Positions 1-51,634 of a stretch of 51,634 bases of DNA are shown one piece after another (the stretch's first letter is position 1; each line of letters begins with the position of its first letter). Source of the stretch: a virus. A program made the position numbers and the translations under genes. The notes under the pieces were generated by a model. That model worked only from the letters and a program-made list of their open reading frames with translations. It did not search any database and was not told where the DNA came from. The DNA lies in IMG/VR virus record IMGVR_UViG_3300032249_001329, positions 1-51,634 of that record. The stretch is one strand, 5' to 3'.

Positions 1-1545
1 AAGCCCGAGATTCTTTCGTATACGGGCTTAGGCCTGGGCAAGAAGTTCACGAAGGTGCCTGAAACGCTGATCATGGACGAGGCGCATAGGCTCCGGAATC
101 CTGGCGGGTCTGCGGCGCAAGCTGCTGCCGACGTTGCAAATCAGGCTAAGCGCGTGCTGCTCTTAACCGGCAGCCCGATTACGAATTCCCCGAGCGATCT
201 GGCGAATTTAATATCCATTGTTGCTAGAAAGAATATCTCGCCGCAGGAATTTGAAAAGAAATACGTTGGCTACAAAAAAGTTTATCCCGGGTTATTTAAT
301 TACTTCGCTGGTATTAAGCCCGGCGACAGGGCTGTGATTAAAAACGAATCTGAGCTGAAAGAGCTGCTCAAGGGCCGCGTGGATTATCAGCCCAGCAAGA
401 CTCCCGAAGGCGTGAACGTCAACGAAGAAAAGATCACAGTTCCGCTTACGAGCGCGCAGAGCAAAATTCAGCAAGCTTTACGCACCAAGATTCCGCCCGG
501 ATTTCTATGGAAGCTCGATCAGGAGTTTCCGCTCAGCAAAGACGAGTTGGCTAAATTAAATAGCTTCCTGACTGGCCTGCGGCAAAACTCTGTGAGCACG
601 CGGCCGTTTCGCGTTGACAACGACGCCTTTAAATCTTTTCAGCAGTCTGGAAAACTTCAGGAAGCCTATAAACGTCTGAGCGAGCTTTTAGAATCAGATC
701 CGCGCAAGAAGGCCATTATTTACTCGAATCATATCGGCGCTGGAATTGAGCCTTACGCTGCCGCTCTGGCTAAATACAACGTTCCGCACGGGATCTTTCA
801 CGGCGGCGTGCCTACCAAACAGCGCCAGAAATCGCTGGCTGACTACAACGCCGGAAAACTACGCGCGTTATTAATTGGCCCGGCTGGCGCTGAAGGCTTG
901 TCGACCAAGGGGACAAACTTAATCCAGCTTCTAGATCCGCATTGGCACGAGAGCAGGACGCAGCAAGCGCGGGGCCGTGGTTTGAGATTCGACAGCCACG
1001 ACGATCTGCCCGAAGAGCTCAAGAACGTCCACGTGCAGAGATTTATCTCTAAATCGGAAGAGCCCAGCTTTTTAGGCAAACTCATGGGCTATCGGCGCGA
1101 GCGCACAGGCGACGAGATCTTAGAACGGCTCTCCAATGAAAAAGAAAAGCTCAACGAGCGCTTTCGTGAATTACTCCGCGAGCTCGGGACGCCCAAAGAC
1201 CAAGCTCCCAAAACAGCCGCCTATGAGTTTGGCAAGGCCGCCAGCTTTCGTTGGTACAAGCGGTTCCCCGTCAGTGAAAACCTGGCGTTAAATCTGTCAT
1301 TTGGCGGGCCCAGTCTCACCGTGCGCAAGCTCATTCCGGGCACAAGTATGACGTTCGGCAATCGGGCGCCTCGGCTTTATGTCGGCACGCCAATTCCAGG
1401 CGTGGCGTATCAACAATATCTCAGTCCCAAGAAGCACAAGATTAAAGCCGAGAAGGAATTTAAAGACGACCTGGAAGATCAACGCTCGACCTGGGAGAAG
1501 ATAAAAGACTTCCTTTTTGGCTCTGACTATAAAGACGCAGACTAA
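1..1545 (+). CDS. SNF2-like superfamily 2 helicase, C-terminal part (5' truncated by window edge)
   Basis: The reading frame is open from base 1, so this is the C-terminal part of a longer protein; the GTG at 55 is internal. Visible helicase motifs are LIMDEAHRL (DEAH box, motif II), LLLTGSPITNSP (motif III), and in the second RecA domain an AEGLSTKGTNLIQLLDP segment followed by QQARGRGLR (motifs V and VI). The spacing and the motif III form fit the Snf2/RapA-type ATP-dependent DNA translocases rather than replicative helicases. A basic and acidic tail of about 120 residues follows the helicase core and is not recognised. Such proteins remodel DNA-protein complexes; the role in this phage is unknown. 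A strong terminator follows at once. Confidence 0.88.
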   Translation, partial: KPEILSYTGLGLGKKFTKVPETLIMDEAHRLRNPGGSAAQAAADVANQAKRVLLLTGSPITNSPSDLANLISIVARKNISPQEFEKKYVGYKKVYPGLFNYFAGIKPGDRAVIKNESELKELLKGRVDYQPSKTPEGVNVNEEKITVPLTSAQSKIQQALRTKIPPGFLWKLDQEFPLSKDELAKLNSFLTGLRQNSVSTRPFRVDNDAFKSFQQSGKLQEAYKRLSELLESDPRKKAIIYSNHIGAGIEPYAAALAKYNVPHGIFHGGVPTKQRQKSLADYNAGKLRALLIGPAGAEGLSTKGTNLIQLLDPHWHESRTQQARGRGLRFDSHDDLPEELKNVHVQRFISKSEEPSFLGKLMGYRRERTGDEILERLSNEKEKLNERFRELLRELGTPKDQAPKTAAYEFGKAASFRWYKRFPVSENLALNLSFGGPSLTVRKLIPGTSMTFGNRAPRLYVGTPIPGVAYQQYLSPKKHKIKAEKEFKDDLEDQRSTWEKIKDFLFGSDYKDAD

Positions 1546-1593
1546 AGCCAAAGACTAAAAATTGCGCTCTGCGATAATATTGTGCAAACTCAG

Positions 1594-1635
1594 CCCGCGG
1601 GTACTATATTCCTAGTCCCGCGGGTTTCTTTTTTT
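1594..1635 (+). terminator. Intrinsic terminator after the helicase gene
   Basis: Two copies of the self-complementary octamer CCCGCGGG (1594-1601 and 1617-1624) can pair. The stem is extended inward by ACTA/TAGT around a short loop, and a T-rich run (1625-1635) follows. A GATAAT-like sequence sits just upstream at 1573-1578, so a promoter reading into the hairpin as a 5' leader is a weaker alternative. Confidence 0.8.
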
Positions 1636-1645
1636 ACGTGAGCGT

Positions 1646-2896
1646 ATGAATAACAAAGCAAAAGTGTTCGTGCAGCTGGCCTCGTATCGCGATCCTCAGC
1701 TTCCCATCACCATCGCAGACATGCTCGAAAAAGCTGACAATCCCAGTCTGCTGAACTTTGGCATCTGCTGGCAATACGACGAGACTGAAGATATCACGCA
1801 GTATGACAATCTGCCCAACTTTCGCGTCTCCAAACATCCTTATGCAGAAAGCCAAGGACTGGGCTGGGCGCGGAACATCACGAACCAGCTCTATGACGGC
1901 GAAGGCCTGACGCTGCAACTTGACAGCCATCATAGATTTTTAAAGGGCTGGGACACGATGATGTACGAGGATTACTACGCCGCCCGGGAACTCTGCGCCA
2001 AGCCCGTGCTCAGTACTTATCTCACGCCGTTTGAGCCGCAGCAGACAACGTATGAAAAAATTCCATGTTTAATGAGTCAGTACGAGTTTAGCTCTGACAA
2101 GCTGCTCATGAGCCGGCCGTATCACATCATGGATTATCTAACGCGCACAAAGCCTATTCGCGCACGCACAATCAGCGGGCACTTTTTATTAGCCGCGGGG
2201 AAATTCATCGAGGAAGTTCCCTACGATCCAGATATTTACTTTGGCGGCTACACCGAAGAGACCACGATGAGCGTGCGGGCGTTCACTCACGGTTGGGATT
2301 TCTACAGTCCGTACCGGCAATACATCTGGCACGAGTACACGCGCAACGGCCGGCCAAAGCACTGGGAAGATCACGGCCGGGAATCGCAGACGAAGCAAAC
2401 CAGCGGCGAGCGTGATATTTACGCCAGAAATAAGACACGGCAGCTATTTGGTCAGGAAGAGCACGGCATTGAGATGGGCAAATACGGCCTGGGCACTGTC
2501 AGAACGCTGCGCGACTACGAGCTATTTGGTGGCTTTGATTTCAAAAAATGCCGGCTGCAGGACTATACGTTACAAGTCAAAGAGCCGCCGAATCCTGAGA
2601 ATTGGGAAGAGCAGTTTGTTTCTCGCAAACACGATGTACTGTGCAACTGGGATCTTGAGTTCTTTAAAAAGCTAGAGTTCCAGAAACCCAAATTTTTAAC
2701 GCTTGGCGTCCAGACTGAAGGCGGCGCTGAGCTCTATCGCAAAGACTTCACGCTAGAGCAGGACTCGGGGCACGTAAATCTTCTTGTAAACTCGCATCAC
2801 GCGGCATTTTATACAGAGTTGCAGCCGGCTAAAATTGTGATGTACCTGTTCGACGAAGAAAAAGAGTGGAGCCCCGTCTACGAGAAAAAACTTTAA
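1646..2896 (+). CDS. Glycosyltransferase of the GlcNAc-transferase (Skp1-type) family
   Basis: 416 residues, starting at the ATG just after the terminator. The N-terminus VFVQLASYRDPQLPITI and the segment ARNITNQLYDGEGLTLQLDSHHRF (residues 75-98) match the pattern of the GlcNAc-transferase family of Skp1-type enzymes (Pfam GlcNAc, PF11397), where the DSH motif (D93-H95) takes the place of a DXD metal/nucleotide-sugar site. The family moves GlcNAc from UDP-GlcNAc to hydroxyl groups. It is the first gene of a four-gene glycan cassette; its stop codon overlaps the next start (TAATG). The acceptor cannot be read from sequence. Confidence 0.85.
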   Translation: MNNKAKVFVQLASYRDPQLPITIADMLEKADNPSLLNFGICWQYDETEDITQYDNLPNFRVSKHPYAESQGLGWARNITNQLYDGEGLTLQLDSHHRFLKGWDTMMYEDYYAARELCAKPVLSTYLTPFEPQQTTYEKIPCLMSQYEFSSDKLLMSRPYHIMDYLTRTKPIRARTISGHFLLAAGKFIEEVPYDPDIYFGGYTEETTMSVRAFTHGWDFYSPYRQYIWHEYTRNGRPKHWEDHGRESQTKQTSGERDIYARNKTRQLFGQEEHGIEMGKYGLGTVRTLRDYELFGGFDFKKCRLQDYTLQVKEPPNPENWEEQFVSRKHDVLCNWDLEFFKKLEFQKPKFLTLGVQTEGGAELYRKDFTLEQDSGHVNLLVNSHHAAFYTELQPAKIVMYLFDEEKEWSPVYEKKL

Positions 2897-4080
2897 TGCG
2901 CGTCGTTTTTACACTAATTGGCAATTCCCGGCGCAGCGGCTATCTAGACGGCCATTCGCTGCGCTATGGCGGCGTCGGGGGCTCAGGTACAGACACCAGC
3001 ACGCTCTTGGTCGCTGAGTATTTAGCCGCACAGGGCCACGAGGTTGTAGTGGCGCTCGATAGGCTGGAGCCGCATTTAGAAAAACAGCACGCAGAGCTCG
3101 GCCGGCATTTTGACTCCGGCAGAATTGTAAACGGAGTGCAGTACTGCGATCTTGATTTCACCAACGTCGAGAACAAAACATTTGACGTCCTGATCAATAG
3201 TCTGTGGCTACACAATTACGACGAATTGCCGATCACAGTCACGCGGGCGGTGATTTACTGGTGCCACATGCAGTGGATTTACGGCATTGATGAAGTGGCG
3301 GCGTTTGCCAAAAAACATAAACTCGCGCTGGGTTTTGTGCATATTTCTAATTGGGAAAAAAGCATGAACGCGCCGTGCGTAGCTCGAGCTGCGGCGCTTA
3401 CGCCCACGCAGACGGCGCTTATTCCCAATCCGGAGCCGGACGACGTAATTCAGCAAGTCTTGGCTGAGAACATTCCGCGCAAACCGCACAAATTTGTCTT
3501 TCACGCCGCGTGGCCGAGAGGCGGCGATGTAGCCATTGCGGCAATTCGTCAGTTGCCGTGGCCCGACAAAGAGCTCCACGCATTTGATTATTTAATGGTG
3601 ATTCACGCGCACGAAGACGCGTTTTTTCATCTGCATAACGGCGTGGACAAACTCACGCTGTACAGGCACTTAGCCGAAGCTGAGTACTTCGTCTATCCGC
3701 TATACACGCCGTATCAAGACGTGCACAAAGACACGTTTTCTTGTGTAGTAGCCGACGCCATTGCGCTGGGCTGCACGCCAATCACGTATCCGCTGGGCGC
3801 GCTGCCGGAAAACTTTGACGGCTACTGCCACTGGCTGCCGTTTCCAGCCGGCATTGATTCAGCAGAGCTGCAGGCACAAGCGCTCACTAAAGATATTGTC
3901 GGCGATTTTAAAAGCCCGGCCGTCGTGCAAAATATCGTCAACGCCATTATCAATCTCGAGCAGCAGCCGGCGCTCAAAGACAAAGTAAAACAAACAGGCG
4001 CGCAGTTTATTCTCGATAGGCTGAATACTGCCGCGGTTGGCAAGCAGTGGATGGATTTTATTGACAAACTTACAGCGTAA
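2896..4080 (+). CDS. GT-B fold glycosyltransferase (GT4-like)
   Basis: 394 residues from the ATG at 2896, chosen because it overlaps the previous stop as TAATG and begins a normal Rossmann strand (MRVVFTLIGN); an open frame 30 bases further upstream is not needed. The N-terminal half carries a glycine-rich GGVGGSGTDTSTLLVAEYLA segment typical of GT-B enzymes. The C-terminal half has an IPNPEPDD segment (about residue 176), a LYRHLAEAEYFVYPLYTP segment, and DTFSCVVADAIALGCTPI (about residue 279), which occupies the place of the GT4 EX7E nucleotide-sugar loop with one acidic residue missing. Likely a sugar transfer step following the upstream GT. Confidence 0.78.
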   Translation: MRVVFTLIGNSRRSGYLDGHSLRYGGVGGSGTDTSTLLVAEYLAAQGHEVVVALDRLEPHLEKQHAELGRHFDSGRIVNGVQYCDLDFTNVENKTFDVLINSLWLHNYDELPITVTRAVIYWCHMQWIYGIDEVAAFAKKHKLALGFVHISNWEKSMNAPCVARAAALTPTQTALIPNPEPDDVIQQVLAENIPRKPHKFVFHAAWPRGGDVAIAAIRQLPWPDKELHAFDYLMVIHAHEDAFFHLHNGVDKLTLYRHLAEAEYFVYPLYTPYQDVHKDTFSCVVADAIALGCTPITYPLGALPENFDGYCHWLPFPAGIDSAELQAQALTKDIVGDFKSPAVVQNIVNAIINLEQQPALKDKVKQTGAQFILDRLNTAAVGKQWMDFIDKLTA

Positions 4081-4086
4081 ATTCGC

Positions 4087-4791
4087 ATGCCGTACGATCA
4101 AGACGACCTGACGCAATACTACACGCGGTTTCACGACGACACCAATATTCCCGAGCAGCACATCGCATATCTGCGGACGTTGCGGGATGAGCTGGGTATT
4201 TATCCAAAGGTGATTTACGATATCGGCGCTGCGGTCCTGCACTGGTACAAAAACGCCCGCGAAATTTGGCCCGAGGCGCAGATTTTCGTTTTTGACGCCG
4301 TGCGAGAATTGGCGCCGTTTTATGCGGCTAAGAATGTACCGCACAGCATCGACGTGTTCAGCGACACGGTTGGGCGAGAGTTGACATTTTATTGCCACCC
4401 TATTTATTTGGGCGGCAACTCGTACTACAAAGAGAGCGAAGAGTATTCAGCAGCCGCGGCGAATATCTACACGCCCGAGACGGCTGAGACGCGGATTACC
4501 AACACAATCGATAACGTTGTGGCGCAGAATCAGTGGCCCGCGCCGGATTTTGTCAAACTGGACGTGCAGGGCGCAGAGCTGGATATTCTCCACGGCATGC
4601 CTACGGCGCTCCAGACAGTTCAGCATCTCATCGTGGAACTGCAGCACGTGCAATACAATCTGGGCGCCAAGCTAGTAGACGACGCGCTTCCCGTTATTGG
4701 GCAGCTGGGTTTTACATTAGTGCAGCGGGGCGTGAATCCGTATTTATGCGGCAACGGCCCCGACGCCGATTACCATTTTTCCAGAACATAA
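4087..4791 (+). CDS. FkbM-family SAM-dependent methyltransferase
   Basis: 234 residues. VIYDIGAA (about residues 41-48) is a motif I-type SAM-binding segment, and FVKLDVQGAELDILHG (from about residue 154) is the diagnostic FkbM-family motif. FkbM enzymes methylate hydroxyl groups, often on sugars. Placed between two glycosyltransferases and 6 bases after the previous stop, it probably O-methylates a sugar laid down by the cassette, capping or masking it. No membrane or signal segment is seen, so it should act in the host cytoplasm. The SAM glycine motif is somewhat degenerate (DIGAAVLHW rather than GXGXG), which is common in phage FkbM proteins. Confidence 0.85.
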   Translation: MPYDQDDLTQYYTRFHDDTNIPEQHIAYLRTLRDELGIYPKVIYDIGAAVLHWYKNAREIWPEAQIFVFDAVRELAPFYAAKNVPHSIDVFSDTVGRELTFYCHPIYLGGNSYYKESEEYSAAAANIYTPETAETRITNTIDNVVAQNQWPAPDFVKLDVQGAELDILHGMPTALQTVQHLIVELQHVQYNLGAKLVDDALPVIGQLGFTLVQRGVNPYLCGNGPDADYHFSRT

Positions 4792-4809
4792 TTCTTGGGA
4801 TGCAGGCTT

Positions 4810-5487
4810 ATGAAATTGCTCGATTTTGTCGACGCAATTTTTTACATCAATCTGCCGGCGCGCACAGACAAGGCCGCTGCTATGGTGCAGCATCTCGACG
4901 CGCTCGGGCTGCTCTCAAAAACGATTCGCGTACCAGGGCGTACGCCGGCTGAGTTAGGCTTTACGCCAAAAGACGACGGCACCTATGACCACATTGCATA
5001 CAGCGCCGGAAACGCGGCAGCGCATTTAGATGCTGTGCAGCGGGCCTACGACGCCAACATGGAAAACATTTTGGTGCTGGAAGACGACGGCCGTATTTAT
5101 GCAGAAACTGGCCATCCGCTCTGGCCTGTGGAAACGGCGCTAGACCAGCTCGCGCAGATTCCCGATTGGGAGATTTTGTTTTTAGGGGCTACGATTGGCG
5201 ACGAGCGGCTGCAGCTGGTGGCGCCCAATCTCGTCAAAGTCGACGTGACTGTTTGCTCGCACGCGTTCATTATGAATCGCCGGATATTTGCGCCTATTCT
5301 GGGCGAAAAATGGGACAATTCGTACGACTGCTGTCTGTCTAGTTCCTTTCGCCAAAAATACGTCGTGTATCCGTTGGGCGCTATTCAGGTATTTATTAAT
5401 AGCACGGATATTGGCACCGGCCACACGCCCGATGTTTCTTTCTGGGCGGCGCAGCTCGAGCGCCCAATTGACCGGCTTTACGAATAA
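4810..5487 (+). CDS. Glycosyltransferase family 25 protein
   Basis: 225 residues from the ATG at 4810; a TTG 15 bases upstream is possible but gives an unlikely N-terminus. The order of motifs fits GT25 (LPS beta-galactosyltransferase/LgtB-like): FYINLPARTDKAAAM at the N-terminus, ILVLEDDGRIY at about residues 86-96 containing the acidic pair used for donor and metal binding, WEILFLGA, then VCSHAFIMNR. It closes the first glycan cassette; a hairpin follows at 5499-5522. Confidence 0.87.
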   Translation: MKLLDFVDAIFYINLPARTDKAAAMVQHLDALGLLSKTIRVPGRTPAELGFTPKDDGTYDHIAYSAGNAAAHLDAVQRAYDANMENILVLEDDGRIYAETGHPLWPVETALDQLAQIPDWEILFLGATIGDERLQLVAPNLVKVDVTVCSHAFIMNRRIFAPILGEKWDNSYDCCLSSSFRQKYVVYPLGAIQVFINSTDIGTGHTPDVSFWAAQLERPIDRLYE

Positions 5488-5498
5488 AAAACGCAATA

Positions 5499-5522
5499 AA
5501 ACAGCCAAAATTGCGGCTGTTT
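5499..5522 (+). terminator. Hairpin after the GT25 gene, weak terminator
   Basis: AAACAGCC (5499-5506) pairs perfectly with GGCTGTTT (5515-5522) around an 8-base loop. The downstream tail (acgtttta) is only partly T-rich, so termination may be inefficient. Confidence 0.55.
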
Positions 5523-5553
5523 ACGTTTTAACGCGGCGTAGCCCGGTTAAATT

Positions 5554-5562
5554 TGGTATTAT
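5554..5562 (+). promoter_or_regulatory. Candidate extended -10 promoter
   Basis: TGGTATTAT matches the extended -10 form TGnTATAAT at 8 of 9 positions. No good -35 element is seen 17 bases upstream, as is typical of extended -10 promoters. It lies between a terminator-like hairpin and the metalloprotease gene at 5607. Confidence 0.5.
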
Positions 5563-5606
5563 GCGTGTAGGATAATTTTGGCGTCGTACCCGCCGAGGAG
5601 CCAAGG

Positions 5607-5957
5607 ATGGCAAGCTCGTTTAAGAGTTACAAGGCGGTAATTACAGCGCTTCGGCAGCATGTCCCGCCGGCGTACCCGATCTCTGTGCAGCGGGTGAAAC
5701 TCAGCAGCAAGCTTGAGGGGCGGTGCTGGAAACACGGCAAAAAGTTTTTTATCCAGATTGATAAAAATCTGGACGAGGCCCGCGCCATTGACGTGTTGCT
5801 GCACGAGTGGGCGCACGCCAAGGCTTGGAATCACATGTTGGACACGGCCGCGACAGACGCCGCGTTTAACAAGCTTGCGCACGATCCGGCGTGGGGCGTG
5901 GCGTATAGCGAGGTGTACTCAGCCTACGAGCGCAACTTTACGCACCAGGTGCTGTGA
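5607..5957 (+). CDS. Small HEXXH zinc metalloprotease-like protein
   Basis: 116 residues, preceded by a GAGGAGCCAAGG purine-rich ribosome binding site. LLHEWAHAKAW (H66, E67, H70) is a zincin HEXXH motif in a helix. The arrangement, a beta-rich N-terminus followed by one HEXXH helix and a short C-terminal helix, resembles small phage SprT/M78-like metallopeptidases. No secretion signal. The third zinc ligand is uncertain; the glutamate in SEVYSAYE (about residues 100-107) is a candidate. Target unknown: virion protein processing or host protein degradation are both possible. Confidence 0.7.
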   Translation: MASSFKSYKAVITALRQHVPPAYPISVQRVKLSSKLEGRCWKHGKKFFIQIDKNLDEARAIDVLLHEWAHAKAWNHMLDTAATDAAFNKLAHDPAWGVAYSEVYSAYERNFTHQVL

Positions 5958-6205
5958 TGGGAGATTTTAATCTCGGCACTGCGGGAATTGTGTTTGTCAC
6001 GTATTTTTTGATCGATATCCTGTACGCGTTCTATGTGATTTACGTCGGCAAACGGGACGCTGTTCGGTCGGCGCTGGCCAGTTCGGCGCTGTACAGCTTA
6101 GCCGCATATGGCGTCATCACGTATTCGCGAAATATTGCCTACGTCGTGCCACTAGCGCTGGGCGCGTTTTTGGGCACATACGTCATCGTCAAACTTAAAA
6201 AGTAA
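5957..6205 (+). CDS. Small integral membrane protein
   Basis: 82 residues from ATG 5957, overlapping the metalloprotease stop as TGATG. Three hydrophobic segments are visible: residues about 9-27 (AGIVFVTYFLIDILYAFYV), about 40-55, and about 60-78. The basic KLKK C-terminus probably faces the cytoplasm. Small three-helix proteins like this occur in many large phages without assigned function; I recognise no specific family. Confidence 0.72.
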   Translation: MGDFNLGTAGIVFVTYFLIDILYAFYVIYVGKRDAVRSALASSALYSLAAYGVITYSRNIAYVVPLALGAFLGTYVIVKLKK

Positions 6206-6208
6206 GTC

Positions 6209-6325
6209 ATGACCAAACCGCTCTCGCGCGAGTTTCTACTCAGCCAGAAGAAATGCTGCGGGCGTAAATGTAAAAATTGCCCGTATGTTCCCAAGCACAC
6301 AAGAAACAGCACTAAAACTAAATGA
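6209..6325 (+). CDS. Tiny Cys-rich protein, DUF5522-like
   Basis: 38 residues, 3 bases after the preceding stop. The core is KKCCGRKCKNCPYVPKH: a CC-x3-C-x2-C arrangement followed by PY. This matches my memory of the small DUF5522-type proteins (CCGxGCxxCPY) seen in bacteria and phages, which probably bind a metal through the four cysteines. The basic composition (many K and R) would suit nucleic acid or ribosome contact, but that is inference. Confidence 0.7.
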   Translation: MTKPLSREFLLSQKKCCGRKCKNCPYVPKHTRNSTKTK

Positions 6326-6334
6326 GCGTCAGGT

Positions 6335-6883
6335 ATGCAGCAAATTATTACAGGTCACGAAGACATCGGGCTGCAGCTTTTTGCGGACTTCCTAGACGAA
6401 GCGGAAGAACGCCGGCTGCTTGAAAAAATTGACAACACTGCTGTTGCGCGCGCCAAACGAGGCAAGAGCCGCGAGAGCGTTCGTCGGTATGGCTCTGCCG
6501 TGCCGTATAACTCGTATATACAGTCCAAGATGATTCCGGACTATCTGCTGCTATTCGCTGAAAGACTGGTAGAGGCGCAGCTGACCCCCAAGCTTGCCGA
6601 CTCGGTGTCTATTAATGAGTATTTGACCGGCCAGATTATTGAGCCGCACGTGGACAGCAAGAGCAGCGGCAAAATCATCACAGTAATGAGCCTAAAAAGC
6701 CCGGCAACGATGCTGTTTTCAAATTTAGCCAATTCCCGCCAGAGTTTTTCTGTAGAGCTGCCGCCCCGAAGTCTCGTCCAGCTGCGGGGCGATATTCGGT
6801 ATCTCTGGCAGCACTCAATTTTGCCAGTCCCGGGGCATAGATATTCTGTAGTATTTCGCTGTAGCGCCGATTGCGACGTATAA
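6335..6883 (+). CDS. AlkB-like 2-oxoglutarate/Fe(II) dioxygenase
   Basis: 182 residues. The double-stranded beta-helix facial triad is visible: H105-x-D107 in IIEPHVDSKSSG and H160 in WQHSILP, with R169 and R175 (HRYSVVFR) in the positions that bind 2-oxoglutarate and shape the AlkB pocket. SVSINEYLTGQIIEPHVD matches the AlkB NxY...H.D signature. The family oxidatively removes alkyl groups from DNA or RNA bases; a phage copy could repair its own genome or hydroxylate a modified base. It sits after small membrane and Cys-rich genes and before a promoter, with no obvious partner. Confidence 0.85.
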   Translation: MQQIITGHEDIGLQLFADFLDEAEERRLLEKIDNTAVARAKRGKSRESVRRYGSAVPYNSYIQSKMIPDYLLLFAERLVEAQLTPKLADSVSINEYLTGQIIEPHVDSKSSGKIITVMSLKSPATMLFSNLANSRQSFSVELPPRSLVQLRGDIRYLWQHSILPVPGHRYSVVFRCSADCDV

Positions 6884-6901
6884 TGGTCAAAAGTCGCCTA
6901 A

Positions 6902-6930
6902 TTGCTTGCGCCAATTTGATTTACTAAAAT
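6902..6930 (+). promoter_or_regulatory. sigma70-like promoter (TTGCTT-17-TAAAAT)
   Basis: TTGCTT at 6902-6907, a 17-base spacer, and TAAAAT at 6925-6930. The spacing is ideal, both boxes are close to consensus, and the next gene starts at 6970. Confidence 0.65.
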
Positions 6931-6969
6931 AAGGGCGCATTTTCGTACACTTTATTTGGAGCGCGGTTC

Positions 6970-7515
6970 ATGAGCTATTTAGACGTGCAGGTTTTGCGGC
7001 GGTTTATCTATAAACTGGCTAGCACACAAGTTGTTGACGACCCGGCTAAGATTCGTGAGCAATTTGCCGGCGGCGGCGCTCCGAAGCCTGATCTTCAAGA
7101 CGAAGCCATGATGACGGTAAATAATCCGTCCCGCGTTGTCCCCATGGCGACCGACGCTGCAAAAGCCGTTGGTCAAAAAGCGATGGGCGGCGTAAACGCG
7201 GCAGCGCAATATCTGCCCGATCTGAAGACGTTGGGCTACGGAGCAGGCGGCGCGCTTCTCGGCGGCGCCGGCGCGATGGGATTAGCTAATTTGCTGCGCT
7301 CTGAAGAAGAGAAGAAGAAGGGCCCGTCGCTGCTAGCTGGCGCTGGTGGCGCATTGGCCGGCGGTATTGGCTTACCGCTGTTGCTGCAGTATCTGACTGG
7401 TGCCCAGTCGGCGGGCCCTGCGCTTGCGGCCAATGACATGTCTATCGGCAGCCCGGGCGCTGAAATTCCAGGGCTGCAAAACACGCGACCCATGGATACC
7501 GCCGGATTAGTGTAA
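6970..7515 (+). CDS. Hydrophobic Gly/Ala-rich virion-type protein
   Basis: 181 residues. The N-terminal 75 residues are soluble; then two long Gly/Ala hydrophobic stretches appear, one at about residues 86-113 (GYGAGGALLGGAGAMGLANL) and one at about 120-142 (SLLAGAGGALAGGIGLPLLL), separated by an EEEKKK linker. This layout recurs in other proteins of the window (8059, 23689, 29610, 30346) and is typical of phage proteins that insert in membranes or are packaged in the head. No enzymatic motif. A monocistronic unit: own promoter at 6902 and a strong terminator at 7549. Confidence 0.7.
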   Translation: MSYLDVQVLRRFIYKLASTQVVDDPAKIREQFAGGGAPKPDLQDEAMMTVNNPSRVVPMATDAAKAVGQKAMGGVNAAAQYLPDLKTLGYGAGGALLGGAGAMGLANLLRSEEEKKKGPSLLAGAGGALAGGIGLPLLLQYLTGAQSAGPALAANDMSIGSPGAEIPGLQNTRPMDTAGLV

Positions 7516-7548
7516 GTTTGTTTTAAACCGGCAGCACAAAATAAAACA

Positions 7549-7585
7549 AAAAGCCGTCAGAGAAATCTGGCGGCTTTTCTCTTTT
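7549..7585 (+). terminator. Strong intrinsic terminator with GAAA tetraloop
   Basis: A 13-bp stem (7549-7561 with 7566-7578, one G-T pair) is closed by a GAAA loop and followed by a T-rich tail. This is the clearest terminator in the window. Confidence 0.92.
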
Positions 7586-7632
7586 CATGGCGCGCATTTC
7601 ATGCTGTAATGCGCCATACTGGTCGAGTTTTG

Positions 7633-7638
7633 TATACT
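7633..7638 (+). promoter_or_regulatory. Candidate -10 element before the cupin gene
   Basis: TATACT, one mismatch from TATAAT, lies 24 bases before the cupin start and after a strong terminator, where a new promoter is expected. No convincing -35 is seen. Confidence 0.35.
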
Positions 7639-7648
7639 TAATCTGTGC

Positions 7649-7654
7649 AGGAGA
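7649..7654 (+). promoter_or_regulatory. Ribosome binding site that decides a GTG start
   Basis: AGGAGA is placed 7 bases before GTG 7662. It supports that start over the longer open frame from 7587, whose N-terminus would overlap the terminator tail. Confidence 0.7.
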
Positions 7655-7661
7655 ACTTACT

Positions 7662-8093
7662 GTGGGCGCCAATCCAAAACGGTTTGTGGTCAATGCCGAG
7701 CAGCGCGTGTATGTCGATAAAACTTGGGGCTACGAGGACTGGATCTGGAACGGGCGCTACTGCGGAAAAAAGCTGGTTTTAAACAAAGGCAAAGAGTGCA
7801 GCTTTCACTATCACAAAGTCAAAGACGAGGTCATTTACTTAGCTAGCGGAAAAGTGCTGCTGCTTTACGGCTGGGACGAAGACATCAGCACTGCGGCCGA
7901 GCTTACACTAACGCCCGACATGGCGTTTCACATTCCGCCCGGCATGTACCACAAGTTTAAAGGGCTGGAAGAGTCGGTAATGTTTGAATTCAGCACGCAC
8001 CACAGCGACAAGGACGTCGTGCGGGCGGGTGACCCCAGTCATAGCAAGGACGCTACGGATGACGAAGAAGACGATAGCGACGCAGATTCTTGA
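7662..8093 (+). CDS. Cupin-domain protein, sugar-isomerase-like
   Basis: 143 residues from GTG 7662. KTWGYEDWIWN followed by CSFHYHKVKDEVIYLASGKVLLLYG is a cupin motif 1 (HYH...E...G), and PDMAFHIPPGMYHKFKG is motif 2 (H...P.G..H). The closest pattern I know is the C-terminal cupin of type II mannose-6-phosphate isomerase/GDP-mannose pyrophosphorylases, which act on sugar phosphates. That would fit the glycan cassettes, but single-domain cupins have many roles. The last 20 residues are highly acidic. The 3' end overlaps the next gene by 35 bases in another frame. Confidence 0.75.
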   Translation: MGANPKRFVVNAEQRVYVDKTWGYEDWIWNGRYCGKKLVLNKGKECSFHYHKVKDEVIYLASGKVLLLYGWDEDISTAAELTLTPDMAFHIPPGMYHKFKGLEESVMFEFSTHHSDKDVVRAGDPSHSKDATDDEEDDSDADS

Positions 8094-10683
8094 GCGTAAG
8101 TTTCAAAAGCAGGCCAATCCATTTGGCAGCATGAATTTGTTTTCAGGCGATAGCGTGGCGGGCGGCGCCAAGCCGGCTGCAATTAAATCTGCGCCGGTTA
8201 CTGCGCCGCCAGCGCCGGGCCCAAAGCTCGACTTACAGCCGCAGGGTTGGGGTAACGCACTTCAGCAGGCGCAGACGCAGGCAAATCAGCTGTCATTTAA
8301 AGACTGGCACAAGAATCCAGGAAATCTCCCACCGCCGACATTTAACGCCGCAAATTATCCTAAAGATACGTTAACGCAACGCGCCGTCGGCGGCCTGACC
8401 GGTTATCCAACGACGGAGGCGCAGCAGCACCAACAGGCGGTCAACAACTATTACGGAAGTTTGCGTAGCACTGTGAGTTCGCAAAATCCGTCATGGCTTG
8501 GCCGCATGATGGGTTATGAAAACAATGCGCATCCGCAAGATGTAGAAGAAGCGAGTAAATTTATTCACTCTGTCGCCCCGGACACGGGGGTCGTCAAAGG
8601 TACGCCCGGCGGTATTTTTGGCGGATTTACGCAACCGGGCGCCGGTATGGCCGCCGCGCAGTTTGCGCGTTCGCCGGCTGGGCTGAATATTGCACAACAA
8701 ATTGCGCAGACTGGCAATCGTGTCGTGAACACGCCAAGCGGCGCCACGGCGATTCTTGGCGGAGCCGCAGCCGCGCCGGCTGTCGCGGCGGTTACCGCTG
8801 GTTTGCCGCAAGCTGCTGCGCCGGCTGCGCAGGCCGGATCGGCTGTCGGCCAGTTGGCGCGCGCTGCTGTACCAGTAGCCGGCGTTGTCGGGGGCTCGGC
8901 GGCCCTAAATGCAGCAGGCGTTACAGGCGAAAATATTGCAGATAGCGCCCTGCCCGCTGCTCAGCAACCGGTCGCGACTCAAGACGGAACTCAGGCCGCA
9001 CAAGCACAGGCGCAACAGCCAGCCGGCATTTCGCCGCAAGCTTTTGGCGGCGCTCCTCCGCAGGGTCCGATGGCTGCTGCGACTGCAGGACAGACGCCCT
9101 CGCCGCCGCCAGCCGAAAGCAGGCCGATATTTGATCCGCAGCGGTCACCGTCTGCGCAAATTGCCAAAAACGACCAGGCAGCGAGCCAGCCCGCACCGGC
9201 GTTTGATGCCGAGGCCGCGGCAAAGCAGTATCAGGCGGCCAAAACACCTGAAGAACGTAACGCCGCGATTCAAGGAATGGCCAAGCAGCTGCAGACCGGG
9301 CTTTCGGGTGCCGACGCGACTGGCGCGCAGCACGTAATGGCCGGCGATTTTAATACGCCTGAAGCCAAAACGTTTATTGACAACAAACTTGGGCCAGCGG
9401 GCGACGAATTTTTGAAACAAATGACGGCCGGCAATCCTCAAGATCCAAATTTGTGGGGGCAAGCCGCAGGAATGTGGGAGTCGCTAGGAACAGCCGGGCA
9501 GATTGCTTTTTCAATTGGCGTACCCATGGCATTATTGGGCATGATGGGCGGCAGCGGTATTACAACGCTACTCGGCGCTCTGGGCATTGGCGCGGCTGGT
9601 TTGATGGGCGCGTCTGGCGGCTTATTTGGTCAGGGCGCGCAAGACTCTTTAAACAGCGCTATCGGCGGCCTTGGCAAATCTTTAGCGCCTATGCTGGGCA
9701 TTAATCTGCCGAATGAAACTGATATCAAAACTCGGTTAACTGCAGCGGCGGAGCAAAGCCCCGAACAAGCGCAGGCGGAGCTGGCAAAAGTGCGGGCAGA
9801 AGTAGAACCATACGCCCGTTTTAGTCCCGAGGCGCAAAAATTTTTAACCGACTCGGCCGACCCGAACTACATGTACAACCAAGCAAAAAACTACGCAACC
9901 GAAAATTTTGCGCAGTTAGCCGACGAACGGATGGCAAATCCGGAAGGCCGGACTTGGACGCAATACGCGGGAAAGCTTTTAGGACTTAAAGGCGAAGATG
10001 CAAACAAACCAGGAACATGGAGTTCATATCTTATGGGCGCACCTGACACAACTACACGCGCGCAAAACGTTGAAGAATCGTTAGCACAAAAAGGTTGGAA
10101 ACGTGCCGCGCTGCAGGTCATGCATAAAGCCGCGCGGTGCTGGGCTGGCTATGAACCAGTGCCGGGCAAGAAGCCGTATAGCAACGACTCGTGCCGGCCG
10201 ATTGGCGGCAAAAAGAAAAAGAAGAAGACAGAGAAAAAAGCTGTAGAAGGTTATACTGGCGCGCACAGCAACCGACCGTTCGACGTCGAGCACGCCGCAA
10301 AGATGTTCAAAATGCCGGCAAAAAATCCGCAGCTTGTTTACAACCGGATGATGAACACTTGGAAACAAAATAAATTTTCTCCAGCGCAGTTTTCCGAAAT
10401 GCGCCAAAAATACGACGGCCTGCCGCCTGCGTTTAACACAACCGGGCAGCCTCCCGTGGCGGCGCAGCCTGCTCCAACACCGCCGCAGCAGGCTGTTAAG
10501 CCCGCGGCGCCCACAGCTTCTCCGTCGGCTACGCCTGTGGCGCCGCCGTCGCTCGCAACAGCGCCAAAACCTGCGCCGCAAAATCGGCCCACTATGACGC
10601 AGATGCCGTCGCAAACCGGCCAGACGCCGCCTTCATCCGGCGCAACTGCATACATAAAGAGTGTGCGGGGTGGGGGTCGTTAA
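8059..10683 (+). CDS. Large Pro/Ala/Gln-rich virion protein with hydrophobic core
   Basis: 874 residues from ATG 8059, which has AAGGA about 9 bases upstream and overlaps the cupin gene by 35 bases; the frame is open 75 bases further up. Low-complexity Ala/Gln/Pro segments dominate. Long hydrophobic stretches occur at about residues 205-280 and 480-525 (Gly/Met-rich). Near residue 690 is ARCWAGYEPVPGKKPYSNDS, a short motif I remember from other phage and giant-virus proteins, followed by a run of lysines. The C-terminus is Pro-rich. It looks like an internal head, ejection or tape-measure-like protein, but I cannot assign it. Codon use resembles its neighbours. Confidence 0.72.
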   Translation: MTKKTIATQILERKFQKQANPFGSMNLFSGDSVAGGAKPAAIKSAPVTAPPAPGPKLDLQPQGWGNALQQAQTQANQLSFKDWHKNPGNLPPPTFNAANYPKDTLTQRAVGGLTGYPTTEAQQHQQAVNNYYGSLRSTVSSQNPSWLGRMMGYENNAHPQDVEEASKFIHSVAPDTGVVKGTPGGIFGGFTQPGAGMAAAQFARSPAGLNIAQQIAQTGNRVVNTPSGATAILGGAAAAPAVAAVTAGLPQAAAPAAQAGSAVGQLARAAVPVAGVVGGSAALNAAGVTGENIADSALPAAQQPVATQDGTQAAQAQAQQPAGISPQAFGGAPPQGPMAAATAGQTPSPPPAESRPIFDPQRSPSAQIAKNDQAASQPAPAFDAEAAAKQYQAAKTPEERNAAIQGMAKQLQTGLSGADATGAQHVMAGDFNTPEAKTFIDNKLGPAGDEFLKQMTAGNPQDPNLWGQAAGMWESLGTAGQIAFSIGVPMALLGMMGGSGITTLLGALGIGAAGLMGASGGLFGQGAQDSLNSAIGGLGKSLAPMLGINLPNETDIKTRLTAAAEQSPEQAQAELAKVRAEVEPYARFSPEAQKFLTDSADPNYMYNQAKNYATENFAQLADERMANPEGRTWTQYAGKLLGLKGEDANKPGTWSSYLMGAPDTTTRAQNVEESLAQKGWKRAALQVMHKAARCWAGYEPVPGKKPYSNDSCRPIGGKKKKKKTEKKAVEGYTGAHSNRPFDVEHAAKMFKMPAKNPQLVYNRMMNTWKQNKFSPAQFSEMRQKYDGLPPAFNTTGQPPVAAQPAPTPPQQAVKPAAPTASPSATPVAPPSLATAPKPAPQNRPTMTQMPSQTGQTPPSSGATAYIKSVRGGGR

Positions 10684-10710
10684 TAAATTACCGTGGTTTA
10701 GGAAAAATTT

Positions 10711-11439
10711 ATGCGCAAAAAAAGCAGCAAGCCCAAACGAGAATACAAAGCAGCCCGCCGCGCCCAGCGAAAACGCGTAAAACAGGAAAAACGAGAAAAA
10801 GCGGTTATTGCGGATATTTCGCCCGTCGAGATTAAACCGCGCACAAAAGCGCAGCACAAAGCGCTGCAACTAATCGCCAACAATCATATCTCGTTCTTGC
10901 TCGGTTCCGCTGGCTCTGGCAAGACGTTTTTGGCCATGGCTTATGCTATTAACGAAGTATTGAGTCAGCGCCGTAGCCAGATTGTGCTCACGCGCCCAAT
11001 CGTAGAGGCCGGCGAAAAGCTGGGATTTCTGCCCGGTACGTTTGGCGACAAGGTGAATCCGTATATGCAGCCGCTGTACGACACGATGGATTTATTACTC
11101 GGCAAGCAGAGCCCGCGCCGCGAAATTATTAACAAAGCCGTTGTGCTGGCGCCGCTTTGCTACATGCGCGGCAGAACGTTCCACGACGCGGTCTGTATTT
11201 TTGACGAGGCGCAGAACGCCACCTACGCGCAGCTCAAATTATTTTTGACGCGGTTTGGTGAAAATACGCAAGTTATCGTGACTGGTGATCCGCAGCAGAG
11301 CGACCTAAACGAAAAAACAGTAGCGCTGGTCGAAGTTACCGCACGGTTAAAAGATATCGCCGGAATTGGTATTACAGAATTTGCCGCAAGTGACGTTGTT
11401 CGGCATCCATTGATCAGCAAAATTTTGACGCGTCTGTAA
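10711..11439 (+). CDS. phoH: PhoH-like P-loop ATPase
   Basis: 242 residues. A Lys/Arg-rich N-terminus (1-45) precedes the PhoH domain: FLLGSAGSGKTFLAMA (Walker A, residues 65-72), IVLTRPIVEAGEKLGFLPG, YMRGRTFHDAVCIFDEAQNA (Walker B DEAQ at 165-168) and IVTGDPQQSDL. These are the hallmark motifs of PhoH/RhaX-type RNA-linked ATPases, common in large phages, where the role is unsettled (RNA or nucleotide metabolism, phosphate stress). It follows the giant virion-type gene by 27 bases. Confidence 0.93.
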   Translation: MRKKSSKPKREYKAARRAQRKRVKQEKREKAVIADISPVEIKPRTKAQHKALQLIANNHISFLLGSAGSGKTFLAMAYAINEVLSQRRSQIVLTRPIVEAGEKLGFLPGTFGDKVNPYMQPLYDTMDLLLGKQSPRREIINKAVVLAPLCYMRGRTFHDAVCIFDEAQNATYAQLKLFLTRFGENTQVIVTGDPQQSDLNEKTVALVEVTARLKDIAGIGITEFAASDVVRHPLISKILTRL

Positions 11440-11446
11440 ATCTGTA

Positions 11447-11475
11447 TTGCCAGATATTTTGACCGCTATTACACT
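11447..11475 (+). promoter_or_regulatory. sigma70-like promoter (TTGCCA-17-TACACT)
   Basis: TTGCCA at 11447-11452, a 17-base spacer and TACACT at 11470-11475, about 30 bases before the ferritin-like start. The spacing is ideal and it lies in non-coding DNA. Confidence 0.6.
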
Positions 11476-11504
11476 GAGCGCTTGTCTCGTACTCAGAGGT
11501 CAAG

Positions 11505-11942
11505 ATGTTAAAGCCGTTGTCTGAAATGGTCGCGCTGTTAAATAACGACCTAAAAAACGAGTGGAAGCACCTAAAGTTCTATTTGTATCACGCCAGCGCC
11601 ATTACTGGGTTTCACGCGCACGAGTACAAAGAGTTCTTACTCGAGCAGGCCGCCAGCGAACTAAACCACGTTAGCCAGTTCTGCGATTTGATTATTGGCT
11701 TGGGCGGTATTCCCACGAACGACAGCAATTATTTTCCGCTGCTGACGCATCCGCAACACATTATTGACTACGCCTGCAAGATGGAGGCGGAAGTCGTAGA
11801 AAACTACACGCACCGCATTGCGTCGTTGGCCGGGTTTACGCCGAGCGCCGACACTAAATGGATCGAGATTTTTCTAGAAAAACAAATTGAAGACAGCCGT
11901 ACAGATCTAGACCATCTGCGGCAGATTTTGAAAGGAGCCTAA
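11505..11942 (+). CDS. Ferritin-like diiron protein
   Basis: 145 residues, predicted all-helical. Ligand pattern: an early E in NEWKHLKFYLYH, then EQAASELNHVSQF (E and ExxH in helix 2), ACKMEAEVVENY in helix 3, and LEKQIEDSRTDLDHL in helix 4. This is the four-helix bundle arrangement of bacterioferritin/Dps-like and rubrerythrin-like proteins. Likely role: iron storage or ferroxidase protection of DNA from oxidative damage during infection; a small-molecule oxidase role is possible. It has its own promoter, and its downstream region is an unexplained structured sequence ending in a terminator. Confidence 0.75.
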   Translation: MLKPLSEMVALLNNDLKNEWKHLKFYLYHASAITGFHAHEYKEFLLEQAASELNHVSQFCDLIIGLGGIPTNDSNYFPLLTHPQHIIDYACKMEAEVVENYTHRIASLAGFTPSADTKWIEIFLEKQIEDSRTDLDHLRQILKGA

Positions 11943-11949
11943 TCTGCAG

Positions 11950-12180
11950 GAGAGGCGCGGAGATGGCGCACGACGCGACACTGATTTCTCGTCTCGGTGG
12001 CGCGATTAGCTGGTCTCTGCGGTGCGCGTTCGTAACCCGAAATGCGCATGCACGGCTTCGGACAAGCCGCCGTGCCGGACGTTGGTTGCTGGGTTCTAAC
12101 GGTGTCCGACCGCCCCTTTCGCCCCCACGTAATACGAGCACAAGCGGGATACGAGCGGTCCTGCTGCCAACGTCCAGCCT
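11950..12180 (+). ncRNA. Candidate structured RNA, class unknown
   Basis: About 230 GC-rich bases between the ferritin-like gene and a terminator, with no convincing reading frame. Visible helices: TGCGC/GCGCA plus TTCG/CGAA (12023-12048); GCACGG/CCGTGC with a nested GCTT/AAGC (12050-12075); a perfect 9-bp long-range pair GGACGTTGG/CCAACGTCC (12077-12085 with 12167-12175) enclosing GACCGC/GCGGTC (12108-12113 with 12155-12160). The density of complementary stems is unlike the coding DNA around it. I do not recognise a family. It could be a trans-acting RNA, a 3' UTR element of the ferritin-like gene, or the remains of an intron. Confidence 0.5.
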
Positions 12181-12187
12181 GCTTTCA

Positions 12188-12222
12188 TTTTGTAAGAAAA
12201 AAAGCGCGTTTTTCTTACAAAA
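12188..12222 (+). terminator. 14-bp inverted repeat, (bidirectional) terminator
   Basis: TTTTGTAAGAAAAA (12188-12201) pairs perfectly with TTTTTCTTACAAAA (12209-12222) around a 7-base loop. A- and T-runs on the arms allow termination on either strand. It ends the ferritin/structured-RNA unit. Confidence 0.8.
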
Positions 12223-12228
12223 CGTGCC

Positions 12229-12258
12229 TTGCCGTATTTACCGATTTTTAGTTATGCT
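12229..12258 (+). promoter_or_regulatory. sigma70-like promoter (TTGCCG-18-TATGCT)
   Basis: TTGCCG at 12229-12234 and TATGCT at 12253-12258, 18 bases apart, directly after the terminator and 34 bases before the next start, which has an ACAAGGAG ribosome site. Confidence 0.6.
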
Positions 12259-12291
12259 ACCGTTAGTCTTTTTACAAGGAGTTTATCTGAA

Positions 12292-12627
12292 ATGCCAATG
12301 GATTATATCTCGAGCCTGACGACGCTTTTTGGCGCCGACGCGACGATTACTGGTACCGGGACGGACGCCGTGTTGTCGTTCAAACCATCGCAAACCGGCG
12401 TTGATAGTAATTTTGGAACGCCGCAGACAGCCCGCCCCGAAGCTATTGTGCTGGCGCTGCTGCAGAAGGTTTTTGCGGCGCAGGGCGTGACGGCAAATCG
12501 CGCTATGGAAGTGACAAAGACGTCGGTACTAACCACAAAAGACAACGCCCAGGTCAGCGGCGAACAGTACATAATTCGCATCTTCTCGGCGTCGGCGCTT
12601 TCCGGGCTGGACCCCGACACGCTTTAA
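12292..12627 (+). CDS. Small phage protein of unknown function
   Basis: 111 residues from ATG 12292, chosen for the ACAAGGAG site upstream; the frame is open to 12229 but that part overlaps the promoter. The sequence is Thr/Ala-rich, with a helix PEAIVLALLQKVFAAQG and a beta-rich C-terminus (SGEQYIIRIFSASALSG). Small proteins of this shape occur beside virion genes in marine phages. No motif. It precedes the UDP-galactopyranose mutase gene by 3 bases and so shares its transcript. Confidence 0.65.
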   Translation: MPMDYISSLTTLFGADATITGTGTDAVLSFKPSQTGVDSNFGTPQTARPEAIVLALLQKVFAAQGVTANRAMEVTKTSVLTTKDNAQVSGEQYIIRIFSASALSGLDPDTL

Positions 12628-12630
12628 AAC

Positions 12631-13728
12631 ATGTACGACTATTTGGTCGTCGGCGCTGGATTATTTGGCGCCGTATTCACCGAGCAAGCAACGTCTCGCG
12701 GTAAAAAGGTCTTAGTGATAGACCGCCGCGAGCACATTGCCGGCAATTGCTATACAGAGCAGCGGCACGGCGTTGAGGCGCACGTCTACGGCCCGCACAT
12801 CTTTCACACCAACAGTGAAAAGCTCTGGAACTACGTCAGGCAGTTTGGCGAGTTTAATAATTTTGTAAATCGTCCCAAAGTAAAGTACGGCGACAAGCTG
12901 TACTCGTTTCCAATTAATCTGTTTACGCTGTATCAGATTTGGGGCGTACAGACTCCGGAAGAAGCGCGGCGCAAACTGGAAGAAGCGCGCGTTAAAATCG
13001 AGAACCCCGCCAATCTTGAGGAGTGGGCGCTCTCTCAAATAGGCCCAGAGCTGTATTACACGTTTATTCACGGCTATACGACCAAGCAGTGGGGGCGAGA
13101 CCCGAAAGAGTTGCCCCATGGGATAATAAAGCGGCTTCCTATACGGCTCACGTTTGATGACAACTACTTTTACGACAAGTACCAAGGTATTCCCGTTAAC
13201 GGTTATACGGCGCTAATCAGTAATATGCTGGCAGGCGCAGACGTCATGCTTAATCATGACTACCTGGCCAAGCGCGACAGTTTTGACGCTATGGCTACGC
13301 AGGTTGTATTTACCGGCTGTCTCGACGAGTTCTATGAGTACAAGTTTGGCCGGTTAGACTACCGCACATTGCGCTTTGAGTCCGCGCAAATACTCACGCC
13401 TGATTTTCAAGGCAACGCAATTGTGAACTATACGGAAGCCGGCGTGCCGTATACGCGCATCGTCGAGCACAAGCACTTTACGGGCGCGCAGCTAGATCAC
13501 ACGTACATTACGCGCGAGTATCCGACCGCGTGGCATGAAACCGCTACGCCGTACTATCCGATTGCGGATGCGCTAAATACAGCAAGATACTCACAGTATG
13601 CAGAGCTAGCCAAAGCAGATAAAAAATATCTGTTCGGCGGCCGGCTAGCAGAGTATAAGTATTACGACATGCATCAAGTGATTGGAAGCGCACTTGCCGC
13701 AGCAGAACGCCGCCTGGAGCCGACATGA
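12631..13728 (+). CDS. glf: UDP-galactopyranose mutase
   Basis: 365 residues, full family length. The N-terminal FAD dinucleotide-binding motif is DYLVVGAGLFGAVFTEQA (GxGxxG), followed by IDRREHIAGNCYTE and YGPHIFHTNSEKLWNYV, both diagnostic of Glf. Further family segments are YSFPINLFTLYQIWG and YTTKQWGRDPKELP. The flavoenzyme converts UDP-galactopyranose to UDP-galactofuranose, donor for Galf-containing glycans. It begins the second glycan cassette and overlaps the next gene by 4 bases (ATGA), implying that Galf or a related sugar feeds the fused transferases that follow. Confidence 0.95.
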   Translation: MYDYLVVGAGLFGAVFTEQATSRGKKVLVIDRREHIAGNCYTEQRHGVEAHVYGPHIFHTNSEKLWNYVRQFGEFNNFVNRPKVKYGDKLYSFPINLFTLYQIWGVQTPEEARRKLEEARVKIENPANLEEWALSQIGPELYYTFIHGYTTKQWGRDPKELPHGIIKRLPIRLTFDDNYFYDKYQGIPVNGYTALISNMLAGADVMLNHDYLAKRDSFDAMATQVVFTGCLDEFYEYKFGRLDYRTLRFESAQILTPDFQGNAIVNYTEAGVPYTRIVEHKHFTGAQLDHTYITREYPTAWHETATPYYPIADALNTARYSQYAELAKADKKYLFGGRLAEYKYYDMHQVIGSALAAAERRLEPT

Positions 13729-15167
13729 TGCAGTCTGTAGAACAAATTCGCGAAGCTATTTTGGCCGGCGGACTGTATGACGACGGCCGCCCTGTATACG
13801 CAGAAAAATATCGGCCGTATTTTTCTGCTACGGGTTTATGGCAGCAGCCCGACGAACTGGCCGAGCTTTTACACTATTTGCAGCAGCAGCATATTCGGTC
13901 TTTTTTGAACATTGGCACGTTTAACGGGCGCACGTTCAAATTTATTGCCGATTTCCTGACCGCGCAAAATCCTAATCTTGTTTGCGTGACTGTGGATATC
14001 GAGCAGCACCCGACGCTGGTGCCGGCCCCCGAGTACAGGTACGTTATTGGCACGTCTGAAAATTTTGCACACCAGCGTTTTGACCTCGTGTTTATCGACG
14101 GCGCCCACGAATACGCTGCCGCCATGCGCGACTTTACCCTGGTGGGGCAATATGCAAAATTTTGTGTATTTCATGATATTGCCGACCAATGGATTAGTGA
14201 ACTTCCCGGCGGCGGTTGCACGGCTGTTTGGAAAGAGTTAAAACAACAGTGCGCTAAAACGCACGATATTCACGAATTTGTTACAGCCGATAAACCCACG
14301 CAAACAATGGGACTTGGCGTCCTGGCCAAAAAACCGCTCATGCGCCGAATTATTGTCACGCCCGCCGGTCGACAACCGTATCTGCAGCTGTTGTATCAGC
14401 ATTTAGCAAGCCAAAAAGACGCCTTTGACGAGTGGCACCTGTGGCTAAATACCAGCCATGAGCCAGATATAAACTTTTGCCGCAGTCTTGCTGACAAACA
14501 CAACTGGATCAAAACAACCGAGCCGCGCTTGCCGCCAAATAGCAACGCAACGATCTATTCGTTTTTCGTCGATTACGTGGATCCAAATTGCGCGTACTTG
14601 CGGCTTGATGACGACGTTATCTGGCTGGCGCCCGGCTTTGTCGACGATATGTTTACGTATCGAATTGCGCACCCGGAATATTTTTTAGTGTACGCCAATA
14701 TTGTGAACAACTCTGTGGTGTCGCACGTGTATCAACGAGCTGGGGCCATCCCCGCGCCAGTGCTCGAAGATAAGACAGACGCGGTGGCGTATGGCGTGTG
14801 TGACGCAGTTGGCTGGGCATCTCCCGCATTTGCGCACAAGTTGCACTCAATGTTTTTGGCGTCTTTGAAAACGCATCAAGGCGTGGACACGTGGCGGTGC
14901 TTCAAAGCGTGGGTGCTGTACTACGCAGAGCGCGTGTCCATTAACGCAATCTCGTGGCTGGGCTCTGAGTTTGCCAAATTTAATGGCGAAGTCGGGGTAG
15001 ACGAAGAGACGTGGTTGTCTTGTCACTATCCGGCAACAAATAACATGCACAACATCATTATAGGCCGCCCAGTGTGCGTGCATTTTTCGTTCTATCCGCA
15101 GCGGGGCATAGAACTTCAGCACGACGAGTTGTTGGCTGAATACGCGAAGTTAGCGCCTTTTGATTGA
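13725..15167 (+). CDS. Fusion: class I methyltransferase + GT-A-type glycosyltransferase
   Basis: 480 residues; ATG 13725 (ATGA overlap) or 13728. Residues about 60-200 form a Methyltransferase_24-like SAM domain: SFLNIGTFNGRTFKF (motif I), VTVDIEQHP, LVFIDGAHEYAAAMRDF (about 121-137) and CVFHDI. Residues about 208-470 form a GT-A-like domain: IIVTPAGRQPYLQLLYQHL at its start, then YLRLDDDVIWLAPGFVDDM with D295-D297 as the metal/nucleotide-sugar motif, and a late CHYPATNN/HFSFYPQ segment. One polypeptide would add and methylate a sugar. It lies between glf and a three-domain GT. Confidence 0.78.
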   Translation: MMQSVEQIREAILAGGLYDDGRPVYAEKYRPYFSATGLWQQPDELAELLHYLQQQHIRSFLNIGTFNGRTFKFIADFLTAQNPNLVCVTVDIEQHPTLVPAPEYRYVIGTSENFAHQRFDLVFIDGAHEYAAAMRDFTLVGQYAKFCVFHDIADQWISELPGGGCTAVWKELKQQCAKTHDIHEFVTADKPTQTMGLGVLAKKPLMRRIIVTPAGRQPYLQLLYQHLASQKDAFDEWHLWLNTSHEPDINFCRSLADKHNWIKTTEPRLPPNSNATIYSFFVDYVDPNCAYLRLDDDVIWLAPGFVDDMFTYRIAHPEYFLVYANIVNNSVVSHVYQRAGAIPAPVLEDKTDAVAYGVCDAVGWASPAFAHKLHSMFLASLKTHQGVDTWRCFKAWVLYYAERVSINAISWLGSEFAKFNGEVGVDEETWLSCHYPATNNMHNIIIGRPVCVHFSFYPQRGIELQHDELLAEYAKLAPFD

Positions 15168-15196
15168 AAATTATTGCGCAACAACGGAGCTAAAGT

Positions 15197-17341
15197 ATGT
15201 CACAAAATCACCCCGACGTATTTTTTGGTACGCTGCAGCCGCCGCCAATAAGCGATAAAAATTCTGCGCAGTATGTTAAAGCGGCCGTCGAGCTGTCAAA
15301 ACTTTATACGCCGCCAGCAGATTTAAGCGGGCGCGGTATCGTTATTTGTGGTGGCGGTCGTTATCTGCCGTCTGTATATGTTAGCGTTCGTTTGTTGCGC
15401 GAGCTTGGGTGTGCGTTGCCTATACAAATATGGCACTTGGGCGATAGTGAGGTGCCGGAAAATGCCGCCGCTCTTTTTTTGCATTTGAACGTAGAATTTA
15501 AAGATGCGCGCAAATTAGTAAACAAATTTAGTCACAAACGGCTTGGCGGCTGGGAGTTAAAAGCGTTTGCGTTGTTGCACTGTCCATGGCGCGAAGTACT
15601 ACTGCTTGACGCGGATAATCTTGCGTTAAAAAATCCAACATGTCTATTCGACGACGAGCTATACAAAGAGCACGGTGCATTATTTTGGCCCGACAGGGGG
15701 CGCTGGCCCGCGGACTCAAAAATTTGGGAGTTAACCGGGATTGCATATCGCGATGAGGCGGAATTTGAGAGCGGTCAAATTGCAGTAGACCGCGCGCGCT
15801 GTTGGTCTGCGCTTACGCTATCTAACTGGTTTAATGTCGAAAGCGCATACTGGTATTCAAAAATTCACGGCGATAAAGACACATTTAGATTAGCGTGGCG
15901 AGCGCTTTCACAAGAATACGGCATGATTCCGCATATGGGCTCTGCGCCGTGGCCTTATTTTTATCAGAAGGACGCAGCCGGCGCGATTTTGTTTCATCAC
16001 GGTTTAAAATGGGACACAATAGCCGCAAATAATGCGCGATTAGAGCACGTGCCGGCTGTCTGCTACAGCTATATCGAAGATTACATTCTGGCGCTCACCG
16101 ACGCGGCCGCGCAGTATGGACCCAAACCAAAACAAAACGTTGAATTACCAATAGAAACAGGCGCAGCTGCGCACGTAGCCGTTGACCCGTGCCATGTTGA
16201 CCATATTTACGGCGTTGCGCGCGCACTTAAACCGGCGCAAGTGTTAGAATTTGGGCTCGGGACCGGCGCCACCGCTAACGCTATTCTTCGTGCGTTGCGT
16301 GAAAATAATCGCGGGCAGCTCACACTAGTCGACAACTGGCACGATTTTGGAGGCCAGCAGCCGGATACGCCAACACTTCGACAAAACCGGCTCAATGTGG
16401 TGGCCGCTGCCGAAGGTTTGTTTGTTAAAAATGCCGCGCCAGTTTATGACATGATAATTTCTGATGCGGATCATTACGGGTCGCATACTTGGTGGGAAGA
16501 TACGCTTCGCCTTGTTCGCCCTGGCGGTTGCGTTTTTTATCATGACGTTACGTTTTCTGGTGCGCCTAATCTGCGAACAATATATGACGAAAGCCGTCAA
16601 AAATATGCCGTGCAATTGTTTAACGCATCAACAACGTCGGATGAGCGGTGCGAGCGGGGGTTGTTGTGCGTATGGCGACCAGAGACTGACGTAGTTCGTC
16701 CGCGCGTCGCTGTATTGCAATACGGTTCAGGTTCGGCACTTGAGCTGCTCAAGTACTCCCGACCTTGCCACGAAAACGCGTGCGCGCGATTTGGCTATGA
16801 CTACATTTTTGAAGGCGAGCCAAAATCTAATAGGCATCCAGTTTGGGAGAAGCCGCGCATGTTTCGCGAAACGCTTGCGGCCGGCTACGATTATGTAATC
16901 TGGCTTGACGCAGATTCGTTTTGGCTTGGCGCGTGTGATCTTTTAACGCCGTGGGCCTCCGCCGCGCCAGCGGCTGTATTAGCCGGTACGTGGCACTCGG
17001 CAAGACCTGGCGCTGGGCACTACTACAATCATTTGAATATTGGCGTACTTTTTGCAAGACAAGGAAACGGCCGCGCGGTGGAACTTTGCGATCGCTGGAT
17101 AGCCATGCCGGACAATATGCACCCCTGGCGCGAGCAGCACTCACTGCACGAACTGCTGGCCGCGGAGCCAGATTTGGTTCATTTTATTGATCATGCTTGG
17201 AACAGCGTGGAGTGGGTACCCGAATACTGCGCGCAAAATCCTGTCGTAGTTTCATGGCACGGAAATCCGATAGCGGCTAGCGCGCGTATTAAACAGTTAA
17301 GCGAAGAGTATAGCCGGCGCTACGATATTTCTATTGGTTAA
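15197..17341 (+). CDS. Three-domain fusion: Mnn1-like GT + methyltransferase + GMA12/Mnn10-like GT
   Basis: 714 residues. Domain 1 (about 45-300): GRGIVICGGGRYLPSVYVSV, GWELKAFALLHCPWREVL and LLLDADNLALKNP (D138-A-D140), the pattern of Mnn1/GT71-like mannosyltransferases. Domain 2 (about 330-490): VLEFGLGTGATANAILRAL, MIISDADHYGSHTWWED, RPGGCVFYHDV, a Methyltransferase_24-type SAM domain. Domain 3 (about 505-710): VAVLQYGSG, CARFGYDYIFEGEP, YVIWLDADSFWLG (D571-A-D573), YYNHLNIGVLFAR and REQHSLHELL, the pattern of GT34 (GMA12/Mnn10) galactosyl/mannosyltransferases. No membrane anchor. It presumably builds a methylated disaccharide in one chain. Confidence 0.82.
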   Translation: MSQNHPDVFFGTLQPPPISDKNSAQYVKAAVELSKLYTPPADLSGRGIVICGGGRYLPSVYVSVRLLRELGCALPIQIWHLGDSEVPENAAALFLHLNVEFKDARKLVNKFSHKRLGGWELKAFALLHCPWREVLLLDADNLALKNPTCLFDDELYKEHGALFWPDRGRWPADSKIWELTGIAYRDEAEFESGQIAVDRARCWSALTLSNWFNVESAYWYSKIHGDKDTFRLAWRALSQEYGMIPHMGSAPWPYFYQKDAAGAILFHHGLKWDTIAANNARLEHVPAVCYSYIEDYILALTDAAAQYGPKPKQNVELPIETGAAAHVAVDPCHVDHIYGVARALKPAQVLEFGLGTGATANAILRALRENNRGQLTLVDNWHDFGGQQPDTPTLRQNRLNVVAAAEGLFVKNAAPVYDMIISDADHYGSHTWWEDTLRLVRPGGCVFYHDVTFSGAPNLRTIYDESRQKYAVQLFNASTTSDERCERGLLCVWRPETDVVRPRVAVLQYGSGSALELLKYSRPCHENACARFGYDYIFEGEPKSNRHPVWEKPRMFRETLAAGYDYVIWLDADSFWLGACDLLTPWASAAPAAVLAGTWHSARPGAGHYYNHLNIGVLFARQGNGRAVELCDRWIAMPDNMHPWREQHSLHELLAAEPDLVHFIDHAWNSVEWVPEYCAQNPVVVSWHGNPIAASARIKQLSEEYSRRYDISIG

Positions 17342-17350
17342 CAATCAATT

Positions 17351-17380
17351 TTGACAATTTGTTTACACCGGCGTTTTACA
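17351..17380 (+). promoter_or_regulatory. Candidate promoter with consensus -35
   Basis: A perfect TTGACA at 17351-17356, then TTTACA at an 18-base spacing (17375-17380). Non-coding DNA between two glycan genes; the next start is at 17413. Confidence 0.55.
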
Positions 17381-17412
17381 CATAAAGCTCGCAAACTCGC
17401 TGCGCGATACCG

Positions 17413-18393
17413 ATGCACACACGTAAACTCATCCTCAGTAATCACCAAAGCCCGGGCGATCTGGTAATGTTGCTTTACGCAATTACCAGCCTGCACGAAA
17501 CATATCCGGGCGAGTATCTCACAGACGTGCGGGTGTCTGTGCCGGCTATTTTTCATCACAATCCGCTGATCACAAAAATAGACGACGCAGACGCCGAGGC
17601 CACGCGGATTGAAATGGAATATCCGCAGATCCACTCAAGCAATGCCAAACCTTACCGATTTACTACAGCCTTTACAGATTTCCTATCCGATAAGCTCCGC
17701 AGACCAATTAAACCGACGAATTTTTCTGGCGTGTTACCTATTGCCGAAGAAGAAAAAACCTGGTATTCAGGCGTGCACGAGAAACTTGGGCGCGATGTTC
17801 CATATTGGGTTTTAAACGCTGGACACAAATACGACTTCACAGCAAAGACGTGGTCGTTCAAGCGGTATCAAGAACTTGTGGAGGCGTGCCCAGATGTCTG
17901 TTTTGTGCAGATCGGATCTAAAGAACACAATCACCCAGAACTATACGGCGACAATTTAATTCGCATGGTTGGCGAGACGGACGCGCGACAGCTTATTCGT
18001 TTGGTCTACAACTCATTTGGCGTAATTAGCCCGGTGAGTCTCGCTGCGCACTTATCGTACGCTGTGCCGGCGCATCCAAGATTTAACCGCGCAAGTAGGG
18101 CAAGTATTGTGCTAGCTGGTGGGCGTGAAGGCGCGCACTGGGAGCAGGGCCCGAACCAGCAGTTTTTACACACATGCGGAATGCTGTCGTGCTGTTCTGG
18201 GGGCGGGTGCTGGAAAAGCCGCGTCGTGCCAATCAGTGACGGTGATAGCAAAGATAACGAGCTTTGCGTAGCGCCTGTGATGATGGAAGACGGGCAGTGG
18301 ATCGCCAGCTGCATGTCCATGATCGAAGTTGACGACGTAGCGCGCATCGTTCGGCGTTACATGCGCAATCTGGACTACGAGCCTAAAAACTGA
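17413..18393 (+). CDS. Heptosyltransferase-like glycosyltransferase (GT9-like)
   Basis: 326 residues. The N-terminus SNHQSPGDLVMLLYAITSLHETYPGEYLTDVRVSV resembles the G-D-x3-L...L...P start of ADP-heptose:LPS heptosyltransferases. PYWVLNAGHKYDFTAKTWSFKRYQELV and VCFVQIGSKEHNHPE correspond to the C-terminal donor domain, and GVISPVSLAAHLSYAVP to the donor-loop region. It also holds a Cys cluster (CGMLSCCSGGGC, about residues 256-267), unusual for GT9. The substrate is unknown; a core-LPS-like or virion glycan is plausible. It has its own promoter candidate. Confidence 0.75.
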   Translation: MHTRKLILSNHQSPGDLVMLLYAITSLHETYPGEYLTDVRVSVPAIFHHNPLITKIDDADAEATRIEMEYPQIHSSNAKPYRFTTAFTDFLSDKLRRPIKPTNFSGVLPIAEEEKTWYSGVHEKLGRDVPYWVLNAGHKYDFTAKTWSFKRYQELVEACPDVCFVQIGSKEHNHPELYGDNLIRMVGETDARQLIRLVYNSFGVISPVSLAAHLSYAVPAHPRFNRASRASIVLAGGREGAHWEQGPNQQFLHTCGMLSCCSGGGCWKSRVVPISDGDSKDNELCVAPVMMEDGQWIASCMSMIEVDDVARIVRRYMRNLDYEPKN

Positions 18394-18428
18394 CCACGTA
18401 CCGCTGTGAAAGCAGGGCTGTTTTCGCA

Positions 18429-18887
18429 ATGACGCCGCGCCGCAATACCGCTATTGCGCTGGACTTTGACCGAACGTTCACCAGCGATATTGAGTTCTGG
18501 CGGTTGTTTGTGCGCTGCGCCGTCATGCGCGGGCATCGTGTGTTTTGCGTCACGGGCCGCACAGAGTCGCCTAAAAACTGGCTCGAGCTGGCTGAGCTGT
18601 TTGGCCCGACTGTGTTTAAGCTTCTGAGTGATTGCGTGTTCTGCAACCATTCTTCAAAACGCGCGCGAATGCAAAGCCTGGGCTATAAGATCGACATTTG
18701 GATTGATGACATGCCGGAAGGCATCGGCACAGCAGTCGATAGCAGCGCGTTTAAAAAACTTGAAGACCAGTTCGACGTCTGCGAAACGTTGCCTATTTTT
18801 ACAAAACGCGCTGTAAATCCGGCGGCTATTTGGCGGCCAGCCAGCAAAGAGTTATTTACGGATCCGCCACCGTCTAGTTTAAACTAG
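18429..18887 (+). CDS. HAD-superfamily hydrolase (small phosphatase)
   Basis: 152 residues. Motif I is ALDFDRTFTSD (nucleophile D12, acid/base D14), followed by a VFCVTGR segment (motif II T/S) and IDIWIDDMPEG (motif IV, D93-D94). No cap domain is visible, so it is a short C0-type HAD resembling phage polynucleotide 3'-phosphatase-like or nucleotidase proteins. Substrate unassigned: a sugar phosphate would fit the cassette upstream, a nucleotide would fit general phage metabolism. Confidence 0.8.
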   Translation: MTPRRNTAIALDFDRTFTSDIEFWRLFVRCAVMRGHRVFCVTGRTESPKNWLELAELFGPTVFKLLSDCVFCNHSSKRARMQSLGYKIDIWIDDMPEGIGTAVDSSAFKKLEDQFDVCETLPIFTKRAVNPAAIWRPASKELFTDPPPSSLN

Positions 18888-18939
18888 ATTTTGCACGCTA
18901 AAAAGCCCGTGCGCCCGCCACACCGAATGGATTTGGTGT

Positions 18940-19635
18940 ATGCAAAAACGCTGGCATTATCTGTATGTAATTGTGTACCCGGCGCTCGGGTATAAGTTCT
19001 ATTATGGCTCACGAATAACCGATCGCATTCCAGATGACGACGTCTCGTATTTTGGGTCGTCGGTGACTTTTGCGCACTACAACGATCCGGCAAATACAGA
19101 GTACCAGGCAGACGCGTTAAAGATAATCTTGTGGGCGCGCCACTGGACGCATAACAAGAGAAACACAAACGCGTTAAACCGCAAAGAAGCAGAACTTATT
19201 CGCAGCGCCCTGTACGACAATGAACACCTCGGTCCTGACATCTGCTTGAATAGAAATCACGGAAAGCAGATTTTTATGACGCCCGAAGAGCGCCAAGCAG
19301 CTCTTGCGCGGTCAATCGCAGGCGGTGGCGGCTTTTTAAACATGTCGGCAGCAAAACTCAAAAAGTTTGCGGCAAAAGGCGGCGCCACCGCGCGAGAATT
19401 AGGCGTCGGTATTTACGCGCTGTCTGAGGCGCAGTTGCGGGCAGCTCGTGCGCGCGGGAACGCTGTAATTGCTGAAAAATATGCTAAAACGTACGAGCTC
19501 TTGAATCCGCAAAACAAGAAGATCAAATTTAAAAACATGCGCGCTTTTTGCCGCGAACACAATCTTGCGCCCGGGCATTTGCGCCGCGTACACTCTGGAA
19601 AATTGAAATCTTACAAAGGCTGGCGAAAACCATGA
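18940..19635 (+). CDS. Free-standing GIY-YIG-type homing endonuclease
   Basis: 231 residues. N-terminus: YLYVIVYPALGYKFYYGSR...DDVSYFGSS, the degenerate GIY-YIG pattern found in phage endonucleases (Y..YYG.. with YxGS), then an E in NRKEAELIRSAL that may be the metal-binding glutamate. The middle (about 105-170) resembles NUMOD3-like sequence, and the C-terminus NMRAFCREHNLAPGHLRRV...YKGWRKP is a NUMOD1/helix-turn-helix DNA-reading motif. No intron is evident around it, so it is a mobile, selfish gene between the HAD and small membrane-protein genes. Its stop overlaps the next start (ATGA). Confidence 0.75.
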   Translation: MQKRWHYLYVIVYPALGYKFYYGSRITDRIPDDDVSYFGSSVTFAHYNDPANTEYQADALKIILWARHWTHNKRNTNALNRKEAELIRSALYDNEHLGPDICLNRNHGKQIFMTPEERQAALARSIAGGGGFLNMSAAKLKKFAAKGGATARELGVGIYALSEAQLRAARARGNAVIAEKYAKTYELLNPQNKKIKFKNMRAFCREHNLAPGHLRRVHSGKLKSYKGWRKP

Positions 19636-19958
19636 GTATGCTCAATCAATTGTCACTTATTTTTGGTGTGTTGCTTTTTGGCGTCGTCGCTGGCTATATC
19701 GCCGGGCGGGTTGATCTCATAATTTGCAAATTAGCGCAAAGTCCTGGCAGCTCCGGCGGCTTTAATTTCAACCGCAAAACAGACAGCAGCGGTAAAGTTA
19801 AAACAGAGGTAGCCATCGACGACAGTAAATTCGTCACTGCGATCGATACCGCCGGATTTTCCAAGACATCTGAGACTGCTCTTGGCAAAGTAACCGAAAA
19901 ATCCGATGATATCCAGGCTTCTGTTTCAAGGCTCGCGCAGTTGAAAGGAAAAGCATGA
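19632..19958 (+). CDS. Small single-pass membrane protein
   Basis: 108 residues from ATG 19632, overlapping the endonuclease stop. The N-terminal hydrophobic helix is LSLIFGVLLFGVVAGYIAG (residues about 6-24), followed by a soluble Ser/Thr/Lys-rich tail of about 80 residues. No family recognised. Its end overlaps the next small gene by 4 bases (ATGA), so the two are translationally coupled. Confidence 0.65.
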   Translation: MSMLNQLSLIFGVLLFGVVAGYIAGRVDLIICKLAQSPGSSGGFNFNRKTDSSGKVKTEVAIDDSKFVTAIDTAGFSKTSETALGKVTEKSDDIQASVSRLAQLKGKA

Positions 19959-20098
19959 CCGCGCCGTTATTGGCTGTTGTGAGTATAATTTACGCTTATG
20001 TGTCCCTTGATCAGTGCTTTAAGGGCAACGGCGCCATGGCGGTGTTGTGGATGAGTTATGCCTGCGCCAACTGCGCGCTTATGTTTGGAAATAAATAG
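19955..20098 (+). CDS. Tiny two-helix membrane protein
   Basis: 47 residues, ATGA-coupled to the preceding gene. Hydrophobic segments at residues 4-18 (PLLAVVSIIYAYVSL) and 28-45 (MAVLWMSYACANCALMF) are separated by DQCFKGNGA. This DQ...KGN loop between two helices is a pattern I remember in many short phage membrane proteins of unknown function. A TATAAT within it (19984-19989) is probably chance. Confidence 0.7.
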   Translation: MTAPLLAVVSIIYAYVSLDQCFKGNGAMAVLWMSYACANCALMFGNK

Positions 20099-20107
20099 GA
20101 GATAATC

Positions 20108-21109
20108 ATGCCCAAAGGCTTAGACGTCGGTACTTCGTTTATCGTGCTGGCAAAAGACACCGCGGACGGAAATGTCGTATACAAAGACTTTCGCGACGCG
20201 TTTTACGCCATCAAGCCGACTACGCCCGTCGCGACCAAAATGATTGAGAAGGGCCTGGCCGATAAGGTATTCGTAAAAGACGAGGACAATACGTTTATTC
20301 TGCTTGGCCAGGACGCCATTGAAAAAGCAGTTGAGCGTAATGATTCGGCAAAGCGGCCGATGTACCGCGGCGTCGTATCGCCCAAAGAAAAAGACGCCAA
20401 ACGTATTCTGGCGTACATTCTTAAAGAAGTAGTTGGCAAAGGGCTGCCCGGCGAAAAAATTGTATTCTGCGTGCCTGCCCAGCCGGTCGACCAGCCCGAC
20501 GACGACTTTGACGTCGGTTATCACGAGGACGTTGTGAAGGCGATTTTAGCTGAGCGTAACTACGACGCTCGCGCAATTCACGAGGCCGAGGCGCTGTGCT
20601 ATTCAGAATTTGAAAACGACGACTACACCGGTATTGGCTTGTCATTTGGTGCCGGCATGGTAAACGTCTGCATCATGCTCAATGGCGAGCCGACGGTGCA
20701 ATTTTCCACGACGCGCTCTGGCGACTGGGTTGACCGGATGTCGGCGGTGGCAACATCCGAGCCAGACTCGGTAGTTCAAGCCGAAAAGGAACACGGCAAA
20801 TTTGTCATTGGCGAACCCAACGACAATCCCATTCTGGCCGCTGTGGCCGCGTATTACGATCGCTTGATTGACTACACCACAAAACAGCTCACCGCGGCGC
20901 TTACAGGCCACAAAGCGCTACCCAAGTTTAAAAACCCAATTCCAGTTGCAATCGCCGGCGGGACATCCAAGGCCGCTGGTTTCGTAGATATGTTCGCCAA
21001 AAAATTGCAAGAAAATGAATTCCCGCTCGTTGTCAAAGAAGTAAGGCACGCCAAGGATCCGCTTCACGCAGTTGCGCGCGGATGTTTAATTGCCGCTAAG
21101 ATTCTTTAA
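20108..21109 (+). CDS. Actin-like (ParM/MreB-type) ATPase
   Basis: 333 residues. Phosphate-1 loop GLDVGTSFIVLAK (residues 4-16); IVFCVPAQP in the connecting region; phosphate-2 region IGLSFGAGMVNVCIM (about 176-190), where the usual first Asp is Ser; adenosine motif PVAIAGGTSKAAGFVDMF (about 279-296). Length and order match ParM/Alp-type actin homologues. Such proteins form filaments that move plasmids or position phage DNA. No gene for a DNA-binding adaptor (ParR-like) is seen beside it; a structured RNA gene follows instead. The preceding small membrane genes may share the transcript. Confidence 0.85.
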   Translation: MPKGLDVGTSFIVLAKDTADGNVVYKDFRDAFYAIKPTTPVATKMIEKGLADKVFVKDEDNTFILLGQDAIEKAVERNDSAKRPMYRGVVSPKEKDAKRILAYILKEVVGKGLPGEKIVFCVPAQPVDQPDDDFDVGYHEDVVKAILAERNYDARAIHEAEALCYSEFENDDYTGIGLSFGAGMVNVCIMLNGEPTVQFSTTRSGDWVDRMSAVATSEPDSVVQAEKEHGKFVIGEPNDNPILAAVAAYYDRLIDYTTKQLTAALTGHKALPKFKNPIPVAIAGGTSKAAGFVDMFAKKLQENEFPLVVKEVRHAKDPLHAVARGCLIAAKIL

Positions 21110-21139
21110 TGTTGCGCAGTTCGTAAACTACTTGCACAC

Positions 21140-21148
21140 TGATAAAAT
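21140..21148 (+). promoter_or_regulatory. Extended -10 promoter of the structured RNA
   Basis: TGATAAAAT is an extended -10 element (TGn + TAAAAT, 21143-21148). A start 7-8 bases downstream falls at about 21155-21156, exactly at the first base of the RNA's closing helix. The same core TGATAAAAT recurs at 26411-26419. Confidence 0.65.
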
Positions 21149-21153
21149 ATGAG

Positions 21154-21376
21154 TTGTCGTAAGTTAGTCGTGGTGGCCGGCTGGTTAGGGAAGCAGGGCG
21201 CCGAGCAGGGATGTGACGCGTCCTGACAGGAAACCGTGGTCAGGTTAAAGCCGCGTTCACGGTAGGTGGAGCAATGAATGCCGCACGAGGTTGAGTTTAC
21301 GCCTTAGAAAGTCATTGCGTAGCCCCGGTTTGCCGGGGTCCGGGCCTGTGGAGGGGATCACAGGAGCTTACGACAA
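21154..21376 (+). ncRNA. Highly structured non-coding RNA, about 220 nt; possibly HEARO/omega-RNA-like
   Basis: A perfect 10-bp closing helix (TTGTCGTAAG 21154-21163 with CTTACGACAA 21367-21376) encloses at least five more: GTGACGCG with CGCGTTCAC (21213-21220/21252-21260, one bulge), inside it CCTGAC/GTCAGG (21222-21227/21239-21244); GCAATGA/TCATTGC (21271-21277/21312-21318); CCCCGG/CCGGGG (21323-21338); CCTGTG/CACAGG (21345-21350/21359-21364). No reading frame is credible. It has its own extended -10 promoter. Segments such as GGTTAGGGAAGCAGG and GGTAGGTGGAGC remind me of HEARO RNAs (the omega RNAs of IscB), but no IscB gene is in the window and the promoter leaves no room for a 5' guide. 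Family assignment is therefore tentative; structure is firm. Confidence 0.8.
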
Positions 21377-21403
21377 ATTTCATGTAACTTATTAGGTGGC
21401 AAC

Positions 21404-21763
21404 ATGCTTGACGAATATTTGCATTCGTTATCTGTGTTTGCCAGCGCTTTTGGCGTGTCGGCTTTTGCCGGCCTCGCTACCTTTTTACGGTTTGCCAAAA
21501 AACTCTCTCAAATAGGTGCAATTAGCGCAATGCTTAACGCCGGGTTTCTCGGCCTGGCAATCGCGCTTACCTGGTATCAAAACTACTTAAAATCTGAAAA
21601 TGTGTACGGTCTGCTGGGAATTTGCGTTTTAGCCGGCATGGGTGGTTCTACACTGACCGATTTGTTAATATCGTTGTTGTCGGGAGCAGGCATTAAAGTC
21701 ACTATAACCCACGAGCGAGACCGCGATGGAGGCGACGAGCATGACAGAACCGATGCGGAGTAA
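21404..21763 (+). CDS. Holin-like membrane protein (LydA-type)
   Basis: 119 residues with an AGGTGG ribosome site. Hydrophobic helices at about residues 7-28, 38-57 and 66-92 (NVYGLLGICVLAGMGGSTLTDLL), followed by a very charged tail (HERDRDGGDEHDRTD). Three helices plus a charged tail, and the G-L-G-G-S...D-L-L pattern in the last helix, fit class I holins of the LydA/phage_holin family, which form the membrane hole at lysis. The matrixin-like gene at 25610 could supply the wall-degrading partner. A small membrane ORF overlaps its end by 23 bases. Confidence 0.7.
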   Translation: MLDEYLHSLSVFASAFGVSAFAGLATFLRFAKKLSQIGAISAMLNAGFLGLAIALTWYQNYLKSENVYGLLGICVLAGMGGSTLTDLLISLLSGAGIKVTITHERDRDGGDEHDRTDAE

Positions 21764-21890
21764 ACTCAGCGTTGCGGCCTTGTTTGGCTTTTTGATTTGC
21801 GGTTTTTTGCTGCTGGTTTCCGGCTTTGCCGCCGCAAATCACGCAGCGCACGCCGCCGCGGCTCAGGAAACAAGCACAGCGCGTCAGTGA
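21741..21890 (+). CDS. Small membrane or secreted protein, possible lysis accessory
   Basis: 49 residues in another frame overlapping the holin-like gene end. A basic start (MTEPMRSKLS) is followed by a hydrophobic helix AALFGFLICGFLLLVSGFAAA and an Ala/His tail. This could be a signal-anchored protein; position after a holin suggests a spanin-like or antiholin role, but there is no lipobox at a processing site and no proof of function. Confidence 0.5.
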   Translation: MTEPMRSKLSVAALFGFLICGFLLLVSGFAAANHAAHAAAAQETSTARQ

Positions 21891-21896
21891 CTTTAT

Positions 21897-21968
21897 TGCT
21901 TGATAGCTCAACGGTAGAGCAGCCGGCTGTTAACCGGCAGGTTCTAGGTTCGAATCCTAGTCAAGCAG
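21897..21968 (+). tRNA. tRNA-Asn (GTT)
   Basis: A full cloverleaf: acceptor TGCTTGA/TCAAGCA, D-arm GCTC-aacggta-GAGC, anticodon arm GCCGG-CTGTTAA-CCGGC with anticodon GTT, T-arm CTAGG-TTCGAAT-CCTAG, discriminator G. No CCA is encoded, so the host must add it. Asn AAC/AAT codons are common in the virion genes here, which may explain why it is kept. Confidence 0.96.
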
Positions 21969-21982
21969 TTTGAGGGTTGCCC

Positions 21983-23416
21983 ATGGATGGTCTAACTGCT
22001 TTACACGCTTTCTCGCCTGTATTTAACGCAAAACTTTATACGCAGGGCAACGCGTTTGGCTGGCTGGCAAAAGGCGGAAAAACAGCCAGCGCCGAATATC
22101 AGCTAGCTGGCCGGCTTTACGCCGCCAAAAGCGGCTGGCTGCTGCTTTCCGTGCCAAACGCGCTTGTGCGCGGCGTATTCGACGCCATCACCGCTCCCGG
22201 CGTCGAACTTCCGCTGGCTGGCGCAATGAACGTCCCGAATGTGGACAAAGACCTGCTTAACGCCCATATCTCGGTCATGACAGCCGCCGAGGTTGAAAAG
22301 ATCGGCGCCGACAATATTACAGAGCGCGGGCAGTCGTTTTCTTATACGCTCGGGAGTGTCAAAGAGGTTTCCGCCAAGAATATCGACGGCGTAAGCAAAC
22401 TTTGGCTGATCGAGGTCGCTAGTCCTGGTTTATCGGCGCTGCGCAAAAGCTATGGCCTGTCTGCGCTGCCTAAAGATCAGCCTTTTCACATTACTGTAGC
22501 TATTCGCCGCACCAAAGTGCTTGGCAACAATAGCGTTAGCAAAGGTTACGAAACCTATGCCGAACCGACGGACGGGCATAGCTTTCGTAACCCCCTGAGC
22601 AGGGGCGAGTTAAAAGCTGCCAGCTCTGACACAACCACATATGACTGCTGCTGCTCTGGCCCGTGCATGTGCCCAGATACATGCGTGTGCCGCAAACACG
22701 GTGCTTGCCACAGTGTTAAAGCCGCAAGCCGTATACCCGCTCGGGAAATTTCTCAAACCGCGTTAGCCGAAGGAGCTAAACATGAGCACGAACACACAAG
22801 CAATGATCAAATCGCCCGCAAAGTTGCCAAAGATCATTTGCAAGAAGACGCCGCCGACTACAAAAAAATCGAAAAAATAGAAAAGGCCGCCGCGCCAGAA
22901 GTTCCATCAATTATTCTTAGGCTGCGCGAAGCTAAAGCGCATTCTGACAACAAGCGCTATGACCGAAAAAACGCAATTCTGCAGATGCTGATGTCGGAGC
23001 ACCCTGCGGATTGGTATGTCGACGACCCGCTGCCGAAACACATGGGCGTCACGCATGCGCCGACTAATTTCCGTTTTCACGCAGATCCAGCCATTATTCC
23101 CGTCGGGGTTAAGGTTCGCGCAAAAGCTGCCAAAACTAATCCGTACGCCGCGCAGTTAGCCGCAACACCCGTGCAAATTAATCGCAACGACGGCCTGTGG
23201 CAAAACTTTATGCATCATTTGCGCAAGGTTAAACAACGCGGTGATTGGCAATTACAAGCTGAGCAGAACTCGCAAGGACTGCTCGCTGAACTTAATCCTG
23301 CGTACAAGCAGCAGCTGCAGACGGCGTTAGCGCGCGGACAATATCCGCAGCATAGTACAACGACACAGGTTATCCAGCGCCACGGCGATAACATACTCAG
23401 CTATTTAGGCAAATAA
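21983..23416 (+). CDS. 2H-phosphoesterase-like domain with Cys-rich segment and C-terminal virion-type region
   Basis: 477 residues from ATG 21983 (GAGGG upstream; a TTG two codons earlier is possible). The N-terminal half has two H-x-S/T motifs in similar hydrophobic settings: NAHISVMT (H95, S97) and PFHITVAIRR (H169, T171), the signature of the 2H phosphoesterase/2'-5' RNA ligase superfamily. Residues about 222-242 hold eight cysteines (DCCCSGPCMCPDTCVCRKHG and one more), probably a metal site. The C-terminal 200 residues (HPADWYVDDPLPKHMGVTH and so on) look structural. 2H enzymes cleave cyclic phosphates; in phages some (Acb1) destroy CBASS signals. Catalysis is an inference. Confidence 0.65.
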   Translation: MDGLTALHAFSPVFNAKLYTQGNAFGWLAKGGKTASAEYQLAGRLYAAKSGWLLLSVPNALVRGVFDAITAPGVELPLAGAMNVPNVDKDLLNAHISVMTAAEVEKIGADNITERGQSFSYTLGSVKEVSAKNIDGVSKLWLIEVASPGLSALRKSYGLSALPKDQPFHITVAIRRTKVLGNNSVSKGYETYAEPTDGHSFRNPLSRGELKAASSDTTTYDCCCSGPCMCPDTCVCRKHGACHSVKAASRIPAREISQTALAEGAKHEHEHTSNDQIARKVAKDHLQEDAADYKKIEKIEKAAAPEVPSIILRLREAKAHSDNKRYDRKNAILQMLMSEHPADWYVDDPLPKHMGVTHAPTNFRFHADPAIIPVGVKVRAKAAKTNPYAAQLAATPVQINRNDGLWQNFMHHLRKVKQRGDWQLQAEQNSQGLLAELNPAYKQQLQTALARGQYPQHSTTTQVIQRHGDNILSYLGK

Positions 23417-23417
23417 C

Positions 23418-23681
23418 ATGAACCCGTTAAATTGGCTTAAGCGCAAAAAACCGGAAAAACCAAAAGACCCGCCGGACGTGCCGCTAGTTAAACCCAGCCC
23501 TGTCCAGGCTGTAAACTATGTGAGGGCGCTGCTGATTCTAAAAAACATTCCGTTTAAAGAACTCATGCAGGAGCTGCGAAAGCTACCGTGGTTTAAAATA
23601 ACGTACTGCGCGGGCGTCATTATCTGGCTTTACATGACTGGCTTGTTTTTAAACTATTTAGCGCGCGCAATTTTGCCGTAA
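23418..23681 (+). CDS. Small C-terminally anchored membrane protein
   Basis: 87 residues. The N-terminal 30 residues are Lys/Pro-rich (RKKPEKPKDPPDVPLVKP); the C-terminal helix is TYCAGVIIWLYMTGLFLNYLARAIL (about 61-85). One base after the preceding stop. Function unknown; such tail-anchored peptides often accompany lysis or ejection genes. Confidence 0.65.
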   Translation: MNPLNWLKRKKPEKPKDPPDVPLVKPSPVQAVNYVRALLILKNIPFKELMQELRKLPWFKITYCAGVIIWLYMTGLFLNYLARAILP

Positions 23682-23688
23682 TTCACAC

Positions 23689-24717
23689 ATGACATTAGAC
23701 GACTTAGTTTCGTGGCAAACTGTACCGGAGCGCGTCAAAACGCTGCTTCCCGCCGCGCACGCGTTACAACTAAAGCACGACAAAGCGGCAGCCGATACTG
23801 GTTTATTGGCAATAGCGTCGTTGCGCTGGCTTCCAGAACAGCAGCAAATCGCGGTACACACGCCCGCACCCATTTCAGATCGACTTAAGACCGCTTATGT
23901 GAACGAACTCAGTCCGGGTTGCGCGGTTGTATTCACAAACACGGCGCCGGTTGAAGCCGGCATACTCGTCAAGCTGGCGTCTTTTGCGCACAATATCGGC
24001 GACGCATGGCGGCTTTCAAACAAAGCTCTCGGCGGCCCAACGCCGTTATCAAACGCAATTGTGTCTGGGCTGCTGCTTGGCGGATTAGGTTACGGAGCGG
24101 GCACAATAGCCGAGCAGCTTTTTCCCGACACGTATGTCGAGCGCGGCCGTTTTCGCCAACCGCTGGCTATTGCTGGGTTACTGGGCGGGCTAGGAATTGG
24201 CGGCATGAACGCTGGTGAAACTTACCGGCAGTTGAACAAAATAAATCCAAATCATGGTTATTGGCAGTCATGGATTACGAGCAACACTACGCCAATTACG
24301 CCGGCAGAGCAGCAAAAGCAGTCAAACTTTGGATTTACGCCAATGCGGTCAGATACAGGACTGCGCGCTCCAACAATTAAAGTAGACGCTTTTAACCGGG
24401 CTGTGTGGGCAGACGCGAGCACCGGATATAATCAAACAGGTTTTGTTGACGGCTACACGTCTCCGTCGATCGCCGCGGCAACGACAGGTATTGTCAGCGG
24501 CATTGCGTCGCAGGCTCGTTCGCCAATTATTAGCCCCGCGACTGTAATTAACGGTTTGGCGTCTGCGGGCGTCGGCCTCGCCACGGCAAACATTGCTGGC
24601 CGCACGTTGGGCGCATTGGCTGGTTTAACGCCGGCCGCGCAGGCAAAGATACAAGACACCGGCATGTGGGCGGGAATGCTGCACGCAGTTATTCCGCCGT
24701 TGTTTGGCGCGCAATAA
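23689..24717 (+). CDS. Virion-type protein with Gly-rich hydrophobic segments
   Basis: 342 residues. An N-terminal soluble domain (1-110) is followed by two Gly-rich hydrophobic segments (AIVSGLLLGGLGYGAGTIAE, about 125-144, and AIAGLLGGLGIGGMNAG), a soluble stretch with NPNHGYWQSW, and a C-terminal Ala/Gly-rich region (about 260-335). Same design as the proteins at 6970, 8059, 29610 and 30346. Possibly an internal virion or ejection protein; no enzyme motif. Confidence 0.65.
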   Translation: MTLDDLVSWQTVPERVKTLLPAAHALQLKHDKAAADTGLLAIASLRWLPEQQQIAVHTPAPISDRLKTAYVNELSPGCAVVFTNTAPVEAGILVKLASFAHNIGDAWRLSNKALGGPTPLSNAIVSGLLLGGLGYGAGTIAEQLFPDTYVERGRFRQPLAIAGLLGGLGIGGMNAGETYRQLNKINPNHGYWQSWITSNTTPITPAEQQKQSNFGFTPMRSDTGLRAPTIKVDAFNRAVWADASTGYNQTGFVDGYTSPSIAAATTGIVSGIASQARSPIISPATVINGLASAGVGLATANIAGRTLGALAGLTPAAQAKIQDTGMWAGMLHAVIPPLFGAQ

Positions 24718-24733
24718 ATTTTAAAGCGCAGAC

Positions 24734-24762
24734 TTGCTTAAAACTTTGCGTTAGAGCACAAT
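24734..24762 (+). promoter_or_regulatory. sigma70-like promoter (TTGCTT-17-CACAAT)
   Basis: TTGCTT at 24734-24739, a 17-base spacer and CACAAT at 24757-24762, in non-coding DNA before the gene at 24790. The -35 is identical to that of the promoter at 6902. Confidence 0.55.
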
Positions 24763-24789
24763 AAGTAAATAACACTTAAGGAGTACGCT

Positions 24790-25179
24790 ATGACAAAGAA
24801 AATTTTGCCGCCGGTTAAAACCCCCGTTGATACAGACGTTGTGCGCGAAGAGCTGCGCGTTCTACAGAGCGCGGTCGCCGAAACCGACACGCCGGCAAAC
24901 TGGATTACGCCTGAATTTGTGGCGATGGTGTCGTCGGTTGCTGTGAATCTTGTAACAGCCGCCACTGTGCTCGGCTGGATCGACGCCGGGGCTGCACAAG
25001 AAATTACAAAAGCAACTACAGCTGTTATCGCGGCCGTCGGCACGATCAGTGTAAACGGTTTAATTGTTTGGCGGTATCTAGCCGGCCGCGAGACTGTAAA
25101 ACGTGAAGCTATTCAGGCCAAATACCGTTACGCCAGTGATGTGGCTGTTGAACGGCTGCGCGCCAGTAATGGTTGGTAA
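24790..25179 (+). CDS. Small membrane protein (two helices)
   Basis: 129 residues with an AAGGAG site. Soluble N-terminus; hydrophobic helices at about residues 47-65 (VAMVSSVAVNLVTAATVLGWI) and 75-97 (TAVIAAVGTISVNGLIVWRYL); then a charged helical tail. Proteins with this layout lie near lysis genes of marine phages and may be holin-like, but evidence is weak. Overlaps the next gene by 1 base (TAATG). Confidence 0.65.
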   Translation: MTKKILPPVKTPVDTDVVREELRVLQSAVAETDTPANWITPEFVAMVSSVAVNLVTAATVLGWIDAGAAQEITKATTAVIAAVGTISVNGLIVWRYLAGRETVKREAIQAKYRYASDVAVERLRASNGW

Positions 25180-25589
25180 TGAGTACCGACCCGCTTATAG
25201 CTAGGATTGAATCGAGCGCGGCGCTACGGCGAGCAAGAGAGACCTTGTTAGACGAGGTCGCTTTTCGCGCTGACCCGTCCGCTCGGTTCAGTCCTATGCT
25301 GATTTTAATGGCAATTTCAATCATCGTGCAGATGATTGCAATTTGTAAAGAACGCAATACCGAAGAGCGTATTGTTAATTGGATTAAGAACGCCCGTACG
25401 TTGCCGCGCTTTCGCACAAAATTATTACGCCGCCGCCTCGACGCCCTTTGGGAAACACAGTGCGGCGACAGCCCGGAAGGCCACGAGAATAACGCGCTAT
25501 TTGACGCAGTGCTAGATCTCGGCGAAACGGCTACAGACGCAGAAATTAAAGAAATCATGACCATGGCGAGCGAGGCAGCCGCCGACTAA
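25179..25589 (+). CDS. Small single-pass membrane protein
   Basis: 136 residues from ATG 25179. A charged helix (1-38), one hydrophobic segment FSPMLILMAISIIVQMIAIC (about 38-57), then a basic stretch (RTLPRFRTKLLRRRLDAL) and an acidic C-terminus. Coupled to the preceding gene and followed by the matrixin-like gene, with which it may be co-regulated. No family recognised. Confidence 0.62.
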   Translation: MSTDPLIARIESSAALRRARETLLDEVAFRADPSARFSPMLILMAISIIVQMIAICKERNTEERIVNWIKNARTLPRFRTKLLRRRLDALWETQCGDSPEGHENNALFDAVLDLGETATDAEIKEIMTMASEAAAD

Positions 25590-25609
25590 ACATTTGCAAG
25601 GAGGCAATA

Positions 25610-26413
25610 ATGGCTAAACCGACGCACGTCATTCCCGTTAATGAAATTCTAAAACGCCTGCAGCAGCTTGGTTATTTTGGCGCGCAGTCGTGGGCGCAGG
25701 TTAAGAAAACCAGCGGCAAAGCCCTGGACGCTGCTATTCAAGAGTATCAGCGGTTCAACGGCCTTGAGCCGACCGGCATTGTCGGCGCCAAAACTGCTCA
25801 CGTCATGGCCCGCCGCCGCTGCGGTTTGCCTGATTTTAACATCTCCGCCCGCAGCGGGCCGTGCAAGTGGCCGATGCACAAGATTACGTATTTCACCACG
25901 CTAAAAATGCCAGGCATTACTGATGAGGAAGCGCAGCGGGCGTATGACGTCGCGATCAGCCAGTGGGCCGAGGTTTGCGATATCGCGCCAGTACGAGTAG
26001 ACGATCCGAACCTTGCCAATATTTATGCAAAGTCTGGCGCCGGTAAAGCCGCCGGCCTCGATGACCGCGGCGGTACTTTAGCGTGGAGCGAGCTGCCGTG
26101 CGACGTTACTGAAAATATGCAACTTGACCAAATGTTTGACGAAGCTGAGGCGTGGTCGTTTGATATGGCCGTAGCTGTGACCTGCCATGAAATTGGTCAC
26201 GCTCTTGGGCTGGCGCATTTAGGTAACGGCAATTTAATGGCCCCGTATTACGATCCAGCTGTTACAGCGCCGCAAAAAGGCGATATAGCCGAAATGGTTG
26301 CACTTTACGGCAAACGTAAAAAAGCGAAACAAAAGGCCGAAAAAACACAAACGCAAGTACACGGGACTATCATGATCAATGGTCGTCCGTATATGCTTGT
26401 TCCGCAATTCTGA
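25610..26413 (+). CDS. Matrixin-like zinc metallopeptidase with N-terminal peptidoglycan-binding domain
   Basis: 267 residues, AAGGAGG ribosome site. Residues 8-62 are a PG_binding_1 domain (LKRLQQLGYFG...DAAIQEYQRFNGLEPTGIVGAKT). RRCGLPDF at 69-76 (C71) equals the cysteine-switch motif PRCGxPD of matrix metalloproteinase propeptides. The catalytic domain carries HEIGHALGLAH (193-203, HEXXHxxGxxH) and a Met-turn NLMAPYY. The architecture, PGBD-switch-catalytic, is that of animal, plant and bacterial matrixins. The protein lacks a signal peptide and ends in a basic tail. Possible roles: virion-borne wall or surface-protein digestion, or endolysin substitute. Confidence 0.88.
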   Translation: MAKPTHVIPVNEILKRLQQLGYFGAQSWAQVKKTSGKALDAAIQEYQRFNGLEPTGIVGAKTAHVMARRRCGLPDFNISARSGPCKWPMHKITYFTTLKMPGITDEEAQRAYDVAISQWAEVCDIAPVRVDDPNLANIYAKSGAGKAAGLDDRGGTLAWSELPCDVTENMQLDQMFDEAEAWSFDMAVAVTCHEIGHALGLAHLGNGNLMAPYYDPAVTAPQKGDIAEMVALYGKRKKAKQKAEKTQTQVHGTIMINGRPYMLVPQF

Positions 26414-26419
26414 TAAAAT
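26411..26419 (+). promoter_or_regulatory. Extended -10 promoter
   Basis: TGATAAAAT, identical to the extended -10 element in front of the structured RNA (21140-21148), here overlapping the end of the matrixin gene and 33 bases before the next start, which has a TAGGAG site. Confidence 0.55.
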
Positions 26420-26451
26420 AGACAAGTCACAGTTTAGTTATAGGAGTGATT

Positions 26452-26730
26452 ATGACTACGTTTCAAATCGTTGCCGGTGTTTTATTCGTATTGACGCTCG
26501 CCGCCGCATATGGCAAACAGTTGGCAAGTTTTGTGCCGAAGTTTGTTGCAAAGGCTGGCGGAGTAGAAGTGCAGCAGTCGATTGCTGTTCCGCTTGTAAA
26601 CGATATTTTAGCGGTTACAGAGCTACGCGATCGTCTGGCGGCAGAGGGTTGCGAAGATGGTGTTGAAGCCTGCACGACGTTGCTGCGGGTGATCGTAGAG
26701 TACAAGCAACCGACAAAGGGCGTTGTATGA
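26452..26730 (+). CDS. Small membrane-anchored protein
   Basis: 92 residues from ATG 26452. N-terminal hydrophobic helix FQIVAGVLFVLTLAAAYG (about 4-21), then a helical soluble region with two cysteines (EGCEDGVEACTT). Overlaps the next start (ATGA). Function unknown; part of a run of small envelope-directed proteins between the two peptidases. Confidence 0.65.
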   Translation: MTTFQIVAGVLFVLTLAAAYGKQLASFVPKFVAKAGGVEVQQSIAVPLVNDILAVTELRDRLAAEGCEDGVEACTTLLRVIVEYKQPTKGVV

Positions 26731-27185
26731 AAAAGTTTGCTGCTTGGTTTGCTGGTTTATTGCTCCTGTGGGCGATTGTTTTTCCAAACGGGCTGCCGAC
26801 TAAGCCGGTTACGCCTGTTACTCCCGTTACTCCCGTTACACCGGCCGGCGAAACGGATGGAAAAATTGTTGAGCTGCTCACAGGTAGCGACGCGGCGGAT
26901 CGCGCACGGATTCGGGACGTGTACTTGGCGCTAAAGACTATTCTGCAGCGCCCGTCCGCCCCGACGCTGATTTCTACAACAGAAAAATGGGAAGAACTTC
27001 ACGCGCGTACGCTCGAGCTTGCAATTGAAGAAGTCGGCAAGTACCCGACACTTGATCAGGCTATTGAGCAGGTTTTTCTAACCACAGTCGGAACTGACGA
27101 CGTGCTGCCGGGCAATCCCGACACGCTTAAAAAATTAACGGAGGCTTGCGAGATCGTCGCAAATTCGGCCTCTGCGGCAAAATAA
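26727..27185 (+). CDS. Small secreted or anchored protein with VTP repeats
   Basis: 152 residues. N-terminal signal-like segment MKKFAAWFAGLLLLWAIVFP, then a Pro-rich linker of four tandem VTP units (KPVTPVTPVTPVTPAGE), then a helical domain of about 110 residues. The coding DNA of the linker is a short degenerate 9-base tandem repeat (about 26806-26842). Exported or anchored in the inner membrane; function unknown. Confidence 0.68.
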   Translation: MKKFAAWFAGLLLLWAIVFPNGLPTKPVTPVTPVTPVTPAGETDGKIVELLTGSDAADRARIRDVYLALKTILQRPSAPTLISTTEKWEELHARTLELAIEEVGKYPTLDQAIEQVFLTTVGTDDVLPGNPDTLKKLTEACEIVANSASAAK

Positions 27186-27186
27186 C

Positions 27187-27642
27187 ATGAGTGTGATAGT
27201 TGGTGGGTTTTTGTTGTTTTTAGTGGTGTGGTTACTGGCGGCCCTGGCGTTTTTTCAAATCACGCCAGACCAGCCAGTCGGTTTGGGTGTTCTACAAATT
27301 AGGAGCGAACTAAATATGGCTGATATTTTGACCTATGCCGTTTCTGTGAATCCCGTAGTGGATGCTGACGTTGTTTCGCGCGAGCTTTCGGTGTACGTAG
27401 ACGGTTCGGAAGCTGCGCGGGAAGTGCGGTCTTATCCGTCGGACGCAGCTGGGCTCGGCACCGTGAGCGTGCCGCAGAACTCGGCTGTTGTTCTGCAGCT
27501 TGTCGATATTGACGACGCCGGTAATCGTTCGGAGCCGGCGGTGCTTGAATTTACCGCGACTGACACGATTGCCCCGGCGGTTCCGGGTAATCTTGGCGTC
27601 ACACTGGTAGACGAGACGTCCGACGGCGAGCCGACGACCTGA
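27187..27642 (+). CDS. Membrane helix joined to an Ig/FN3-like small protein (possible internal start)
   Basis: 151 residues from ATG 27187: a membrane helix (VGGFLLFLVVWLLAALAFFQI), then from residue 44 (MADILTYAVSV) a beta-rich domain ending in an APAVPGNLGVTLVDE segment of fibronectin-III/Ig type. An AGGAG site at 27301-27305 sits 10 bases before ATG 27316, so the beta domain may also be made alone (108 residues). Similar small beta proteins are usually separate genes in phages; here the frame runs through. Confidence 0.6.
   Translation: MSVIVGGFLLFLVVWLLAALAFFQITPDQPVGLGVLQIRSELNMADILTYAVSVNPVVDADVVSRELSVYVDGSEAAREVRSYPSDAAGLGTVSVPQNSAVVLQLVDIDDAGNRSEPAVLEFTATDTIAPAVPGNLGVTLVDETSDGEPTT
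27301..27305 (+). promoter_or_regulatory. Internal ribosome binding site suggesting a second start
   Basis: AGGAG lies 10 bases before in-frame ATG 27316 (residue 44 of the longer protein). It points to dual translation, with and without the membrane anchor. Confidence 0.5.
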
Positions 27643-27660
27643 TTAATTAGGAGTTACGCC

Positions 27661-28689
27661 ATGGCGAGTACGGAACAATTTTTTGATCACGTATACGACG
27701 TCGTTTCCGCATACGAAACCGGATTTGTTGGCGCGTACAGCAATCCGGAGGCGGCCGAAGCGTTGCGCGATCAGATTAAAGCTGCCGGCGGCGTTCCGGA
27801 CGGCGCCATGGCGTGCTCTGAGTATAAGCTCGAAGAAACGGGAGCGGGCAAACTAAGTTTGCCTTTTCTTGAGATTTTAAAGCTCTACCCTGATGCGCTG
27901 CCGGGCGGCGCTCAGGGTCGGGGCGATTGTGTTAGCTGGTCGACGCGAAACGCGTGTCTCGGCACTATGTGCTGTGAAATTACAAGCGGCGCGCCGGACC
28001 CGAAAAGCAACCGGCTTGAGGGCGCGCCCGAAGTTAGTGATACCGCGCGGCTGGCGGGTGTGTTGAGCACTGAAGCATTTTATAATTGGCGCCGCCACGG
28101 CGGCGACGGCTGGAGCTGCGCTGAAGCGGCGCAAGTTGCCCTAAACGACTCCGGCCTCTGGCTGCGCAAAAAATACGATGAAATTGACGTAGATTTTACG
28201 CAATACAGCGCGCGCAATGCCGGCATATACGGCTCGCGCACGCCGCCGGAATCATGGCGCAAAATCGGCGAAAATCATCGCGTGCAGACGATCACAGAAG
28301 TCGAGACCTACGAGGCGCTGCGCGATCTTTTAGCTAATGGTTATTGCATTAGCAGTTGTGGCGGCGAGTCGTGGGACAGTGATCGGGATACGAACGGTGT
28401 GTCCAAGCGAACCTCTCGCGGATGGGCGCACGCGCTTGCGTATCTCGGCGTAGACGACCGCAAAGAAATTATTAAACTATACGGCGAACCGCTTGTATTG
28501 GTTCAAAATAGCTGGGGTGCTTGGAATGGTGGAGGCCGCCGTGTTTTTGGGACTGTCGTTGACATTCCTGTTGGTTCTTTCTGGTCTAAATGGTCTGATC
28601 TCAAAAATCGGTACATGGTTGCGATCTCGGGCGTGAACGGCTGGCCGCCGAAGAAGCTGCGAAGCTATGGCGCCCGCGGTAACATATAA
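27661..28689 (+). CDS. Papain-like (C1A-type) cysteine peptidase
   Basis: 342 residues with a TAGGAG site. The triad is visible in order: C90 in GRGDCVSWSTRNA, H257 in SRGWAHALAYLGVDD and N283 in LVLVQNSWGAWNGG, matching the papain Cys-His-Asn pattern including the NSWG motif. Four further cysteines (about residues 103-104, 152 and 229-233) could be structural. No signal peptide is evident. In phages such peptidases may be virion-associated or cut host surface proteins or polymers. It sits 17 bases after the FN3-like gene and in the same cluster as the matrixin. Confidence 0.82.
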   Translation: MASTEQFFDHVYDVVSAYETGFVGAYSNPEAAEALRDQIKAAGGVPDGAMACSEYKLEETGAGKLSLPFLEILKLYPDALPGGAQGRGDCVSWSTRNACLGTMCCEITSGAPDPKSNRLEGAPEVSDTARLAGVLSTEAFYNWRRHGGDGWSCAEAAQVALNDSGLWLRKKYDEIDVDFTQYSARNAGIYGSRTPPESWRKIGENHRVQTITEVETYEALRDLLANGYCISSCGGESWDSDRDTNGVSKRTSRGWAHALAYLGVDDRKEIIKLYGEPLVLVQNSWGAWNGGGRRVFGTVVDIPVGSFWSKWSDLKNRYMVAISGVNGWPPKKLRSYGARGNI

Positions 28690-28725
28690 GCAAAACGTGT
28701 TACCAAAACTGTAAAAGGACAACAC

Positions 28726-29079
28726 ATGTTTGAATGGATTTTATTGGCCGCTCCGGTGATTTATGCCACGCCGCCCCAAAAAGATTATGTCGGCGTGGTC
28801 GCTGCAGAGGCTGCTTACGCTTCTTTGCTTCCTAATACGCCGGTGATCAAACCGCTTGTCGATACAAAAGACTGCAAACGCTGCAATGGCGAGGGGCGCA
28901 TCCGTACAGGTGACGGCCACGCCTGGACAGACTGCCCCGACTGTGAGCCAAAAGACGGCACGCTTAAAAATACGACAAAAGAAGCGCCTTTGGCCCCGTC
29001 CATGAAACTGCAGGTTAAACCGCTTCCGCCGGTAAAGACAGGCGACTGCCCGACGGGTACGTGCCCGCTGCGGTCGTAG
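28726..29079 (+). CDS. DnaJ-type zinc-finger-like protein with signal-like start
   Basis: 117 residues, AAAGGACA ribosome site. The N-terminus MFEWILLAAPVIYA resembles a short export signal. DCKRCNGEGRIRTGDGHAW followed by TDCPDC is a CxxCxGxG...CPDC zinc-binding hairpin as in DnaJ central domains. The C-terminus has GDCPTGTCPL, a second CxxxxC pair. Small proteins with this finger are common in large phages; role unknown, perhaps chaperone-like binding. Confidence 0.68.
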   Translation: MFEWILLAAPVIYATPPQKDYVGVVAAEAAYASLLPNTPVIKPLVDTKDCKRCNGEGRIRTGDGHAWTDCPDCEPKDGTLKNTTKEAPLAPSMKLQVKPLPPVKTGDCPTGTCPLRS

Positions 29080-29109
29080 TCGCTCATATATCAGACGCAA
29101 AGGCGCCCT

Positions 29110-29610
29110 ATGTCCGACAGAAAAGACGTTATTGGTAAATGCTACACATACCGCGGGCTCAAGTTTTACGCCCAAAACGGCTTCGTGTGTCTGCACGACG
29201 AGCAAACAGGTGAGTTTTTCGTACTGACGCGGCGAGAGTTTCTTGAGCGGGCCGCGGCCCTGAGCCAAGAGGTTAAACAGCTGCGGCACATGATGACAGT
29301 AAATCCCAGCAAAAAATGGCTGGCCGCGGACCGGGCTGATTTACAGCAGGGCATCGACACGATGATCGCTGCGGCAAAAGAAGCCAAAGAGCAGGGCGAC
29401 CGCACTGATCCAGAAGTCGACGCCTGGTTTATGCGGCATCGACCTAACCGTAAAAGCCGCGTATCTCTCGCATCTGCGGCAAATTTTTCTGGCGCGCTTC
29501 CCGGCCCGTTACCGCTGGGCAACGACACAGGCCGGCACGTATCGCCCGACTTTTCAGTTTCTCCGGGGCAATCTGGTAAAAAGAAGCTTATTCTCCCTGG
29601 AGAGTTTTAA
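29110..29610 (+). CDS. Hypothetical phage protein
   Basis: 166 residues. The N-terminal part has two beta strands (GKCYTYRGLKFYAQNGFVCLH) followed by a charged helical segment (about 40-100) and a Pro/Gly/Ser-rich C-terminal tail (about 120-160). No motif recognised. Its stop overlaps the next start at one base (TAATG), so it belongs to the co-translated run 29110-31197 of virion-type proteins before the RNA polymerase gene. Confidence 0.6.
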   Translation: MSDRKDVIGKCYTYRGLKFYAQNGFVCLHDEQTGEFFVLTRREFLERAAALSQEVKQLRHMMTVNPSKKWLAADRADLQQGIDTMIAAAKEAKEQGDRTDPEVDAWFMRHRPNRKSRVSLASAANFSGALPGPLPLGNDTGRHVSPDFSVSPGQSGKKKLILPGEF

Positions 29611-29999
29611 TGGACATTACAGAAAAAGAAGCGTTTCGGCTGGGGTTTTTAGCCCGTTGCGCCGAAGAAAAGCTTTCCGGCGCCGCTTTAGACGCTCGGC
29701 TGGAAAAGGCTGCCGAAAGTCCTGTTACATTCAGCCCGGTGGATCTCGGCGTGCCGTCGCTTGCGGCCGGCGGTAAAAGTCTTTTGGACGCTGCGTGGGG
29801 GATGCTTGGCCTTCCTTTTGGTATGTCTATTTTGGCCGGCGGCAGTTTAGGTTACGGCACCGCTAAAATGCTTGAGCCGCGCGTGGACGAAGACGAAGTT
29901 AAAGCGCAAGAACTAATGAACACCTACAAACTGTACGCCGATAAGGCAAAAGCAAGGAAAAAAGTCCGGCAATATCGCACGGGGCGCAGTGAGCTGTGA
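29610..29999 (+). CDS. Small hydrophobic virion-type protein
   Basis: 129 residues. A charged N-terminal helix KEAFRLGFLARCAEE, a Gly-rich hydrophobic segment GLPFGMSILAGGSLGYGTAK (about 71-90) and a basic C-terminus rich in Lys/Arg. The layout matches the other Gly-rich hydrophobic proteins of the window. Coupled to genes on both sides by overlapping stops and starts. Confidence 0.6.
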   Translation: MDITEKEAFRLGFLARCAEEKLSGAALDARLEKAAESPVTFSPVDLGVPSLAAGGKSLLDAAWGMLGLPFGMSILAGGSLGYGTAKMLEPRVDEDEVKAQELMNTYKLYADKAKARKKVRQYRTGRSEL

Positions 30000-30349
30000 G
30001 CATTAAAAAATACTTTGGCGAGATTGGCGGCCCTGCTCACGGCAACGATCGGCTGCACTGGCCCGGCACTCTCGACGGCTACCCGGTACGCGGAAACTCG
30101 ACAGCTGCGGATTTAAAAAAAGAAGAACTCGACAACATAGACTTACGGCTCGACTTCAAAAGCAAAATGTTTGAGCTGTGGGATCCAGACCAAAAAACAG
30201 AGTTTGACGACATAAACGATAAAATAGTCAACGGATGGTACTTACTACAGCGCCGAAACGATCACTGGGACGAAGAAAAAAAACACTTTCGCGTATGGCT
30301 TGAGTGGGCCCAGGTTTACGGCATGCTTCCGCCAAAGGGGCACGTATGA
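29996..30349 (+). CDS. Hypothetical protein, GTG start
   Basis: 117 residues beginning at GTG 29996, which overlaps the preceding TGA by GTGA. Many Asp, Lys and Trp residues (YFGEIGGPAHGND, EEKKHFRVWLEWAQVYGML). No known motif. The stop overlaps the next start as ATGA. It may be a small structural or assembly protein. Confidence 0.58.
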   Translation: MSIKKYFGEIGGPAHGNDRLHWPGTLDGYPVRGNSTAADLKKEELDNIDLRLDFKSKMFELWDPDQKTEFDDINDKIVNGWYLLQRRNDHWDEEKKHFRVWLEWAQVYGMLPPKGHV

Positions 30350-31197
30350 CGCAAGATAAAACAACAACGACAAAAACCAGCGCAGACGAAGCTGCCCGGG
30401 CTGCCGCCGCTAAACTCTGGGGCGAGCATTTTTTAAAGTACACGCTTGCCGGGCTTGGAACCGGTATTTCTGGCGCAAATTTGTACAAACTAATTGGCTC
30501 TGTAAATAAGGCGCCAGAAAAGTACACAAAATTTGGCCCCGGCGCTAAAACTGTAGACGAAGACGAAAAACTCGCGTCGTTGCAGGGTATTTACGACGCA
30601 GTAGTAAGCGCACCGGGCAAATTACTTCAATCGCTGCCAGTAGATACTCCAACTAAAGACGGGGTTGGCGTTTTTGCCCTTATGGGCGGTACAGGCCTCG
30701 GGCTTTACGGCGGCGTGAAGCTCGTCAACGCGCTCGCCGAAAAGAGACGCAAAGAAGAACTACAAGAACAAGTCGAGGACGCCAGGGCGCAATATCAAAA
30801 AGCGCTGACCGGTAAAAAACACGCGGAAGCACTAGATCGCGCTTTTGATATGTACAAGGCGGCAGAAGGCTCTGGCTACGGTATTCGTAACGCGCTCGCC
30901 GCCGCACTTAACACTGGCGGTAGACTACTGAGCGGCGACGTCGCCGGTACCGCCCTCGACGCGGCAGCGCTACCGTTCAAAATTTTACAGCAATCTCCGG
31001 CGGCATATAACGCCTACATCGCATCTGTCCTGGGTTCTGGCGCGCTAGCCGGTAAAACGATGTACGACTGGACGCGGGCCCGCAGCAAAGACAAAGCCAT
31101 CGAGAACGCGCAAAAGGTTCGCGCTCGGCTGTCGGGCACGGCCCCGATCTACGTAGATCCGGACCAACTGGCGGCAATTAAAAGCGTAGCAAGCTAA
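30346..31197 (+). CDS. Hydrophobic virion-type protein
   Basis: 283 residues from ATG 30346 (ATGA overlap; an upstream GTG-type extension is not needed). Hydrophobic Gly-rich segments at about 22-45 (TLAGLGTGISGANLYKL) and about 104-125 (GVFALMGGTGLGLYGGVKLV), a coiled-coil-like basic and acidic helix (about 128-170), and further Ala/Gly helices. Same class as 6970, 23689 and 29610. It ends 19 bases before the RNA polymerase gene, sharing its transcript. Confidence 0.62.
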   Translation: MTQDKTTTTKTSADEAARAAAAKLWGEHFLKYTLAGLGTGISGANLYKLIGSVNKAPEKYTKFGPGAKTVDEDEKLASLQGIYDAVVSAPGKLLQSLPVDTPTKDGVGVFALMGGTGLGLYGGVKLVNALAEKRRKEELQEQVEDARAQYQKALTGKKHAEALDRAFDMYKAAEGSGYGIRNALAAALNTGGRLLSGDVAGTALDAAALPFKILQQSPAAYNAYIASVLGSGALAGKTMYDWTRARSKDKAIENAQKVRARLSGTAPIYVDPDQLAAIKSVAS

Positions 31198-31216
31198 CGG
31201 GGAGTGCGCTGCCATC

Positions 31217-34200
31217 ATGCCACTTCCCGAGCCATCCAACTCGATTCTCGGCCCGCCACCGCGCTCTTTTGGTGATATCCCGGCGCTACGGGAAAACATC
31301 TTTCAGCAGTCGCAGCAGTCGGCGGTAAACGTTGCGCCATTTGACCCCAAGGTCACGCGCAAGGGTATTTTTGATACCGTGGCTAACCAAGCTGCAGGTA
31401 TTAAACCCATTCAGAACGATTTATACACGCTAAGCATTGCCGACGTTGGCTACGAGGGGCCCGAAGCGTATACAAAGAAGCAGCACAAAGAGGCTGTGCT
31501 TTCGCATGGCTCGCTCGCCCGAAAGCTCCGCGGCACCTGGAATCTGACTGACAATAAGACAGGCGCCGTTATCGCACAAAAGCGCGCAACGCTGGCTAAC
31601 GTGCCGTATATGACCGATTCCGGTACGTTTGTGCATAACGGCGTCGAGTACACGCTCGCGCACCAAATGCGGCTGCGTCCGGGCGTTTATACCCGCGAAA
31701 AAGACAACGGCGAACTCGAGGCGCATGTAAACGTGCTGCCGGGTAAAGGCCGCATGCACCGCTACTTCCTCGACCCCAAAACGGGCGTATTCAAGATTAA
31801 TATCGGCCAGGCGCAGATTCCGTTGATGCCGCTTTTAAAGGCGGTCGGTGTGCCGGAGCAAGAAATTCGCAAAGCCTGGGGAAATGAGCTCACCGCTGTA
31901 AACATGGAAAAGGGCGACGCCGGCACGCTCGACAAGCTTTACAGCCGGCTCGTGTACAAAGCCACGCCAGGGATCGACGCAGCCGGCAAACAAAAAGCTA
32001 TTGCTGAAGAATTCTCACGCATGGAGCTGGATCCAGAGGTAACAAAGCGCACGCTAGGCGAGCCGGTCACGAATCTTACGCCGGATGTCGTGCTCAAGAT
32101 AACCAAAAAGCTAATTGCGTTAAATCGCAAAGAGGCCGACCCCGACGACCGCGACAGCATGGCTTTTCAGCACGTGCTCGGCCCAGAGGACTTGATTGGC
32201 GAGCGCTTCACGAAAGACCGCGCAATGGTGCGGCAGCTTTTATGGAAAGCTACGGCTAAAAAGAGCTTAGATCACGTACCCACCGGCGCGTTTAACAAAG
32301 CTATTACCGCTGCGTTAATTGGCTCCGGCCTGGGCAGCGCGCTTGAAGAAATCAATCCAGCAGAAATTTATGACCACCAAACGCGCGTAACCAGACTTGG
32401 CGAGGGCGGTATCGGCTCTTTAGACGCCGTGCCGCAAGAATCGCGTAGCGTTCAGCCCAGCCACTTCGGCTTTGTGGATTATCTGCGGTCGCCTGAAAGC
32501 GCAAAAGTCGGCGTTGACATGCGGTTTTCTGCTGGCGCCATGAAGGGCTCCGACGGCAAGATCTACACTCGCGTCAAGAATCTCAAGACAGGGCAGCTGG
32601 AATTAAAGTCGCCGCAAGATATCGCAGACACGCCACTCGTGTTTCCTGGCGAAGAGCAGAGCGATCTGCCAACTGTAGCGGCGATTGTAAACGGCAAGCT
32701 GAAATACATCCCCCGCGAAGACGCCCAATACGCGCTGCCGAACATGGATGCGTCTTTTTCTACGCTTTCTAACATGGTACCGCTCAAGTCCATGATGAAA
32801 GGCCATCGCGTGATCATGGGTAGCCGCATGTTTACCCAGGCGCTCCCGCTAGCCAACGCCGAGTCACCACTGGTTCAGTCCGCTACAGCCGACGACCCAA
32901 ACAAGTCATACGAAGACGAAATGGGCAAAAAGCTCGGCGCCGTACACGCAGATGAGCTTTCGCAGGTTGTTTCAGTCAGCCCAGACGAAATCGTGCTGCG
33001 CAATAAAGACGGCGTTAAAAAAACGATTGAGCTCTATAACGATATGCCGTTTAATCGCAAGACAGCCTGGACGCAAAAACCGGCTGTTCAGCCCGGCGAC
33101 ACTGTAAAACCAGGCCAGTTATTAGCCAGCTCAAATTTTACAGATCCAAAAGGCACTGCTGCGCTTGGCTTAAATCTGCGCGTCGGTTATTTGCCGTTTC
33201 GGGGCGCTGTCTACGACGACTCAGTGGCTATTTCAGAGTCTGCCGCTAAACGCCTCACCTCTGAGCACATGTATCAGCACGAGGTCGAGGCTGACGATAA
33301 CACGCATATCGATAAAAAGAAGTTTGTCAGTCTGTTTCCTGGCGAGTACGACAAAAAGCTACTCGACAAATTTGACAGTAATGGTGTAATTCGCAAGGGC
33401 TCTGTGGTGAACTATGGCGAGCCACTTATGCTCGTCAGCAAGGCCCGCGAGACAACTTACGGCCAGGTCTTCCGCGGCCGGGCTGCTAATTTTACGAATG
33501 ACTCTGTTACCTGGGACCATCATGCTCCGGGAATTGTGACAGACGTAACAAAGACCAAAAAGGGTTGGAGCGCGGTTGTTAAAGCCCAGTCTCAGATGGA
33601 AGTAGGCGATAAGCTCTCCGGCAGATTTGGCGATAAGGGCGTCGTGGCCGCTGTTATTGCTGACGACCAAATGCCAACAGACGCGCAAGGCCGCCCGCTC
33701 GAGGTGCTTGTCAGCCCGCTCGGTCTTGCTAGCCGTATTAACCCGTCTCAGATCGTAGAAGCTGCCCTTGGTAAAGTTGCAGAAAAGACAGGGCAACCGT
33801 ACAAGATCCAAGACTTCGACAGCTCTAGGGATTTAATTGAGTTCGCCAAGGCTGAATTACGTAAAAACGGGATGCAAGATTTAGACGACGTCACAGATCC
33901 CGAAACTGGGCGCAAGATCAAAGGCGTGCTGACCGGTAATCGCTTTTTCATGAAATTGCACCATACAGCTGAATCTAAAGCCCAGGGCCGCGCGACAGGT
34001 GGCTACACAGCCGAAGGTACACCGGCAAAAGGCGGAGCAGAGGGCGCAAAACGTGTCGGCATGCTCGATCTCGGCGCGTTGTTATCTCACGGCGCCGGCC
34101 AGGTTATCCGCGACGCCAAGATGGTACGCGGGCAGGCTAATCCCGAATACTGGTCGCAGGTGATGGCTGGGTATACTCCGCCGCTGCCAAAGATTCCGCA

Positions 34201-35665
34201 GGTATATACAAAATTTGTCGAGCAGCTGCGCGGGGCTGGCATTAACACAGTCAGAACCGGCACTAAAACGCATATCATGGCTCTGACTGACAAAGACGTC
34301 GATCAACTCGCCGGCGACCGTGAAATAGAGAACGCCGAAACAGTCGACTGGAAAACTGGGCTAAAGCCTAAAAAGGGCGGGCTGTTTGACGAGTCATTAA
34401 CGGGCGGACATAACGGAAATCGCTGGTCAAAGATTACGCTGCACGAGCCAATGCCAAATCCCGTCATGGAAGATCCGATCCGGCGAGTGCTCGGCTTAAC
34501 CGAAAAAAAGTTCAGAGATGTGCTCGCCGGACGTGAGCAATTGGGCGACAAAACAGGGCCTGTTGCTATAAAAGACGCGCTAGCGCGCGTGAATGTGCCC
34601 AAGGCAATAGAGCAGGCCAGATTGGACATCCAATCAGGGCGAAAAACCGCAAGAGACGCCGCGGTGCGGCGTCTCGCTTTCCTTAAGACAGCAGAAAAGA
34701 CAGGTGCGCATCCAGAATCTTGGATGCTGACAAAAATGCCGGTAATTCCGCCAGCATTCCGGCCAGTCTCGACCATGGGGCAAAAAAAGCTGCCGCTCGT
34801 GGCTGACGCTAATTATCTGTACAAAGAGCTGCTCGACGCGAACGGGGCGTTAAAAGAATCGACGGGAGTTCTGGACGATACTGGCGACGAGCGTCTCGGG
34901 CTGTACGACGCAATGAAGGGCGTTACGGGTTTAGGCGACCCGCAGCAGGCAAAGAACGTCGAGCGGCGCGTGCGAGGCTTTTTATCGCAAATATTCGGGT
35001 CGTCGCCAAAGTATGGCACGGTGCAGCGCAAATTATTAAGCAGCACGGTGGATTTAGTCGGGCGCGCAGTAATCACCCCAAACGCTGACTTAGACATGGA
35101 TCACGTAGCACTGCCGGAAGAAAAAGCCTGGGAGATTTACAAGCCATTTATTGTGCGCGGCTTAGTGCGCCGGGGCTTGCCGCGCATGGAAGCTGTCAAA
35201 GCGTTTGACGGAAAAAACAACGCGGCACGCGACGAACTAAATGCGCAAATGAATTCGCGGCCAATTATTATTAACCGCGCGCCAGTGCTGCACCGTTACG
35301 GCATGATGGCGTTTTATCCGCGGCTGACTAAAAACAAGACGATGGAAGTCAGCCCGCTTGTGACTAAGGGTTTCGGCGCGGACTTTGACGGCGACGCCAT
35401 GCAATTTCACGTACCCAGCACGGACAGCGCGGCCAAAGAAGCTGCGGAAAAAATGCTGCCCAGCAAAAACTTATTTGCTGCGGCCACTTTTAAAGCGCAT
35501 TACACGCCAACAGCTGAGCTGCAGGCTGGGCTGTATGTTGCGTCTAATCGCACAAATAAAAAAACGCAGCCGCGTGTGTTCCGGTCGTCCAAAGACGCGA
35601 TTGCTGCATATAGACGGGGTGAAATAGAGGTCGACACGCCGGTGCATATTGTAGAGAATAGTTAA
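31217..35665 (+). CDS. Fused RNA polymerase beta and N-terminal beta' (rpoB-rpoC1 type) subunit
   Basis: 1482 residues. Beta part (about 1-1015): VPYMTDSGTFVHNG (from about 130), LNLRVGYLPFRGAVYDDSVA with Y666-D667-D668 in the place of the beta catalytic E-D region, QMEVGDKLSGRFGDKGVV (from about 795) and VLVSPLGLASRINPSQI. Beta' part (about 1016-1482): RAVITPNADL, RPIIINRAPVLHRYG, then GFGADFDGDAMQFHVP, with D1389-D1391-D1393 the Mg-binding catalytic triad. It ends just past the region where cyanobacterial RpoC1 ends. Beta is shorter than the bacterial ~1340 residues. The second half of beta' is at 36620. No alpha, omega or sigma gene is visible in the window. Confidence 0.93.
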   Translation: MPLPEPSNSILGPPPRSFGDIPALRENIFQQSQQSAVNVAPFDPKVTRKGIFDTVANQAAGIKPIQNDLYTLSIADVGYEGPEAYTKKQHKEAVLSHGSLARKLRGTWNLTDNKTGAVIAQKRATLANVPYMTDSGTFVHNGVEYTLAHQMRLRPGVYTREKDNGELEAHVNVLPGKGRMHRYFLDPKTGVFKINIGQAQIPLMPLLKAVGVPEQEIRKAWGNELTAVNMEKGDAGTLDKLYSRLVYKATPGIDAAGKQKAIAEEFSRMELDPEVTKRTLGEPVTNLTPDVVLKITKKLIALNRKEADPDDRDSMAFQHVLGPEDLIGERFTKDRAMVRQLLWKATAKKSLDHVPTGAFNKAITAALIGSGLGSALEEINPAEIYDHQTRVTRLGEGGIGSLDAVPQESRSVQPSHFGFVDYLRSPESAKVGVDMRFSAGAMKGSDGKIYTRVKNLKTGQLELKSPQDIADTPLVFPGEEQSDLPTVAAIVNGKLKYIPREDAQYALPNMDASFSTLSNMVPLKSMMKGHRVIMGSRMFTQALPLANAESPLVQSATADDPNKSYEDEMGKKLGAVHADELSQVVSVSPDEIVLRNKDGVKKTIELYNDMPFNRKTAWTQKPAVQPGDTVKPGQLLASSNFTDPKGTAALGLNLRVGYLPFRGAVYDDSVAISESAAKRLTSEHMYQHEVEADDNTHIDKKKFVSLFPGEYDKKLLDKFDSNGVIRKGSVVNYGEPLMLVSKARETTYGQVFRGRAANFTNDSVTWDHHAPGIVTDVTKTKKGWSAVVKAQSQMEVGDKLSGRFGDKGVVAAVIADDQMPTDAQGRPLEVLVSPLGLASRINPSQIVEAALGKVAEKTGQPYKIQDFDSSRDLIEFAKAELRKNGMQDLDDVTDPETGRKIKGVLTGNRFFMKLHHTAESKAQGRATGGYTAEGTPAKGGAEGAKRVGMLDLGALLSHGAGQVIRDAKMVRGQANPEYWSQVMAGYTPPLPKIPQVYTKFVEQLRGAGINTVRTGTKTHIMALTDKDVDQLAGDREIENAETVDWKTGLKPKKGGLFDESLTGGHNGNRWSKITLHEPMPNPVMEDPIRRVLGLTEKKFRDVLAGREQLGDKTGPVAIKDALARVNVPKAIEQARLDIQSGRKTARDAAVRRLAFLKTAEKTGAHPESWMLTKMPVIPPAFRPVSTMGQKKLPLVADANYLYKELLDANGALKESTGVLDDTGDERLGLYDAMKGVTGLGDPQQAKNVERRVRGFLSQIFGSSPKYGTVQRKLLSSTVDLVGRAVITPNADLDMDHVALPEEKAWEIYKPFIVRGLVRRGLPRMEAVKAFDGKNNAARDELNAQMNSRPIIINRAPVLHRYGMMAFYPRLTKNKTMEVSPLVTKGFGADFDGDAMQFHVPSTDSAAKEAAEKMLPSKNLFAAATFKAHYTPTAELQAGLYVASNRTNKKTQPRVFRSSKDAIAAYRRGEIEVDTPVHIVENS

Positions 35666-35687
35666 GTTACGACTTAAGGAGTTTTTT

Positions 35688-36386
35688 ATGTCTATTGTGA
35701 ACGCTGAGCTTTTACGTCTTGCCCGCGCGCGTCTTGTGAAAGAATCTGTGGCCATGCCCGGCGCTGACCCCGCCGCCGCCGCGCCGGTTGATCCCGCCGC
35801 TGGCGTAGACCCGGCGGCAATGGCCGCGCAGCCTGCTGCGCCAATGGACATGGGTATGGGCGCAGCTCCCGCTCCCGCTCCCGCGCCGGCACCGGCTCCA
35901 GCCCCCGCCGCACCGCAGCAACCAGCGCAGCAAAAATTAAAGCCAGAGCAGATGATGCAAATGATTGATTATCGGCTTTACAATATGCAGCAGCAGCTTA
36001 CTGCGATTATGAACGCGTTGGGCGTACAGCTCCCGCCTGAAGCTATTGTGCTGCCGCCTGGTTCTACATCCGCCCCGCCGGCTGAGTCTGCTTTGCCTGG
36101 CGGCGCTGGTGCGCCCACGCCGACGCCCGAACAGGGCGGAGCCGCGCCTGCCGGTTTGCCGCAAGATGTATATGCCGGCGCAGATCCGGTGCAAAACGGT
36201 GGCGCGGTTCCCCCGATCGCGCCCGCAAAGGCGGCGCAATGGTGGCAGCAAACAGAATCACCCAAAGCGGCGTCTTACATTGGCGATCCTGTAACGCGAT
36301 CAGACGAAGAGCAGCCGATCAATTTACAACTGGCGGCTGACGCCGCGTCGGCGCTGTACAGGAGCCTCATGCGCAATGCGCGTTAA
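35688..36386 (+). CDS. Pro/Ala-rich protein between the polymerase genes
   Basis: 232 residues, AAGGAG ribosome site. A short helix (VNAELLRLARARLVKES), then an (AP)n linker about residues 60-77, a helix KPEQMMQMIDYRLYNMQQQL (about 86-105), and a second Pro-rich linker; the C-terminal segment has VTRSDEEQPIN. The linker DNA is a low-complexity GCTCCC/GCGCCG tract at about 35865-35910. It looks like a virion or scaffold-type protein with a dimerising helix, perhaps recruiting the polymerase into the particle; that is inference. It overlaps the next gene by 11 bases. Confidence 0.66.
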   Translation: MSIVNAELLRLARARLVKESVAMPGADPAAAAPVDPAAGVDPAAMAAQPAAPMDMGMGAAPAPAPAPAPAPAPAAPQQPAQQKLKPEQMMQMIDYRLYNMQQQLTAIMNALGVQLPPEAIVLPPGSTSAPPAESALPGGAGAPTPTPEQGGAAPAGLPQDVYAGADPVQNGGAVPPIAPAKAAQWWQQTESPKAASYIGDPVTRSDEEQPINLQLAADAASALYRSLMRNAR

Positions 36387-36618
36387 GTCGCAGTACTATT
36401 TGCAGCCTACGGTATCTGACGCGCATAGCGTTATTGTTGAAGATTCGCGCGGTAACATTTTGTTTGTGGCGGTCGAAGCCGGCGGCAACAGCATTATTGC
36501 GGCCCAAGCTGGCGACAAAGACTTCAACGATATTTTAAAGGCGCTGGGCATAGACAAGGTCACGTACGTGACCGAGTTTAAACCAAAGTCTATCGAAGAA
36601 ATGAAAAACCTGTTGTGA
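36376..36618 (+). CDS. Small beta-rich hypothetical protein
   Basis: 80 residues, overlapping the preceding gene. Sequence shows alternating strands (HSVIVEDSRGNILFVAVEAGGN) and an acidic C-terminal helix. It is located one base before the beta' C-terminal gene, so it may be a small accessory of the polymerase; no family recognised. Confidence 0.6.
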   Translation: MRVKSQYYLQPTVSDAHSVIVEDSRGNILFVAVEAGGNSIIAAQAGDKDFNDILKALGIDKVTYVTEFKPKSIEEMKNLL

Positions 36619-36619
36619 C

Positions 36620-38497
36620 ATGCTAAAAACAACGCTCGGTCAAGTTCTGATTAATAGCGCGCTCCCGCCGGATCTGCGGGACTACAGTCGCGTTTTAAAC
36701 AAAAAGAACATGATTGCGCTGGCGACTGAGCTTGCCAAAAAATATCCAGATAACTATCGCGATGTCATGAAAGAGCTTCAAGACATCGGCTCAGACGCGG
36801 CTTACACAACGAACGGATTATCTGTCGGGCTAGACGCAATTAGACCTGCAGTATCGGCGCTTAAAAAACAGCAGGAAGTAAAGCAACGTTTGCGCTCTAT
36901 TTTGGCCAACCGCGGGCTTGACGATAAAACGCGCAATTTAAAGATTCTCGAGCTGACCAGCGGCGCGCAAAAAGAAATCATCGACGCCGTCGCGGCCGAG
37001 GCCGAAGAGCAAGACAATCCGCTGTTTCATCAAGTCAGCGGCGGCATCAAAGGAAATAAGTTTCAGCTAAATAGTCTGCTCGGCGCGGACATGCAATACG
37101 TAGATCACAAAAACGATCCAATTCCGATTCCAGTATTACGTAGCTACAGCCAGGGGCTGCGCCCAGTAGAGTATTTTGCTGGCGCGTTCGGCACGCGCAA
37201 AGGTTTGATCGATCTTAAAACAGCGACGTCTGACGCCGGGTTTTTTGCGAAGCAACTTGCGCAGATGAATCACAGGCTGCTCGTCACCGCGGACGATGAC
37301 GACGACGAACAAGCCGCAACCAACGATACACGCGGCCTACCCACTGATGTCGACGATCCGGATAACGAAGGCGCGCTTTTAGCGCGCGGTGCCGGGCCGT
37401 ATAAAAGAAATACGGTGCTTACGCCAAAGATTCTCAAAGATTTAAAGACGCTCGGTGTAACAGACATACTCGTGCGCAGCCCGACCGTCGGCGGCCCCGC
37501 CGATGGCGGCGTATTTGCACGTGACGTTGGGTATCGCGAAAAAATGCGGCTGCCGCCGATTGGTGATTATGTCGGAATCGCGGCAGCACAGGCGCTAGCT
37601 GAGCCTGTCACGCAGAGTCAGATTAGCTCCAAGCACAGCGGCGGCGTAGGCGGCGCGAGCGCTATTGCGGGCTTTGGTGCGTTAAACGCGCTGGTGCAGG
37701 TTCCGGAAAAATACCCAAACGGTGCTACGCACGCGCACATCGACGGGACTGTACAAGAAATTCGCGCGGCTCCGCAGGGTGGTAGTTACGTAGTTATAAA
37801 TGGGCAAGAGCATTATGTGCCAACTGGCGTGCCGCTTAAAGTAAAAAAGGGGGACGCGCTGGAAGCCGGCGACGTAGTGTCAGACGGCATGCCCAGCCCC
37901 GGCGAAATTGTAAAGTACAAAGGCGTAGGCGAGGGCCGGCGGTATTTTATATCGGCAATGCGGCAAGTTCTTGGCAATACTGGGATAACTGGGCATCGGC
38001 GTAACATTGAATTGCTTGCGCGCGGTTTGATTAATCACGTGCGCCTGACCGACGAGCACGGCGATTACGTCCCAGATGACGTTGTGCCGTACTCAATGCT
38101 CGAGCGGTCGTGGCAGCCTAGAACTGGAAGTGTCCGCGGCAATCCAAAAAGCTATATGGGGCATTATTTAGAGCGCCCGGTGCTGCACTATTCAATTGGC
38201 ACAAAGATTGGAAAATCAGTCGTCGACAATCTAAATAAATACGGTATCAACGACATTGAAGTTCACAAAGAGCCGCCGCCGTTTGAACCAGAAATGATTC
38301 GCGGAATGGCCAGCGTCGCCACAGACCCGGACTGGATGACCCGAATGATGGGGTCATATCAGCAAAAAAGTTTATTAAATGCCACGCACCGCGCGGCCGA
38401 AAGCGACACGGCTGGCAGTAGTTTTGTGCCGACTTTAGCCCGCGGAGAGACGTTTGGCCTCGCCGGCGCCACGAGCGGCTGGAAGCCGCAGCCGTAA
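36620..38497 (+). CDS. RNA polymerase beta' C-terminal subunit (rpoC2 type)
   Basis: 625 residues. LPPDLRDYSRVLNKKNMIAL near the start corresponds to the beta' segment after the catalytic loop. LRPVEYFAGAFGTRKGLIDL (from about 180) and KTATSDAGFFAKQL belong to the trigger-loop/bridge-helix region of beta' (compare FISTHGARKGLADT in bacteria). IAAAQALAEPVTQSQISSKH (about 320) is the beta' AAQSIGEPGTQ motif. The C-terminal QQKSLLNATHRAAE and SFVPTLARGETFGLAG segments also match beta'. With 31217 it makes a complete catalytic core. The large acidic stretch (ADDDDDEQ, about 217-224) is phage-specific. Confidence 0.9.
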   Translation: MLKTTLGQVLINSALPPDLRDYSRVLNKKNMIALATELAKKYPDNYRDVMKELQDIGSDAAYTTNGLSVGLDAIRPAVSALKKQQEVKQRLRSILANRGLDDKTRNLKILELTSGAQKEIIDAVAAEAEEQDNPLFHQVSGGIKGNKFQLNSLLGADMQYVDHKNDPIPIPVLRSYSQGLRPVEYFAGAFGTRKGLIDLKTATSDAGFFAKQLAQMNHRLLVTADDDDDEQAATNDTRGLPTDVDDPDNEGALLARGAGPYKRNTVLTPKILKDLKTLGVTDILVRSPTVGGPADGGVFARDVGYREKMRLPPIGDYVGIAAAQALAEPVTQSQISSKHSGGVGGASAIAGFGALNALVQVPEKYPNGATHAHIDGTVQEIRAAPQGGSYVVINGQEHYVPTGVPLKVKKGDALEAGDVVSDGMPSPGEIVKYKGVGEGRRYFISAMRQVLGNTGITGHRRNIELLARGLINHVRLTDEHGDYVPDDVVPYSMLERSWQPRTGSVRGNPKSYMGHYLERPVLHYSIGTKIGKSVVDNLNKYGINDIEVHKEPPPFEPEMIRGMASVATDPDWMTRMMGSYQQKSLLNATHRAAESDTAGSSFVPTLARGETFGLAGATSGWKPQP

Positions 38498-38568
38498 AAG
38501 AGTGGATTAGAAAGCCAAATACGGGTAAATTATCAATACCGGTTTTAACAGCGCGTAACGTGCCGCAT

Positions 38569-38573
38569 GGAGG
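38569..38573 (+). promoter_or_regulatory. Ribosome binding site favouring a GTG start
   Basis: GGAGG is 5 bases before GTG 38579. The ATG at 38567 would overlap this site, so the GTG start is preferred. Confidence 0.6.
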
Positions 38574-38578
38574 TGGCT

Positions 38579-40999
38579 GTGTATAACAAGAAAAATAAGC
38601 AACCCGCTTGGAAACAACACCTCGTCAAAATGGGGCAATACGCCCGTACAGGCGTCAAAACCGCGACACTAGGCGGAAAAGGCGACGACACGCCGTTTGA
38701 GCAGGCATTTAGCAATCTGGCCCACGCGTATCTGCAAGACAAAGCCCCCGGCCTGCTCGACCACGAAATCGGCTTTCAGCTGCTCGACCGCAACAACGAA
38801 AACACTAAAGCGGTCGGCGTATTTGCATTTAAAGTCGGTTCGCTCTGGCTATATGCGCCGATGTTCTTTTTAAACGGCGACCTCAAGGGCCACGAGCTGT
38901 TGTACCTCAAAAACCAGGACATGTTTGTTCCGCTTAAGGAAAATTGGATTAACTACCTGGTAAACCGCAAGCCGAGCATTCTTGGGCAAAGCGTAGACCG
39001 TAATTTAACACAACTTGGGCAGCGGCAGCCTGACTTTACGCAAATGAGCCGCTCGCCGTCTAAGTTTGGCTCCGCGCGGCCGTCGTTGAAAGAAATGGTC
39101 ACGGCAGCTCTTCCCGCGTTTGCAAAAAGCGCGACTACGAACACAGCCAGCGCGTTTGAAGAGCTTGGCGCTACATTAAACCTGCCGGCGTTTTTGAAAG
39201 AAGCCGGGCTAGAGGTTGTTCAAAAACTTGTAGCAACTTGTCAGTATGCTCCGCAACTGGCTTCTGCCATTGAAGAGTTTCACGGCCTTGACGTCATTAA
39301 GGCCGCTGTAGAGGCAAACACGACGCGTGCGTTGCAGCCCAAAATCGCCAGTGTACTATCGGCCGCGCCGGAAAAACCAGCAGCCGCGTCGGGCCTTAAG
39401 GTCATTACGCACGATACCACGGTGCAGACAAAACTGCCGGCTGGTTATTCGGAAGACGATCAGGAGAAATTACTACGCGACGGCGTGCTTATCCTCGATC
39501 AGCGCGACCGCGACAACGTATCTATTCCGTATCAAATTCAGGTTGAAAAAAAGCTGTTCAATCCGACTGAAAGCGGCTTGTACGACATTCTTGTAAAGCC
39601 GGGCGATATCGAGCGTTGCTATGTTGCCGTACATCCAATGGGCGCGGCAAAGCGGGCAGATTTTGTCACAGTCGTCCGCACAGACGGCACACCGGACTGG
39701 ATTAACACCCGCGCGGATCATATTTTTGCGTTAACCCGCATCGAGGGCGACGAGTTCGACAGCTGGTTTGAAAAGCTGCCGGAAGCGACCAAGCTCTCGG
39801 GCGGAATGACTCGGGCGATCCTGTTAAACAAAAAAGGCGATACGACCGTGCCGGTACGTGTTATCCGCGAATACGGCGACAGCGAATACGGCACCACCTC
39901 TTACGAAGTACACCTCGAAGATCACAGCAAGTATCCGCCGAGAGGTTCGATCGGCGCGTGCTGCTATACCGATCCGCTGAACTACGATAAATGGCGCGAC
40001 GGCGTGCGTGTGCATCTTGGCGCCAGCAAGGGCTCTAAGCTGCGGTCCAGCATGGGTGATATTTTCGTGCCGGAAGGGTTTAAGCTGCTCAAATGCGCCC
40101 CGGGCGAAGATGACGTCGCCGACGTTGAAGAAGCCGGGCAAGGTTCGTGCGGTTGCGGAGAAAGCAAAGATCCGCCGTTGATGCCAGGCAACCTTGTTGA
40201 CGCACAACTGGCGCTTATGAGCAAAACTGCTGCGCTGCGTGTGTATCACAACGGCACAGAGTTTTTGATTAACCCAGAGCTCAATAAAGAAGCACGTGTG
40301 GGTCACATCAAGGCGCTTGTTACGCTTGTAGCGCATCATGGCCTGCGCGAAGACGCGGCCCGCGAAATTCTTAAGCAGGCCGCCGCTAAACGTAAGTTTG
40401 AATGCCGCGTAAAATACGCCGCGCCGTACGGCGCCCCGATGATGATCAACGACGCGCCCACTGCGCCGACTATGCCGCCGCCGGTAATGGGCGGGGAGTA
40501 TGTGCTAAACACCGATGTACCGACACAACTTGGCATCGACCAGGGCGTACCGGTTCCAGGCATGAGCGCGCTGCGCACAGACCGCCAGGTTTACAACCCG
40601 AATCCAAAATACGACAAAGGTGTGTTGGCCAGCGGCGACGACAGCGAAATTCAGCGCATTCTTGCGGCGGCGGGCTCTGGCCAAAAAGAAGTATTTGACA
40701 CGGCCATGATTGGTAGCATGTTGCGGGCTGTCCGCGATGACTCCCTTGTAGACCGGTACATGGGCGAGTTGACTAAAGGCTTAGACAAGCTGGGGCGTAT
40801 TCTGTTTATGTTTTACTGGCACGGCGACCGGTTTGCTGAACGCTACGGCAAATCAGATATGCCGGAGCTTGAGGATTCGTTGCGCAACGCCTTCGAAATG
40901 CTTGGCGACGTAATCCTGTTCTTGAAACAAAAGACTATCGAAGCGTATCCGACAGAAGACACAAGCGACGTCGATCTCGGCGCCGTAGCAAATTCATAA
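38579..40999 (+). CDS. Large virion structural protein
   Basis: 806 residues from GTG 38579 (ATG 38567 is the alternative). The N-terminus (YNKKNKQPAWKQHLVKMGQY) is basic; it then has a folded domain with GFQLLDRNNENTKAVGVFAF and WLYAPMFFLNGDLKGHELLYL, a long Ala-rich helical centre, Cys-rich GSCGCGESKDPP at about residues 522-533, a Pro-rich linker near 625 and a charged helical C-terminus. It directly follows the polymerase. I cannot assign it to portal, tape or baseplate; size and abundance of structural-type sequence suggest a capsid or tail component. Confidence 0.7.
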   Translation: MYNKKNKQPAWKQHLVKMGQYARTGVKTATLGGKGDDTPFEQAFSNLAHAYLQDKAPGLLDHEIGFQLLDRNNENTKAVGVFAFKVGSLWLYAPMFFLNGDLKGHELLYLKNQDMFVPLKENWINYLVNRKPSILGQSVDRNLTQLGQRQPDFTQMSRSPSKFGSARPSLKEMVTAALPAFAKSATTNTASAFEELGATLNLPAFLKEAGLEVVQKLVATCQYAPQLASAIEEFHGLDVIKAAVEANTTRALQPKIASVLSAAPEKPAAASGLKVITHDTTVQTKLPAGYSEDDQEKLLRDGVLILDQRDRDNVSIPYQIQVEKKLFNPTESGLYDILVKPGDIERCYVAVHPMGAAKRADFVTVVRTDGTPDWINTRADHIFALTRIEGDEFDSWFEKLPEATKLSGGMTRAILLNKKGDTTVPVRVIREYGDSEYGTTSYEVHLEDHSKYPPRGSIGACCYTDPLNYDKWRDGVRVHLGASKGSKLRSSMGDIFVPEGFKLLKCAPGEDDVADVEEAGQGSCGCGESKDPPLMPGNLVDAQLALMSKTAALRVYHNGTEFLINPELNKEARVGHIKALVTLVAHHGLREDAAREILKQAAAKRKFECRVKYAAPYGAPMMINDAPTAPTMPPPVMGGEYVLNTDVPTQLGIDQGVPVPGMSALRTDRQVYNPNPKYDKGVLASGDDSEIQRILAAAGSGQKEVFDTAMIGSMLRAVRDDSLVDRYMGELTKGLDKLGRILFMFYWHGDRFAERYGKSDMPELEDSLRNAFEMLGDVILFLKQKTIEAYPTEDTSDVDLGAVANS

Positions 41000-41009
41000 T
41001 AGGTGACAC

Positions 41010-41429
41010 ATGGCTAGCACGATTTGGTCTGGTACCACTACGTTTACGGCGCCAAGCGGCACTGAAACAATTGTGCCAGTAAAGATGCCCCACCGCGGTA
41101 TTCTGCGCGGTTATGCGCTTGTGCAAACAAGTGGCGCCGACAACAAGTTTGACGCTGACTTGTATGCAAGTAATCAAGAGACGCAACCAAACGCGTCACT
41201 GCCGGCCGAGGCATTCCACGTGCTGAGTCTGGCTGATTTTGCAGATGTTGTATCTGACCCGGACGTCGTAGCTATTGCCGCAAACAGTAATGTGAATGTT
41301 GCTTACCTTAATCGCGACGGCACACCGACTCTGCCGCAGCGCTTTCTCTATTTGTGGATCAAGCCGAACGGAAGCGGCGCTAAGAATTTCGTGCTGACCG
41401 TGACGGTCGAAACGCCGATGCTGCGCTGA
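41010..41429 (+). CDS. Small virion-type protein (decoration or tail)
   Basis: 139 residues, AGGTGA site. Beta-rich: TIWSGTTTFTAPSGTETIVPV, FLYLWIKPNGSGAKNFVLTV. No motif. It starts the tail-fibre region and is followed 27 bases later by the first fibre gene. Similar small beta-sandwich proteins are common in phage particles. Confidence 0.62.
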   Translation: MASTIWSGTTTFTAPSGTETIVPVKMPHRGILRGYALVQTSGADNKFDADLYASNQETQPNASLPAEAFHVLSLADFADVVSDPDVVAIAANSNVNVAYLNRDGTPTLPQRFLYLWIKPNGSGAKNFVLTVTVETPMLR

Positions 41430-41456
41430 ATCGACTAAATAACAGGGAGTACCAGC

Positions 41457-42908
41457 ATGAGCGTTTCTAGCAATCTGCAAACACAGCCCTCTTGGCTCGA
41501 CACGTTTCCCGACGAAGACGTAGCGTTTGGCTTTGACTCTACCGGCATGTGGTTCTCCGGCGACGCGTCCGACGCGCCATACCCTATCCGCACGAACTAT
41601 GACATCGGCAGCGACGAGACTGTCGTAGTTATTTACACGTTTGTGCATGCAGACTTAGACGAAGGCTGCCCCGATCACGGTATTTGTTTTTTCAAAGCCG
41701 ACGTCGAGCCGTACTGGAGTTGGGGCGATGACACTTCACGTATTGCCGTTCAGTACAACTGCGGCGACCCAGAAATTAACGGGCAAGCAAACACGATTGA
41801 GTCAGACTACGAACTCACACTTGGCGACACGTACACCGCGCGCGTGACGTATAACCCAGTCGCGGAAACAATTACGCACGAATTGTTTAACGGGAATAGC
41901 GTAGGCAGCCCGCTTGTCGACACAATTACGCTTACAAACGAGCGGCTTCCGGCTGGCGCGTACCGCATCGGCTTTCACGCCGACCTCGATACCTCAACTA
42001 GCGAGAAATCTTATTTCACGTACCTTGAAATTAGTGCCGGCGCGGTGGAAGCCGTTACACGCGTTTTCAGGGCTATGCATTTCCCAAATCGGCGCCGAGA
42101 GGTTATTAGCGCGACAGACCCGACGCCAAAAAATGTGCAGCCGGGCGAGATGCTATACGACGCAGAAGAAAACAAACTGTACGCCGGACTTGACGACACG
42201 ACTGTCGCGGTGGGCGTCGACGCGTCATCGGGCGACATCACGTTCAACGGCGTGCAGATCATCGGCGCTGGCGAAGACTCAGGCGACGGCCTGAATAATG
42301 GAACGATCGAACTCGTCCCCGACAGTACGCTGTATGCCAACGACCAGTATCTCATCATTGACCCAACAGGCCCGAACCATATTCACATCAGGGCTGGTGG
42401 AACTCAGGATGGTAGTAGTGCTGAATTAATTTTAGGCGGTGAACAAGCTAATGTTAAAATCGTCGATTATAACCATCAGGTGCAAATACAATCTACTGCT
42501 AATCAGAATGGTATAGCCGCATTAACGGCAATAACATATTTTGCTGGAGGTTATGGTTATGAATGTAGTACTATGGTACCTGCTGGTACTCAATTTATCA
42601 TTGATGGAACACCTCATTTTGTTACAAGTATAATTACCAACCCCGAAATTATTAGCGACTATGGAGATGGTCAGTCTCCATTTCTGTTAATACTAGATCC
42701 ATCTCCAGGAGATATCAATAGTAATTATCCGTATCAAATAACAACTGTATATCAATGGAATTTCAACAATCAAGGTAATCTAGAAATTCCCGGCGGCATC
42801 AAGTTCGCCAACGACGTCGTGATGCTGGGCGGCATTGTCGCAATGACGCAGGAGGCGTACGACGGGATTTCGCCAGACGCAAACACCACCTACTTGATTA
42901 TCGGATGA
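41457..42908 (+). CDS. Tail fibre/adhesin with lectin-like N-terminus and imported AT-rich segment
   Basis: 483 residues. Residues about 20-200 form a concanavalin-like beta-sandwich (DVAFGFDSTGMWFSG, SYFTYLEISAG). A PGEMLYDAEENKLYAG segment marks a fibre shaft, and residues about 310-440 are encoded by AT-rich DNA (see separate entry). The end, MTQEAYDGISPDANTTYLII, is a fibre-tip module repeated at 43252-43385. The stop overlaps a tiny ORF (ATGA). Likely host receptor binding. Confidence 0.75.
   Translation: MSVSSNLQTQPSWLDTFPDEDVAFGFDSTGMWFSGDASDAPYPIRTNYDIGSDETVVVIYTFVHADLDEGCPDHGICFFKADVEPYWSWGDDTSRIAVQYNCGDPEINGQANTIESDYELTLGDTYTARVTYNPVAETITHELFNGNSVGSPLVDTITLTNERLPAGAYRIGFHADLDTSTSEKSYFTYLEISAGAVEAVTRVFRAMHFPNRRREVISATDPTPKNVQPGEMLYDAEENKLYAGLDDTTVAVGVDASSGDITFNGVQIIGAGEDSGDGLNNGTIELVPDSTLYANDQYLIIDPTGPNHIHIRAGGTQDGSSAELILGGEQANVKIVDYNHQVQIQSTANQNGIAALTAITYFAGGYGYECSTMVPAGTQFIIDGTPHFVTSIITNPEIISDYGDGQSPFLLILDPSPGDINSNYPYQITTVYQWNFNNQGNLEIPGGIKFANDVVMLGGIVAMTQEAYDGISPDANTTYLIIG
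42390..42780 (+). other. AT-rich imported segment inside the tail fibre gene
   Basis: Within the 483-residue fibre gene the base composition changes sharply: 21 G+C of 60 bases in 42421-42480, against 40 of 60 in 42181-42240. The frame stays open. Encoded text (GPNHIHIRAGGTQDGSSAEL, EQANVKIVDYNHQVQIQST) resembles a fibre-chain domain I recall from marine phages and giant viruses. This fits recent recombination of a host-range domain. Confidence 0.75.
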
Positions 42909-42973
42909 GCATCGAGTTCGGCTCACGTAACGTGACGGCAGTACGGCACGGCTCGCAAGTCGTGCGTGTTTAA
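42905..42973 (+). CDS. Short ORF, truncated copy of the 43326 gene
   Basis: 22 codons: MSIEFGSRNVTAVRHGSQVV and two more residues. Same start as the 77-residue ORF at 43326 but it stops after the first repeat of the NVTAVR-G-Q-V motif. It overlaps the fibre stop. Could be a residual module or a tiny coupled peptide. Confidence 0.4.
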   Translation: MSIEFGSRNVTAVRHGSQVVRV

Positions 42974-42993
42974 ACGTGTAAGTTACGCGGTTT

Positions 42994-42999
42994 TATAAT
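42994..42999 (+). promoter_or_regulatory. Candidate -10 element (TATAAT)
   Basis: A perfect TATAAT in an AT-rich non-coding stretch before the gene at 43057; the -35 is unclear. Confidence 0.35.
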
Positions 43000-43056
43000 T
43001 TTGTGGCCTACCCGCAACGCGGATAAAATGATGCGTAACCCGCGAAAGAAATTAAA

Positions 43057-43329
43057 ATGCCAAGCCGTATTTTTCGCCTATTTAAACTGCCCAGGCTCCG
43101 CCGAGAAGCTGCTGGGCCCAGTTCTCCGCCCAGCGATTTACGGCCAGGAGAGCTCGCCGTCGGTGAAAACGAAGGCGTGCTGTATTACGGCAAAGCTGAC
43201 GGAAGCACGGTGACGCTAACAGGAGGCGGCGGTGGCGTCGCCAGCACAGGCAGCATTGTTGCGCTGACGCAGGCGGAATACAGCGCGCTTACGCCAACCG
43301 CAAACACCACCTATTTGATTATCGAATGA
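43057..43329 (+). CDS. Short tail-fibre tip protein
   Basis: 90 residues. A basic N-terminus (PSRIFRLFKLPRLRR), PGELAVGENEGVLYYGKADG, the shaft-type motif seen at the start of many fibre chains, a Gly-rich linker and the tip module ALTQAEYSALTPTANTTYLI shared with the end of the 483-residue fibre. It is short for a fibre; likely a minor tip protein or a reduced duplicate. It overlaps the next ORF by ATGA. Confidence 0.6.
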   Translation: MPSRIFRLFKLPRLRREAAGPSSPPSDLRPGELAVGENEGVLYYGKADGSTVTLTGGGGGVASTGSIVALTQAEYSALTPTANTTYLIIE

Positions 43330-43559
43330 GCATTAAGTTTGGCTCTAGCAACGTGACGGCTGTACGGTACGGCGCGCAGATCGTGTCGGCTGTGTACTAC
43401 GGCACGCAACTGGTTTGGCAACTGGCTCCGCCCACGCCTACACCTACGCCAACACCTACGGCTACACCCACGCCCACGCCGACACCTACACCAGCGCCTG
43501 TCACACAGAGCCTCTGGAAAGTTGACGCCCTCTCGCCCGTGTATCACTGGAGCACTTAA
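43326..43559 (+). CDS. Small Thr-Pro repeat protein of the fibre region
   Basis: 77 residues. N-terminus MSIKFGSSNVTAVRYGAQIV contains two YG-Q-V units (VTAVRYGAQIV, VSAVYYGTQLV), then a long (PT)n tract (about residues 36-58) and VTQSLWKVDALSPVYHWST. The PT linker DNA is a low-complexity ACNCCN tract (about 43434-43496). Paralogue of the 22-codon ORF at 42905. Likely a flexible virion spacer. Confidence 0.55.
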   Translation: MSIKFGSSNVTAVRYGAQIVSAVYYGTQLVWQLAPPTPTPTPTPTATPTPTPTPTPAPVTQSLWKVDALSPVYHWST

Positions 43560-43562
43560 GCT

Positions 43563-43625
43563 ATGGCCGCGCCAAATGCCAACAGCCCGACGCCGGCCCC
43601 GCGAGTGTGGGCCGAGGTAGAATAA
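43563..43625 (+). CDS. Very small ORF, doubtful
   Basis: 20 codons (MAAPNANSPTPAPRVWAEVE), 3 bases after the preceding stop; its stop overlaps the next small ORF (TAATG). Pro/Ala-rich. It may be the end of the former fibre unit. Confidence 0.25.
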   Translation: MAAPNANSPTPAPRVWAEVE

Positions 43626-43687
43626 TGGATATAATGAAATTTACGAGAAGAGAAAGTGAATTAATAGGACCAATTGCAACGCCCTAG
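43625..43687 (+). CDS. AT-rich small ORF, probably a remnant
   Basis: 20 codons (MDIMKFTRRESELIGPIATP) with AGA-type Arg codons and high AT content unlike its neighbours. It overlaps the previous stop. Probably the debris of an imported gene; real expression is unproven. Confidence 0.25.
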   Translation: MDIMKFTRRESELIGPIATP

Positions 43688-43719
43688 CCTGCGGCGCTAA
43701 ACTATACACGGCGGCTTGA

Positions 43720-43749
43720 TTGCAGATCTTGCTGCCGCACTGTCAATAT
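43720..43749 (+). promoter_or_regulatory. Candidate promoter (TTGCAG-18-CAATAT)
   Basis: TTGCAG at 43720-43725 and CAATAT at 43744-43749, in a 105-base non-coding gap before the next virion gene (start 43793, GGAG site). Confidence 0.4.
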
Positions 43750-43792
43750 GAAAAGCAAAGTTCAGAGAATCTAGTTATCATTGGAGCTAGTG

Positions 43793-44146
43793 ATGCCAAC
43801 CCCAAATCTCAATAACCCTACGCGGGTCGAAGGCAAAGTTGCGGTGCTGGTAGTCACTACGACGCCGACGAATATTGTCGCTAACGCCGCCGACAGCAAT
43901 GCTACTGTGCGCATTAATACCTTGTTAGTGAGCAACGTCAATGGCGCGACGGCCGGTTCGGTTAACATAAGCGTTTATCGCGGCGCGACAGAATACTTTT
44001 TGGCCAAGACTGTGGCAATCAACCCAGACGAAAGTTATAGTGTTTTCGACCGTCACATGTATCTTGAACCGGGCGACAGTCTTCGAATCACGGCAGATGC
44101 CGCAGAAAAAATTCAAGCAGTTTGCGCATACGAAATCATTTCTTGA
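43793..44146 (+). CDS. Small virion-type protein
   Basis: 117 residues from ATG 43793 (GGAG site). Beta-rich, containing NPTRVEGKVAVLVVTTTPTNIV and NTLLVSNVNGATAGSVNISVY, a pattern I recall in small structural proteins of marine cyanophages and pelagiphages. It precedes the lectin-like gene by 8 bases. Probably a tail or decoration component. Confidence 0.65.
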   Translation: MPTPNLNNPTRVEGKVAVLVVTTTPTNIVANAADSNATVRINTLLVSNVNGATAGSVNISVYRGATEYFLAKTVAINPDESYSVFDRHMYLEPGDSLRITADAAEKIQAVCAYEIIS

Positions 44147-44154
44147 GGTGAAAA

Positions 44155-45537
44155 ATGGCTCTGATCACTTACGAAGGTTTTGAAAACTACAGCTCTCTGG
44201 CAGACGTGCGCGCATATCTCGGTTTTGCGTACTACCAGACACCAAGCATCATCTCTATTAGCGACGGCGTAATTGCTCCGCGCAATAATCTGAGTTGTTT
44301 GAAAATGGTCAGTAGCCGTTCTTTCGGTCCTGAAATCAACACAGTCAGAGACTTTTATCCAAAATTTACACTCAGTTCGCCGACTAATGCTTCGTACACA
44401 AGCGGCGTAGTCGGATTTGCGTTTTATCCGCGCTTGCCATCCGGCGGCGGCTGGGGCCCGTTTACTCCGTTTGCGGCCATTGTAGGCGCCGATAACAAGC
44501 CGCACTTCTATGTTTGCATGAACGCAAACTACCAGATTGAGATTCGCCGCTGGAACACCGCTGCTACGATGTCTACTCGCAACGCAGTGTCCGCCGCAAA
44601 TTACGTCTGGAACCAAGATCACGTCTCGTTTGGCTACAACGAAGGCGAATATTGTAATCAAGGTCGCACCGGTTGGGACCACCATGTTACCGCGCCGTAT
44701 ACGTACTCCTGCAACAGCATCAACGCCACATGGCCCAGCAACGCGGCTTCTAGCAGCAAATTTGAATTGGTAGGCACAGCGAGCAATATCGCGGGCAACC
44801 TTGTCGTCCCCGATCAGTGGAACTACATCGAAATTAAGTTTGTGCTCGAAAACACCGCGTCAAACGCCGGCAGCGTGCAGGTGAAAATAAATCGCAACTC
44901 CACAGACGCCACGCTTGATTTGAATGCGACTGGCGTTAGAAACAGCACGCAGGCAACGAACACATATCAAAAATTGATGTTTGGAATTGTCTGGGCGCAC
45001 GTAGCCGCTGGGAATTCGGGTGCTGCCAATCTTGGCTGGACAACCTATATTGACGATATCTACTGGTTAGATCAAAGCGGCGCAACTCTTAACAATTTTC
45101 TTGGTCGCGTGAGTTGCCAAAAAATCAACTACACAACAACGACAAACAACACAGCATTTAATGGAAGCTTGGCGTCGATTCAAGATGCGTTTTCTGGCTC
45201 GGCTGGTTACGCGGCGCCGGTAGGTAGCGGCGGCGCTATTTCTTTCAATGCCAACAATCAAGACGTGAGTTTTTCCCCGGCCAACGCGGCAATTCCGTTT
45301 ACGCCGCTTGTTGTGCAGCAATTTGTTTACGGCCACAAAGAAGGCGGGAACAATGTGCTGCGTTGTCGCGCTAACTATCTGGGCGCAGTTTCGCCAAATA
45401 CAGATTTGACGCTCACAACTGATGCAACAAACGGCGGCATTAAATTTGTGACATACGAGACAGCACCTGACGGCGCGGCGTGGACGGCAGAAAAACTGAA
45501 AAATACTCAGTTTTCGCACACTGTGGTAGCAACATAA
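44155..45537 (+). CDS. Tail protein with lectin-like beta-sandwich
   Basis: 460 residues, GAGGTG site. The N-terminal MALITYEGFENYSSLADVRAY, WGPFTPFAAIVGADN and WNYIEIKFVLENTAS segments and the later TYIDDIYWLDQSGA form the concanavalin A-like jelly-roll pattern found in phage surface proteins. The C-terminal 120 residues are a separate beta domain. Six tryptophans and Asn/Ser/Thr richness suit carbohydrate binding. Its stop overlaps the next start (TAATG). Confidence 0.7.
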   Translation: MALITYEGFENYSSLADVRAYLGFAYYQTPSIISISDGVIAPRNNLSCLKMVSSRSFGPEINTVRDFYPKFTLSSPTNASYTSGVVGFAFYPRLPSGGGWGPFTPFAAIVGADNKPHFYVCMNANYQIEIRRWNTAATMSTRNAVSAANYVWNQDHVSFGYNEGEYCNQGRTGWDHHVTAPYTYSCNSINATWPSNAASSSKFELVGTASNIAGNLVVPDQWNYIEIKFVLENTASNAGSVQVKINRNSTDATLDLNATGVRNSTQATNTYQKLMFGIVWAHVAAGNSGAANLGWTTYIDDIYWLDQSGATLNNFLGRVSCQKINYTTTTNNTAFNGSLASIQDAFSGSAGYAAPVGSGGAISFNANNQDVSFSPANAAIPFTPLVVQQFVYGHKEGGNNVLRCRANYLGAVSPNTDLTLTTDATNGGIKFVTYETAPDGAAWTAEKLKNTQFSHTVVAT

Positions 45538-47153
45538 TGCCTATTTCGCGTAGAAATAAAAGTCTCGCTACTCGTCGCACGCAAGATTACCGCCGCGTGC
45601 TGACAGGGAGCGCTAGCGAACAAGCGCGGTCGACGATTGCCGCTGCCGGGGCCAATGTTTTGACCATTGCCCCCGATTTGAGTCCTACTGTGACAGTTGG
45701 CGCTGGTTTTGTTGTTGATTTTTACGTCGCTGTTACGGCTGTTAATAGTTCTGCTGCTATTACATATCAATGGCAGACATCTGACGACGGCGTGACGTGG
45801 GCGAACGTACCTAGCGCCACAGCCAGCGTATACTCTCGGTCGTTCGAGCTGGCAGATAATAATTTACGCGTACGCGTGCTTGTATCCCAACTTTTACGCA
45901 CAATTGCTAGCAACAGTTGTCGCGTGACTGTTTTAGCGGCAGCGCAGCCGATAACTGGTTTGATTGGCCCTGCGTCTGTAGACATGGGTACATGTTATTT
46001 ATCCTGTCTGTTCTCTGACTTCCCTGCCGATACAACTAGCATATCGCGTACATATGTTGCCAATTTGAATGTCTTGCCGCTTTTTTCAGACCCGTGGTCT
46101 GGCCCGGGCGGCGCAAGCACAAAATTTGCAGTTGGCTATCTGGCCACGCTATTTGCGCAGCCAAACGGCGTTGAGAGTGTGCTAAGCCCCGTTCTCGCGG
46201 CGTTAAACTTGAACACGCTTTTTTCTGATGAATTAGACGTTTCCGGCATTTTTAACGTAGTTTCTGGCCAACGTATTTTTTCAGTTGCCGGCGCGTTGTT
46301 TGGTCAAAGCGTTGCCGGACTGGCGGGGACGAACTACAACTACACATCAAGCACTCTTCCGCTTGGCTTAGCGCTATCAGCCGCCGGCGCAATTAGCGGT
46401 ACGGTAATTAGCGATGTAAACTTTGAGCGCGATACCACGATAACCGCCACGCATAAAACAACTGGCGCGGTTTCATCTGTAACAATAACGTTTGTTCATT
46501 CGCAACTAGCGCAGTCCTCTACGCCACGGAGTACGGGTTTAACATTGACACCTACGCTTACGGCCGGCTCCAGTGGTGTCACGTATAGCGGAACAGCAGC
46601 ACAACTTAGCGCGACTGAGTTTTTGCTTACACCTGCTGCTAACGGTACTACAGGTGTTGTAACATTTGCAAACAGCGCAATCGCAAAATTTGGGCTGGGG
46701 CGTACGCAGGCCATTACATTTTCTTTCAACTGGCGCGCGTGGGACGGCAACGGCGCCGACGGGATGGGTTTTGAATTTGCGCCAACTTATGCTGGAATTA
46801 TCCTTAACCGCGCCGGCTCGCCGACATATGCTTCGTCGGGTTTGCGCATTGTTTTTGATACATATCCAAACAGCGGAAACGATTACGGTATTTGGTTGTA
46901 CTTAGACAATCAGCCGGCTGTACAAATTTACAGTCCGCGGCCGCGCACATCGGTGTATACAAACCTTACCGTGACAATCAATAGATTTTCTGGCACTATT
47001 GAGTATGCTGTTGGTTCAAATGTTGGGTCGTTTGTCGCCACCAGTGATGTGTTTAGCGCATTGGCTTATCTCTGGCCTGTGTACTTTACGGGCGCGTGCG
47101 GCGGCGCGAACGACAGACACAGCGTTTCAAATTTTTCTGTAACTTATACGTAG
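45537..47153 (+). CDS. Multidomain tail fibre with Ig-like and lectin-like domains
   Basis: 538 residues from ATG 45537, overlapping the preceding stop. A basic N-terminus (PISRRNKSLATRR), an Ig-like domain near 40-130 (ITYQWQTSDDGVTWANV), a spacer, a putative Ig (He_PIG-type) domain (TLPLGLALSAAGAISGTV, about 285-302), and a C-terminal legume-lectin-like domain (NWRAWDGNGADGMGFEF, DTYPNSGNDYGIWLYLDN, about 400-538). Likely host-surface or glycan binding. Confidence 0.76.
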   Translation: MPISRRNKSLATRRTQDYRRVLTGSASEQARSTIAAAGANVLTIAPDLSPTVTVGAGFVVDFYVAVTAVNSSAAITYQWQTSDDGVTWANVPSATASVYSRSFELADNNLRVRVLVSQLLRTIASNSCRVTVLAAAQPITGLIGPASVDMGTCYLSCLFSDFPADTTSISRTYVANLNVLPLFSDPWSGPGGASTKFAVGYLATLFAQPNGVESVLSPVLAALNLNTLFSDELDVSGIFNVVSGQRIFSVAGALFGQSVAGLAGTNYNYTSSTLPLGLALSAAGAISGTVISDVNFERDTTITATHKTTGAVSSVTITFVHSQLAQSSTPRSTGLTLTPTLTAGSSGVTYSGTAAQLSATEFLLTPAANGTTGVVTFANSAIAKFGLGRTQAITFSFNWRAWDGNGADGMGFEFAPTYAGIILNRAGSPTYASSGLRIVFDTYPNSGNDYGIWLYLDNQPAVQIYSPRPRTSVYTNLTVTINRFSGTIEYAVGSNVGSFVATSDVFSALAYLWPVYFTGACGGANDRHSVSNFSVTYT

Positions 47154-47171
47154 TAATTAGAGGGCGAAACA

Positions 47172-47804
47172 ATGTATACGCAAGTCGTCGGCGGCGCGGG
47201 TCCGCAAGCAAAAGTTTTAGCGCACCTGCTGCGGCTTAGCGGCGCGTACTTCAACGACATGGACGACGCTACGAACACTACTACGTTCACGTACAGCGCA
47301 ATTTTTGAAGACTATTATCGTGCCTACATTCACGACACAAGCGCGACTCCCTTGCCGCCAGAAGTTCAACGCGAATTGCTGGCTTTTTTGCGGCACACTG
47401 ATCTATCAAACGCCGCGTCTGTAAACAAAGAAGACTGGCGTGTTTTTGAAACCGTCGCGTCTTCTATCCGCGGTCGGCTGCTATTTGTCGAATACCCCGA
47501 AACAGAACTCAACGCCGAGTTCCCGGCGCCGACCGCCTCGGATGAATATAGCGCCGCGCAAGCGCGCGCAAACAAGCTGAAAATTGCCGCAGAAGTAAAC
47601 GGCTGGAGCGTCGTCACGTGTAATTACGCCGAGTTCCTAAAGTCGAATAAATATCAAAAAAACCTGTTTGCTGCATTAGAGTTGCCGCTGCCGGAGAACG
47701 TAGAAACCGTTGTGCAACTTTATCATGACGAATATGCGTCTGTTTTGGCGCAGAGCAAACTGCAAAACTTTGTAAATGAAAATCCTGCTGACGGGCTATC
47801 CTAA
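47172..47804 (+). CDS. Hypothetical protein, possibly sulfotransferase-like
   Basis: 210 residues, AGGGCG site. The N-terminus QVVGGAGPQAKVLAHLLRLSG is placed like a P-loop/PAPS-binding strand-loop-helix but lacks the usual Ser-Gly-Thr. The middle FVEYPETELN and C-terminal HDEYASVLAQSK helices fit a divergent sulfotransferase-type fold, but this is weak. It overlaps the true sulfotransferase gene by 29 bases, so the two are probably partners. Confidence 0.5.
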   Translation: MYTQVVGGAGPQAKVLAHLLRLSGAYFNDMDDATNTTTFTYSAIFEDYYRAYIHDTSATPLPPEVQRELLAFLRHTDLSNAASVNKEDWRVFETVASSIRGRLLFVEYPETELNAEFPAPTASDEYSAAQARANKLKIAAEVNGWSVVTCNYAEFLKSNKYQKNLFAALELPLPENVETVVQLYHDEYASVLAQSKLQNFVNENPADGLS

Positions 47805-48522
47805 GTCCGGCACGACATATCTGTGCCGCCTGCTTGACTGCTTGTTGCAGGACACGCACCAGATATCTAAACAGCTTTCTTCTGATCTGAAGCGTGCATA
47901 TCGCCGCGATGACCAGCGCGTTTATTTCTCGTATCTCAATAACCCGCTTTACAACAAGCATCAGATCGTCCCTACATTTGCGCAGGCAATTGTGCTGTAC
48001 CGCGATTTCCGGGACGTGCTTGTAAGCTGCTATTTCCAGCAGAAGTACCGCGAGAACACAAAATACGCTGGTACGCTGTCTGAGTTTATTGACTTTGACT
48101 TTGGCGGAATTCGCAGCATTGTGCGGTTCTACAACGCTGTCGAACAGGCGCAGCCAAACATACTGGCTGTGTCATACGAGACATTATCCGAAAGCTTGCC
48201 CGCTATACTCTCTGCGCTCGCTGTAGAAACAGATAGCTCGTTTATTCGGCGGTGTTTGGCCCGGAACTCGTTTGAGAATATGCGCAAACTTGAAATCCAA
48301 AACTACGGCACAAGTGACATAGCAGAGCGCATAGAACTCGCGCCCAAAGACCTGACGAATACTGATACGTACAAAACACGTCGCGGCAAAATTGGCGGCT
48401 ATGTAGACTATCTGACTCCCGACGACATCGCTAAAATAAACGCCGTCGTGTTGGCGGAGTATAAGGACGCCGCGAGCAACAGGTGGTGCTATGCCGATTG
48501 CAATTCCAAGCCTGAGCATTGA
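47776..48522 (+). CDS. PAPS-dependent sulfotransferase
   Basis: 248 residues. The 5'-phosphosulfate loop is LTGYPKSGTTYLCRLL (PKSGTTYL, residues 9-16); the 3'-phosphate site is VLYRDFRDVLVSCYFQQ (about 74-90), matching R-D-x-R-D...S; the C-terminal KTRRGKIGGYVDYLT corresponds to the RKGxxGxW..F.T motif of cytosolic sulfotransferases. Transfers sulfate from PAPS to hydroxyls, probably of glycans here. A run of mutual overlaps (47172, 47776, 48491, 49270) defines a third glycan cassette. Confidence 0.85.
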   Translation: MKILLTGYPKSGTTYLCRLLDCLLQDTHQISKQLSSDLKRAYRRDDQRVYFSYLNNPLYNKHQIVPTFAQAIVLYRDFRDVLVSCYFQQKYRENTKYAGTLSEFIDFDFGGIRSIVRFYNAVEQAQPNILAVSYETLSESLPAILSALAVETDSSFIRRCLARNSFENMRKLEIQNYGTSDIAERIELAPKDLTNTDTYKTRRGKIGGYVDYLTPDDIAKINAVVLAEYKDAASNRWCYADCNSKPEH

Positions 48523-49273
48523 AATCGCAAAAAGTTGCAACCTAGCCTGCGACGGCTGTAATCACTTTAGCAACCTGTCTGGGCTAAAGGGTGTGCTCAC
48601 AGCTGACGATGTCGCTGAAAACATCGACCCGTGGGCGGTACATCTCACGCCGGCTGTATTCCGCATAGTCGGCGGCGAGCCTTTTATATGCCCCGATATA
48701 CTGGCCAGCCTTGCAGTCGTCCGCAAGGCGTTTCCAGACGCGCGTATTGATATTTTTACCAACGGCCTGCTGCTCAAGAACGACAAATTTGATGACTATT
48801 TTGGAGCGTCACTGGCGGCCCTAGGTGTGCGTGTTCGCGTATCTGTGCACTCTTTGGAGCCTGCGTTCTTGGACAGGCTGAAACCAGTGCGCGACAAGCT
48901 GAAACACTGGCGGGCGAAATACACGCTGGACTTCGAATTTGCTGACGCTGTGACTACGTGGACATGGCCTTACAAACACATCGACGGCAAGATCCACCCC
49001 TATACCGACAACAATCAAACGCAGTCGTGGGATAAATGTGTGGGCAAGTGGTGCAAGCAAATTTACAAGGGCAAGATTTACAAGTGCCAATTAACGGCGT
49101 ATTTGCAGGACGTCATAGACAAGCTTGACGACTCTTTTCTGCCGTATTTGAACTACACGCCAATCTCGCACACAGCCACGCCAGAAGAAATGGCGGAGTT
49201 CTTTTCCCGCAAAGACGAGTGGGTGTGCGCGGCCTGTCCAGCTAATCCGCAGAAGTTTATTAAAGCCGTATGA
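48491..49273 (+). CDS. Radical SAM protein
   Basis: 260 residues. SIEIAKSCNLACDGCNHF gives CxxxCxxC (C16, C20, C23), the [4Fe-4S] radical SAM motif; FRIVGGEPF is the GGE SAM-binding motif and IDIFTNGLLL a later strand. C-terminal cysteines (KCVGKWCKQIYKGKIYKCQL and CAACP) suggest extra cluster binding of SPASM-like type. Such enzymes carry out radical-based modification of peptides, sugars or cofactors. Co-expressed with a sulfotransferase and a glycosyltransferase, it may modify a sugar or a virion peptide. Confidence 0.85.
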   Translation: MPIAIPSLSIEIAKSCNLACDGCNHFSNLSGLKGVLTADDVAENIDPWAVHLTPAVFRIVGGEPFICPDILASLAVVRKAFPDARIDIFTNGLLLKNDKFDDYFGASLAALGVRVRVSVHSLEPAFLDRLKPVRDKLKHWRAKYTLDFEFADAVTTWTWPYKHIDGKIHPYTDNNQTQSWDKCVGKWCKQIYKGKIYKCQLTAYLQDVIDKLDDSFLPYLNYTPISHTATPEEMAEFFSRKDEWVCAACPANPQKFIKAV

Positions 49274-50088
49274 TCACGCTCATCGGCATGGTGCGGGATG
49301 AGGCCAAATATTTGGCGGAGTGGCTGACATACCACTGGCTGATTGGCGTCACGGATTTTGTTATCTATTTGCACAACTGCGCCGACGACTCCGCGCGCGT
49401 TATTAGCCAGTTACCGTTTCCTGTAACGGCTGTCGCCACCACCAGCGACGAAATAGGCTGGGAGTTCAAAAACCGGATTTACGGGGCTGGCTTAGACGCC
49501 GCCAAAACCCCGTGGGCTGTGTGCCTAGACATTGACGAGTTTCTGTGTCTGCCCGCGCACGATAATCTAGCTGAGTTTCTCGCGCAGACTAAATTTGACT
49601 CCGCTAGCGGTATCGCAATACACCAGAACATATTTGGCTTTGGCGGGCATGTAGCTTCTCCCGCCGGCCTTGTCATCGAGAACTACACGCTGCGCAATTC
49701 AGACGACCCATTACGCGACCGGTTTTATCCGCAGTACCACGATCCGGCAGACTTGTTTAAAACCGTTAAGGTTATTGTCAGGCCGGAGCAGGTCGTCAAA
49801 ATACTCGACAGCCACACATTTTTGTGCCGGCAAAAGCTCGTGACAGAAGACGGCGAACTGTTTAAAAAGTATCAGTGCCGCCGGGTTTTAAATGAAATCC
49901 GGTTAAACCATTACTTCACAAAAAGCCAAGAAGACTGGGCGGTTAAAACAGCCAGGGCCAGACTTAGCGGCGCGCAACCCTATCCCGACACGTGGTTTGA
50001 GTATTTCGCTGCGCAGACTACAATAGATAAATCGCTCGCAAACTGTTTTACGGCTAAATTACAGGCAGTTCTCGCCTATGGCCGTTAA
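49270..50088 (+). CDS. Glycosyltransferase family 92/GT2_4-like
   Basis: 272 residues, overlapping the radical SAM gene (ATGA). MITLIGMVRDEAKYLAEWL and the HWLIGVTDFVIYLHNCADDS segment, then WAVCLDIDEFLCL (D87-x-D89, metal-binding DXD) and EIRLNHYFTKSQEDW are the signature of GT92/Glyco_tranf_2_4 proteins, which act on glycan cores. It closes the third glycan cassette. Confidence 0.85.
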   Translation: MITLIGMVRDEAKYLAEWLTYHWLIGVTDFVIYLHNCADDSARVISQLPFPVTAVATTSDEIGWEFKNRIYGAGLDAAKTPWAVCLDIDEFLCLPAHDNLAEFLAQTKFDSASGIAIHQNIFGFGGHVASPAGLVIENYTLRNSDDPLRDRFYPQYHDPADLFKTVKVIVRPEQVVKILDSHTFLCRQKLVTEDGELFKKYQCRRVLNEIRLNHYFTKSQEDWAVKTARARLSGAQPYPDTWFEYFAAQTTIDKSLANCFTAKLQAVLAYGR

Positions 50089-50135
50089 ATTTTTACACAC
50101 TGTGTTATGCGCAGCGCAACAAAAATAAACGCTAT

Positions 50136-51065
50136 ATGCTTGACGCTTTGCGAGATAATCCGCTGCGCGCGCCAAATTGGAAATGGCTGCGTGTGCTGCA
50201 AATAGAGTCTGGCGGCCTACGTCCGACTAAAAAACTAGACGGCGGCGACGGTTTTTCATGGATCCGTCGGGCCATACAGTTAAAGCGCCGGCACGAGATG
50301 GCCGCAAATCGCCCGAGCGTTATGTACGCGCTAGCTACCGTAGACCGCCCGTTATTTTGGGCGCACGCTATGTGGGTCGACGAGAAGGCCCCGACGCGTT
50401 GGGCTGTAGAGGCTCGCATTCTTGCGGGCGAAGATAACGCAGCAATTGCTAAAAAGCTTGGCTGCGACCCGGAGGTTATAAACGCGTACGAGGCTGTATT
50501 TTTTAATGTGCGCGAAAAATTGGATAATCTGGAATACATCGTAAACGTCGTGATGCGGGACGCCGTAACCAGAGGCGTCACAGAGCGGCAATACGATTTA
50601 CTGTGGAAAATGTTTGGGTATCAGGGCGGCACGCATGTTTTAGACGCCATGATTACCAAATTCACAACTATAGAGCGGCCGCGCAAACCCGAAGACGTAT
50701 CTAAGTTCTTTCAAGAGTCGGCAATTAATTCGATGCGCCATAAGGCGGCTATTGCTGCGCTCACTGTGCCTATTAACACGCATACCCAGTTACAGCTTAT
50801 TGATTCCTACGTTAAATACGTCGAAATCGAGCGGAATTCAGAAAACGCAGAAAAAGCGCAGGCTGGTATTGTGCAGAATATCGGGGCGATGTTGGCTACG
50901 TTCCCGTTTAAAATAGGCACAAAACTCGACTCAGAGGGTGATAAAATGGTACCCTTTGATAATGGCGCCGCAGAATTGCGTGGTGACGAATTAATGATTG
51001 TGGCGGCAGGTGGAAAACTCAAAAACCAACCGGCTATTGAGAATTTAAAGTTTCCGGGAGAATAA
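50136..51065 (+). CDS. Phage protein with helix-turn-helix-like segment
   Basis: 309 residues. Begins LDALRDNPLRAPNWKWLRVLQ. EARILAGEDNAAIAKKLGCDPEVINAYE (about residues 92-119) has the spacing of a helix-turn-helix. A central charged helical region follows, and residues about 240-300 are a small beta/Gly-rich tail (AELRGDELMIVAAGG). This composition would suit a small terminase-like or DNA-binding assembly protein, but I have no family match. A gap of 47 bases separates it from the glycan cassette. Confidence 0.55.
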   Translation: MLDALRDNPLRAPNWKWLRVLQIESGGLRPTKKLDGGDGFSWIRRAIQLKRRHEMAANRPSVMYALATVDRPLFWAHAMWVDEKAPTRWAVEARILAGEDNAAIAKKLGCDPEVINAYEAVFFNVREKLDNLEYIVNVVMRDAVTRGVTERQYDLLWKMFGYQGGTHVLDAMITKFTTIERPRKPEDVSKFFQESAINSMRHKAAIAALTVPINTHTQLQLIDSYVKYVEIERNSENAEKAQAGIVQNIGAMLATFPFKIGTKLDSEGDKMVPFDNGAAELRGDELMIVAAGGKLKNQPAIENLKFPGE

Positions 51066-51067
51066 GA

Positions 51068-51634
51068 ATGCGCCCACTGAGCAAAGAAGCTGAAACAAAG
51101 CTGCTAACGGCTATTGAAAAAGCCGCAGAGCTTGTAAATAAGGGCACAGAGCCCGATACCGCTATTGTGAAGACGGCAACTGAATACAATATTCCTGCCG
51201 GCCAAATTAATCTTATGGTGCACGCGTACAATACTGGCCGAACCACCAGCCAGCGCGAAAGCGGCGAATCTACGCTGGAAAAGGCCGCTGACTTTAAACT
51301 GGCAAATGCCGAAAGCATTTTAGAAACGCTGTATCCAAAAGCCGTAAAAACAGCGGCAGAGCTTACACGCGAAAACACAGTTTCGACCGAGTACGCCGTT
51401 TCGCCGACTGGGTTTCTAGCCCGCCGTAAAGCCGCTATGCAAAAAGCAGCCGCGGCGCTAGTAAATCTGCCCGAGCAGACATACACGCCGCCGCCCCGAG
51501 ATGAGCATGCCGCAGTTATGCGAGAGGCCAGCAAGAAGGCCGCCGAGAAACGCGCAGCGGAAGAGATTCGCCGGCAAGCTACTGAGGCGTACGGCAAAGC
51601 TGCCAATGCCATGGAAGAACTTGTAACGTATTTC
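51068..51634 (+). CDS. Virion-type protein, 3' truncated by window edge
   Basis: 189 residues visible, open at the window end. Ala/Glu/Lys-rich helices, with KEAETKLLTAIEKAAELVNK and IPAGQINLMVHAYNTGRT (about 42-59), a pattern I remember from structural proteins of marine large phages. Two bases after the preceding stop. A helical, alanine-rich rod-like protein; role unknown. Confidence 0.6.
   Translation, partial: MRPLSKEAETKLLTAIEKAAELVNKGTEPDTAIVKTATEYNIPAGQINLMVHAYNTGRTTSQRESGESTLEKAADFKLANAESILETLYPKAVKTAAELTRENTVSTEYAVSPTGFLARRKAAMQKAAAALVNLPEQTYTPPPRDEHAAVMREASKKAAEKRAAEEIRRQATEAYGKAANAMEELVTYF

Follow-up and report, generated by a model that had tools for sequence, protein, structure and literature searches.

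A predicted GT71-like/methyltransferase/GT-A fusion protein at a hypervariable glycan locus of jumbo-type phages

Introduction

Phage-encoded glycans are known, but to our knowledge few have been solved. A proven viral polypeptide with two glycosyltransferases (GTs) and one methyltransferase (MT) is A064R of the chlorovirus PBCV-1, which finishes the capsid glycan and whose mutants are antigenic variants (PMC9614988). PBCV-1 A111/114R is also a three-domain viral glycan enzyme, although it has three GTs and no methyltransferase (PMC7826918). In Klebsiella, single O-antigen proteins (O7 ORF6 and O12) combine a methyltransferase with two GT modules (PMC11231755). Large aquatic phages carry GT genes in variable islands, as exemplified by the hypervariable host-recognition island of pelagimyophages, a 44-kb region with tail fibers that is reported to diverge gradually (PMC7029224). 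Both a viral GT+GT+MT polypeptide (PBCV-1) and GT-rich variable islands in aquatic phages are therefore already known.

Here, we analyzed a 51.6-kb fragment (51,634 nucleotides, referred to as the window) of the IMG/VR virus record IMGVR_UViG_3300032249_001329, which encodes a 714-aa protein with two predicted GTs and one predicted methyltransferase. In this composition, the protein resembles A064R, but A064R comes from an algal virus, is 638 aa long, lacks a GT71 domain, and has the order GT-GT-MT rather than GT-MT-GT. From the domain order, the window protein would work like A064R without being its ortholog. The changes described for A064R are mutations and deletions, whereas the window lineage possesses a slot with exchanged fusions. 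The Klebsiella proteins differ in being bacterial and in carrying a methyltransferase-kinase chain terminator with a coiled-coil, and the GT modules of ORF6(O7) belong to GT2. In contrast to the pelagimyophage island, a single slot with one fused protein is cleanly replaced here. As far as the literature searched shows, no bacteriophage protein with the order GT71-MT-GT has been described before, nor has a slot of one gene that is occupied by shuffled fusions of GTs and methyltransferases.

Results

A single open frame encodes three enzyme domains

The 714-aa protein is encoded by a single open frame (ATG 15197, stop 17341) in which a GT71-like domain (residues 1 to 320), a SAM methyltransferase (321 to 497), and a GT-A glycosyltransferase (498 to 714) follow one another (Table 1). 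Full-length orthologs of 708 and 709 aa, with 55% identity, are present in two independent contigs (L375 and L380, respectively), and both a chance ORF and an assembly chimera were therefore rejected as the origin of the fusion. A first-pass annotation, made from the sequence alone, had described one polypeptide with a methyltransferase between two GTs and domain borders at 1-320, 321-500, and 501-714. Pfam matches, motifs, and the two orthologs bear out this architecture, and the borders are right to within a few residues. The characteristic motifs are intact in all three domains (DADN, EFGLGTG, and a second DAD). The hydropathy of the protein reaches a maximum of 1.2 over 19 residues, and no membrane segment was found.

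The relatives of the protein were recovered by degenerate motif scans. An NCBIfam search gave no match, tblastn against 50,697 phage records gave no relative, a plasmid search matched the methyltransferase part only, and peptide-pattern scans built from the 714-aa protein alone found nothing. Among 57 sampled multidomain PF11051 proteins, the partner domains were GT9 (18), FkbM methyltransferase (8), GT2 (4), GT4 (4), Anp1 (3), GT34 (2), and others; Methyltransf_24 was the partner in the window protein only. A module of approximately 95 residues, designated X, is often located C-terminal to the GT71 domain, and a GT71 domain is present in 80/87 X-bearing proteins. Module X, for which no Pfam name was seen, occurs in L032, L097, L112, L295, L387, and others. 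The position of X is taken by the methyltransferase in the window protein and in both of its orthologs (L375 and L380). Other combinations of related domains were also observed. A bacterial 1317-aa open frame (G002:C41:39049-41544) contains two GT71-like domains and one GT34-like domain, and a 527-kb phage record (G010; L125, L289) carries a GT71-GT4 fusion.

Domain 1 is GT71-like and domain 2 is a predicted methyltransferase

Domain 1 matches PF11051 (Mannosyl_trans3) with an E value of 8e-34 (117.7 bits against a cut-off of 22), covering residues 45 to 173 and a second stretch. The DADN motif lies at residues 138 to 141 (15608-15619), and the other motifs are ESGQ (191 to 194), GDK (225 to 227), H268, and K271. 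Eight residues (D138, D140, N141, E191, G225, D226, H268, and K271) are conserved in 34/34 tabulated relatives, and all are present in the window. A 73-sequence profile retrieved the yeast alpha-1,3-mannosyltransferase MNT2 (7xjv; hmmsearch E value of 2e-11), which was also the best Foldseek match (E value of 9e-14) of the AlphaFold (AF2) model (pLDDT 90). Judged by profile and model, domain 1 is a GT71-like GT-A enzyme, in agreement with the Mnn1-like, DAD-bearing domain proposed at first.

The yeast MNT2/MNN1 family (GT71, PF11051) has family, fold, and DxD motif in common with domain 1, but its members are single-domain Golgi membrane enzymes with 15 to 16% identity to it. To collect relatives of domain 1, sequences were scanned with a degenerate nucleotide pattern encoding DADNxxxx[DN]Pxx[LF]F; of the GT71-like ORFs strongly similar to domain 1 that this one scan returned, 104 were viral and 95 came from bacterial contigs. 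By this count, the family is common in bacteria and phages and not specifically eukaryotic, and the original emphasis on eukaryotic Golgi enzymes was misleading. GT71-like domains were found in only 3/289 genomes of the phylum of genome G003. Viruses and bacteria are intermixed in the domain 1 tree, where the window sequence occupies a long, unplaced branch, so no donor can be named.

Domain 2 matches PF13578 (Methyltransf_24) at residues 350 to 451 (E value of 7.6e-10; 40.1 bits against a cut-off of 26.3) and PF01596, also above the cut-off (E value of 1.4e-5). Its SAM loop, EFGLGTG, spans residues 351 to 357 (16247-16267), and its sequence matches in the PDB are the O-methyltransferases 8c9v (1.8e-5), 3tr6, and 5lhm. 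These matches agree with the SAM-binding methyltransferase anticipated at first.

Domain 3 is predicted to have a GT34-like fold

Domains 1 and 2 exceed their Pfam cut-offs, whereas residues 497 to 714, searched alone, matched PF03407 (Nucleotid_trans) with an E value of 6.5e-4 and 20.2 bits, below the cut-off of 22. The same family scored 23.7 bits, above the cut-off, in the ortholog L380. PF05637 (GMA12/MNN10) did not match domain 3 even at an E value of 10. In L232, a GT71-GT34 protein of bacterial origin, the homologous domain matches PF05637 (E value of 7e-28), and phmmer linked domain 3 to this GT34 (GMA12-like) domain with an E value of 2.5e-5. A 14-sequence profile that includes L232 retrieved from the PDB the xyloglucan xylosyltransferases (GT34; 1.8e-8) and PBCV-1 A064R-D1 (0.0016); a profile from the three orthologs alone gave no domain 3 match in the PDB.

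The motifs of domain 3 are DAD (571 to 573; 16907-16915), NIGV (614 to 617), EQH (646 to 648), and WHG (687 to 689). Both Asp residues of the DxD, the N and G of NxGV, QH, and WHG are invariant across the window and its orthologs. Predicted structures cover domains 1 and 3, each modeled separately because a joint three-domain alignment misplaced the methyltransferase rows. The AF2 model of domain 3 (pLDDT 75, pTM 0.76, with one long loop below 50) has A064R-D1 (2p73) as its best solved match in Foldseek (E value of 6.8e-7; TM 0.65/0.70). The model points to a GT34-like GT-A fold with a DxD motif, and the family assignment by sequence is weak. Of the GMA12/Mnn10-like domain claimed by the first-pass annotation, the DAD motif and a GT34-like GT-A fold stood; PF05637 was absent, and GT34 was reached only by the broad profile and the fold. 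The two GTs had also been called unrelated. This is too strong, since a profile-profile comparison of domains 1 and 3 gave a probability of 81% (E value of 1.3e-5); both are GT-A and distantly related, so they are better described as different families of one fold. Neither the GT71-type nor the GT34-type fold fixes the sugar that is transferred.

Neighboring genes may belong to one glycan pathway

Upstream of the 714-aa protein are genes for a UDP-galactopyranose mutase, which would supply UDP-galactofuranose, and for a fusion of a methyltransferase and a GT. Paralogy of the methyltransferase domains encoded by the genes at 13725 and 15197 was rejected, as they have no direct BLAST similarity. 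Phage record G010 also encodes a UDP-galactopyranose mutase, which shares 47% identity with the one in the window. Downstream is a conserved GT9-like gene with 63 to 78% identity in slot relatives. A GT9-like gene adjoins the GT71 protein gene in phages L068 and L032, and GT9-like and GT71-like domains are fused in 30 bacterial-contig ORFs, with the GT9-like domain N-terminal in 29/30. This adjacency in phages and fusion in bacterial contigs tie the two proteins to one pathway. The small protein encoded at 18429 is HAD-like on a reading of its motif, and its gene is kept beside the GT9-like gene. In phage L039, GT9, MT, GT71, and a GT-A + MT24 fusion are found in one close gene run, which by sequence comprises the same parts as the window locus in another arrangement.

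Several other features of the window were observed. A second glycan cluster (1646-5487) encodes a PF11397 GlcNAc-transferase-like GT, a GT-B-like protein, and an FkbM methyltransferase; we take PF11397 to be the family typed by a polypeptide GlcNAc-transferase. A tail/lectin-like protein is followed by sulfotransferase, radical SAM, and GT92/GT2-like genes (45480-50088), and a matrixin-type metalloprotease with a peptidoglycan-binding domain is encoded at 25610-26413.

Table 1. Positions of features in the window and proteins occupying the slot in related phages
Feature	Position	Strand	Basis or carriers
UDP-galactopyranose mutase (GLF)	12631..13728	+	PF03275 2.4e-76
Methyltransferase + glycosyltransferase fusion	13725..15167	+	PF13578 6.8e-7; phrog_4447 glycosyltransferase 2.3e-8
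Segment replaced relative to L373	14360..17424	.	Identity lost ~14360-14452, regained 17425
Shine-Dalgarno GGAG	15186..15189	+	7 nt 5′ of ATG 15197, read from sequence
GT71-like/methyltransferase/GT-A protein, 714 aa	15197..17341	+	Pfam; full-length orthologs L375, L380
Domain 1, aa 1-320, GT71-like glycosyltransferase (predicted)	15197..16156	+	PF11051, MNT2 profile, AF2/Foldseek
Domain 2, aa 321-497, SAM-dependent O-methyltransferase of class I, Methyltransf_24 type (predicted)	16157..16687	+	Pfam, PDB matches
Domain 3, aa 498-714, GT-A glycosyltransferase, A064R-D1/GT34-like (predicted)	16688..17338	+	PF03407, phmmer, AF2/Foldseek
Conserved GT9-like glycosyltransferase, anchor of slot	17413..18393	+	43% identity to L039 ORF with PF01075 match
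HAD-like small protein (motif reading)	18429..18887	+	PHROG 4919/4256 (no function annotated); 64.6% identity in L068
Slot allele GT71-MT24-GT-A			Window, L375, L380
Slot allele GT71-X-GT34-like			L387
Slot allele GT71-X-FkbM			L295
Slot allele MT24-MT-GT71			L301, L382 (L301 by 85% identity to L382)
Slot allele MT-GT9-MT			L374
Slot allele GT9-FkbM			L377
Slot allele GT9-MT24			L384, L393 (L393 by 51% identity to L384)
Slot allele DUF3431-GT9-MT24			L389
Slot allele, N-terminal half without named family + MT24			L388, L391
Slot allele without Pfam match			L373, L386

The slot 5′ of the GT9-like gene is hypervariable

The phage belongs to a large lineage of jumbo-type phages that encode both volactin and RNA polymerase. 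In total, a volactin search identified 392 related viral stretches, and a GT9-like search identified 28 loci. Phage G007 (107 kb), which contains L032, is collinear with the window across the compared region, with identities of 71% (RNA polymerase), 76% (volactin), 66% (PhoH), and 63% (GT9-like). Its L032 protein is 42% identical to the window protein in the GT71 part, with no BLAST match beyond, and in G007 nothing equivalent to the mutase and MT-GT genes of the window lies between the genes that match.

In the window, RNA polymerase beta and the N-terminal part of beta-prime are encoded in one 1482-aa ORF (31217-35665), with the C-terminal part of beta-prime encoded separately (36620-38497); the closest named phage record is Salmonella phage Arash (32%). 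In L290 (G007:C1:53175-58583), the beta/beta-prime ORF is 1802 aa long and has ~300 extra in-frame residues near query 430-470, possibly an intein. The volactin-like actin (20108-21109; PF25216, 1.5e-65) belongs to a family named from haloarchaea and is found here in a bacteriophage-like lineage. A homing-endonuclease-like gene (18940-19635; PHROG HNH/homing endonuclease) lies between the glycan genes and volactin and is present in 20/49 relatives with enough upstream sequence.

Directly 5′ of the GT9-like gene, one large protein is encoded in each phage examined, except that a 282-aa gene lies between the slot gene and the GT9-like gene in L375. The locus is hypervariable: the same slot is occupied by many GT/methyltransferase fusions (Table 1). 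L295 and L387 are 62% identical across 392 residues and then have different C-terminal domains.

The closest comparison is with IMGVR_UViG_3300032316_001265 (L373/L293), which is 97.4% identical to the window over 9108-14452 and 99.0% identical over 17425-23000. Between these flanks, the DNA of the two phages is unalignable, and a 465-aa gene in L373 stands in place of the 714-aa gene. On its left, the replaced segment begins within the GT-encoding half of the MT-GT gene, and on its right it ends 12 bases past the start of the GT9-like gene. This is a clean replacement with sharp edges, observed in one pair of metagenomic contigs, one of which is possibly chimeric there. By eye, module X seemed to recur in the tail of the slot protein of L373, but a profile search did not bear this out.

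The fusion or the cassette swap could be an artifact of assembly, given that every contig is metagenomic and that the window and L373 form a single pair. L375 and L380, however, have the same architecture at the same position, and many contigs carry distinct slot proteins at that position with intact frames on both sides, which makes an artifact highly improbable. We read the locus as an exchangeable glycan-decoration cassette in a fixed slot anchored by the GT9-like gene.

Discussion

The 714-aa protein is best read as a trifunctional enzyme that acts at the end of a glycan and represents one allele at an exchangeable slot, to which we assign a probability of about 0.58. Of the assembly-line synthesis of a defined, methylated glycan suggested by the first-pass annotation, a multi-step, methylated-glycan enzyme is supported by the domains, the motifs, and the A064R precedent, whereas the idea of one defined glycan has the hypervariability of the locus against it; we infer the catalytic activity, the order of steps, and the sugars from sequence, models, and analogy. 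The product would be a soluble or cytosolic enzyme without a hydrophobic segment. One sugar would be attached by domain 1 in a metal-dependent reaction of the GT71 type and another by domain 3 in a reaction of the GT34/A064R type, with one of the two O-methylated by domain 2. The enzyme would work together with the GT9-like enzyme, the upstream MT-GT fusion, and UDP-galactofuranose derived from the mutase to build the variable, outermost part of a glycan encoded by the phage. Because related phages carry different GT/methyltransferase combinations in the slot, its exchange by recombination would change the structure of the glycan end.

The two GTs could instead polymerize a repeating disaccharide, with the methyltransferase capping the chain as in Klebsiella O12/O7, where one protein can unite a methyltransferase with two GT modules (PMC11231755). 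The Klebsiella proteins, however, rely on a methyltransferase-kinase together with a ruler formed by a coiled-coil, whereas no kinase was found in the window protein and no coiled-coil was seen on inspection of its sequence. The slot alleles with one GT and two methyltransferases (L382) also suit end decoration better, and a polymerase is unlikely.

For the glycan-end enzyme, the virion's own glycoproteins are the most likely target, at a little under an even chance by analogy. The virion is preferred because A064R acts in this way and because variation among near-identical phages suits an exposed structure, although none of the virion proteins encoded in the 51.6-kb fragment could be linked to the glycan. 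Alternatively, the enzyme may act during infection on the LPS O-chain or the capsule at the surface of the host cell and block superinfection, with the virion not the target. Published work has read phage GT clusters in this way, both for jumbo phages (PMC7824862) and for pelagimyophages, whose GTs lie in a hypervariable island (PMC7029224). LPS synthesis typically involves GT9 and GT4-type GTs, and bacterial relatives include GT9-GT71 fusions. However, no priming GT, flippase, or polymerase was found among the window genes scanned, the 714-aa protein is without a membrane segment, and a PF11397 GT is encoded in the same phage; a host-surface role is plausible but somewhat doubtful. Phage GTs can also build glycans on DNA (Pyle 2024, as cited in PMC12619734), and the glycan could be placed on hypermodified phage DNA; no base-hypermodification gene was found among the scanned genes of the 51.6-kb window, and such a target is very unlikely.

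Tentatively, and with the odds slightly against it, the slot may be a dedicated glycan-type locus, in which whole GT/methyltransferase fusions are recombined into the GT9-anchored site so that near-identical phages bear chemically different glycans. If true, phages would have an equivalent of the serotype loci of bacteria or of the antigenic classes of PBCV-1. The 714-aa protein itself broadens the A064R precedent from algal viruses to bacteriophages, and the fused GT/methyltransferase enzymes may provide ready-made tools for glycan synthesis. The exchange of such predicted enzymes in one slot of near-identical genomes makes it directly testable, in an abundant aquatic jumbo-phage lineage, whether phage surface glycans vary in a serotype-like manner.
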